Shown: one piece after another, positions 1 through 32,978 of the stretch | How the letters are laid out: each line of letters opens with the position of its first letter | Numbering within the stretch: the first letter of the stretch is position 1 | Assembly: GCA_020050835.1 (NCBI GenBank) | Contig: JAGVKB010000125.1 | Span: forward strand, 1 to 32,978 | Direction: 5' to 3' | Length of the DNA: 32,978 nucleotides | Origin: Candidatus Obscuribacterales bacterium | Lineage (GTDB): Bacteria > Cyanobacteriota > Vampirovibrionia > Obscuribacterales > Obscuribacteraceae | Made by a program: the position numbers and the translations under genes | Notes under the pieces: model-generated | What the model was told of the DNA's origin: nothing | What the model saw: only the letters and a program-made list of their open reading frames with translations | The model's database searches: none

Positions 1-444
<444 letters not shown>

Positions 445-474
445 ACGGCGGCTCAATTACGAGTCGCCGTTTTA
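445..474 (+). terminator. Intrinsic terminator after 16S
   Basis: A 10-bp stem (ACGGCGGCTC 445-454 with GAGTCGCCGT 461-470, one G-U pair) encloses a 6-base loop and is followed by a short T run. It sits ~235 bases past the 16S end and before the oppositely oriented gene at 586-1752. This implies that the rRNA transcript ends here without a 23S gene. Confidence 0.75.
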
Positions 475-585
475 GTACTTTCGATTACAAGTTCGATTTG
501 TTTTTCCATTGTTGTGGACGACTTGTGAAAGTGTCGCGGCATTGAACTGCGAGATCGGAACCAGTATTTCGGTCAGTCAATGCAG

Positions 586-1752
586 TTATGGTGCCTGGGA
601 ATCGCCAACGCTTGCTTCAGAGGAAATCATTTGGAGCAATTTATTGCGCGTCTTTTCGATTGCTGGACTGCTTGGATTTGCTCTGTACGCACGTTCAATT
701 GCTGCAACGGCTCCGGCCAGATCCTTTCGCTGGAGGTAGCGATTTACTTCTTCGAGCTGCTCCTTTGTGTCTTGGTCTCCGGTAGAACTGTTCGTTGTGT
801 CCGAAGAGAAATTAGTAACTAGATGCTGTGAAGGTATTCCACTGCGTGGCAAAATTCGTGCCCATGTAATGAGGTAGTCTCGAGAGTGGTTGCTGAGTCT
901 AGGCAGTCGGGTGAGCTCTAACGCCGTGTTGGTACTTTCAAATATATGGAGGCGCTCAACTATGTAAGAAGGAACATTGAGATCTACCGGATGGGCGAGT
1001 TTTAAATCGAGTGTGGTGCCGACTGGAAAGATTGATTCACTTCCTTTCTGCACGATTGGATCTAAGATTGTCAGCCCTGCACCTTCCCATGCCCCTCGAA
1101 TTGCTCCGCGGACGTAGTGCTTGTTTTCGGACAGAACGCCGCCGATTAGAGCTCCTGTTCCAGTCGTGATCGCTAGACTTAATCCACCACTTCCGATTGC
1201 AGCAGGTATTACAAGTCTATTTGCGGTCATTAAAATGCCTCGCAGCTTCTGCCGTTTAGTTCGTTCGAGTGACAACTGAGGAAGCTCGGTATTCGCGGCA
1301 TCTGAGATCCAATCAAGGAGAAAGTTCATGTTGCCGACACGCGCGCCATAAAACAACACCATAATCTTGCCGTTTTGCTGAAATCTTGCAGCGGGACTCG
1401 AGCGTTCCACCATTCCATACAGGACAGTTCCGGTTGGAAGTAGCCTTCCGAGACCACCTTCCGGCGGAGAGATAACGTGAGCGAGCACGAGGTCGCCTGC
1501 CATGTTAAACGATGAGTTGAGTGGAGTAAGTAATAGGGCACGTAAACTCGCTTCTTTTGCATGAAAGCGAAAGTGCTTACTGGCGCGACTCTGAAAAATG
1601 AATTTGTTAGTTAGACCTACCGGCGATTGAGTTTCGCATGGTGGCATCGGTTGTCCGAGTGCAGGGGTAGGTATAGCAGGAATGCAAGCCGCGAGGGCTA
1701 GTGCAGTGGCCAAGCTTTGGGTAAGTAGGAATGAATCGTTCTTGAGGTTCAT
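586..1752 (-). CDS. Exported protein of unknown function, possible lipoprotein
   Basis: I do not recognise the family. The 388-residue product has a hydrophobic N-terminal signal. Residues 20-23 read L-A-A-C, a good lipobox, so it may be a lipoprotein cut before Cys23. A signal peptidase I site near PALG-Q (about residue 34) is the alternative. The middle has a glycine-rich hydrophobic stretch (about 195-225) followed by a FPVGTTLDLKL segment. The last ~60 residues look like one or two TPR-type helical hairpins (KEQLEEVNRYLQRKDLAGA...). The ATG start has no clear Shine-Dalgarno sequence. The gene is alone on its strand between the 16S terminator and the polysaccharide genes. Export is well supported; function is unknown. 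Confidence 0.75.
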   Translation of the reverse strand: MNLKNDSFLLTQSLATALALAACIPAIPTPALGQPMPPCETQSPVGLTNKFIFQSRASKHFRFHAKEASLRALLLTPLNSSFNMAGDLVLAHVISPPEGGLGRLLPTGTVLYGMVERSSPAARFQQNGKIMVLFYGARVGNMNFLLDWISDAANTELPQLSLERTKRQKLRGILMTANRLVIPAAIGSGGLSLAITTGTGALIGGVLSENKHYVRGAIRGAWEGAGLTILDPIVQKGSESIFPVGTTLDLKLAHPVDLNVPSYIVERLHIFESTNTALELTRLPRLSNHSRDYLITWARILPRSGIPSQHLVTNFSSDTTNSSTGDQDTKEQLEEVNRYLQRKDLAGAVAAIERAYRANPSSPAIEKTRNKLLQMISSEASVGDSQAP

Positions 1753-1990
1753 TTGTTCGCCGATCGGTGATGTTTAGCAGTTATGTAAGAGAGTCGTCAA
1801 CTACTGCTTTGGTAGACGTTTGGACGAACCTGGCACCTAAAGAAATGCTCGAGACAAGAGTGTATCAAATAGCAGTGCCTCTCACTATGAATCGGGCTGA
1901 AGCCAAGTCCATTCCACAGTTTCGAATTGTTTGCACTCAATTGCTTGCCATTCTGCTTTTGGTGCGACTCCTACAGGCCATCAATCTCCC

Positions 1991-3136
1991 TTACGATATT
2001 GCAGAGGTAAGTACCGGCTCCTGAAGCCTACTAAGAATGTTTGTATAAAGTTGGCTGGTTGCTGCAATTTGCTGACGCAATGTGAAATTCTCCAGGGCAC
2101 GCTTTTGTCCAGCTTGCCCTAGTGCTATGCGCAGGGCTCGGTCTGAGAGTAATCGGGAAATCGCCCGTATGAGCTCGTCTACATCTCCAGGTGGAACTGT
2201 CAGTCCTGTGTACTGATCTTGGCTGATCCAGGGAACACCTGTCGGAAGAGAAGTATTAACAACGGGAACACCTGAAAGCATTGCCTCTACCTGTACAAGT
2301 CCATAACACTCTGTTTTTTGAGTAGACGGCAGGACGAAGACATCGCAAGCTCTGTAAAAATGTGCCAGTTCTACGTCAGAAACTCTTCCTACAAAGTGTA
2401 CTTTTCCGCCCAAGCCCAGGTTTTCAGCAAGATGTTTGAGTTCTCCTTCTAATGGGCCCTCGCCAACAATAACCAGGTTTGCATCAATTTTCTTCATTGC
2501 CTTTAGTAGAACGTCGCAGCCCTTGTAATAAACTAGGCGGCCGACGAATAGGACCAAAGGTGCTCCATAGCGTTGGCGCAAATTTTGAATGGTGACTTCA
2601 TTCACGGCATCCGAAGCAAACAGAGATTCGTCGATGCCAAGGGGGATGACTTGGCATTTTTCCCTGTTTTGAGCCAGGATCGGTACATTATCGATCATGG
2701 CTGGTGAGGGGACTATGATAGCGTCGATGTCCTTGAAGAGAGGCCAGAGCATAACTAGCTGCGCCGCATTGACGACAGGATAACGCTGCATTTCATGGTA
2801 CCAGGTTGCAACAGTTGCCTTGGCGTCAGGACGGAGTGTCAGGTGTCCAAGAGTGGCAAGTGGACATGGAAGATGATAGTGCACTATGTCTGCTTTCGTG
2901 CCGGCTAGATGGTGTATGAACGACCTAGAAAGTGGACGTCCGGCAATTGAAAGTGGTCCTCCTGCTCGAGTTACAGGTACTCCGTTTACGGTTTCAATCT
3001 GTACGCCTCGTCCATGCTTGCTGCATAGCACGTCTACGTTATGGTTACTTTTCAGTCCGTCGACCAAGTTCATAACTGCGCGCTCGACCCCACCGAGCTC
3101 GGAATAGAACATACAGATATGACGAATACTAATCAT
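1991..3136 (-). CDS. GT4-family glycosyltransferase
   Basis: A retaining GT-B glycosyltransferase that would transfer a sugar from a nucleotide donor to a lipid-linked oligosaccharide on the cytoplasmic face. The N-terminal acceptor domain opens with the usual SELGGVERAV loop. The C-terminal donor domain has LFVGRLVYYKGCDVLLKA, IVGEGPL and the EX7E motif (E-CYGLVQV-E), followed by SGVPVV. I chose the ATG at 3136 because MISIRH... matches the family N-terminus; a TTG at 3148 is also in frame. It follows the phosphoglycosyl transferase gene (3170-3898) by 21-33 bases on the same strand, so the two are probably co-transcribed, and this enzyme may add an early sugar. Donor and acceptor cannot be read from sequence. 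Confidence 0.93.
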   Translation of the reverse strand: MISIRHICMFYSELGGVERAVMNLVDGLKSNHNVDVLCSKHGRGVQIETVNGVPVTRAGGPLSIAGRPLSRSFIHHLAGTKADIVHYHLPCPLATLGHLTLRPDAKATVATWYHEMQRYPVVNAAQLVMLWPLFKDIDAIIVPSPAMIDNVPILAQNREKCQVIPLGIDESLFASDAVNEVTIQNLRQRYGAPLVLFVGRLVYYKGCDVLLKAMKKIDANLVIVGEGPLEGELKHLAENLGLGGKVHFVGRVSDVELAHFYRACDVFVLPSTQKTECYGLVQVEAMLSGVPVVNTSLPTGVPWISQDQYTGLTVPPGDVDELIRAISRLLSDRALRIALGQAGQKRALENFTLRQQIAATSQLYTNILSRLQEPVLTSAIS

Positions 3137-3169
3137 GGTCTTGGTCAAACTAGAGGGGGACTTTGCTGA

Positions 3170-3898
3170 TCACGGCAGGATTATGGAGGATAATGTGATG
3201 CTACAGAAACACAATAGTTCCACAAGGCCACCTATTGCCGCCGTAATGGTTACGGTGCGGCACAAGCATATGGTTTGGAGAAGTATTTGAAAGTCTTGCT
3301 GAAAAGTTAGGTTTGACTCATAGCTATCATTCAGTGCAAAACGTTCGCAATAGTGCATCTTGCGGTTCCGGCGAACCTGCTCAAGCCCAGTCAAGCCAGG
3401 TTTTGCATTCGGTTGGAAGCCAGGATAGTGGGAGTCGAAGTCAAGATTCGATTCTAGAAATTCTGTCTCTATCGTCGATAGAGGACGAGGTCCAATCAGG
3501 CTCATATCGCCTGTTAGCACATTCCAGAGCTGTGGCAGCTCATCTAACTTGGTTCGCCGGAAGAATCTTCCTGTTCGAGTTAGGCGGGTATCGTTTTCCA
3601 AAGTTAGAAAGCTTCCAATCTCTGATCCAAGTTGCATGGAGCGTAGCTTGTACATGTTAAATTCCCGACCGCCCTGGCCGATTCGCTTCTGTCTGAATAT
3701 TGGAGAACCAGGACTCTCAAAAATTATTAGGATGGATGTCAAGATCAAAATCGGCAGGCACACGACTAATGCTACGCTCGCAAATACAACATCTAACCAG
3801 CGTTTTGCGAACCGGGCATAAAAGCTTTCCTGTTCTAGCTCGAGTGAACCAATCAGCATTCCAAGTCTGTCCTGGACTGACCCAGAAGGTTGAAGCAT
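3170..3898 (-). CDS. Monotopic phosphoglycosyl transferase (bacterial sugar transferase)
   Basis: Likely the initiating enzyme of the locus. It would transfer a sugar-1-phosphate from a UDP-sugar to undecaprenyl phosphate at the inner membrane. The 242-residue protein has the short-form architecture: a membrane helix at about 36-60 preceded by KRWLD, then SPIFRQKRIG, YKLRSM (83-88), the catalytic Asp-Glu dyad in TKLDELPQLWN (D119, E120) and SLIGPRP (133-139). An unusual feature is that the last ~28 residues form a very hydrophobic tail (from about T215 to P242) where this family normally ends in a short basic stretch. A late frameshift or a real extra membrane anchor are both possible. The ATG is preceded by GGGGA at a good distance. 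It faces the wza-like gene across a 327-base divergent promoter region. Confidence 0.93.
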   Translation of the reverse strand: MLQPSGSVQDRLGMLIGSLELEQESFYARFAKRWLDVVFASVALVVCLPILILTSILIIFESPGSPIFRQKRIGQGGREFNMYKLRSMQLGSEIGSFLTLENDTRLTRTGRFFRRTKLDELPQLWNVLTGDMSLIGPRPLSTIETEFLESNLDFDSHYPGFQPNAKPGLTGLEQVRRNRKMHYCERFALNDSYESNLTFQQDFQILLQTICLCRTVTITAAIGGLVELLCFCSITLSSIILP

Positions 3899-4225
3899 AC
3901 TAATTCCCCGCGTGTTTCCCTGCTACTATCCAGGCTGATTATTCCCGATCGTTAAGAGCTTCAAACCGAGAGCGCGACAGGCGGAAAGACAAGAGATTTT
4001 GCGTTAATAAGAGGGTTGCCAGTATTTTGACGGGGACCGAAAGAATCCGAGATTCCGGTTTGAAGCGAATGTTGCTAAAAGTTTCTTATTTTTGTGGGAG
4101 TAGTGAGGCCAAGTAAGGGTTTGCGGTTTTAGGAGTGAATCGAACATCCCAGCCGGAGAATTGCCAAACTGCATCAAAGCACCGATCGGTCTGTAGAATG
4201 TTAGGTGCATGGAGCATGAACTGTA
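3899..4225. other. Divergent intergenic region between PGT and wza-like operons
   Basis: There are 327 bases without a convincing gene; the short frames inside lack family resemblance. The region must carry promoters for both the leftward sugar-transferase operon and the rightward export operon. A perfect 10-bp palindrome ACCGATCGGT lies at 4181-4190, immediately before a TAGAAT (4193-4198) that could serve as a -10 box for the wza-like gene. This is a suggestion from sequence only. Confidence 0.5.
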
Positions 4226-5578
4226 GTGTACAGAGCATTTTTGGTATTCCTAAGCCTGATTCTGATTTCTGTGTGGACTCCGGGAATCTCATACCTCCCT
4301 GCAGAAGCGGACAACTTGGTTCCGATCAGCGAGGCTGACAAGCCGGATGCTCAGCTAGCCGGAGTAAACTCGGACGCGCAGCCCGACCAGAACCAATCGC
4401 CTCATTCTCCCGGAGACGGTCGTTCGCTTGCTGCGGCCGACACCCCAGCTATTCGGCTCTTCCCAGCTCCGCAGACAGGGCGTTCTGATGAAGGGGTCCA
4501 AACTTCTGGTCTGGGATTGTTGCCTGATTATGTTCTTGGACCTGGCGATGAACTAGCCATTCGCGACATGTCGTCTATTGAGGCAAGTACGCTTCCGCCA
4601 CTTCCAAATCAACGTGTTTTGAATGATGGAACTGTAATTGTTCCGCCGGTAGGTGTCTTATGCGTTGCTGGACTGACCTTGAGCCAAGCAAACGAATTGG
4701 TTAACGAGAAGGCTCGTCGATTTATTGTCAGCCCGGGAATCTACATTGCGGTCTCGAATCCTCGCCCGACGTCTGTTTATGTACTTGGTGAGGTCGTTAA
4801 TCCCGGACTATACTCATCCGCTGGCAGCGTCTCAACCCCGGAAGGTGGAGCGGCTGGTTCTAATGCTGCTGGCTCGCCCGGCTTGTTGACTGTCAGCGCC
4901 GCATTACAGCGGGCGGGAGGACTGACTGAGTATGCAAATGTACGTCAGATTCAAGTGACTCGATTGAGTTCAAAGAAGCCTTTAGTTTGCGATGCATGGA
5001 AGCTATTGACAGAGGGAGATGCCAGCCAGGATCCATTGCTTCTAGCTGGTGACGTAGTCTATGTGCCAAAGGGGGGAGATGGGTACAATCCCAAGCCTTT
5101 TGGATTAGTAGCCGATCAGCATCGGCCGGTTCGGGTATGGGGCGCAGTGAATAAGCCTGGGCTGTATGAAGCGAAAGCCGGAGACGACATTTTGTCGGTA
5201 ATAAGCGAGGCGGGCGGGTTTCAGAAGCACGCTAATACAAAGGCTGTCATGCTAAGTAGACTGAACAGGGATGGAACGGTAACAACTGAGAAGGTAAATA
5301 TTCCTGACGCGCTAACCGATGCCGATGCGGCGGCTAGAGTACACGTGAGTCCTGGTGATGTAGTAGTAGTTAACTGGTCGTTGAAAAAGGAAAGCGGGTC
5401 AAAGGCTGGGGTTGGCCTTGTGACATTTGTAGTCTTTGCGTTGATATATGCATTGAACTATCGGTTCAATAGAGGATTGAATCAACAGAATTTTGGATTT
5501 AACCAGCAATTACAGCAGTCAGGGGCACGGGTGGCTCCGGTGTCGGGGGGAGCAGGTGGCAATGCGGTATTACCATAA
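4226..5578 (+). CDS. Wza-like polysaccharide export protein (Poly_export + SLBB)
   Basis: Periplasmic/outer-membrane polysaccharide export protein of the Wza/OPX class. Residues 1-27 form a signal sequence. A Pro/Asp/Gln-rich linker leads to the Poly_export domain (about 103-195, starting YVLGPGDELAI and including LNDGTVIVPPVG), then SLBB domains (VYVLGEVVNPGLYS, about 183-196; VRVWGAVNKPGLYEA, about 306-320). A hydrophobic helix (about 393-412) lies near the C-terminus. There is no lipobox Cys, unlike classical Wza, and an in-frame TGA at 4217 rules out a longer N-terminus. The start is GTG at 4226, with GGAG at 4211-4214. It heads the rightward operon with the Wzc-like and GT2 genes and should work with the Wzc-like protein 120 bases downstream. 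Confidence 0.92.
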   Translation: MYRAFLVFLSLILISVWTPGISYLPAEADNLVPISEADKPDAQLAGVNSDAQPDQNQSPHSPGDGRSLAAADTPAIRLFPAPQTGRSDEGVQTSGLGLLPDYVLGPGDELAIRDMSSIEASTLPPLPNQRVLNDGTVIVPPVGVLCVAGLTLSQANELVNEKARRFIVSPGIYIAVSNPRPTSVYVLGEVVNPGLYSSAGSVSTPEGGAAGSNAAGSPGLLTVSAALQRAGGLTEYANVRQIQVTRLSSKKPLVCDAWKLLTEGDASQDPLLLAGDVVYVPKGGDGYNPKPFGLVADQHRPVRVWGAVNKPGLYEAKAGDDILSVISEAGGFQKHANTKAVMLSRLNRDGTVTTEKVNIPDALTDADAAARVHVSPGDVVVVNWSLKKESGSKAGVGLVTFVVFALIYALNYRFNRGLNQQNFGFNQQLQQSGARVAPVSGGAGGNAVLP

Positions 5579-5698
5579 TAGAGCACAGGTATAAAGTCAA
5601 AATTACTGTGAGAACAAATGGTCGCTGATTTTAGAAGCTAGCCGAATAGCATAGCTAGGTATGCTTTGTTTGGTAGATGAAGTGCCAGGCAAAGCAGG

Positions 5699-7783
5699 AT
5701 GTGGGGAATGGAACAAGACAACTCAATGCCATTAAGTAGTTTGATGAGAAGAGTGCCTACTCAGTTTTTTCTACCGGGTGCAGTCTTCCTTGCTGTCGTG
5801 ATGATTGGTTGCGTCCTCACCGCACTTCAGCCAAAACTGTACGAGGCACAAGCTCGAATATGGGTGCAACCGAGAAGTCAAACTTCTCAAAAGCAAGAAA
5901 TTCTTCCACCATTATCTACATTTTTCACAAGTCCACTTGTAACCGCCTCGGAAATCATTAAGTCGGGAGTTGTACTTAAAGAGGCTGTAGAGATACTTCG
6001 CAGAGAAAAGGTTGTTCCCGTTCCTGCGCAAGATGAAATTGCAAGTCACCTCACAGCTTCTCCTGTAACTAATGCTGATGTCCTTAAGGTCGCATACACG
6101 TCGACAAACAATCAGCAAGCCAGCACGATTTTGCAGGCTATCCTTGAGGCGTTCGAACAAGTCGGGAATGTCCAATCTGAAGGAAGTGCAACTAAGTATC
6201 GAGTGTCCATGGAGAAACACGTTGATATGCTTCGTAAACGCTCTAACGAAGATAGAAAAGCACTTAAGGAGTTCAAAGATCGCAACCAAGCTGTCAGTCT
6301 TCCTGAGCAGGTAAGCAGTCTTCTAAAGCAATCTGCGGCCTCGGAGGCGGAGATTGAGAAATACAAACTGAGAATCGCAGAGATGCGGAGCAAGATAGAT
6401 TATCTGCATTCTCAATTGGGATTAGGTCCAGAAGACGCTCTCTTGGCATACAAGCTTTCTCAGGATGAGGGTTTGACAGTACTTCGGAAAAAGATGGCTC
6501 TGGATAGAGCTCGATTGGTAAGTTTACGTGGGGCGTATCGCGACGAGCACCCGTACATTAAGGAATTAAATACTGCAATCGCGGCAGCAAAGGCTGAAGT
6601 TGAGCAACGCGTTAAGGCTTTGGGCGTAGAGTCGGGTCGGGAGATTGATACGGACAGATTGTCCAGCGACGATGCGGTTCGTCAGAAGTTGCTGGAGGAT
6701 ATGGTGTCGGCGCGCTCCGAGGAAATTTCGGCTCAATCTGGGCTAACTCAGACTGTGTCGTTATTGGCTGACACGAATGCCCGCCTTGCCAACATTCCGG
6801 CTGCACAGGTTCAGCTTGCAGAGCTTGGTCGCAAAGAAACTGTATCTTCTGAAGCACTTTCAGATGCTGAGCGTAGTGTACATAATGCACAGCTTAATGA
6901 GACCGTGGCTTCTTATTCTGCCAACACTCGAGTTATCGATTGGCCCACACCGCCGAAATCGCCTAAGTATCCGAATGTACCGCTTAACGTTGGACTTAGT
7001 GTATTAATTGGTTTGATGTTTGCTGTGCTCGCGTTACTTGCTGGTCCCGTTGTCTGGAGACCAAGTGAAGTTCAGAGAATACTGAACCTACCGATCATTG
7101 ATTGGATGAAGCAATTACCCTGCAATGGTGCATTGCCGGCCTCTATAATCCCGCTGCATCGCCTTCGCTTAGGGATGCAGCATCTTTTATCGAGCGAGAG
7201 AAAGTGCATAGTAGTAACAAGTCCCGATCGAGAGGATGGCAAGACACTGATTGCCAGCTCCTTGGCTATTGGCTTTGCAGAGAGCGGACTAAGGGTACTG
7301 TTAATAGACGCAAACCTGGAACGTCCGGGATTACACCGAGTCTTTGGTATACCTGCTGGTCCGGGATTGACTGACTATCAAATTGCGGAAGGAGCGGACT
7401 CAATCCTACGTAACTCGCGTGCTTATCCTTCGCTTGCAATAATCTCGAGGGGAAACACCGAGGCACGCTTCGGCAGTCTTACTTCGACGAAACTGAGGGA
7501 ACTTATCCGCGCACACAGCTCGAAGGCGGATGTTATTATCGTTGACACGCCTGCATTTAAGGACTCGCCAGATTCTTTGTCAATGCTTCAAGCTTCCGAT
7601 CTGTTGCTGGTGGTAGTCAGTCTGAATCATACGAGCCGCACTTCAATCAAAGTATTTCAATCGCAACTTCGGCACTGTCAGCTTGCTGCCGCCGGGGTGG
7701 TTCTAGTCGGGACCACTGATAGGGCTGTGGTTGGGGTATTGCAAGCCGAAGAGCAAAATGAACTTGAAGAGGCGTCCGTCTGA
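5699..7783 (+). CDS. Wzc-like polysaccharide co-polymerase with BY-kinase-type ATPase domain
   Basis: Inner-membrane chain-length regulator fused to a cytoplasmic ATPase. The first transmembrane helix is at about 24-43 and begins the Wzz domain. A long periplasmic coiled-coil region spans about 160-400. The second membrane helix is at about 430-450, preceded by the typical Pro-rich PTPPKSPKYPNVPLN. The ATPase domain has Walker A TSPDREDGKT (507-516), Walker A' VLLIDANLERPG (D537) and Walker B VIIVDTPAF (D616). The C-terminus ends NELEEASV with no tyrosine cluster, so the autophosphorylated tail of proteobacterial Wzc is missing. The ATG at 5699 is used, and ATG 5708 is an alternative. It lies between the wza-like and GT2 genes; no Wzb-type phosphatase is in the window. 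Confidence 0.93.
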   Translation: MWGMEQDNSMPLSSLMRRVPTQFFLPGAVFLAVVMIGCVLTALQPKLYEAQARIWVQPRSQTSQKQEILPPLSTFFTSPLVTASEIIKSGVVLKEAVEILRREKVVPVPAQDEIASHLTASPVTNADVLKVAYTSTNNQQASTILQAILEAFEQVGNVQSEGSATKYRVSMEKHVDMLRKRSNEDRKALKEFKDRNQAVSLPEQVSSLLKQSAASEAEIEKYKLRIAEMRSKIDYLHSQLGLGPEDALLAYKLSQDEGLTVLRKKMALDRARLVSLRGAYRDEHPYIKELNTAIAAAKAEVEQRVKALGVESGREIDTDRLSSDDAVRQKLLEDMVSARSEEISAQSGLTQTVSLLADTNARLANIPAAQVQLAELGRKETVSSEALSDAERSVHNAQLNETVASYSANTRVIDWPTPPKSPKYPNVPLNVGLSVLIGLMFAVLALLAGPVVWRPSEVQRILNLPIIDWMKQLPCNGALPASIIPLHRLRLGMQHLLSSERKCIVVTSPDREDGKTLIASSLAIGFAESGLRVLLIDANLERPGLHRVFGIPAGPGLTDYQIAEGADSILRNSRAYPSLAIISRGNTEARFGSLTSTKLRELIRAHSSKADVIIVDTPAFKDSPDSLSMLQASDLLLVVVSLNHTSRTSIKVFQSQLRHCQLAAAGVVLVGTTDRAVVGVLQAEEQNELEEASV

Positions 7784-7917
7784 CCTTCTTCGAATAACCA
7801 CAGATATTAGCCCGATGTAGCTTCAATTGGACCAGATTGTTGCGCGTGTAAACGAGCTAGGGAGCAAGAGAGTCATAATTAGTAGAGTTAGTTGGAGTTA
7901 GCGCAGAGATCTGCTAA

Positions 7918-8787
7918 ATGGACTATCGCGTGAGTATTCTCATTTGTACGCGCAATCGGGCCGATTCCCTATTGCGGGCCATTTCTTCAATTGATAGATC
8001 AACGATTCGTCCCCATGAGGTTATCGTCTCTGACGACAGTACTGACAATTCAACTCAACTAGCCGTAAGGGGACTCAAAGTCGTCTACTGTAAGGGTCCC
8101 TGTCGAGGATTGGGTGCTAACAGAAATCATGCTCTTAAGCATGCAACTGGTAGTTTTGTCTTATTCCTCGATGACGATGCGATGCTTGGAGAAAGATTTC
8201 TGGAGGAAGTAAGAGCTTGCTTTATTGATGACAGTGATCCTAGGACTTACATAATCACTGGGATCGAAGAACTAGAAGATGGCAAATTGATTCATCCTTC
8301 CGAGCAGAGTTTCCTAGGGTTTCAACAGGTTCGTTATCTTGATGTGATTGGACTCTCAACTGTTGTCATTAACAGCGCCATCTTTCCAATTGAGCTCTTT
8401 TCACAGGTGTTGTTTGATGAGCGCTTAGTGTACGGTTGCGATGAGGTAGATCTCACCACACGAGCTGTCACCAAAGGGTTCCGTATTGCGTTGTGCGGTA
8501 CTGCTATAAATAGACATTTTAGAGCCGGATCTAATCGTGATTTCTACAAGCCATATACCAATGCGTCGCGTATCTATGTGACCGCTAAAAGATATCTTTT
8601 TACCGAAAAGTCTATGCTCAAAGGATTCGCGTTCTTGATTCTTGCGCCACTACACTTACTCGCTGGGAATGTTAGACGATTGGGGCTTTACGGTATACCT
8701 GAGTCGATGCGCTCAATTAGTCTATCCTTGACTTATCTGAGTTCGTTTGTAAATGAGTATCGGAGTGCAGGCGCCGATAAATCCTAA
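7918..8787 (+). CDS. GT2-family glycosyltransferase
   Basis: A GT-A fold glycosyltransferase of 289 residues. The N-terminus VSILICTRNRADSLLRAI and HEVIVSDDSTDNST form the nucleotide-binding part. VLFLDDDAML carries the metal-binding DxD. The second acidic motif (GCDEVDLTTRA) is the expected position of the catalytic base. The C-terminal third is basic with a hydrophobic stretch (MLKGFAFLILAPLHLLAG), suggesting membrane association. It is the third gene of the wza/wzc-like operon, 134 bases after the Wzc-like gene, and converges on the GT4 gene ending at 8901. The sugar specificity cannot be determined. Confidence 0.92.
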   Translation: MDYRVSILICTRNRADSLLRAISSIDRSTIRPHEVIVSDDSTDNSTQLAVRGLKVVYCKGPCRGLGANRNHALKHATGSFVLFLDDDAMLGERFLEEVRACFIDDSDPRTYIITGIEELEDGKLIHPSEQSFLGFQQVRYLDVIGLSTVVINSAIFPIELFSQVLFDERLVYGCDEVDLTTRAVTKGFRIALCGTAINRHFRAGSNRDFYKPYTNASRIYVTAKRYLFTEKSMLKGFAFLILAPLHLLAGNVRRLGLYGIPESMRSISLSLTYLSSFVNEYRSAGADKS

Positions 8788-8900
8788 TCCAGTTGGTCAG
8801 GTGGAGCATTCATTTGTTCAGCCTGACTGAAATGTAGTGCTAAAAGAAGTTTGGTCAAACGGGATTGAAATGAGCCTTTACTCTACTTCGAATGCTTCAG

Positions 8901-10079
8901 TTACCTTCCGCGCAGAACATCTGATATTAACAAGCGGGTAGCTTCATGTGCTGCGGAAAGCGAAAATTGTTCACTGGCAAAAGCGCGTGCAGCCAAACCG
9001 ATTTCAATGCGGATTTTGCTATCAGCCAACACAGACGTAAGAGTCGTCGAAAGTGCCTGTATGTCTCCAATCGGAACTAAGAGACCGGTTTTTCCATGTT
9101 CAATTATTTCTCTTATCCCGCCCATGTCTGTGCCAATTACTAATTTGCCGCTGAGCTGGGCCTCCACCACTGCTCGTCCAAATGGTTCTGGACTCGACGA
9201 AGGATGAACCACAATGTCACACATCGAAAGCAGAGCCTCCGGATTGTCTTTGAACCCGGCAAAAATTACCCTATCACTAATCTGAAGCTGGTGGCTGAGC
9301 AGCTCTAGTTCACCTAAGAATTCATTCTCGCCGAACAATGGAGCTCCCACCAACAGTAGCATTGTTGTAGGATGCTGCTGTGCAAAAGCTTTCATTAAAA
9401 CGTCTTGACCCTTCCAGCGAGAGATCCTGCTAAAGCATCCAATAATCACTGCGTTCTCGGGAATCCCTAGGTCTTGCCGTAAGTTCTCTATCGTATCCTT
9501 GTTGGTCCTCGTGAATCGCAAGTGATCGAAGCCCGGATAAATTACGCGTACCTTGCTCGAATGCCCTCCTGCTACCAAGTAGGCTTTGATTGTAGCGTGT
9601 GAATTGGCGACAACTGCTGACGCTAGGTATCTAGCTGTTAGGGTAAATACAATTCTGTTGATATGGCTAAAATGTTGATATGAGAGAATATCCCTCAAAT
9701 GAATGATTACCGGGCGACCAGACCAAAGTCCGGCTAGCGAGCCAATTACGCTTGCTTTCAGTGTATTTGCATAAATTAGATCAAAGTCCTTTGCAAGTCT
9801 TCCCAATTTCGCAGATAGCTTCAATACATCGTATGTTGATGTTGCTAACGTAGCTGGTTCAGATTCTCGATGAATGTAGCTAAGGTCAACATCTAGCTGC
9901 TGTACGGTGATCCCAGTTGCTGATCGAAGCCGATCTGCCAGTGGTCCGGATTGAAATACCACACAGGTGCCATTTTTCGAGTATGGAGTGACCAGATCGA
10001 TTAACGATATCTCTGCGCCTCCAAGTTGCCCGGAGTGAGTAAGGAATAGCACTGCTGGTGATTCAGTGTTTTTTTGCAT
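8901..10079 (-). CDS. GT4-family glycosyltransferase
   Basis: A GT-B retaining glycosyltransferase of about 392 residues. The acceptor side starts VLFLTHSGQLGGAEIS. The donor side has CFSRISRWKGQDVLMKA, the EX7E motif (E-PFGRAVV-E), and TDMGGIREIIEHGKTGLLV. I prefer the ATG at 10079; a TTG at 10088 is in frame but has no ribosome-binding site. Either start overlaps the end of the upstream GT4 gene (10063-11199), by 17 or 26 bases, so the two are probably translationally coupled. Sequential action on the same repeat unit is an inference. Confidence 0.93.
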   Translation of the reverse strand: MQKNTESPAVLFLTHSGQLGGAEISLIDLVTPYSKNGTCVVFQSGPLADRLRSATGITVQQLDVDLSYIHRESEPATLATSTYDVLKLSAKLGRLAKDFDLIYANTLKASVIGSLAGLWSGRPVIIHLRDILSYQHFSHINRIVFTLTARYLASAVVANSHATIKAYLVAGGHSSKVRVIYPGFDHLRFTRTNKDTIENLRQDLGIPENAVIIGCFSRISRWKGQDVLMKAFAQQHPTTMLLLVGAPLFGENEFLGELELLSHQLQISDRVIFAGFKDNPEALLSMCDIVVHPSSSPEPFGRAVVEAQLSGKLVIGTDMGGIREIIEHGKTGLLVPIGDIQALSTTLTSVLADSKIRIEIGLAARAFASEQFSLSAAHEATRLLISDVLRGR

Positions 10080-11199
10080 GCTTCTCAATGAGTTCAGAAT
10101 AGAGGCTGATAAACGCGTCAGTCATTCTAGAAACGCTATACTTTGCCGCGTTGTCTACACCGGCAGTGATTAAATTCAATCTGACTTCTGGCTCTTGAAG
10201 TCGTAGGAGCTGCCGAGACAACTCTTCAACATCTGTTGGGTCAACAAGCAACGCTGCATCTCCTGAAACGTAGGTTAGTGGTGGGATGTTGCTTGTAATC
10301 ACTGGGCATTGGCAGGATTGAGCTTCGATGACCGGCCAGCCGAAACCCTCTGCGAGAGATGGATACAATAGCCCTAATGCGCGACTGTATAGCGCTCTCA
10401 ATTGTGTGTCTGTGGGACTCACTACTTCGACTAACCGGTGTGCGATCCCCAATTCACTGCTGCGCAATCGCGAAGAATCCGAAAGCGGCGCTCCCACAAT
10501 GACCAGTTTACCGGACCAATCTGATTTAGTTCGAGCCACTACCTGCAGTACTGTCTCTCTGTTTTTTCTTGGTAAGTCAGAGCCGACGGTCAAAATATAC
10601 TCGTCCGTACTCGCGATGCCAAATGTTTCGATCTGCTGATTCGCTTCTTTGGAGGTCATAGGAGAAAAAGTCGGATCCAGCGCGTTTTCAATTACTCGAA
10701 CAGACTCTGGGTCAGACTTCCCAGTGAGCCTAATTACGTCCAACTCAGTTGTTTTAGATACACAGACTACCATCTCTGCCCGTCGTAAGCCCGCTAAGTT
10801 GGCTCTGTGCAGCCACTTCCCGATCTTCGACAATTTTGCGGGGGAATTTTCCTTGAGTGACGCTTTGATGCCTACCATGTCATGGCAAGTTATCAAGTTG
10901 GGGCGAGAACTCAGGACGAACGAATAGGTCGCATTGTGATGATCGCAAATGTGCACTATATCCGACTGCTGGGCGCGAAACTGCAGTTCGAACGGAAACA
11001 GGAAGAATTTCGAGAAGTACCCGGTCCATTTTGCCAGCCCATGATTCTTGGCCAGCTCCGAAGGTATGATTTGTCTTGGGGCGAGCGTTGCGACTGTATA
11101 GCCTCGAGACCGAAGACCACTGCATAAGAGGTCTGCATACCTGTCCATGCTTCGAAACCCATCCAGTGGATAATCTGTTACGAGCAGGATTTTACGCAT
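10063..11199 (-). CDS. GT4-family glycosyltransferase (mannosyl/rhamnosyltransferase-like)
   Basis: A GT-B glycosyltransferase of 378 residues. It starts KILLVTDYPLDGFRSMDRYA. The donor-site features are ILTVGSDLPRKNRETVLQV, LYPSLAEGFGWPVIEAQ (EX7E: E-GFGWPVI-E) and CPVITSNIPPLTYVSGDAALLVDP. The last block, with its proline pair and 'SGDAALLVDP', is typical of the mannosyl/rhamnosyltransferase-like branch of GT4, but the donor is not proven. It is the first gene of a two-gene leftward operon, divergent from the ABC exporter gene at 11360 over 160 bases. Confidence 0.93.
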   Translation of the reverse strand: MRKILLVTDYPLDGFRSMDRYADLLCSGLRSRGYTVATLAPRQIIPSELAKNHGLAKWTGYFSKFFLFPFELQFRAQQSDIVHICDHHNATYSFVLSSRPNLITCHDMVGIKASLKENSPAKLSKIGKWLHRANLAGLRRAEMVVCVSKTTELDVIRLTGKSDPESVRVIENALDPTFSPMTSKEANQQIETFGIASTDEYILTVGSDLPRKNRETVLQVVARTKSDWSGKLVIVGAPLSDSSRLRSSELGIAHRLVEVVSPTDTQLRALYSRALGLLYPSLAEGFGWPVIEAQSCQCPVITSNIPPLTYVSGDAALLVDPTDVEELSRQLLRLQEPEVRLNLITAGVDNAAKYSVSRMTDAFISLYSELIEKHAKKH

Positions 11200-11359
11200 G
11201 GCGTACAGAGAATGGCAGAGCAGGTACCGATCCTTCCTAGTATATTAACTGAGTTCCAGATGCTCAAGCAGCAAACAGCCACCGGCAAGTGCTAGTAATG
11301 AGTTGGATCGGCTATAGTACCCTGTAACTAGTTTAGATACAGGAATTGGCTCGATATTC

Positions 11360-13159
11360 ATGGGCAAGAGTTCCCTCATCATTGAATCGATCAGGAAGCA
11401 CTCTGGTTGGGTGTCTTTGAGCCTTCTCTTAGCGTGTTTAGGAGCAATTTTTAGCGGTGTCAGCATCGCAATGATTGCTCCGGTGCTCATAGGGTTGCTT
11501 GGGCTCGATCTAGATCTGCGAGGACTCCCGGGTCCCTTCCAGAAAGTCACAAACATCTTTGAGTTAACTTCTCCCGAGTTGCGCACCGTCTTTGCAAGTG
11601 CCTTCATCATTGGCACTATGCTCTTGAAAAACGGATGCTTGTATGCGAGCTCAATTGCCAGCTCCAATGTCTCCCGCTTAATCGCGCGTGACTTGAGAGA
11701 AAGGGCGGTCAATCTGCTAATCCGGGCTGATATGAAGTTCTTTGTTCGTTCCAGCGTCGGAACCATTAGTGATAGCCTCCTTCAGGAGGTGGATGATGTT
11801 TCACATGCGGTGTTTCATCTCTGTCAGGCGGTTTCTGGACTGATTGCTATCATCGTATTAGTGGCCATTCTGATTTCATTGTCATGGCAGTTACTCCTGG
11901 CGACACTCCTATTGCTGGCCGTCCTTATGGTTGTCAATCAATCGGCAATCAAGCGATCAAGAATAGCGGGCCGGCAATCTGTGCACAGTGCTCAGCTCCT
12001 ATCCAAAGGAATGCACGAGGTCTTTGGAGGTATTAGGCTTGTGAAAGCGACAGCTTCAGAAGCGCGAGAAGCCGAGCGTCTTATCGCTTTGTCGAGCGAG
12101 CGTACTGACGCACAATTTCATGCTGAAGCGGCTGGATTATCAATTGGACCGATGGGTGAAGTGGTTGCAGTTTTGGCTCTCGTCGGAATTGTTTGGCTCT
12201 CAAGGGTTTTTATGCCTGGCCAGCTTCATGGACTTTCAGCACTACTTCTGACATTCTTATTTGTGCTGTTTCGGATGCTTCCGCTTATAAGTCTCGTAAA
12301 TTTCAGACGGAGCGAGGTAGCCCGCTTCCTCGCAAGCGCGGACATCCTGTCTGTTTTGTTGACCAGCGAGGACAAGCTGCTGATAGAGGATGGAAGTACT
12401 GCTTATACCAGTCTTCGAGATCGAATTGAATTCGCATCCGTGTCGTTTTCCTATGGGACAGAGACCAATTTGGTGCTCGATGCAGTCAGCTTTTCTGTTC
12501 CGAAGGGCGCGACTATCGCCTTAGTTGGGCAGTCTGGTTCCGGTAAGACAACCTGCGCAGATCTTCTTATGAGATTCTATGAGCCCAACACCGGCAGCAT
12601 CACAATCGATGGACGAAAGCTATGCGATTACGAGCTTAGATCACTGAGGAGAAGTGTTGGGGTAGTCAGCCAGGATACGTTTCTCTTCAATGACACCCTT
12701 GCGTACAATATCAAGTATGCAAGACCGGATGCTTCCGAAAGCGAGGTTGTTGAGGTTGCAGCGCGAGCCCATGCTATGGAATTCATCGAGCGACTTCCGC
12801 ATGGATTCGATACAATCATTGGCGATCGTGGTGTCATGTTGTCGGGCGGGGAACGGCAACGAGTAGCTATCGCTAGGGCATTGCTTCAGAAGCCAGACAT
12901 ACTAATCTTGGATGAAGCCACCAGTTCGCTGGATTCAGTTGCGGAGCGGCTAATTCAAGTGGCCTTAGAGGACTTGCTGCGAGATCGCACCACGCTTGTA
13001 ATTGCGCATCGCCTGTCGACGGTCCAGAATGCGGATAAGATATTTGTTTTGCACCAAGGAAAGGTTGTGGAATCAGGCTCGCACTCTGAGTTAATGGATA
13101 GAGACGGCCATTACAAGCGTTTATACGTGACGCAATTTGCTGAGGCTGTGCCAAGTTAA
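11360..13159 (+). CDS. ABC exporter (MsbA/PglK-type half transporter)
   Basis: A full-length ABC half-exporter: an N-terminal six-helix membrane domain (about 1-335) fused to a nucleotide-binding domain (about 350-599). Visible motifs in the ATPase are Walker A GQSGSGKTT (about 389-397), the Q-loop GVVSQDTF, signature LSGGERQRVA (about 494-503), Walker B ILILDEATSSLD (about 513-524) and the switch histidine in VIAHRLST. Relatives flip lipid A (MsbA) or lipid-linked oligosaccharides (PglK). With no Wzx in the locus, flipping the undecaprenyl-linked unit is the likely role. The next gene, a GT4, begins 31 bases downstream. The ATG start has no strong Shine-Dalgarno. Substrate assignment is inference. 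Confidence 0.94.
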   Translation: MGKSSLIIESIRKHSGWVSLSLLLACLGAIFSGVSIAMIAPVLIGLLGLDLDLRGLPGPFQKVTNIFELTSPELRTVFASAFIIGTMLLKNGCLYASSIASSNVSRLIARDLRERAVNLLIRADMKFFVRSSVGTISDSLLQEVDDVSHAVFHLCQAVSGLIAIIVLVAILISLSWQLLLATLLLLAVLMVVNQSAIKRSRIAGRQSVHSAQLLSKGMHEVFGGIRLVKATASEAREAERLIALSSERTDAQFHAEAAGLSIGPMGEVVAVLALVGIVWLSRVFMPGQLHGLSALLLTFLFVLFRMLPLISLVNFRRSEVARFLASADILSVLLTSEDKLLIEDGSTAYTSLRDRIEFASVSFSYGTETNLVLDAVSFSVPKGATIALVGQSGSGKTTCADLLMRFYEPNTGSITIDGRKLCDYELRSLRRSVGVVSQDTFLFNDTLAYNIKYARPDASESEVVEVAARAHAMEFIERLPHGFDTIIGDRGVMLSGGERQRVAIARALLQKPDILILDEATSSLDSVAERLIQVALEDLLRDRTTLVIAHRLSTVQNADKIFVLHQGKVVESGSHSELMDRDGHYKRLYVTQFAEAVPS

Positions 13160-13190
13160 TGACGACCGACTTGCCTTTGCGAGGTCAATC

Positions 13191-14327
13191 TTGCGAATTC
13201 TTATACACTCTCAAAACTTCCTTCCACAGGTCGATGGAATAGTTGTTGCTACGGACTTCCTTGCTAGGGCCTGGCAGCAGAAAGGCTTTCGAGTTACAGT
13301 TGCAACTGAGGCCGCCTTTGCCAATACGCATTTCCCGTATCGCGTAGTATATCGCCCAACAAGTGGGCAGCTAAGTTCCTTGATCAGGGAATCAAATCTA
13401 GTGTGGGTGAATGGTGAGAGCATTCCCAATGTCAAATGTGCTTTGTCTGCTAAGTTGATTCGCAGGCCAGTTGTGTGGACCCATCAGTGTATGTTCATTC
13501 AAGCAGTCGACGGGTTCGGTTGGTACGAAGACCAGCCTGCACCGTTGGCACCGCTCGCATCTTTGTTATTCCACTTTCCACACGCCGGTCTTGTTAATAC
13601 GCTAAAGGCTGCGAAAAATCTCTTTCTTCGACGCCTGACGGCTCAGGTTGTTGATGTCAATGTGGCTGTATCAGCGCACCTTGACTCACGGCAATGCCTT
13701 CCGAGGCAAGTGGTAATTTATAATCCGTTTGAGATGGATAGCTTTGGTAGAACTAGCTTATCCCAGGCAAAGGAGGACTTGGCTAATTCTGATTGCACCT
13801 TTGCCTTCCTCGGAAGGCTCGTTTCGGGAAAGGGAATATTTGATCTGGTGCGCGCATTTGCCACTATTTGCGACCAACGAGCGCGCTTAAAAATAATTGG
13901 AGATGGGCCAGATCGTCTCCGACTTGAGCAGTTGGTTGCCGAACTTGGATTGAATGGACAAGTGGTTTTTTCTGGATTGAAGACGGGAGATGAACTTGTC
14001 GCTGAGGTGCGCAAGTCTGGTATCTTTGTTTTGCCATCAATCTGGGAAGAACCGATGGGAATTGTTGGTCTGGAACTCATGGCTGCTGGCAAACCGCTTA
14101 TTGTCTCACAAGTAGGTGGGTTGTCCGAATGCACTGGTCCGGCAGCTCTAAAAGTACCAAATGGCAATGTTTCGATCCTTGCCGAAACGATGACAATATT
14201 GCGCGGTAATCTTGTGTTGCAGCATCAGCTAATGGAAGCGTCTCTAGAGCGTGTCCAGCAGTTTCGTCCCGACAATGCAGTCGAAGAATACTTGAGTATG
14301 TTTCGGACGATTTTGAGTGGTAAGTAA
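13191..14327 (+). CDS. GT4-family glycosyltransferase, TTG start
   Basis: A GT-B glycosyltransferase of about 378 residues. The start is placed at TTG 13191, giving LRILIHSQNFLPQVDGI, the normal family N-terminus, with GAGG at 13181-13184. An ATG at 13137 lies inside the ABC gene and would add an implausible 18-residue leader. The donor domain shows FAFLGRLVSGKGIFDLVRA, KIIGDGPDRLRLEQL, the EX7E motif (E-PMGIVGL-E), GKPLIVSQVGGLSE. It follows the ABC exporter closely and is probably co-transcribed. It converges with the GT2 gene ending at 14420. Confidence 0.92.
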   Translation: MRILIHSQNFLPQVDGIVVATDFLARAWQQKGFRVTVATEAAFANTHFPYRVVYRPTSGQLSSLIRESNLVWVNGESIPNVKCALSAKLIRRPVVWTHQCMFIQAVDGFGWYEDQPAPLAPLASLLFHFPHAGLVNTLKAAKNLFLRRLTAQVVDVNVAVSAHLDSRQCLPRQVVIYNPFEMDSFGRTSLSQAKEDLANSDCTFAFLGRLVSGKGIFDLVRAFATICDQRARLKIIGDGPDRLRLEQLVAELGLNGQVVFSGLKTGDELVAEVRKSGIFVLPSIWEEPMGIVGLELMAAGKPLIVSQVGGLSECTGPAALKVPNGNVSILAETMTILRGNLVLQHQLMEASLERVQQFRPDNAVEEYLSMFRTILSGK

Positions 14328-14419
14328 GAGTACTTCCCGCTCTTCAGTATCTTGTGAACTTGTAATAGTCGAGAGAATCAAGCTACCTTGAAGCAGCTTT
14401 CGGGCGCGATCCTGGATGT

Positions 14420-15496
14420 TCAGAAGTTATCTCTGGGCGCAGTTGTACTCAGCCGCCTTACTTCTTCGAAGGACTTCTCTATGTTCCCACGGGCTCTAGT
14501 TAGCAGGTTCAGTCTACCAATCGTCAGTTCAGAATAGAGTGACCAGAAATCTTCGTCTTCAAGCTTCTTCTTGCTAATGCAGCAGTTGAGACGAGCTCTG
14601 AGCTGATAGTAAAGCAATCGAAAAAATGCTCCAATGCACTTTAGCAGCCAGTTACTCCTTAGTCTTGACGTTGGTGTTTGTGATTCCATTTTATATGCGA
14701 TTCGATAAGGTTCGACCAGAACTCCGGCGGCTCCGATAGCGCGACGAAGGCTTCGCAGGTAGCTAAGTTGCAATCGACTAATAGGGATGAAATGGCGTAG
14801 CCTCAGCTCTGGGTCATACCACAATTCCCAGTCGTTCAATCTCAAGGCTAAAACTAGTTCTGTATCCCCTCCTGAACTCAGCTCTTCTCCATAGCGGTCG
14901 ATGGTGCGATATTGGAATCCATTTGCAAGAAGTTGCAACCAGGCCGACTTGCGAACTGTCAAACCGGCGCCCCAAAGACAGTCGCGACTCTCTATTTGTC
15001 CAGCTTTTGCGGATTGCGGACCCACCGCGTAGCAGCCCTTAAAGTGATCGAACCAGATAGGTGGCGTTGATTCAAAGGCAGCTTCGTTATAGCCTCCGCA
15101 AGCTCCGATGTTTGTATTCTGCTGCATGATTTCGTACACACGACTCACCCAGTCATGGTTAACCCAGTTATCATCATCTACGAAGGAAACATACTCAAAT
15201 CGCGCTTCGCTGAACCCGCGAGAGCGAGCGTGCGTCAGTCCAAGCTGGCTCTCTCGAACGATTCGCATTGGAGCGGCAGGTTTTTCTTCCCAAATTTTCA
15301 GTGCAACCTGAGTAGTGTCGTCGTTTGAGCAATTGTCTATCACGAGTACTTCCCACGGACACTCTAGTTGAACTTCTTGCTCTGAAAGGTGCTTCAGGGT
15401 TGGTGGTAACCGCTTCGCGCTATTATGGCAACAAATCACGCAGGTAACACCTTTCCGAATCTTGTTGATAGCGACTCGGTCTTGATGATCTGACAT
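14420..15496 (-). CDS. GT2-family glycosyltransferase
   Basis: A GT-A glycosyltransferase. The core runs VTCVICCHNSAKRLPPTLKHL, WEVLVIDNCSNDDT, QLGLTHARSRG and the DxD region FVDDDNWV, with an acceptor-side acidic motif GGDTELVLALRLNDWELWYDP. The C-terminal ~100 residues form a basic helical extension. ATG 15496 is chosen because GGAGGG lies at 15505-15500, ideally spaced; an upstream ATG at 15541 is in frame but overlaps the preceding FkbM gene. The ribosome site overlaps the FkbM stop (15507), which implies tight coupling. It is the last gene of a three-gene leftward operon with FkbM and another GT2. Confidence 0.92.
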   Translation of the reverse strand: MSDHQDRVAINKIRKGVTCVICCHNSAKRLPPTLKHLSEQEVQLECPWEVLVIDNCSNDDTTQVALKIWEEKPAAPMRIVRESQLGLTHARSRGFSEARFEYVSFVDDDNWVNHDWVSRVYEIMQQNTNIGACGGYNEAAFESTPPIWFDHFKGCYAVGPQSAKAGQIESRDCLWGAGLTVRKSAWLQLLANGFQYRTIDRYGEELSSGGDTELVLALRLNDWELWYDPELRLRHFIPISRLQLSYLRSLRRAIGAAGVLVEPYRIAYKMESQTPTSRLRSNWLLKCIGAFFRLLYYQLRARLNCCISKKKLEDEDFWSLYSELTIGRLNLLTRARGNIEKSFEEVRRLSTTAPRDNF

Positions 15497-15506
15497 TGAC
15501 CCTCCA

Positions 15507-16226
15507 CTATTTCGATTGAGACTTCGATTGATCTGGTTCATTTCCTGTGCAAATTAGCCATCGATTATGGTTAAGCAAACGGCGGTCAGGCCAGAGTCGT
15601 CGAGGATTTACTATTTTGGGCTCATAGCCAAAACTAGACAATATGTCAATGCATTCCGTTTCGGCTGATAGTCCATGAGTTTCTATGATCAAATGCGGTT
15701 TCCGTCGAGCTAGAACACTGTGGGCACCTGACAACGCAATTGCTTCAGCTCCTTCAATGTCGACCTTGATGAAGTCTGGAGTGAATTTCTGTTCTGCCAG
15801 GTCGTCTATAGTGACCTGGCCTGTCCCGCTTCGGTCGCACACAAATGCCTGAAGGACTTCTATTGGACTATGATTCAAGACAACTGTCTCGCGCATGTTT
15901 GTGACGGCCGCTGGATCGCAGTCGATTGAGAGAACCTGTTGTCCAGTCAATCTTGCAAAGATAAGTGCTTCATAGCCATGTTGTGACCCGACGTCGAAAC
16001 ACTTGAAACCCGGTCGCACGAGCTGCTTGATGTGGGAATTTAGCTCACATTCGTAATATCCGAGAAAAAGAGGCATGTGATAGTGAAAGTTAATTCGAAG
16101 TAAGCACCCGGCAGCTGGCCCTGCCAGAACCCTCCTAAACTTGAAGCCTCCTGGGAGTAGAGAGTTCTTAAGCTTGCGAAGCGCTTTCATCAAAACCGCG
16201 GGCGGTAGCGAAATTCGTGAACTCAT
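15507..16226 (-). CDS. FkbM-family SAM methyltransferase
   Basis: A class I methyltransferase of the FkbM family, which O-methylates sugars and polyketides using S-adenosylmethionine. The SAM-binding motif is FKCFDVGSQHGYEALIFARL, followed by VLSIDCDPAAVTNM. The family hallmark is DFIKVDIEGAEAIAL with KPHLIIETH after it. I set the start at ATG 16226 (AAGAG just upstream), as the conserved region begins soon after. In-frame TTG 16349 would add 41 residues without recognisable sequence. It sits between two GT2 genes and likely methylates a hydroxyl of the repeat unit or of its terminal sugar. Confidence 0.88.
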   Translation of the reverse strand: MSSRISLPPAVLMKALRKLKNSLLPGGFKFRRVLAGPAAGCLLRINFHYHMPLFLGYYECELNSHIKQLVRPGFKCFDVGSQHGYEALIFARLTGQQVLSIDCDPAAVTNMRETVVLNHSPIEVLQAFVCDRSGTGQVTIDDLAEQKFTPDFIKVDIEGAEAIALSGAHSVLARRKPHLIIETHGLSAETECIDILSSFGYEPKIVNPRRLWPDRRLLNHNRWLICTGNEPDQSKSQSK

Positions 16227-16358
16227 GTAATCTCTTGGCTTTAAGTGTACACGGGTGACTTCCTCATTCTCCCGTCTAAGATTGCATTTCTCAATAGGTA
16301 AGGTGAGATTATTGCCTGTTGACGATTTGATTGGCAGCTGCCGCACCAAGAGAACATA

Positions 16359-17315
16359 TCAGTGCTGTCCATGGCATAGCCAAGCTCGACACCCGAGAAT
16401 CCGCCCAAACATGCTAGCTACAAATCGCCTAATAGCCACAGCACCAGTCGAAGGTAAGAACCTCAACATTTGAAGAAAGCCATAGGATCTTCTGCTTCCA
16501 ACAAGTGCGGCCCAAATCAGAAAGATCACTCGGTTAACTTTCGGACTTTCCATCAGAGCGAGAGTTTCATTGTGCACCGCGTCGATGCAATTCTCCCAGT
16601 CAAATTCTTCGCGCTGGCTGCGTTCCCAGCGTTTGGCTGGGTAGTGGTCGACAGCAATCTGAGGATCATAGACGAGTCTCCAACCCGCTGCACTAAGCTT
16701 CAATCCCAGCGCGAGTTCGTAATGAGGCTGTGCTCCGAATCCTCGTAAACGCGTATCGAATCCAATCTCTTTGACAATTGAGGACCGGTAGGCACAGTTT
16801 ACCCCCTTCAAGAAATCGACATCTCTTGCCGGTCCTGTACCAAGATGATGGTTGCCAATGAATTGACCATGCGTGAGCAATTTGCCTACTCGATCCACCG
16901 AGCCTGATTGCACGATTCCCCCTTGATGGACCCAATCTCTTCCGCCCACTCCAGCTACGTCAGGGTTTTCGACAAAGTGTTGCCAAATCTGCATTAACCA
17001 ATCTGTCCGGGGTGCGGCATCATCATCGGTGATGGCGATGATGTCTTCATTTGCCGCCAATAGTCCAGCGTTCAATGCATGAATAACACCGGGGCTGCTT
17101 ACCACAATGACTTTGAGTGCGAAACCAAACTTGGCTGTCTTGATAAATTCATGAGTTTCAATATCCTTGTCCCTTACGATGACAATGACGCTGTCCGGAG
17201 AGTGTGTCTGATTGTTGACTGCTCGCAGACAGCGCTCAAGTTCGCTCACGCGCCTGTACGTAGGTATCATTACTACCGTGCTATAAGTGTTTGAGTTGTC
17301 CTGCATGGGATTCAT
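16359..17315 (-). CDS. GT2-family glycosyltransferase
   Basis: A GT-A glycosyltransferase of 318 residues. It has VVMIPTYRRVSELERCLRAV, IVVSSPGVIHALNAGLLAA, the DxD motif AITDDDAAPRTDWL and GVGGRDWV. A later DTRLRGFGAQPHYELALGLKLSAAGW block matches the acceptor/catalytic-base region of this group. A hydrophobic segment (RVIFLIWAALVG) lies near the C-terminus. It is the first gene of the three-gene leftward operon; the FkbM gene follows. ATG 17315 or 17306 could be the start, neither with a clear ribosome site. Confidence 0.92.
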   Translation of the reverse strand: MNPMQDNSNTYSTVVMIPTYRRVSELERCLRAVNNQTHSPDSVIVIVRDKDIETHEFIKTAKFGFALKVIVVSSPGVIHALNAGLLAANEDIIAITDDDAAPRTDWLMQIWQHFVENPDVAGVGGRDWVHQGGIVQSGSVDRVGKLLTHGQFIGNHHLGTGPARDVDFLKGVNCAYRSSIVKEIGFDTRLRGFGAQPHYELALGLKLSAAGWRLVYDPQIAVDHYPAKRWERSQREEFDWENCIDAVHNETLALMESPKVNRVIFLIWAALVGSRRSYGFLQMLRFLPSTGAVAIRRFVASMFGRILGCRAWLCHGQH

Positions 17316-17477
17316 CAGTAACTTTCGGTAAACGAGATTTTGTCAACGCGCTCTCAATTGACCAGTCAACATCAACATTCTAGTCCGTGACGTGATTATC
17401 GGAGAATGCAATTACTTCCTTTTGCCTGGAGTAAGTCAAAATTAGGTAGCATTAGTGCCGCGTTCGTAGTGTGCTTG

Positions 17478-18581
17478 CTATGTTGAGATGATTTCTTCAT
17501 CAGACAGAATGAATGTCGTGAAATCGTGAAATTTCTGACACGCAATTTCATCATCGAAGTGCTTGATTGCTATCTCGCGTGCCCGGCTTGCTTTAGCGTT
17601 GATGTCGTCGCGACTGAGTTTGGTAATCCACCTTGCACATTTGTTATGAAAAAGCTCGCTGGTAGGAAGCCCCGGCGGGAGGGCCCAGCCGGCTGGTGCT
17701 GCGAAGTCAAAAAAGCCTGGGACTGGGGTCATCGCAACAGGTACTCCGCAAGCTAAGTATTCGGGAAGCTTTGTAGTTAGGCGGTAGTTACCAAGGTTGT
17801 TTGGGAATTGAGTAACAAAGCCTATGTCCATGGCGTTGATGCTTGCAACCACATCGCCCGCACCCAGCTTGCCAGTAAAGATAACTTTGGACCGTAGGTT
17901 ATCGGGGACGAGGTTTTGGAGAAGCTTAAGACCAGAGCCATCACCGACTATCAGCACTGTAACATCCTGGCGACTGATGAGTTTTAGCGAAGCGATCAGC
18001 TCTAGCCCGTAGCAATATGAACTTTGTTTTCTCCAGTTCAACGAGCCTACTACGCCTAGGACCAGCTGTCCAGGCTTAATACCGAATCGACTGCGGGCAG
18101 ACTCACGATCAATTGCTTCGTATGGATGAAATCGTTCAAGATCAACGCTTGCGATTGTGACCGCTCGCCGCGCGCCTAGTTTGAGAGCCATCCCTGTAAG
18201 GTATGGTGTCCAACCGATAAAGCCAGAGCAGGTTGAATAAAGGAGTCGCTCGTAAAGTCCGCTAATGAACGCTAAAGGCAGGCCGGCCGTCACCTCGAAA
18301 TAGCCGGAAATTGGGTCTCCGGAAGATACTATGTAACGCTGCTTCCAGCCAAAGTGGGAACGTATGACATTGACTCCTCCAGCTAGACCCGTTCCTTCTA
18401 GATACACCAGGTCCCATTTCTGTGAGTTCAGAACTTTCCATACTTCTAAAATAGAGTGATACCGAGATACGGATTTATCTACATTGCAGTAAGTGACATT
18501 TGCACTCATTCCAAAAGTTAGCTTCCGTGCTCTAGTTTCGTCATTTGGAGAAGTAACAATACAGAGAATATTGATGGTCAT
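17478..18581 (-). CDS. GT4-like glycosyltransferase with atypical active-site motif
   Basis: A GT-B-type glycosyltransferase of about 367 residues. The donor domain has LGVVGSLNWRKQSSYCYG, VTVLIVGDGSGLKLLQNL and KVIFTGKLGAGDVVASI. In place of the usual EX7E there is TTKLPEYLACGVPVA, as in GT4 branches with a single conserved Glu after Lys-Leu. The acceptor domain is less conserved, with WDLVYLEGTGLAGGVNVI. ATG 18581 (MTINILCIV) is preferred over TTG 18593. It stands apart from its neighbours (162 bases before the GT2 gene at 17315), with a divergent FkbM gene upstream. Family placement is fairly certain; substrate is unknown. Confidence 0.85.
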   Translation of the reverse strand: MTINILCIVTSPNDETRARKLTFGMSANVTYCNVDKSVSRYHSILEVWKVLNSQKWDLVYLEGTGLAGGVNVIRSHFGWKQRYIVSSGDPISGYFEVTAGLPLAFISGLYERLLYSTCSGFIGWTPYLTGMALKLGARRAVTIASVDLERFHPYEAIDRESARSRFGIKPGQLVLGVVGSLNWRKQSSYCYGLELIASLKLISRQDVTVLIVGDGSGLKLLQNLVPDNLRSKVIFTGKLGAGDVVASINAMDIGFVTQFPNNLGNYRLTTKLPEYLACGVPVAMTPVPGFFDFAAPAGWALPPGLPTSELFHNKCARWITKLSRDDINAKASRAREIAIKHFDDEIACQKFHDFTTFILSDEEIIST

Positions 18582-18747
18582 TGCTAATTTCAATTACGTC
18601 CATACTAGCTGTGCATGATACCGGGCATGGTATGCGGCTGCCGTTCCTTACAGGCTCTAAGCCCAAAGAGATTCATTGATAAACTGCATAAATCTGTGTG
18701 AGTAATTGCAGTGTCTTCCGCGAAGAAATTCAGCATGCTTAAGTTGA

Positions 18748-18776
18748 TATACTAAAGTATACGCTGCCTCTAGAGG
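18748..18776. promoter_or_regulatory. Paired palindromes upstream of FkbM gene
   Basis: Two perfect inverted repeats lie close together: TATACT-AA-AGTATA (18748-18761) and CCTCTAGAGG (18767-18776). They stand 38-66 bases before the ATG at 18814, where an operator or promoter would be expected. No known factor site is recognised. Confidence 0.3.
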
Positions 18777-18813
18777 TTCACTTTAGTTGACCGATAACCA
18801 GTCATCAACATAA

Positions 18814-19605
18814 ATGAGACGAGTCAAATTGCGTACAGAGGATTACATAGCCTTCCGCTCCCTTATGGTTCCATTAGGCTCCCATATTCCAGACATTGTC
18901 CGCAGGGAACTGGAAGGTGGAACATACGAAGGTGCGGAACTAGATGCGCTTGATCTAGGCTTGACCAATGATGACATTGTAATGGAGTTGGGGACGGGAT
19001 TGGGTGTTTTGTCTGCCGTCTGTGCACAGCGTATAGGTTCTGACCGAGTGTACACTTTCGAAGCAGATCCGGAGCTGAAGCCACATATAGAACGCCTTTA
19101 TCGCGCGAATCAGGTCAGCCCAGAACTCAACATGTGCATGTTAAGTAATCATAGTGACCCTGTCTCGTTTTATCGAGTCAACGATTTTAGATACTCTTCA
19201 TCGCTTCCGATACCGGAGGCTACGGTTGTAACCGTGCCAATACGCTTGTTTGAGGATGAATTGAGTCGTATTTCTCCCACAATGTTGATCATCGATATTG
19301 AGGGTGGTGAATACGATTTACTAGTCGGCGCTAACTCAAAACTCGACAGTGTTGAGAGGGTGTTAATCGAAGTTCATGCGGAGAGATTAGGTTCGGAGAA
19401 GTATATTCAGTTGTTGGATTATTTTCGACAGTCTGGGTTTCGGATTACGAAGAGTAGGCTTGATGCACTAAGACGTCTTTTCTACGAGTTAGCGGAATAC
19501 TTTGGCGTAGCTGGGGTTGTTAATATGCGACAGGGGTTAGCAAAACTAGGTTTCATAGAGAATCCACTACCTCTTCTTCAAGAGGTTCTCCTCTTTTGCA
19601 GGTAG
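18814..19605 (+). CDS. FkbM-family SAM methyltransferase
   Basis: The second FkbM-type methyltransferase (263 residues). Motif I is IVMELGTGLGVLSAVCAQ, followed by VYTFEADPEL. The FkbM hallmark appears as MLIIDIEGGEYDLL, with RVLIEVHAERLG after it. It is not closely similar to the FkbM protein at 15507-16226, so the two probably modify different positions. It is a single rightward gene between leftward genes. The 220-base region upstream holds two palindromes (18748-18761 and 18767-18776) that might be regulatory. The ATG has no Shine-Dalgarno. Confidence 0.88.
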   Translation: MRRVKLRTEDYIAFRSLMVPLGSHIPDIVRRELEGGTYEGAELDALDLGLTNDDIVMELGTGLGVLSAVCAQRIGSDRVYTFEADPELKPHIERLYRANQVSPELNMCMLSNHSDPVSFYRVNDFRYSSSLPIPEATVVTVPIRLFEDELSRISPTMLIIDIEGGEYDLLVGANSKLDSVERVLIEVHAERLGSEKYIQLLDYFRQSGFRITKSRLDALRRLFYELAEYFGVAGVVNMRQGLAKLGFIENPLPLLQEVLLFCR

Positions 19606-19685
19606 ACTAAAGCTCTTGATTGAACTTGATGTTCGAGGATTTGAGTTGGATGTGATTGTCTTCTGATTTGTGAAAAATAGTTGTC

Positions 19686-20504
19686 TCACTTTTTTTGAAC
19701 TGCTACGTAAGTTCCAGTCACAAATGGCCAGGTTAGCGGTGGGCGTCCGTGCTTCCCGTTGCGAAGGATTCGACAATTGTTGAATCGAAAGAACTTAACT
19801 AGGTCGATGGGGTTGCACATATAGCAGGAATCATTATCACCATGAAAAGGGGGGGTAGAATCAGGGACTCGCATCACGAACTTTGGAATAGGGCACAAGG
19901 ACTTTTGAAGTAGATGGTAAGAGGCCATTGCCATGCTTGCAACTATCTCTGGAAAGGTATTGCCAAAGGGATGCTGGGGCATCTCTGCTGAGCGCACAAG
20001 AATAGTACGCATGGGGCGATTGCGCCACACATGTACGAACAGCATTCTCAGATGTCCAAGCAGCCCTAATAAGTTTGGTCCGACCACAACTATCATTCCG
20101 TTTGGCCTTACCATACGCAGCATCTCTCGCAAGGCTTGCTCAGGCTTAGGAATGTGTTCCAATAGTTGGTAGCATGCCACGATGTCGAAAGACTCGCTCT
20201 GAAAAGGAAGTGACATAATGTTGGCTTTCTGTAGCTTCATGTTTGGCATTGGTGCAACTTCGAAAGCTTCTGGGTTCAAATCGGCGCCGACAACACTGTA
20301 TCCGGCGTTTGCAAGCACCCAAGCGGACCAACCAGTTCCACAGCCAATATCAAGAATCCTAGCGGGCGGTAGTTGTTCTTTTTTGATAAATTCAAGGTAA
20401 TCGCTGTAACACTCCAAGGCTTTCTGTTCGGTTAAGTCCATTCTTCGGACCTTCTCGCTAGAAGTCTCGTACAGGTGTTGCATATACTCAAGATCGCCGT
20501 TCAA
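19686..20504 (-). CDS. Class I SAM-dependent methyltransferase, TTG start
   Basis: A Methyltransf_11-type enzyme of 272 residues. It has ARILDIGCGTGWSAWVLANAGY (SAM motif I), VVGADLNPEAF (acidic loop), FDIVACYQLLEHIPKPEQAL (motif II) and MVRPNGMIVVVGPN (motif III). The start is TTG at 20504, supported by AAGGAG at 20518-20513, 8 bases upstream. It may methylate a sugar or a lipid-linked intermediate, but small-molecule substrates cannot be excluded. It converges with the FkbM gene ending at 19605 and lies 246 bases downstream of the wzy-like gene on the same strand; the gap holds nothing recognised. Confidence 0.9.
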   Translation of the reverse strand: MNGDLEYMQHLYETSSEKVRRMDLTEQKALECYSDYLEFIKKEQLPPARILDIGCGTGWSAWVLANAGYSVVGADLNPEAFEVAPMPNMKLQKANIMSLPFQSESFDIVACYQLLEHIPKPEQALREMLRMVRPNGMIVVVGPNLLGLLGHLRMLFVHVWRNRPMRTILVRSAEMPQHPFGNTFPEIVASMAMASYHLLQKSLCPIPKFVMRVPDSTPPFHGDNDSCYMCNPIDLVKFFRFNNCRILRNGKHGRPPLTWPFVTGTYVAVQKK

Positions 20505-20750
20505 TGGTTAGGCTCCTTCGCGGTCCTACCCGGCTTGCTTGCACAATAAGAGTTCGAGTGCCGGAATATAAGAAACACACGTGTTGTTGGCTTCGTATTG
20601 ATTCCTGAAGTGGCTCAGGTGGTTGTGCAAACTGGTCATCTAACAAGATATACCCTTAACAGCCGGTCTAAATCCTGTTTGTTCCGGCAAACGGGTGTTC
20701 TAGGCAAGAAGGCTTGGGCTTGAATTCTATTTGAACTACCTTAGAGTTGC

Positions 20751-22148
20751 TCATATGCTTCGGCTCGTCTTGTTGGGGGGCAAGTTGTTTGCTGCGATGT
20801 TCAAGCCCGTAAAGAACCAGCCAAGGGTGCAAATTGTGCCATTGATGGTCATCTGAGCGTATCCCAGCAGTATACCTGTATAGCTAATCAGGAGTATTGG
20901 AAGCGGACTCTGCGTTCGCTTCGTTGCGGATATTGCTTTCTCTGACAGCCAGAATATAAGCCAGAACTTGTATGCAAGGTAGACCAGTCCGAATAACCCG
21001 GCTTCATCGACAAGGCATGCCCACTCGTCCTCGCTTAGCTCCCAAGTTAGAATTCTGCGGTAACGAGCAGCACCGCCGCTCCCCAGTCCAATTCCATGTC
21101 CCAGCAATGTAGTATTTTGCACCGAGGCTGCCAGAGCTGTGAATCCTCTTGTTACCCTGGTTCCGAGAGAGTTGTATGGACTCTGTTCGCCTGCTACAAA
21201 TCTATACTTTATGGCCTCGAATGATTCCGGGGCCGTAAGAAAGAATGTAAATCCGGCACACGATATTAGGCTGATAACGATCAGAGTTCTCTGCAGAGTT
21301 TGCTTTTCTGGAAGGAAGAATGAACTTACAATTGCGCCCAAAACACTCGAAGCGGCAAGTAAGTATGCGAGGCGGTGACCGTTATAGAAAAGCAGCAAGA
21401 CTGTCGCACCAGTGAAAATTATTTTGAAGACCGGATGAGCAAGTGTTTTAGGTTTCTTGTAGAGCCATAAAAGTAGACACATTGGCCATAAGCTTCCTAG
21501 ATAGTGGGCTTCTTGTCCTGCGTTGCTAAACGTTGCTGCTGGCCGAGTGATATCTTTTGTCATGGCTTCTGGTTTCAAGTTTTCATCATATGTACGGTTG
21601 ATCCATGCATCCTTCGGCGAGTGAAATTGAATGTACACTAGTGGCAGCAACAGGACCGAAATTACTAACGCATGCTTCATCACGCGCGCTATATCAGGGC
21701 CTTTCAGGTTGTGCCCCATTAGAAAGGCAAATGGAACGTAGAAAAAGTACATTCTCCATCCGTAAGCTCCTATGACTGGATCGAAATGTTGTAGCACTAC
21801 CTGCAGAAAGATAAGCGGGATAAAGAGAATACTGAGCGTAACTCCTGCTAAGAAAGGGCCAGAGAGCTTTGGCCACAATCGGTGACGAAATGCCAGATAG
21901 TACGCGTAAATGACTAATGTGTCCTTCGCGAAGTAGATGAAAATCTGGGCGTCAGGCAAAAACCACTTTCTAATCGCGCCGTCAAAGACTATTGCCCAGT
22001 AGAAAAGAATGCATACGAGTACAAACCGGTTATGAATGGACCGTTGCACAGGAGATCCTGTCCTATTTACGACTGTAAGTCCGCTAGTAATTTCAAGGCT
22101 CTCCCGTAGCTTGTATAAAACGCAGAGCTGGCTTGTTCCAGATGGCAA
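20751..22148 (-). CDS. Wzy-like O-antigen/polysaccharide polymerase
   Basis: An integral membrane protein of 465 residues with about ten to twelve hydrophobic helices. The C-terminal half carries the pattern of O-antigen polymerases/ligases: a periplasmic loop with RFVAGEQSPYNSLGTRVTRG, then LLGHGIGLGSGGAARYRR and the acidic WELSEDEWACLVDEAGLFGLVYLAYKFW. These proteins join undecaprenyl-linked repeat units in the periplasm. Because the locus also has Wzc-like and Wza-like genes, polymerase is likelier than WaaL-type ligase. The TTG at 22148 gives the longest frame. A GTG at 22049 with AGGA upstream would start just before the first membrane helix and may be the real start. It is divergent from the GT4 gene at 22303. 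Confidence 0.87.
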   Translation of the reverse strand: MPSGTSQLCVLYKLRESLEITSGLTVVNRTGSPVQRSIHNRFVLVCILFYWAIVFDGAIRKWFLPDAQIFIYFAKDTLVIYAYYLAFRHRLWPKLSGPFLAGVTLSILFIPLIFLQVVLQHFDPVIGAYGWRMYFFYVPFAFLMGHNLKGPDIARVMKHALVISVLLLPLVYIQFHSPKDAWINRTYDENLKPEAMTKDITRPAATFSNAGQEAHYLGSLWPMCLLLWLYKKPKTLAHPVFKIIFTGATVLLLFYNGHRLAYLLAASSVLGAIVSSFFLPEKQTLQRTLIVISLISCAGFTFFLTAPESFEAIKYRFVAGEQSPYNSLGTRVTRGFTALAASVQNTTLLGHGIGLGSGGAARYRRILTWELSEDEWACLVDEAGLFGLVYLAYKFWLIFWLSEKAISATKRTQSPLPILLISYTGILLGYAQMTINGTICTLGWFFTGLNIAANNLPPNKTSRSI

Positions 22149-22302
22149 TCACTTCGATTTGAAGTCGCAGACGCGAAGGTATTGTTCCCCACATGCACTG
22201 CTAATCCACGCGTCTGAGGCTCTGGTGTAGAATGAGAAATGACGCAGCGGAATATACAAATCGCGAATTTTAGCTGCAAAACAGACTAATCGCTATTGCT
22301 GC

Positions 22303-23352
22303 ATGATAGTCCACCCCTTGAAAATTGCTATCGTCTCCGTCACGTTACCGGAACCTGGACGCAAGTTCGGGGGAGTTGACGTGGTTGTTCATCGACTTGC
22401 CAATGAGTTGGCAAAGGTCGATCATGTCACGGTCTTCACTGTATCCCCCTCAATTCCAGATTCTCTTTATGAGCACAGCACACTTTTTCGGGGGATGAGT
22501 TGGCTGGCCAATAAGAAATCTAGGCTGACGATTACGCCCATATTGCTGAACTTTCTAAGATTCGATCAATTTGATGTGTTGAGTCTTCACGGCGATGATT
22601 GGTTCTACTTTTTTCGAACCTGTCCAACTGTCCGCACTTTTCATGGCTCAGCACTCATGGAGTCGCGCACAGCAACGTCTATACAGCGAAAGCTTGGATC
22701 ACTGTTTGTCTATCAGTTGGAACGCCTTGCCGTACGCCTTTCCACTAAGGTTGTGTGTGTGGGAAGCGGAACTGCAAAGCTCTTCGGAGCTGAATCGATT
22801 GTAGATAATGGAGTAGACACAGGAGTGTTCTTCCCCGGAAAGAAGGTAAGGCACCCACGTATAATGTTTGTTGGAACATGGCAAGGTAGGAAAAGAGGTA
22901 GATTTGTGTATGAGTCGTTTCTGAAGGACATCCTTCCACAGTTACCGGATGCGGAGCTTTGTATGGTTTGCGACTACTGCCCGCCGCATCCGAACGTGAT
23001 TATTGAGATGTTTCCTTCTGACGAAAAGCTAGCTCAACTTTATCGTGAAGCTTGGGTCTTTGCCTATCCGAGTCTGTATGAAGGCTTTGGACTAGCGTAT
23101 TCTGAAGCTCTAGCAAGCGGAACTGCGATCGTTTGCTCTCCAAATGAAGGTGCCGCAAGAGTGTTATGTAACGGTCGATTTGGCATGATTGTCCAAGATG
23201 CTTCATTCAGCTCCGCGGTCTTAGAGCTTTTGCAAAATTCGAAGACTAGAACAATGTTAGAGGCGTCTGGGATTGTACGAGCTTCCGAATTGTCCTGGTC
23301 TTCGGCTGCTGAACAATATAGGCTGGCCTTCAGGTCGGTGTTGGATGAATGA
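22303..23352 (+). CDS. GT4-family glycosyltransferase
   Basis: A GT-B glycosyltransferase of 349 residues. The N-terminus is KIAIVSVTLPEPGRKFGGVDVVVHRLANEL. A short donor domain has RIMFVGTWQGRKRGRFVYESF, AYPSLYEGFGLAYSEALASG (EX7E: E-GFGLAYS-E) and AIVCSPNEGAARVL. It lies 50 bases before a methyltransferase gene in a rightward group of three. ATG 22303 has no clear ribosome site. Confidence 0.92.
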   Translation: MIVHPLKIAIVSVTLPEPGRKFGGVDVVVHRLANELAKVDHVTVFTVSPSIPDSLYEHSTLFRGMSWLANKKSRLTITPILLNFLRFDQFDVLSLHGDDWFYFFRTCPTVRTFHGSALMESRTATSIQRKLGSLFVYQLERLAVRLSTKVVCVGSGTAKLFGAESIVDNGVDTGVFFPGKKVRHPRIMFVGTWQGRKRGRFVYESFLKDILPQLPDAELCMVCDYCPPHPNVIIEMFPSDEKLAQLYREAWVFAYPSLYEGFGLAYSEALASGTAIVCSPNEGAARVLCNGRFGMIVQDASFSSAVLELLQNSKTRTMLEASGIVRASELSWSSAAEQYRLAFRSVLDE

Positions 23353-23402
23353 AAGAAGTTAGGGCTCGTGTATAGTTTCAGAGAAATTGAGATACACCAA
23401 AA

Positions 23403-24077
23403 TTGGCATCGAACAAGCGTCCAAGCGATCCGCGTATTGAAAAGAGCTTTTGTAAGCGTCTTCTGACTGTGTTGTTTAGCGGTCGAACATTCTATCTTTT
23501 GAGCCATCCACTTGAGGCCTTCTCTATTTGTGCCGATCGTTGGTGGGAATCGCGGCATAAAGATTGCCCGCTGCTTGTCCCAACAGTGATTGAATTTCTG
23601 GGACATACTATACAACCAGATTGGACCGGTTTTGAGTGGGGGAGTGGCGGTAGTACTGTGTGGTTCGCCGAGCGTACTAAACATGTAACAAGTGTGGAAG
23701 ATAATTCAGATTGGCACCGCTATGTAAATAGTAGATTGGCCGAGAAATGTTTGAATAATGTAGATCTGCGTTTGACGCGGATTGATCCAGCGCTATCAGA
23801 CGAATGTACTTCGTCAGATCAGCGCGCACGATCGGTCTATGTGCGGCAAATATCGGATTTCCGTGATGAGTTTTTTGACTATGTGTTAGTTGATGGACAT
23901 TTCCGAGAGGAGTGTATTAGGGCAGCTATTGGAAAACTAAAAGTTGGAGGACTATTGATACTTGATGACAGCTTGTGGCTTCCCACTTTGGATGGGTGGG
24001 GCGTTCCGGAAGACTGGGAGATAGTCTGTCATGCAGGAAGCCTCACAAAGCAGACCACAGTATGGCAACGGCGATGA
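23403..24077 (+). CDS. Class I SAM methyltransferase-like protein, TTG start
   Basis: A 224-residue protein with a SAM-methyltransferase core: GFEWGSGGSTVWFAERTKHVTSVEDNSDW (motif I and the following acidic residue), FDYVLVDGHFREECI (motif II) and KVGGLLILDDSLW (motif III). This resembles the Methyltransf_24 group. No ATG occurs near the N-terminus; TTG 23403 with GAGA upstream is the best start. It lies between a GT4 gene and a MycE-like methyltransferase gene, so sugar modification is a reasonable inference, but activity is unproven. Confidence 0.8.
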   Translation: MASNKRPSDPRIEKSFCKRLLTVLFSGRTFYLLSHPLEAFSICADRWWESRHKDCPLLVPTVIEFLGHTIQPDWTGFEWGSGGSTVWFAERTKHVTSVEDNSDWHRYVNSRLAEKCLNNVDLRLTRIDPALSDECTSSDQRARSVYVRQISDFRDEFFDYVLVDGHFREECIRAAIGKLKVGGLLILDDSLWLPTLDGWGVPEDWEIVCHAGSLTKQTTVWQRR

Positions 24078-24223
24078 GAGTTGTTAGGTTGTTTTTGAAT
24101 TGTGATGTTTGGCATTTTTTGTCGGACATGGCTTTTACAGGAATCGGACACTCCACTGTTCACTTCCAGAAACATAGGAGGATCACCACGCATCAAATGC
24201 GATAATGAGGCAAACTAAATCAA

Positions 24224-25039
24224 ATGATTGAAATCTTCGCGTCCTTATCTAAGAAGCAGATCTTGTCCAGCATTCGTTGCGTGCTCGGATCATTCAGCAG
24301 CGCCCGCGGTTTTTGGGCTGCCCGAGCCTTGAACTCAGCCTGTTACTTAGAGGCACAGAAGTCCAATGTCCAAGCTGAGTCCGTAGCCGCTAATGTACTT
24401 GAGCAGTATTTTGATGAAGTCACTGAGGGACCAGGTATTTGGAAGTGGCGACACTATTTCGAAATCTACCATCGCCACCTACACAAGTTTATTGGGCAAG
24501 ACGTTCACCTGCTCGAAGTCGGTATCTACAGTGGTGGAAGCCTTCAAATGTGGCAGCACTACTTGGGTCCAGAGTGCCAAATCTATGGCGTAGATATCGA
24601 GGAAGCATGTCGCGCGTATGAGAGTGAGGCGGTAAATATCTTTATTGGAGATCAGGCTGATCGCCAATTTTGGAGCCACTTTAAGAAGAATGTTCCATCC
24701 TTGGATATCATAATTGATGATGGTGGGCACGCACCTAGGCAGCAGATAGTTACTTTAGAAGAACTAATTTCACACTTGCGTCCTGGTGGAGTATATATCT
24801 GCGAAGATGTGCATGGTTCATTTAATCAGTTTGCGCAATACATCAACGGATTTTGCCAGAATTTGAATCAATTTGGTGTTAAACCTGGACAAGAGCTGGC
24901 TTGCAGCCCAACTCAATTTCAGTCGCAAATTCATTCGGTCCACATGTATCCGTACGTAGTAGTAATTGAGAAGACGAGCCGCCCAGTGACGGAATTTATC
25001 GCCCCAAAGCATGGAACTCAATGGCAGCCATTTCTTTAA
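24224..25039 (+). CDS. MycE-like metal-dependent sugar O-methyltransferase
   Basis: A 271-residue class I methyltransferase. It has HLLEVGIYSGGSLQMWQHYLG (SAM motif I), IYGVDIEEAC, and IIIDDGGHAPRQQ with D165, D166 and H169, which matches the metal-binding region of the MycE/OleY macrolide-sugar methyltransferase group. GGVYICEDVHGSF follows. In that family a divalent metal orients the vicinal hydroxyls of a deoxysugar for O-methylation. The context fits methylation of a sugar in the polysaccharide or of its lipid-linked precursor. It lies 146 bases after the previous methyltransferase gene and is the last gene of the polysaccharide block. Confidence 0.85.
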   Translation: MIEIFASLSKKQILSSIRCVLGSFSSARGFWAARALNSACYLEAQKSNVQAESVAANVLEQYFDEVTEGPGIWKWRHYFEIYHRHLHKFIGQDVHLLEVGIYSGGSLQMWQHYLGPECQIYGVDIEEACRAYESEAVNIFIGDQADRQFWSHFKKNVPSLDIIIDDGGHAPRQQIVTLEELISHLRPGGVYICEDVHGSFNQFAQYINGFCQNLNQFGVKPGQELACSPTQFQSQIHSVHMYPYVVVIEKTSRPVTEFIAPKHGTQWQPFL

Positions 25040-25155
25040 CGATCCGACATTAAATAGCACCTACATGTTCTAAAGTTATGACTCAAGATTGCTGATGGAC
25101 TGTGATTCAATATTGTCCTTGTGTTGAATTGAAGTATCGAAAGCACAATACCAAA

Positions 25156-25187
25156 GTCGCTTGACAAGCGCCGTGCGCTTAGGCGAC
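25156..25187. other. Nested inverted repeat upstream of exported-protein gene
   Basis: The inner hairpin is AAGCGC-CGT-GCGCTT (25166-25180), and an outer pair GTCGC/GCGAC (25156-25160 and 25183-25187) encloses it. A TTGACA hexamer lies at 25161-25166, but no good -10 box follows at the right distance. No T run follows on the plus strand. It may be an operator or 5' UTR structure for the gene at 25239. Confidence 0.3.
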
Positions 25188-25238
25188 AAATAGCTGGGTA
25201 AATTGCAGAGGGGAGTTTGCCGTCACGGAGGTCGAGGG

Positions 25239-26654
25239 TTGGTGAGGTCATTTAGCCTGACACTATCTCTTGCGGTATCTGTTTTTCTAGTGGTTGCTAG
25301 CCAGCCTTGTGTTAATGCAGAACAAGAGTCAAACAACGCAGTTGTTGTAGCAGAAGAAGGTCTGAAAAACGTTGTAGTTTCCGGTTCCGCACGGTCCTTT
25401 GAGCTCAATGGTAAAACGTACCTGCGCGGTCGCGTCCAGAAGCAAAATGGTGACACTTCGAGCTTTGGCTCCAGAAGACAAAGTGCAGGAGGCGACGAGA
25501 CCTCCAATAGCAATTCAGGCAGCTTCTTAGCCGATCCTATCGATAGCAGCATACCCATTTTTGTCACTATGCATGAATCAATCTTTCTGCCTGAAGCGGC
25601 GGAATCCTCGTGGATTGCACTAGACAAGCTTTTTGAGAATACCGTAGTTGCCGCGCCCGAAACTCCCAGGACTGGAAGGCACAAGTCCGCCAAAGAAGGC
25701 GCTATTTATAAGAGCAAGAGCATGTTGAATTACATGCTGGGTTACCGTGCCTTCGGCCCTTCGGCTGAGGCGGCGGATCTCATTTTAGATGAGCATTCAA
25801 AATTGAAGAGCGCTGATGCTAAGAAGTACTACCTTCAGCAAGAAGTTGATCAAGGACACTTGATGACGGTGTCTAACATCTTGCAACTTGGGATGGGGCT
25901 TGGAACATCAGACAGCATCGACGTTAGAAGAATGACGAATGCAAGTCTCACAGCCTTGCGTGCTCTTGTTGGCGACAGCGAGACGGACGAGATTTTGAAA
26001 ACTCTGAAATCGCTTCGAGAAGCAGAGCGTTTGTCTGGAGCAGTTCAATCGCACGGACTATGGACACTAGGCGATCGAGCCGGGAAGGTGGACAGAATTG
26101 TTCAATCAGCTCTCGCCTGCGATCCTGTGATAACTGACCTGAAGAAGACTGTCCACCGCTATAATCGTCATGGAAAAGTGTTGCTTCGAAGCATGGGTGC
26201 TCTACAAGCTGCACTACATGTGGCTGCTTTCACGCCGACTTTCGCGGCTCCGGCTGCAGAGACGGCAAGCTTCCTTCTCGTTATGTCAACGGGTGGACCT
26301 GAGCAGGATAAGCTGCTTCGCGAAATGTACCTGTCGAAGCGCTTAGAGAGTCGCACGCGGATGATAACTGATAAGGCGCGCATGGCTGTAGACGCCTACA
26401 ACGCGGCCTTGATGGCGGACAATTCTGTATTGCTTGCTAGTGCTCAAGCGCTAGTTAGGCAGATGGCCGGTGAAGAAATGGTGAGAGAGGTATTTGGATC
26501 TTCTGAACTTGCGAATTATGTTGGAATTGACCGGACAGCAGTGAAGTCCAGTTTGCCAAACAAGCCTGGCAATGCAGTCGCCCAACTAGACAATTTGAGT
26601 CGAGACCATTCAGCTTCAAGTCAAGTTGTCCCGAAGCGTAATCCAGCCTTGTAG
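25239..26654 (+). CDS. Exported helical protein of unknown function
   Basis: I do not recognise the family. After the signal sequence (SFSLTLSLAVSVFLVVASQPCVNAEQE; cleavage probably after VNA) comes a short beta-like segment (VVVSGSARSFELNGKTYLRGRV), a Ser/Gly-rich linker, then about 350 residues that look mostly alpha-helical and Ala/Leu-rich, with a hydrophobic stretch (about 345-365). It has few Cys. Starts considered were TTG 25203, TTG 25239 and GTG 25242. GGAGG at 25227-25231 favours 25239. It begins a run of exported proteins directly after the polysaccharide genes, which hints at a surface or matrix role, but nothing in the sequence shows an activity. Confidence 0.8.
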   Translation: MVRSFSLTLSLAVSVFLVVASQPCVNAEQESNNAVVVAEEGLKNVVVSGSARSFELNGKTYLRGRVQKQNGDTSSFGSRRQSAGGDETSNSNSGSFLADPIDSSIPIFVTMHESIFLPEAAESSWIALDKLFENTVVAAPETPRTGRHKSAKEGAIYKSKSMLNYMLGYRAFGPSAEAADLILDEHSKLKSADAKKYYLQQEVDQGHLMTVSNILQLGMGLGTSDSIDVRRMTNASLTALRALVGDSETDEILKTLKSLREAERLSGAVQSHGLWTLGDRAGKVDRIVQSALACDPVITDLKKTVHRYNRHGKVLLRSMGALQAALHVAAFTPTFAAPAAETASFLLVMSTGGPEQDKLLREMYLSKRLESRTRMITDKARMAVDAYNAALMADNSVLLASAQALVRQMAGEEMVREVFGSSELANYVGIDRTAVKSSLPNKPGNAVAQLDNLSRDHSASSQVVPKRNPAL

Positions 26655-26828
26655 ATGGACCGACATTTGACCTCCTATGGCCGGTAATTGCTTGGTTAGT
26701 ACAAAAAAATAATGATTCGAGTACTGGCTGATGAGGAAATTGTTTAGGCATCAATCTGTAGTGGAACACAGAATCTTAGAGATTCCAGTGGCAGTCGAAC
26801 CACAGGAGAAAGTAAACCTCACAACTCA

Positions 26829-27518
26829 ATGCTTAGCATCAAAATTTCAGTTCGGTGTGACAAAGCTGCCTGGCTCCAGGTAGGATTACTGACCTCATTC
26901 AATGTCGGTCTGGTCGCATTATTGTTTGCATTCTTGCCGCAAGCGGATGCTCAGCAAAATGTTCAGTCCTCTATACAGTCGCTAGCGCCGACCGTTTTGC
27001 GTGGTGCATCTAGAGCTGCTCAGCTGTTCCGGAAGCGGACAACTTCTCCGCAGCAGCAACAGGCACCTTCGCAAAATTCAGGCAAAAGTACTGTCCTGGT
27101 ACCGCCGCCGGAGCCTGCTAAATCGGTAATGCCTGCCGGAAATGCTTTTCTATCACAGGATAGAAAGCTGTCACTTCCTACCGTCCAGCCGATCCGCGTG
27201 CAGGCCTGGGTGGTGATGCTTTCATTCAAGATGAGGTCTACGCCGGAAGCAACTGGAAGTGGTGGCGCTTCTGACATGGAAATCTATGATGCATGCATTG
27301 AAGATGTGAATGGCGCCGTAGTTGAAAGGCTAAACATTTCGCGAACAAGGGATAGCTTCAAGCTCTCTGCTCCGTCAGGCAGTTTCAACGCTGAATTGGT
27401 TCCTGACCCGGATAGTCGGACTGGAATTATAAGTGTTGCCGGTGCAAGTCATTCCTATACGCTACAGAAAGCTAGTGACGGTGATTCATGCATGCTTCAG
27501 ATGACTAGAATGCGATAA
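26829..27518 (+). CDS. Small exported protein of unknown function
   Basis: A 229-residue protein with a long N-terminal signal region (hydrophobic 16-38, ending PQADAQQ, likely signal peptidase cleavage after ADA). A Gln/Pro/Ser-rich linker (about 70-110) precedes a C-terminal ~100-residue domain with alternating hydrophobic pattern (VQAWVVMLSFKM, MEIYDACIEDVNG, GIISVAGASHSYTLQ), probably beta-rich. The family is not recognised. It lies 174 bases after the previous exported-protein gene, with no convincing ribosome site. Confidence 0.72.
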   Translation: MLSIKISVRCDKAAWLQVGLLTSFNVGLVALLFAFLPQADAQQNVQSSIQSLAPTVLRGASRAAQLFRKRTTSPQQQQAPSQNSGKSTVLVPPPEPAKSVMPAGNAFLSQDRKLSLPTVQPIRVQAWVVMLSFKMRSTPEATGSGGASDMEIYDACIEDVNGAVVERLNISRTRDSFKLSAPSGSFNAELVPDPDSRTGIISVAGASHSYTLQKASDGDSCMLQMTRMR

Positions 27519-27567
27519 TTTACGGACAGAAGCAATTTGAAGTAATAGTCACTAAACTGGGAACAAA

Positions 27568-28008
27568 ATGAAAGAATTCGTTTTGCAATGGGGAAATCGA
27601 ATGGCGGTTGGGGCAAGACTATTTCTTCTCTTGTGGGGACTTGGTACTCTAATTCTCAATTCTCCAGCTGCTGCCGACGAAAACCCAGGGCAAGGAGAGA
27701 AGAAGCCGGCCCGCATTCGCTTTGTAGTTTGTCCAGACCCGGATAAACCAGGTGAGTGCAAGCTAAAGTTTAACAATGCACCTAAAGACGCTGGTGACGT
27801 GGAGAACTTTACCTGGGGACCGGATGGGCCACTTGAAGGGCACTTTTCCTTCAAGTATGGAGGCAAGCAACTAAACTGCACTTACAAGGTCAAGGGTTGT
27901 AAGATGCCCTGTGAGTTTGAATACATACGCTGTGGTGATCCTGAAATCGAAAAGCGATTCAAGACTAACGCAAACAGCAGCCAACCTCCGGAGCAGGAGT
28001 TTAGATAA
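27568..28008 (+). CDS. Small exported Cys-rich protein, paralogue of 28046-28471
   Basis: A 146-residue protein with a signal sequence (hydrophobic 17-31, cleavage near SPAAA-DE) and a compact domain with six cysteines after it. The pattern RIRFVVCPDPDKPGECKL ... GHFSFKYGGKQLNCTYKVKGC ... PCEF ... RCGDPE aligns with the protein encoded convergently at 28046-28471. All six cysteines are conserved between the two and probably form disulfides in the periplasm or outside. The family is not recognised. The stop lies 37 bases from the stop of its paralogue. Confidence 0.78.
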   Translation: MKEFVLQWGNRMAVGARLFLLLWGLGTLILNSPAAADENPGQGEKKPARIRFVVCPDPDKPGECKLKFNNAPKDAGDVENFTWGPDGPLEGHFSFKYGGKQLNCTYKVKGCKMPCEFEYIRCGDPEIEKRFKTNANSSQPPEQEFR

Positions 28009-28045
28009 CAACCTCCTCTGAAAATTCAGGACAGGATAGATTAGG

Positions 28046-28471
28046 TCACTCTTTCGGCATTAAATCGGCTGGCCAATTTTGAGGCGGATCCTTATCCCAG
28101 TCACCAAGTCGAAGATCAAATAAATTGGCGTCAGCTCCGCAGTCAACACTTATGGTGCAGCTTGGTTTCTGGCAAATCGCTTTGTATTTGCAACTGCATT
28201 TCTTGCCATCGATCCAGAAGGTAATGGTTCCCTGGTTTGGATGGTCATCCGGAGTAATAGTCACGTCTTTCGATGTGGCGATGGCACAAATTCTGCACTT
28301 GCCGTTGCTTGACTCATCCGGCGGGCACAGTTTGAATCTAACTCTTCCTCCATTTGCCTTGTTCGATCCTGCGTTCTCTTCGACCGGTTGCGCATAGCTA
28401 CAAGGACTCATAGCCGTCACCGCGAGTATGCAAGCAATTATCGGTATCTCGACTTTTAGTCCCATTTGCAT
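28046..28471 (-). CDS. Small exported Cys-rich protein, paralogue of 27568-28008
   Basis: A 141-residue protein with a signal sequence (to about SPCSYA-QP) and a domain with eight cysteines. It aligns with its convergent neighbour: RVRFKLCPPDESSNGKCRIC against RIRFVVCPDPDKPGECKL, and GTITFWIDGKKCSCKYKAIC..SCTISVDCG against GHFSFKYGGKQLNCTYKVKGC..PCEFEYIRCG. The two extra cysteines could make a fourth disulfide. The inverted arrangement suggests duplication with inversion. Function is unknown; the cysteines in an exported protein suggest a disulfide-stabilised surface or periplasmic domain. Confidence 0.78.
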   Translation of the reverse strand: MQMGLKVEIPIIACILAVTAMSPCSYAQPVEENAGSNKANGGRVRFKLCPPDESSNGKCRICAIATSKDVTITPDDHPNQGTITFWIDGKKCSCKYKAICQKPSCTISVDCGADANLFDLRLGDWDKDPPQNWPADLMPKE

Positions 28472-29318
28472 GGATCTAATTCCTCGGTACGAAACAGTTG
28501 CTTGCCTCTACCTCTATTCCCAACAATCTTCCGAAAGTGTCGTTGGTTTGTCGTAGAAGAATGTGTTTTCAAGTTGGGCTGAATAAAATCGTTCAGCCGA
28601 GTTAGAAACGGGAGCGCGCGAAGCGCAACTACATGTGGTGAACGCCAAAGTACTGCTCTTGGAAGCAGTAAGAATACTCATGCTAAAAGCATGCAAAGCT
28701 TTGACAGCAAACTTAAGCTCGTGCGTGCAGTTTATCAGGCGTTCGGCAGTTTCTAAATGTGCGTGATAATACTCCTTTTGAAAGCACAGTAGTAGTCCAA
28801 TATTCTTTCTTACCAAGATTCAGCATCTTTATAACAATTAGATCTGATCTTTGTTTATAGATATATTCACAAAAAAACAGGGTAAGAAGCTGAAGACTTC
28901 TCGGCTTGGTCGCTTTTGGGCGGAATACCAATCGCAACTTAGTCGTCACTGTATATGGTGCCTAGTCTTAGAGAGAATCCTTGAGTAATTTGGCGCTCGA
29001 TTTGGATTGGAGTTGGCAGTATGGTGGCATGCAAGCGGCTTGGTTTAATTACACATCGTTGCTGTTATGAGGCGAAGAGCGATGGACGGACCGCTGTTTG
29101 TCTAAAAATTCTTGATTCGCTCTTCCTGAGCACTCGATTGCTGACAAGTTTGCAATTGCGGGCTGGAAAAACGATGCAACAGCGCTGGCAATTGATTTTG
29201 AGCACATGTGCGTACGAATGTTCCTCACGATTTCGGGCCGAGCGGACTCGCTGCAAGTTTGTAGCGCTGTAACGCCGGCTTCACTCGCGAACGAGGAAGG
29301 AAATTCAAGAGAGCAATC
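28472..29318. other. Long intergenic region with small inverted repeats
   Basis: There are 847 bases between divergent genes, with no frame that looks like a protein. They contain two close perfect hairpins (TACTGCT 28651-28657 with AGCAGTA 28664-28670; CATGCT 28679-28684 with AGCATG 28688-28693) and an AT-rich stretch around 28830-28880. The promoter of the large gene at 29319 must be here. No tRNA or known riboswitch is recognised. Confidence 0.5.
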
Positions 29319-32300
29319 ATGCACAATTTGGCGGACCTGGGCAATAAGAAGAGACTGAGAAGGATCGGACGAGGGCGCGGACCGCCAGCAGCAGGCGGCT
29401 GGGCTTCGCATGTCTTCGGATTTATGCGACGCCCGGTAGCAGGCGGAAAGTCGAGCGTGCCGGGGCAGTGGAGCCGGCGCGCTGTTTGTGCTGTGTTGGC
29501 CTTAATGCAGATCTGGGCAGCATGTGGCTGGACCCTCTCCGTTAGCGCAGAGGAGTTGAAGCGGCAAAAAGCACAGCCGGCCGAAGGGCAGGCGGTTGTG
29601 CGTAGCACCAGCCTAGCCGCAGAAGAGTTCGGTCCGGGTCTGGAGGTTCTACGTAACGGTTCGGGTACCGGTGTAAGCGCAAATTCGCTTCTTGAGACAG
29701 CAAGCGAGAAGCAGGCATTCGAAGGTTCTCACCAGTCTGTAGAAAGGTACCGGCTCTTGGCGCAGGCCTTTCAGAAGTCGCCGGACCGTGTGATTTCCAT
29801 ACGTGGGGCTGATGGCTCTGGGGCTAAATCCGATGAGACCGGTTCATCGAATAGTCGCCAGACCAAACTGCCTCGAATTCAATTGCCTCCAGAGCCAGCG
29901 GTTCCAGCTCTACCATTCTCTTCGAGAGTTGTCCTCAGCCCTCAGTTAGCTGTTGTAGCACCTGATTACCGCTTGAATCCGTCGAACCGGACTGAAGGAA
30001 TTACCGACGGTGTTGATGCATCGCTCAACTTACCACTGCTGACGATGGTGCCAATATCTGATCGACCAGAACTGCCAAAGGAGCAAGTGAGCTCGCACAT
30101 TTCGATAGCTCTACCGGTTTCTCAACTTCCGCAGAACTCGGACTTGACCGATTCTACAAGTTCTACGGGCGCAGCCGATTCTATAAGACTGAATCTCTCC
30201 TCCCAAGCTTTGAGTGCTCCGCCTCTGGCTGAGTGTTGTACTCCTGGCTTGAACGGCCAGCTGTCTAATGGTCTTAACGATCGTCTGGAGCTGTCTCCGA
30301 AACCTGAAGCTGAGTTGCCTTTGCTGGCGGAGGCTCCGTTCGAGCGTTCTGTTGAGAGCTCTGTGGTCTCCCAGGCGGAGTCCTTTGTGGCGGAATCGCA
30401 ACCCGATGTTCCACCGAAAGAGACTTTTGATCGGGTTGTACAGTTGGCGGCAAAAGGACCGCCGGCAAAGACTGCCGTACCATCCTTGTTACGACAAGGA
30501 TCCGTGCCGAGTGCTCCAACGCAAGTAATTGGGCGCAGGGGGTGGCGTTCCGGTCCAATTGAAAATTATCCCTTCCGTTCGGCGCTTGGTCCTTACAAAT
30601 TCGCCTTTCCGCGAGACCATGGTGCACATGCTGATTATCAGACCGAGTGGTGGTATGTCACCGGGCACCTCAAGAGCAATGAGGGAAAGACCTTTGGTTT
30701 TGAAGTCACATTCTTTCGGCAGGGCGTAAATCCGGCATTCTCTTCGACGAAGCCGCCTCTAGACCTTCACATGGTCCACTTTGCCGTAACGGATGAACAC
30801 AAGAAACGATTCGAGTTTCGTCAAAGATTCAATGTTGAGGGTAGCGAAGGCTGCGACGCCAGCGACAAAAACTTTCATGTTACTCACGGCGATTGGTTCG
30901 GCGAGTTCAAGGATGGACAGTTCCATATTAAGACTGGGGGACAGACGCTTGGTGTTGATCTGGTTTTGACGCCGCTGAAACCGCCGGCACTACACGGTCA
31001 AAATGGCGTGTATCAAAAGCAGGATTGTGTTGGCTGTGCAACGCACTATTACTCGTTTACGCGCTTGTTCACGGAAGGGAGGCTGAATGTCGGTGGCAAA
31101 TCGATGCCTGTAACCGGCGTTAGTTGGTTCGACCACGAATGGGGTACCAGGCAAGGATGGAAAGATGGTTGGTTGGGTTGGGACTGGAATTGCCTCCAGT
31201 TTCCCAATAACACAGAGGTGATGCTCTATCACATTCGAAGGTTTGATGGTAAGCCTGATCCCATGTCTTCAGGCACATTCGTAAATGCTGACGGCACTAC
31301 CGAGCATCTGAAGCTTGAGGACTACAAAATGCAACCGCTTGCATTTTGGACTAGTCCAGTAACGAGCGCAACTTATCCAGCCAAGTGGCATGTGTCTGTT
31401 CCCAAGAAAGGCATAAACGTGCTGGTAACGCCTACGGTCGCCAATCAGGAGTTGTTTACTACTGGCATAACCTACTGGGAGGGAAGCTGTAATGTAACTC
31501 CGTTCGGTAAGGAGCGTGCTGGTGGCGATCGGAACAATCAGTCTGGCATTCTTCCTGGGCGGTCTCCAGTGCGGCTCGGAAGTGAGACCGGTTTTTCGTC
31601 GTACCTGCCAGTTCTGTCTTCAGTTCTGAGGCACCAGGGTATCGGACTTGAGCTGTTAGGAGCCTATCTGGTTGAACCGCTTCCCGATTCGCAGATGTTT
31701 TCTCTTGCGGATATACGCCAGCAGAGTGCTGGTGCCCCTGTAGAAGATGAGCAAGTTGATAACAGTAGCGGAAGTGGTGAGCGAGTTGATGATGACCGTA
31801 AAGATGACCGGGTGCTTATCGCACAAGCAGCCGCGGTAGCGAATGCCCAAACGCAAGCACAGAACGCCTCCAATCAAGGTTATGCGGCTGCCGGTCAAGC
31901 TAATGCCGCCGCAACTCAGGCTGGCGCAGCAGCTAGTGAGGCCGCGGCCGCCGCCGCAAGAGGTGATTACGGCGCCGCCAAGGCGGCAGCTGCTCGTGCG
32001 GCAGAGGCGGCCAATCGTGCAAAGGAAGCGGAGAAAGCGGCATATGCCGCTGCCGCTCAGGTGCAGGCGGCGGTTGCACAGATGCTTGCAGCGCTTCAAG
32101 AAGAAAGAGCCGCTCGGACTAAGGAACTCAACGAGGCTTTGACAAAGAAGGCCGAAAAGGCAAGACAGGATGCAAATAACGCCCAGGCTGCTGCGGAGAG
32201 AGCATTTAAGGCCGCAAATCCCAATATGGAAAAGGTAAGTGGACCGGAGAAGGGGGCAATTCAAGTCGGCGAAGAACAAAAGTGGGAGGTCAAGTATGAA

Positions 32301-32978
32301 GAAATCTGGGACACCACTTATTCCTATTTTGAAATGGCAGGATACGCCCCAGGGCGGTTCATATTCGAGATGACTGGGAAGGTTCCGCCATCCTGGTATA
32401 AACCGAAGGAGCAGTGCTGCAAGTATTGGATAGATATACCGCCGGAAACTGAGCATTGCTGTAAGTATTGGATAGACATTCCACCGGAAACTGAGCATTG
32501 CTGTAAGTTTTGGATAGACATTCCACCGGAATCGGAGCATTGTTGCAAGTACTGGATAGACATACCGCCGCCGAAGGACGACTGGGCGCTGTGTTGTGCT
32601 TACTGGATTGAGGTTACTCCCAAGAAGAAGGAGTGTTGTGACTATCGGATTGAACTGCCATTGTGCTGCACAATTACAACTCAACTTCCGATGTGTTGTG
32701 AGTACAGGCTAGAACTGCCCGAATCGCCTTTAGGCTGCTGCGAGTTTCCAATCGAGCTGCCGAAGACTGAGGAAGGTTGCTGTTTTGTCATTCCGTTCCA
32801 ACGTCAGTGCTGCGGATACACGCTGACGATACCGGCAGCGGAGCAGCCGTGCTGCGGGTACACGCTGACGATACCGGCAGCGGAGCAACCGTGCTGCGGA
32901 TACACGCTGACGATACCGGCAGCGGAGCAGCCGTGCTGCGGATACACGCTGACGATACCGGCAGCGGAACAGCCGTGC
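29319..32978 (+). CDS. Giant exported protein: CrtC/AttH-like lipocalin domain + Ala-rich coil + Cys-Cys repeats (3' end outside window)
   Basis: An open frame of 1220 codons without a stop, running off the window. Seen in order: a basic N-terminus and signal helix (about 50-80: RRAVCAVLALMQIWAACGW, cleavage near VSA-EE); a Pro/Ser-rich stretch (about 85-420); a lipocalin-like domain of the CrtC/AttH type (about 428-725) with FPRDHGAHADYQTEWWYVTGHL (T442-E443-W444-W445), FGFEVTFFRQ, LDLHMVHFAV, SWFDHEWGTRQ (D605-H606-E607), GWDWNCLQF and YWEGS (719-723); an Ala-rich coiled-coil segment (about 832-965); then Cys-Cys repeats from residue 1033 to the end. ATG 29319 is preceded by AGAGAG. CrtC-family members include carotenoid 1,2-hydratases and predicted secreted hydrolases; no carotenoid gene is near. 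Function is unknown; the surface role is inferred. Confidence 0.88.
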   Translation, partial: MHNLADLGNKKRLRRIGRGRGPPAAGGWASHVFGFMRRPVAGGKSSVPGQWSRRAVCAVLALMQIWAACGWTLSVSAEELKRQKAQPAEGQAVVRSTSLAAEEFGPGLEVLRNGSGTGVSANSLLETASEKQAFEGSHQSVERYRLLAQAFQKSPDRVISIRGADGSGAKSDETGSSNSRQTKLPRIQLPPEPAVPALPFSSRVVLSPQLAVVAPDYRLNPSNRTEGITDGVDASLNLPLLTMVPISDRPELPKEQVSSHISIALPVSQLPQNSDLTDSTSSTGAADSIRLNLSSQALSAPPLAECCTPGLNGQLSNGLNDRLELSPKPEAELPLLAEAPFERSVESSVVSQAESFVAESQPDVPPKETFDRVVQLAAKGPPAKTAVPSLLRQGSVPSAPTQVIGRRGWRSGPIENYPFRSALGPYKFAFPRDHGAHADYQTEWWYVTGHLKSNEGKTFGFEVTFFRQGVNPAFSSTKPPLDLHMVHFAVTDEHKKRFEFRQRFNVEGSEGCDASDKNFHVTHGDWFGEFKDGQFHIKTGGQTLGVDLVLTPLKPPALHGQNGVYQKQDCVGCATHYYSFTRLFTEGRLNVGGKSMPVTGVSWFDHEWGTRQGWKDGWLGWDWNCLQFPNNTEVMLYHIRRFDGKPDPMSSGTFVNADGTTEHLKLEDYKMQPLAFWTSPVTSATYPAKWHVSVPKKGINVLVTPTVANQELFTTGITYWEGSCNVTPFGKERAGGDRNNQSGILPGRSPVRLGSETGFSSYLPVLSSVLRHQGIGLELLGAYLVEPLPDSQMFSLADIRQQSAGAPVEDEQVDNSSGSGERVDDDRKDDRVLIAQAAAVANAQTQAQNASNQGYAAAGQANAAATQAGAAASEAAAAAARGDYGAAKAAAARAAEAANRAKEAEKAAYAAAAQVQAAVAQMLAALQEERAARTKELNEALTKKAEKARQDANNAQAAAERAFKAANPNMEKVSGPEKGAIQVGEEQKWEVKYEEIWDTTYSYFEMAGYAPGRFIFEMTGKVPPSWYKPKEQCCKYWIDIPPETEHCCKYWIDIPPETEHCCKFWIDIPPESEHCCKYWIDIPPPKDDWALCCAYWIEVTPKKKECCDYRIELPLCCTITTQLPMCCEYRLELPESPLGCCEFPIELPKTEEGCCFVIPFQRQCCGYTLTIPAAEQPCCGYTLTIPAAEQPCCGYTLTIPAAEQPCCGYTLTIPAAEQPC
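32415..32978 (+). repeat. Cys-Cys protein repeat array (at least 14 units)
   Basis: Within the gene at 29319, codon pairs for Cys-Cys recur at 32415, 32457, 32499, 32541, 32592, 32634, 32664, 32694, 32736, 32778, 32808, 32850, 32892 and 32934, with another Cys codon at 32976 cut by the window end. Spacing is 14 residues in most units, 10 in three and 17 in one. Two main types are CCKYWIDIPPETEH and CCGYTLTIPAAEQP; between them are degenerate units (CCAYWIEV, CCDYRIELP, CCEYRLELP, CCEFPIELP). The general form is CC-x-[YF]-x-[IL]-x-[IL]-P, a short beta-strand pattern followed by a Pro-containing turn. Confidence 0.92.
32808..32975 (+). repeat. Four tandem 42-bp DNA repeats
   Basis: Four head-to-tail copies start at 32808, 32850, 32892 and 32934, each coding for CCGYTLTIPAAEQP. 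Copies 1 and 3 are identical; copy 2 differs at two silent sites and copy 4 at one. The array continues past the window end. Near identity at silent positions indicates recent expansion or gene conversion. Confidence 0.95.

Follow-up and report, generated by a model that had tools for sequence, protein, structure and literature searches.

Five putatively secreted proteins beside a Wza/Wzc-type polysaccharide locus in Obscuribacterales, the largest a lipocalin protein with a di-cysteine array

The window, that is, the whole 32,978-nucleotide stretch of DNA that was analysed (an entire contig), contained a Wza/Wzc-type polysaccharide cluster with five protein genes in succession downstream, at positions 25203–32978. 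In the cluster, Pfam identified a Bac_transf sugar transferase (3170–3898, minus strand), a Wza-like exporter (4226–5578, plus strand), a Wzc-like co-polymerase/kinase (5699–7783, plus strand), an ABC exporter (11360–13159) and, within 7918–25039, glycosyltransferases together with FkbM and other methyltransferases. The gene at 20751–22148 (minus strand) is probably the polymerase, a label taken from its position in the cluster because Pfam gives nothing. The downstream block consisted of FAM1 (25203–26654, 483 aa), W229 (26829–27518, 229 aa) and W146 (27568–28008, 146 aa) on the plus strand, W141 (28046–28471, 141 aa) on the minus strand and convergent with W146, and a gene named here CrtC+ (29319–32978, plus strand). 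The contig ended inside CrtC+ before any stop codon; the 3' end of this gene is missing and its product measures at least 1220 aa. Since W141 is antisense and an 847-bp gap lies upstream of CrtC+, the five genes do not form one operon. Over positions 24900–29600 the promoter scan stayed at chance level, and seven terminator-like sites were counted versus 4.6 (sd 2.0) in shuffled sequences. The small RNA fold at 28017–28050 was nothing special.

The initial annotation described five consecutive exported proteins directly after the polysaccharide genes, and this description was confirmed. Four of them passed a signal-peptide rule, which is a crude heuristic; W141 failed the charge test, and its N-terminus (MQMGLKVEIPIIACILAVTAMSPCSYA, then QPV) appeared signal-like by eye. 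The same rule was also satisfied by 229 of 799 genes from the fetched loci, a non-random set, and by one glycosyltransferase of the window, and for this reason no formal probability is attached to the export signals. The mature parts of W146 and W141 contained six and eight cysteines, respectively. No Pfam match at E ≤ 0.1 was found for FAM1, W229, W146 or W141, and NCBIfam gave no match for any of the five proteins. CrtC+ matched CrtC (PF07143, E 2.9e-47) and Lipocalin_9 (PF17186, E 4.6e-34), both far above the cut-off, which places it in the AttH/CrtC lipocalin family. This pair was the sole confident Pfam family of the block, as first annotated.

FAM1 is a helical secreted family at the level of the Obscuribacterales, not previously described. 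Of the genomes sampled at each rank, relatives were present in 33 of 36 for the family, in all 3 for the order and in none of 21 for the class. Two alignments delimited a conserved helical core at approximately residues 158–437, with the motifs YRxFGPSxEAxDxIL and TGGPEQxKLLxExYLxKRxESR. The AlphaFold model of this core was helical (pLDDT about 90), and a fold search against the PDB returned no match at E ≤ 0.001; the best hits were helical as well but did not exceed a TM-score of about 0.2. A tie between FAM1 and polysaccharide loci was not borne out: polysaccharide genes were found at none of 20 other FAM1 loci, and among the 17 Wzc loci of the family FAM1 occurred at one, its own. It had its own recurring partners, namely a large membrane protein, a UPF0158 protein and a lipoprotein-like protein of about 320 aa; at least one of the three was present in 11 of the 20 loci and all three in seven.

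W229, W146 and W141 had no convincing relatives outside their own genome among 50 genomes of the family, and the expected conservation of their neighbourhood failed accordingly. The sole relative of W229 in this sample was a protein of 490 aa encoded elsewhere in its own genome (contig C50, 27029–27274, E 6.8e-11). W146 and W141 were paralogues (E 5.4e-6; 28–29 bits with phmmer). W141 was present in one of 60 genomes, its own, and a profile of the two recovered, in the 50 family genomes, the pair itself and a weak match in genome G023 (E 0.0083). On C50, where no polysaccharide genes lie nearby, the W229-type gene and a weakly W146-type gene adjoined a gene for a 3334-aa secreted protein. Their neighbours there, named by eye, were response regulators and pilin-like genes. 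Such a set could be read as a surface cassette for adhesion or contact, a large variable secreted protein with small accessories placed at different loci, and the large CrtC proteins described below do vary in their repeats. We consider this very improbable, as Pfam detected no domain of an adhesin, a toxin or a secretion system in the block or in the C50 proteins, and the W146 link, at 18–20 bits when four sequences were compared, was absent from the genome-level search.

CrtC behaved differently from the other four genes. In the 50 family genomes it was found at four of 17 Wzc loci including the window, where it lies 21 kb from Wzc and is not adjacent. At the three further loci, from two genera, it adjoined Wzc directly, either as part of a large secreted protein or as the neighbour of one. 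On contig C115 of genome G000 the protein was 1478 aa long, with CrtC, proline-rich repeats and conserved C-terminal modules; on contig C111 of the same genome a 446-aa CrtC preceded a protein of 1477 aa in which the C-terminal modules of C115 recurred; and on contig C56 of genome G034 the CrtC protein measured 770 aa. Conservation of the neighbourhood, the check proposed with the initial annotation, was not seen for the other four genes; for CrtC, a link to polysaccharide export recurred at these loci. The sample of relatives held no second genome of this genus, so the comparison reaches the family level only. The block is a patchwork and not a conserved unit. It would be possible to see in it unrelated, lineage-specific secreted proteins gathered at a variable cluster edge and working in the envelope or periplasm with no link to the polysaccharide. 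The loci of FAM1, with partners of its own, and the recurrence of W229- and W146-like genes in another setting on C50 favour this explanation. The three other Wzc loci with CrtC speak against it, as do the export signals on all five proteins and the cysteine richness that the two small ones share with CrtC+, and we regard it as somewhat unlikely.

The AttH-type double lipocalin region of CrtC+ covered approximately residues 410–735 (30546–31523, plus strand), as located by Pfam, a PDB match and an alignment with tree. Residues 428–734 aligned with PDB entry 2ich across both lipocalin domains (E 2.1e-41). In the Rubrivivax CrtC, alanine mutants of His239, Trp241, Tyr266 and Asp268 are described as inactive (PMC4717167). 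The spacing between His576 and Asp605 in CrtC+ was 29 residues, the same as between His239 and Asp268. In an alignment of 28 rows the His and the Asp were each present in 27. The authors of the AttH structure propose that the protein takes part in the metabolism of lipids or isoprenoids (PMC2954199), and on these grounds CrtC+ might be mainly an enzyme or a carrier, whose AttH unit would bind or hydrate a long isoprenoid, for instance the undecaprenyl lipid that carries the polysaccharide, the repeats being only a tether. However, Trp241 and Tyr266 were replaced by Tyr578 and Trp603; since these two aromatic positions differ, with His and Asp alone kept, CrtC+ was not filed as a carotenoid hydratase. 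The catalytic site was also altered elsewhere, with Glu for Asp on C111, Gln for His on G034 C56 and Tyr for His in 2ich. In the tree, the Wzc-linked members had branches of 1.2, 2.4 and 2.9, compared to a median end branch of 0.27, which suggests a changed constraint. A mainly enzymatic or carrier function appears quite improbable to us.

Beyond the lipocalin region, an alanine-rich, probably helical stretch was visible from its composition at approximately residues 835–985 (31821–32275, plus strand). From residue 1033 to the end of the contig (32415–32978, plus strand), CrtC+ consisted of an array of 14 Cys-Cys pairs spaced by 10–17 residues. Nine of the 13 intervals were of 14 residues, 12 were of 10 or 14, and one was of 17. 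The array included two 42-bp tandem arrays, repeats that the initial annotation had passed over. It is under purifying selection. All 28 pair cysteines were kept while their codons varied between TGC and TGT, and in two near-identical runs the changes fell mostly on the third codon position (2, 2 and 10 changes at positions 1, 2 and 3 in one run; 0, 0 and 9 in the other). As to the continuation of the gene, a 17-base word of the repeat was confined to this contig, and searches for the missing end of CrtC+ with the conserved C-terminal modules of the C115 protein showed no contig clearly carrying it.

Galaxins are proteins of the coral skeleton. The isolated tail matched the profile Galaxin_repeat (PF24748) with 31.4 bits and whole CrtC+ with 25.1, for a Pfam gathering cut-off of 28. 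When the tail was shuffled with its cysteines kept in place, one of three shuffles still gave a match (22.7 bits), whereas none of three shuffles with moved pairs and neither of two full shuffles did, which suggests that the score mostly reflects the spacing of the pairs. Homology to galaxins by descent is not claimed, nor is any part in biomineralisation. A six-frame search of the genome with PF24748 found nothing at E ≤ 0.001, and a control search gave a match in Bacteroides ihuae. The single-sequence AlphaFold model of the tail displayed about one strand per unit, with a poor pLDDT of 45. Other di-cysteine arrays in 60 relatives amounted to weak matches, mostly short or stop-containing. In 2.06 Mb of fetched loci, the window and its copies apart, such a spacing was found in a single 103-aa frame (locus L056). 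A scan of a genome collection with the tail, in which the own or very near genomes were perhaps left out, confirmed no match, and a phage search gave none. Among plasmids the one match, in Bacillus pumilus, was discarded because its frame runs antisense to a tandem repeat within a longer open frame.

We propose to read the block as a set of surface or matrix proteins specific to this lineage and placed beside the polysaccharide locus, the largest of which is a rod stiffened by disulfides, a reading that we judge evenly poised. CrtC+ joins a lipid-binding-type domain to a ladder of cysteine pairs like that of coral skeleton proteins, and may for this reason be a stiffening rod of the outer coat. 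In this model CrtC+ would be exported, as its N-terminal signal indicates, and its AttH-type unit would, judging from the fold, bind a lipid or an isoprenoid. The alanine-rich helix would serve as a spacer between the lipocalin unit and the C-terminal rod. The rod itself would be made of short strand units, each tied to the next through disulfide bonds from one Cys-Cys pair to the following one; the spacing of the pairs suggests this arrangement, and animal galaxins have been modelled in this way. Such a rod would make the polysaccharide coat stiffer or cross-link it, and W146 and W141 could join the same disulfide network. FAM1 and W229 would be secreted companions, generally not tied to polysaccharide loci. 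A di-cysteine rod would suit a matrix or sheath protein, and a location in the matrix is a prediction from sequence. The components of an extracellular matrix or sheath proposed in the initial annotation are thus supported in part, for CrtC+ and not for the other four proteins. A wider proposal, which we advance as unlikely, is that in some Obscuribacterales the coat polysaccharide is reinforced by secreted AttH-unit proteins with an interchangeable rod, here a galaxin-type disulfide ladder that would be an independent bacterial counterpart of the coral skeleton matrix proteins. If the proposed role of CrtC+ is right, an uncultured sister group of the cyanobacteria would pair a disulfide-laddered protein rod with an exopolysaccharide, and the AttH/CrtC lipocalin, usually a protein of ABC operons, would have been co-opted by polysaccharide loci and fused with repeat rods of various kinds. 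It would also provide a bacterial parallel to matrix proteins of the galaxin type and a testable handle on Obscuribacterales coats. No bacterial galaxin-like array or CrtC-Wzc association was recognised among the top-ranked titles and abstract beginnings in PMC, a literature in which subscription journals are mostly not included.

CrtC+ resembles the AttH/CrtC family (2ich, NE1406) by its two lipocalin domains. Most of the relatives examined were single proteins of 347–447 aa in an operon with ABC and FtsX genes. Of 42 CrtC loci found, 29 were examined; both neighbours were present at 19 of the 28 distinct loci, or 20 of 29 when L107, a near-duplicate of L104, is counted. LolD/ABC transporters are reported in the genome context of NE1406 (PMC2954199). 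In contrast, CrtC+ is at least 1220 aa long with long N- and C-terminal extensions, is located in a polysaccharide cluster, and has no ABC ATPase or FtsX permease as a neighbour in the window, which sets it apart from the AttH operon. Galaxins and calcarins (PF24748; PANTHER PTHR34490) are described with 10–23 di-cysteine pairs, usually 10–15 residues apart, and with AlphaFold-predicted hairpins joined by disulfides; PTHR34490 is reported to include proteins of animals, other eukaryotes and archaea (PMC12419799). CrtC+ is similar in being secreted, by the heuristic, and in its at least 14 di-cysteines spaced by 10–17 residues. It differs in being bacterial and multi-domain, with units of the form CCxYxIxIPP and a whole-protein score below the cut-off. 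Compared with Wza/Wzc-type clusters, the window has the Wza-like and Wzc-like proteins, the Bac_transf, the glycosyltransferases and the ABC exporter; the difference lies in the secreted CrtC-repeat proteins, a component here and at the other Wzc loci with CrtC. The Leptothrix sheath and the YTV cell-wall proteins of the Planctomycetes form an outer layer cross-linked by cysteines, and are akin to the proposed role of CrtC+ in idea only.

The five genes that follow the polysaccharide cluster, from position 25,203 to position 32,978, were present as first described, coding for exported proteins with few recognisable domains. An N-terminal export signal was detected in four of the five proteins by a heuristic rule and by eye in W141, a 141-aa protein encoded on the minus strand; four of the five gave no Pfam hit with E ≤ 0.1, and the NCBIfam search matched none of the five. 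Since one gene lies on the minus strand and a gap of 847 bp precedes the last one, the block is not a single operon. The window is the entire contig C37 (32,978 bp) of a 7.01 Mb genome in 154 contigs. Its polysaccharide cluster contains, according to Pfam, a sugar transferase, a Wza-like exporter, a Wzc-like protein, an ABC exporter and many glycosyltransferases and methyltransferases. In the best-supported reading, which we consider an even call, the block is a lineage-specific set of surface or matrix proteins beside this cluster, with CrtC+, the product of the last gene, as a lipid-binding rod stiffened by disulfides. The initial annotation suggested that the five proteins include components of an extracellular matrix or sheath built together with the polysaccharide. 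This view is supported for CrtC+ and not for the other four genes, FAM1, W229, W146 and W141, against which neighbourhood conservation speaks as far as family-level relatives tell. The minus-strand gene at 586–1752 encodes a protein of 388 aa whose N-terminus is signal-like. Relatives of this protein lie between Wza and Wzc on contig C142 of the same genome and in genomes G030 and G013, and it is more promising as a conserved polysaccharide partner than most genes of the block.

FAM1, a secreted protein of 483 aa (25,203–26,654, plus strand), has relatives in 33 of the 36 genomes of the family, in all three of the order and in none of the 21 of the class. Scanning the genome collection returned 29 loci, 25 of them under Melainabacteria, Obscuribacterales, Obscuribacter or Cyanobacteria. 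Its core is helical in the predicted structure (pLDDT of approximately 90) and gave no match at E ≤ 0.001 in a PDB fold search. As polysaccharide or CrtC genes were found near FAM1 at none of the 20 loci outside the window, its position beside the polysaccharide genes is an exceptional placement. A recurring neighbour set, composed of a large membrane protein, a UPF0158 protein and a lipoprotein-like protein of about 320 aa, was represented by at least one member at 11 of the 20 loci and was complete at seven. It is exemplified at locus L119 (8570–14,173), with a membrane protein of 828 aa, and at ten other FAM1 loci.

Across 50 family genomes, a single relative of the small secreted protein W229 (229 aa) was found: a 490-aa protein encoded on C50, a contig of W229's own genome (E = 6.8e-11). 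W146 (146 aa) and its paralogue W141, whose genes converge, have six and eight mature cysteines, respectively. On C50, the W229 relative is adjoined by a 139-aa W146-like protein, which scored 18–20 bits when four sequences were compared and was not recovered by the genome-level search. Also beside it lies a protein of 3334 aa that starts with a signal-like stretch and lacks a Pfam match. Given these three proteins, a W229/W146-type set may be present twice in this genome, once apart from polysaccharide genes, the W146 link being weak. The C-terminal part of the 3334-aa protein (L205, 2385–12,389) carries an HExxH-like motif, HEVGH.

CrtC proteins occurred at 42 places in the 50 family genomes, of which 29 were examined; L107, with ABC and FtsX genes, was left out of the neighbour table as a near-duplicate, and 28 rows stayed. 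ABC and FtsX genes were neighbours in 19 rows, FtsX alone was seen at one contig start, two rows lay at contig edges, and two (G000:C53 and G028:C36) had neither gene. In three rows CrtC adjoined Wzc (contigs C115 and C111 of the window's genome, and G034:C56); the window is the remaining row. Within the stretches read, 4 of the family's 17 Wzc loci held a CrtC protein. C115 encodes a single 1478-aa protein combining CrtC, proline-rich repeats and C-terminal modules. On C111, a 446-aa CrtC protein is followed by a 1477-aa protein with C115-type modules (35% identity over 424 residues), and the 770-aa CrtC protein of G034:C56 shares 45% identity with that of C115 over 364 residues. In the C115 protein (L198, 5453–9889), the tandem repeats are rich in proline and tryptophan, of the WPTKPTRPMT type, and occupy the place of the Ala-rich and di-cysteine regions of CrtC+. 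In the CrtC tree, from which G034:C56 was left out, the Wzc-linked rows and the window formed long branches (1.2 to 2.9, the median end branch being 0.27) whose placement is not firm. Relatives of the C115/C111 C-terminal modules were found in 29 of 60 genomes, one examined case having TPR and caspase domains. At L142 (6597–10,575), a secreted protein combines one C115-type module with TPR repeats and a Peptidase_C14 caspase domain, and a protein of about 300 aa with the other C115-type module lies nearby. Similar loci exist in several family genomes (L143, L145, L146), the Pfam run covering L142.

CrtC+ (29,319–32,978, plus strand) has at least 1220 aa; its gene has no stop, the contig end falling within a 42-bp tandem repeat. 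The protein successively shows a signal, a low-complexity region, an AttH-type double lipocalin matching structure 2ich (E = 2.1e-41), an Ala-rich stretch and a di-cysteine tail. It would bind lipid through the lipocalin and reside in the matrix, and its cysteines would form disulfides. The tail contains 14 Cys-Cys pairs at intervals of 14, 14, 14, 17, 14, 10, 10, 14, 14, 10, 14, 14 and 14. Changes among units of the near-identical runs fell mostly on third codon positions (2/2/10 and 0/0/9 for positions 1/2/3), pS exceeded pN in 15 of the 16 listed comparisons, the remaining one involving identical units, and all 28 pair cysteines were kept with both Cys codons in use. The plus-frame protein sequence of the tail is therefore under selection.

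Against the galaxin/calcarin family PF24748 (cut-off of 28 bits), the isolated tail scored 31.4 bits and the whole CrtC+ 25.1, and one of three cysteine-preserving shuffles of the tail scored 22.7. Because the tail passes the cut-off, the whole protein fails and a shuffle reaches 22.7 bits, we read the tail, from its sequence, as galaxin-like in architecture and claim no descent. On a Bacillus pumilus plasmid (L207, 228–767), the antisense frame of a tandem repeat imitates a cysteine array, which cautions that arrays of this kind arise by chance in shadow frames. In a published study (eLife 2025, PMC12419799), shared ancestry among galaxin/calcarin-type proteins is called unclear; these secreted proteins are predicted to form hairpins, with disulfides joining neighbouring pairs. 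They have 10–23 di-cysteines mostly 10–15 residues apart, compared with 14 di-cysteines spaced by 10–17 in the CrtC+ tail.

Follow-up and report, generated by a model that had tools for sequence, protein, structure and literature searches.

A predicted exported CrtC/AttH protein with a Cys-Cys repeat tail at a Wza/Wzc exopolysaccharide locus of Candidatus Obscuribacterales

Known proteins with the CrtC/AttH fold are either enzymes (carotenoid, kievitone) or ABC-associated proteins of the envelope that are poorly understood. What role, then, does such a domain play when it forms the head of a long repeat protein encoded at the end of a polysaccharide-export locus? The question is raised by a gene of Candidatus Obscuribacterales bacterium (Vampirovibrionia), whose order comprises relatives of cyanobacteria that do not photosynthesise, have large genomes and have come to light mainly through metagenomes. 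The stretch of DNA analysed here, referred to as the window, is a whole contig (G000:C37; 32978 bp) of an assembly fragmented into 154 contigs, and it belongs to the bin because a 16S fragment at positions 1-210 is 99% identical to one from a family member. The ORF 29319-32978 on the forward strand starts with ATG and encodes 1220 residues without a stop before the contig ends, placing the 3' end of the gene, including any anchoring domain, beyond the contig; no other contig carrying this end was found among the C-terminal-domain matches that were read. As the initial annotation had proposed, this single frame runs from a signal sequence and a Pro/Ser-rich stretch through a CrtC/AttH region into an Ala-rich helical segment and an array of Cys-Cys repeats; the present analysis distinguishes a full pair of CrtC/AttH domains, a helical hairpin and 14 repeats (Table 1). 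Reading by eye reveals a hydrophobic signal-like segment at residues ~52-77 (core ~54-73), which ends in SVSA/EE and is likely cleaved after SVSA; the lipobox-like stretch 'IWAAC' at residues 65-69 would provide an alternative. The Pro/Ser-rich stretch has no match at the other exopolysaccharide (EPS) loci at E<=1e-3, and searches of NCBIfam and PHROGs yielded no family.

Table 1. Positions of the features considered here in the window.
Feature	Position	Strand	Residues and basis
Wza-like polysaccharide export protein (Poly_export, SLBB)	4226..5578	+	window locus
Wzc-like chain-length determinant/ATPase	5699..7783	+	weak Wzz/GNVR/AAA Pfam matches
N-terminus, probable Sec signal sequence	29319..29549	+	1-77; sequence reading only
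Pro/Ser-rich low-complexity stretch	29550..30560	+	78-414
CrtC N-terminal lipocalin barrel PF07143	30642..31148	+	442-610; hmmscan
Lipocalin_9 barrel PF17186	31173..31511	+	619-731; hmmscan; alignment of 15 relatives
Ala-rich helical hairpin	31794..32216	+	helices 826-880, 884-966; two AlphaFold runs
Possible displaced terminal strand 'YFEMAGYA'	32307..32354	+	997-1012; position-weight score
14 Cys-Cys repeats CC-x-[YF]-x-[IL]-x-[IL]-P	32415..32978	+	mostly 14 residues apart; cut by contig end

Profile searches bore out the assignment of the head to the CrtC/AttH group, with hmmscan against Pfam returning 161.9 bits for PF07143 (2.9e-47; cut-off 22.5) and 117.8 bits for PF17186 (4.6e-34; cut-off 26.2). 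Structure prediction, which the initial annotation had suggested for head and repeats alike, served the former, modelled as a double lipocalin fold with block pLDDT mostly >90, but not the latter, whose fold is of low confidence (block pLDDT ~45-57 in two AlphaFold runs). The AttH-like protein NE1406 (PDB 2ich) is the sole sequence match in the PDB and the closest solved relative; the head model superimposes on it with Z 40.5 and rmsd 2.3 over 317/323 residues, in a fold comparison that spans mainly model residues 2-597. Nevertheless, the window head differs from ordinary AttH: the terminal [YF]-x-E-[LM]-T-G-Y strand, normally found ~300 residues past EWWY, is missing there in all four EPS-type heads described below, whereas nearly all other relatives retain it, as judged from the alignment of 15 relatives and the nearest loci.

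Where structures with this fold have been solved, the proteins use hydrophobic substrates, be they prenyl, isoprenoid or other compounds (kievitone hydratase, CghA, Fsa2, 25-phosphosteroid lyase), and CrtC falls into the same group (PMC4717167). The head may accordingly still be an enzyme, i.e. a hydratase or other prenyl-modifying activity working on an isoprenoid such as the lipid carrier of the glycan, with the tail merely localising it. Indeed, H576-x-Y578 and W603-x-D605 lie 29 residues apart from His to Asp, exactly as in the essential set H239-x-W241 and Y266-x-D268 of R. gelatinosus CrtC (PMC4717167), a mapping by motif and spacing only. However, the His/Asp pair is not kept within the EPS clade (Q replaces H in G022, E replaces D in C111) and the terminal strand is out of place, so that we regard an enzymatic head as unlikely.

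The link to a polysaccharide locus turned out to be stronger than the initial annotation had claimed, as it recurs at three loci of the host and in a second genome. PF02563 matches four genes of the host genome, among them the Wza-like gene of the window. The four contigs with a Wza-type gene together make up 2.2% of the assembly; three of them carry a CrtC gene, and these are three of the four CrtC genes in the genome. Homologues of the Wzc-like protein adjoin the related CrtC genes: in C115, and likewise in C111 with one small opposite-strand frame in between, wzc precedes the CrtC gene, and a wzc-like match lies directly upstream in the relative G022:C56. The four heads (window, C115, C111 and G022:C56) form one clade with support 100/98 in a tree of 108. 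Two observations weigh against such a link, namely the absence of a CrtC match from the fourth EPS locus (C142) and the distance of 21.5 kb that separates the window CrtC gene from wzc. Within the literature collection that was searched, the terms 'hydroxyneurosporene synthase' and 'exopolysaccharide' do not occur together in any paper.

The genomic context also bears on whether the window protein is simply an ordinary AttH, which would handle lipids in the periplasm as partner of an ABC permease of the FtsX type. Its closest solved relative is of this kind, plain proteins of ~380 aa make up most of the family in the order, and a permease adjoins those that were read; overall, permease matches were obtained at 62 or more of the 104 CrtC loci with enough upstream sequence. 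The EPS clade has lost this context: no permease was matched near any of its four heads, the window having been checked by ORF reading for the FtsX/LolC type. Since the permease goes with the plain copies, from which the EPS heads are separated in the tree, and the window chain reaches at least 1220 aa as compared to ~320-420 aa for free-standing members, this already weakened reading is very improbable.

The long tail is likewise a property of the clade. CrtC/AttH proteins are normally free-standing, as had been stated at the outset: in 79 of the 80 nearest species-genome loci the chain ends 307-385 residues past EWWY (one contig-cut at 271) and lacks a C-terminal tail, the exception being the EPS-type relative, and of 28 CrtC frames phylum-wide only those of C37 and C115 in the host genome exceed 621 aa. 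A long tail is present in cis in the window, C115 and G022:C56, and a tail-like protein is encoded by the next gene in C111. In C115 the head is fused to Pro-rich PTKPTRPMTWP repeats and a CxCG C-terminal domain without a Cys-Cys array, whereas in C111 the head has a gene of its own, and the next gene encodes a 1477-aa protein (ORF2) that combines a Wza-like N-terminus with repeats and the same C-terminal domain as in C115. As judged from their sequences, C115 and C111 are a fused/split pair that ties head to tail. The CxCG domain is shared by C115 and C111 ORF2, and an N-terminal part of it can be read in G022:C56. Thus, the fusion seen in the initial annotation as a new architecture is real, and related head fusions exist in C115 and G022:C56, but the window protein belongs to a small clade whose tails differ, and its Cys-Cys tail was found in the host genome only. 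A conserved segment following the head in all four loci was also considered and rejected: five of the six pairwise local alignments did not stand out from shuffled sequences (11.9-42.6% of which scored equally well), the G022-C111 pair being marginal at 1.9%.

These fusions also speak to whether head and repeats could stem from separate genes joined by misassembly. The contig ends inside the repeat array of a fragmented assembly, and the repeats occur in the window only; however, a single in-frame ORF of 1220 codons runs across dissimilar segments with comparable third-position GC, and independent C-terminal fusions are found on C115 and G022:C56, making an artefact the least probable of the explanations considered.

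Between head and repeats, the Ala-rich segment 833-975 was modelled in both AlphaFold runs as two long helices (block pLDDT mostly 72-94). It might represent an insertion into the second barrel that displaces the terminal strand to residues 997-1012 and leaves the Cys-Cys repeats alone as the tail. 'YFEMAGYA' indeed resembles YVEMTGYA, MAFFT aligned it unprompted, and an alignment-guided model places 997-1012 at the terminal strand of AttH (2ich versus model residues 5-597). Yet 30 of 2000 shuffles reach the same position-weight score, the strand docks in the barrel only when the suggestive alignment is given and stays undocked (pLDDT ~30) in a control run without it, and the motif is missing from the other three clade members. 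A second, similar unit comes after 'YFEMAGYA', which may therefore be a degenerate repeat. On balance, we consider a displaced strand rather unlikely.

The 14 Cys-Cys pairs lie at residues 1033, 1047, 1061, 1075, 1092, 1106, 1116, 1126, 1140, 1154, 1164, 1178, 1192 and 1206, and two 42-bp tandem arrays underlie them at the DNA level. The protein repeat is maintained, because near-identical copies diverge mostly by synonymous changes. A continuation of the 42-bp array is absent from every other contig of the genome, and no such repeats were detected in any other of 53 genomes of the order or 386 of the phylum at the thresholds used (E<=1e-6 for the phylum); G027, G046 and G035 gave weak hits (E 1e-4 to 0.008), which were discarded as short or stop-containing. 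The PDB contains no match. The galaxin repeat PF24748 scores 25.1 bits, below its curated cut-off of 28. Paired cysteines can bind metal, and 28 of them in 14 pairs could bind e.g. copper or zinc rather than form crosslinks; however, no His/Asp ligands are conserved alongside them, the hydrophobic residues alternating after each pair suggest a structural strand, and no metal genes were noted among the neighbours, so that metal binding seems quite unlikely. Galaxin and similar di-Cys repeat proteins are matrix framework proteins, although vicinal cysteines may also form small closed rings rather than crosslinks (PMC2726143); this and the low-confidence repeat fold count against the role proposed below.

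Taken together, the EPS-type CrtC fusions are a real, undescribed protein family with a predicted function, and the window protein is most likely a secreted matrix or anchor protein. We tentatively favour an exported modular protein of a Wza/Wzc exopolysaccharide locus, whose EPS-clade head would bind a hydrophobic ligand and whose tail would hold the polymer. That is, a diverged CrtC/AttH clade would have moved from ABC-permease operons to EPS loci and gained long C-terminal tails. The window protein would first be exported via Sec; its head may then bind a hydrophobic ligand, such as the isoprenoid/lipid terminus of the glycan or a lipid located where the polymer is exported, or alternatively the export machinery. 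Ligand binding is uncertain, because no large cavity is present in AttH 2ich (PMC2954199). The helical hairpin would push the tail outwards, and the beta-type Cys-Cys repeats would form a structural, probably disulfide-stabilised array keeping the polymer at the cell surface. A broader proposal, which we consider doubtful though conceivable, is a class of polysaccharide-anchoring proteins in which CrtC/AttH heads at Wza/Wzc loci link the polyprenyl/lipid end of the glycan to lineage-specific repeat tails, here disulfide-linked, to form a protein-glycan sheath. If so, each such EPS locus of the host genome would have its own head-tail protein. A polysaccharide-export CrtC clade with structural tails points to a role in envelope or matrix and supplies concrete genes, and the window protein hints at how Obscuribacterales may build their surfaces.

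Among known systems, NE1406 (PF07143/PF17186, formerly DUF2006) shares both lipocalin barrels with the window head; however, it is free-standing (~330 aa), ends in YMELTGY and has an ABC transporter context, as compared to the displaced or absent terminal strand, EPS locus and long tail of the window protein. The carotenoid 1,2-hydratase CrtC has the PF07143 domain and the catalytic His/Asp spacing in common with the head, whereas Trp and Tyr are swapped at two aromatic positions (Y578, W603), and the window protein is a predicted exported fusion in a locus where no carotenoid genes were seen. Kievitone hydratase, 25-phosphosteroid lyase and the Diels-Alderases CghA, Fsa2 and Phm7 adopt the same fold (Z ~22-30), but are free-standing enzymes of 6-16% identity to the head. 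Galaxin-like repeats resemble the tail in having two CC motifs per ~28-30 residues within an exported repeat protein; they are, however, animal proteins, and the resemblance is probably convergent. Further counterparts are the C115 and G022:C56 fusions and the C111 split pair, which have in common with the window protein the head clade, an EPS locus with wzc and a long partner.

The CrtC fusion extends over 1220 codons and reaches the end of C37 without a stop, C37 being a contig that the window covers entirely and one of 154 in the 7.0-Mb source assembly. Its head and Cys-Cys repeats lie in a single frame, as the initial annotation had claimed. The 16S rRNA fragment at the contig start is 99% identical to one in a genome of the same family, which places C37 in the bin; an rRNA operon thus flanks the contig on this side. 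The 3' end of the gene is missing, and its repeat is found on no other contig of the source genome. Pfam profiles for CrtC (residues 442-610) and Lipocalin_9 (619-731) matched the middle region far above cut-off, confirming its proposed assignment to CrtC/AttH (PF07143), and the N-terminus, judged by eye from the sequence, is a probable export signal. The Cys-Cys array comprises 14 pairs and includes two sub-arrays of almost exact 42-bp repeats, whose copies differ mostly at synonymous sites; this speaks for selection at the protein level. A galaxin-repeat match (residues 1032-1155) stayed below threshold. Among the order and phylum genomes searched, the Cys-Cys tail is present in one genome only.

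CrtC/AttH proteins are indeed normally free-standing. Among the best 80 CrtC loci from one-genome-per-species collections (total matches exceed 80), the chain ends 307-385 residues past EWWY in 78, and YVELTGY or a close variant ends nearly all. The two exceptions in length are L095, which is the relative's contig G022:C56, and L150, whose contig stops 271 residues past EWWY. Long N-terminal parts occur in three of the 80 (L130, L147, L155), whose loci each contain a permease match; in these three, from Eremiobacterota, Planctomycetota and Chthoniobacter, the CrtC/AttH domain shares one frame of 1177-1250 aa with what seems to be a fused ABC permease. Out of 28 CrtC frames in 386 phylum genomes, only those on C115 and C37, both from the source genome, exceed 621 aa. 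Taken together, fetched loci and phylum frames confine C-terminal tails, within the sequences searched, to the EPS-type group.

The source genome has four CrtC and four Wza-type genes. One of each lies on C37, C111 and C115, bearing out the suspected tie to a polysaccharide locus; C53 carries a plain CrtC gene, and CrtC is absent from the Wza/Wzc locus of C142. As the four Wza-bearing contigs together span 152 kb of 7.01 Mb, chance would place three of four CrtC genes there with a probability of about 4e-5, calculated for a comparison picked after the data were seen. Head and tail-like protein are fused on C115 and split on C111, where the 1477-aa protein matches Poly_export weakly at its N-terminus and the C115 C-terminus at its own. 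By eye, G022:C56 and G022:C476 (L024, L089) have seven in-frame bases in common at their ends (GGATGGG), so the full protein may reach ~1400 aa; the two are probably one gene with the C115 architecture.

Gene orders and features of the window and related loci
Feature	Location	Description
16S rRNA gene 3' end	window 1-210	contig start; RF00177, 217.5 bits
388-aa protein	window 586-1752 (-)	33% homologue in C142 EPS locus
483-aa protein	window 25203-26654 (+)	signal-like N-terminus; no Pfam match; between glycosyltransferase region and CrtC fusion
229-aa protein	window 26829-27518 (+)	as preceding
Small protein	window 27568-28008 (+)	signal-like N-terminus, several cysteines
Small protein	window 28046-28471 (-)	as preceding; end to end with it
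CrtC fusion	window 29319-32978 (+)	reaches contig end
C115 gene order		opposite-strand wza-like gene, wzc-like gene, 1478-aa CrtC fusion
C111 gene order		wza-like (opposite strand), wzc-like, small opposite-strand frame, 446-aa CrtC, 1477-aa protein
C111 1477-aa protein	L011 5456-9886	weak Wza-like Poly_export domain (residues 62-145), then W/P-rich repeats; adjoins CrtC gene
G022:C56 gene order		wzc-like match, then CrtC fusion (797 aa or more)
Large source-genome proteins	L009 4453-8886; L011 5456-9886; L084 4933-8961; L085 4813-7470	parts of an unnamed C-terminal domain in common

In a tree of 108 heads, those of the window, C115, C111 and G022:C56 form one clade (support 100/98), with C111 and the window on long branches. 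In none of the four does the terminal strand motif stand at its usual position. No ABC permease was found at these loci, G022:C56 having less than 1 kb upstream, occupied by the wzc-like match; among the 104 loci whose upstream sequence is long enough, no fewer than 62 have a permease next to CrtC, a lower bound from one query. Two AlphaFold runs on residues 415-1220 agreed on a head of high confidence and a pair of long helices (826-966), with the Cys-Cys repeats as short strands at a block pLDDT of ~45-57, too low to assign a fold. The modelled head aligned with AttH 2ich over 317 residues (Z 40.5), ahead of kievitone hydratase (Z 30) and of Diels-Alderases and 25-phosphosteroid lyase (Z ~22). 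In the first run, residues near 1001-1011 (YFEMAGYA) formed a strand where AttH has its terminal strand, as a displaced copy of that strand would, but the input alignment had already put the motif at this position. It stayed undocked in a control run whose alignment lacked the terminal motifs, and 30 of 2000 shuffles equalled its motif score, leaving displacement a weaker alternative.

Regarding other genes, the two small proteins are paralogues (29% identity, E 4e-9), without Pfam match and absent from all other family genomes searched. The 388-aa protein is perhaps a further component common to the source-genome EPS loci, judging from its homologue. The large proteins carry varied Pro-rich tandem repeats (PTKPTRPMTWP, GHNPPxGVFVCYG and others); their C-terminal domain region, used as query, hit 40 of the 50 family genomes, and they deserve description as a family.

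As to function, we mostly infer a role in which the head would bind a hydrophobic ligand connected with the export of polysaccharide, hairpin and repeats would make a structural tail, and the cysteines would be oxidised outside the cytoplasm. CrtC of R. gelatinosus requires H239, W241, Y266 and D268 (PMC4717167); by motif and spacing, H576, Y578, W603 and D605 are the window counterparts. Within the aligned clade, D is replaced by E in C111 and H by Q in G022, which argues for binding rather than hydratase chemistry common to the clade, while the window protein itself may still be catalytic. The galaxin literature cautions that vicinal cysteines may close local rings instead of crosslinks (PMC2726143). 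By analogy only, the Cys-Cys repeats resemble galaxin and related matrix proteins of animals, in which two di-Cys motifs fall within each stretch of ~30 residues.
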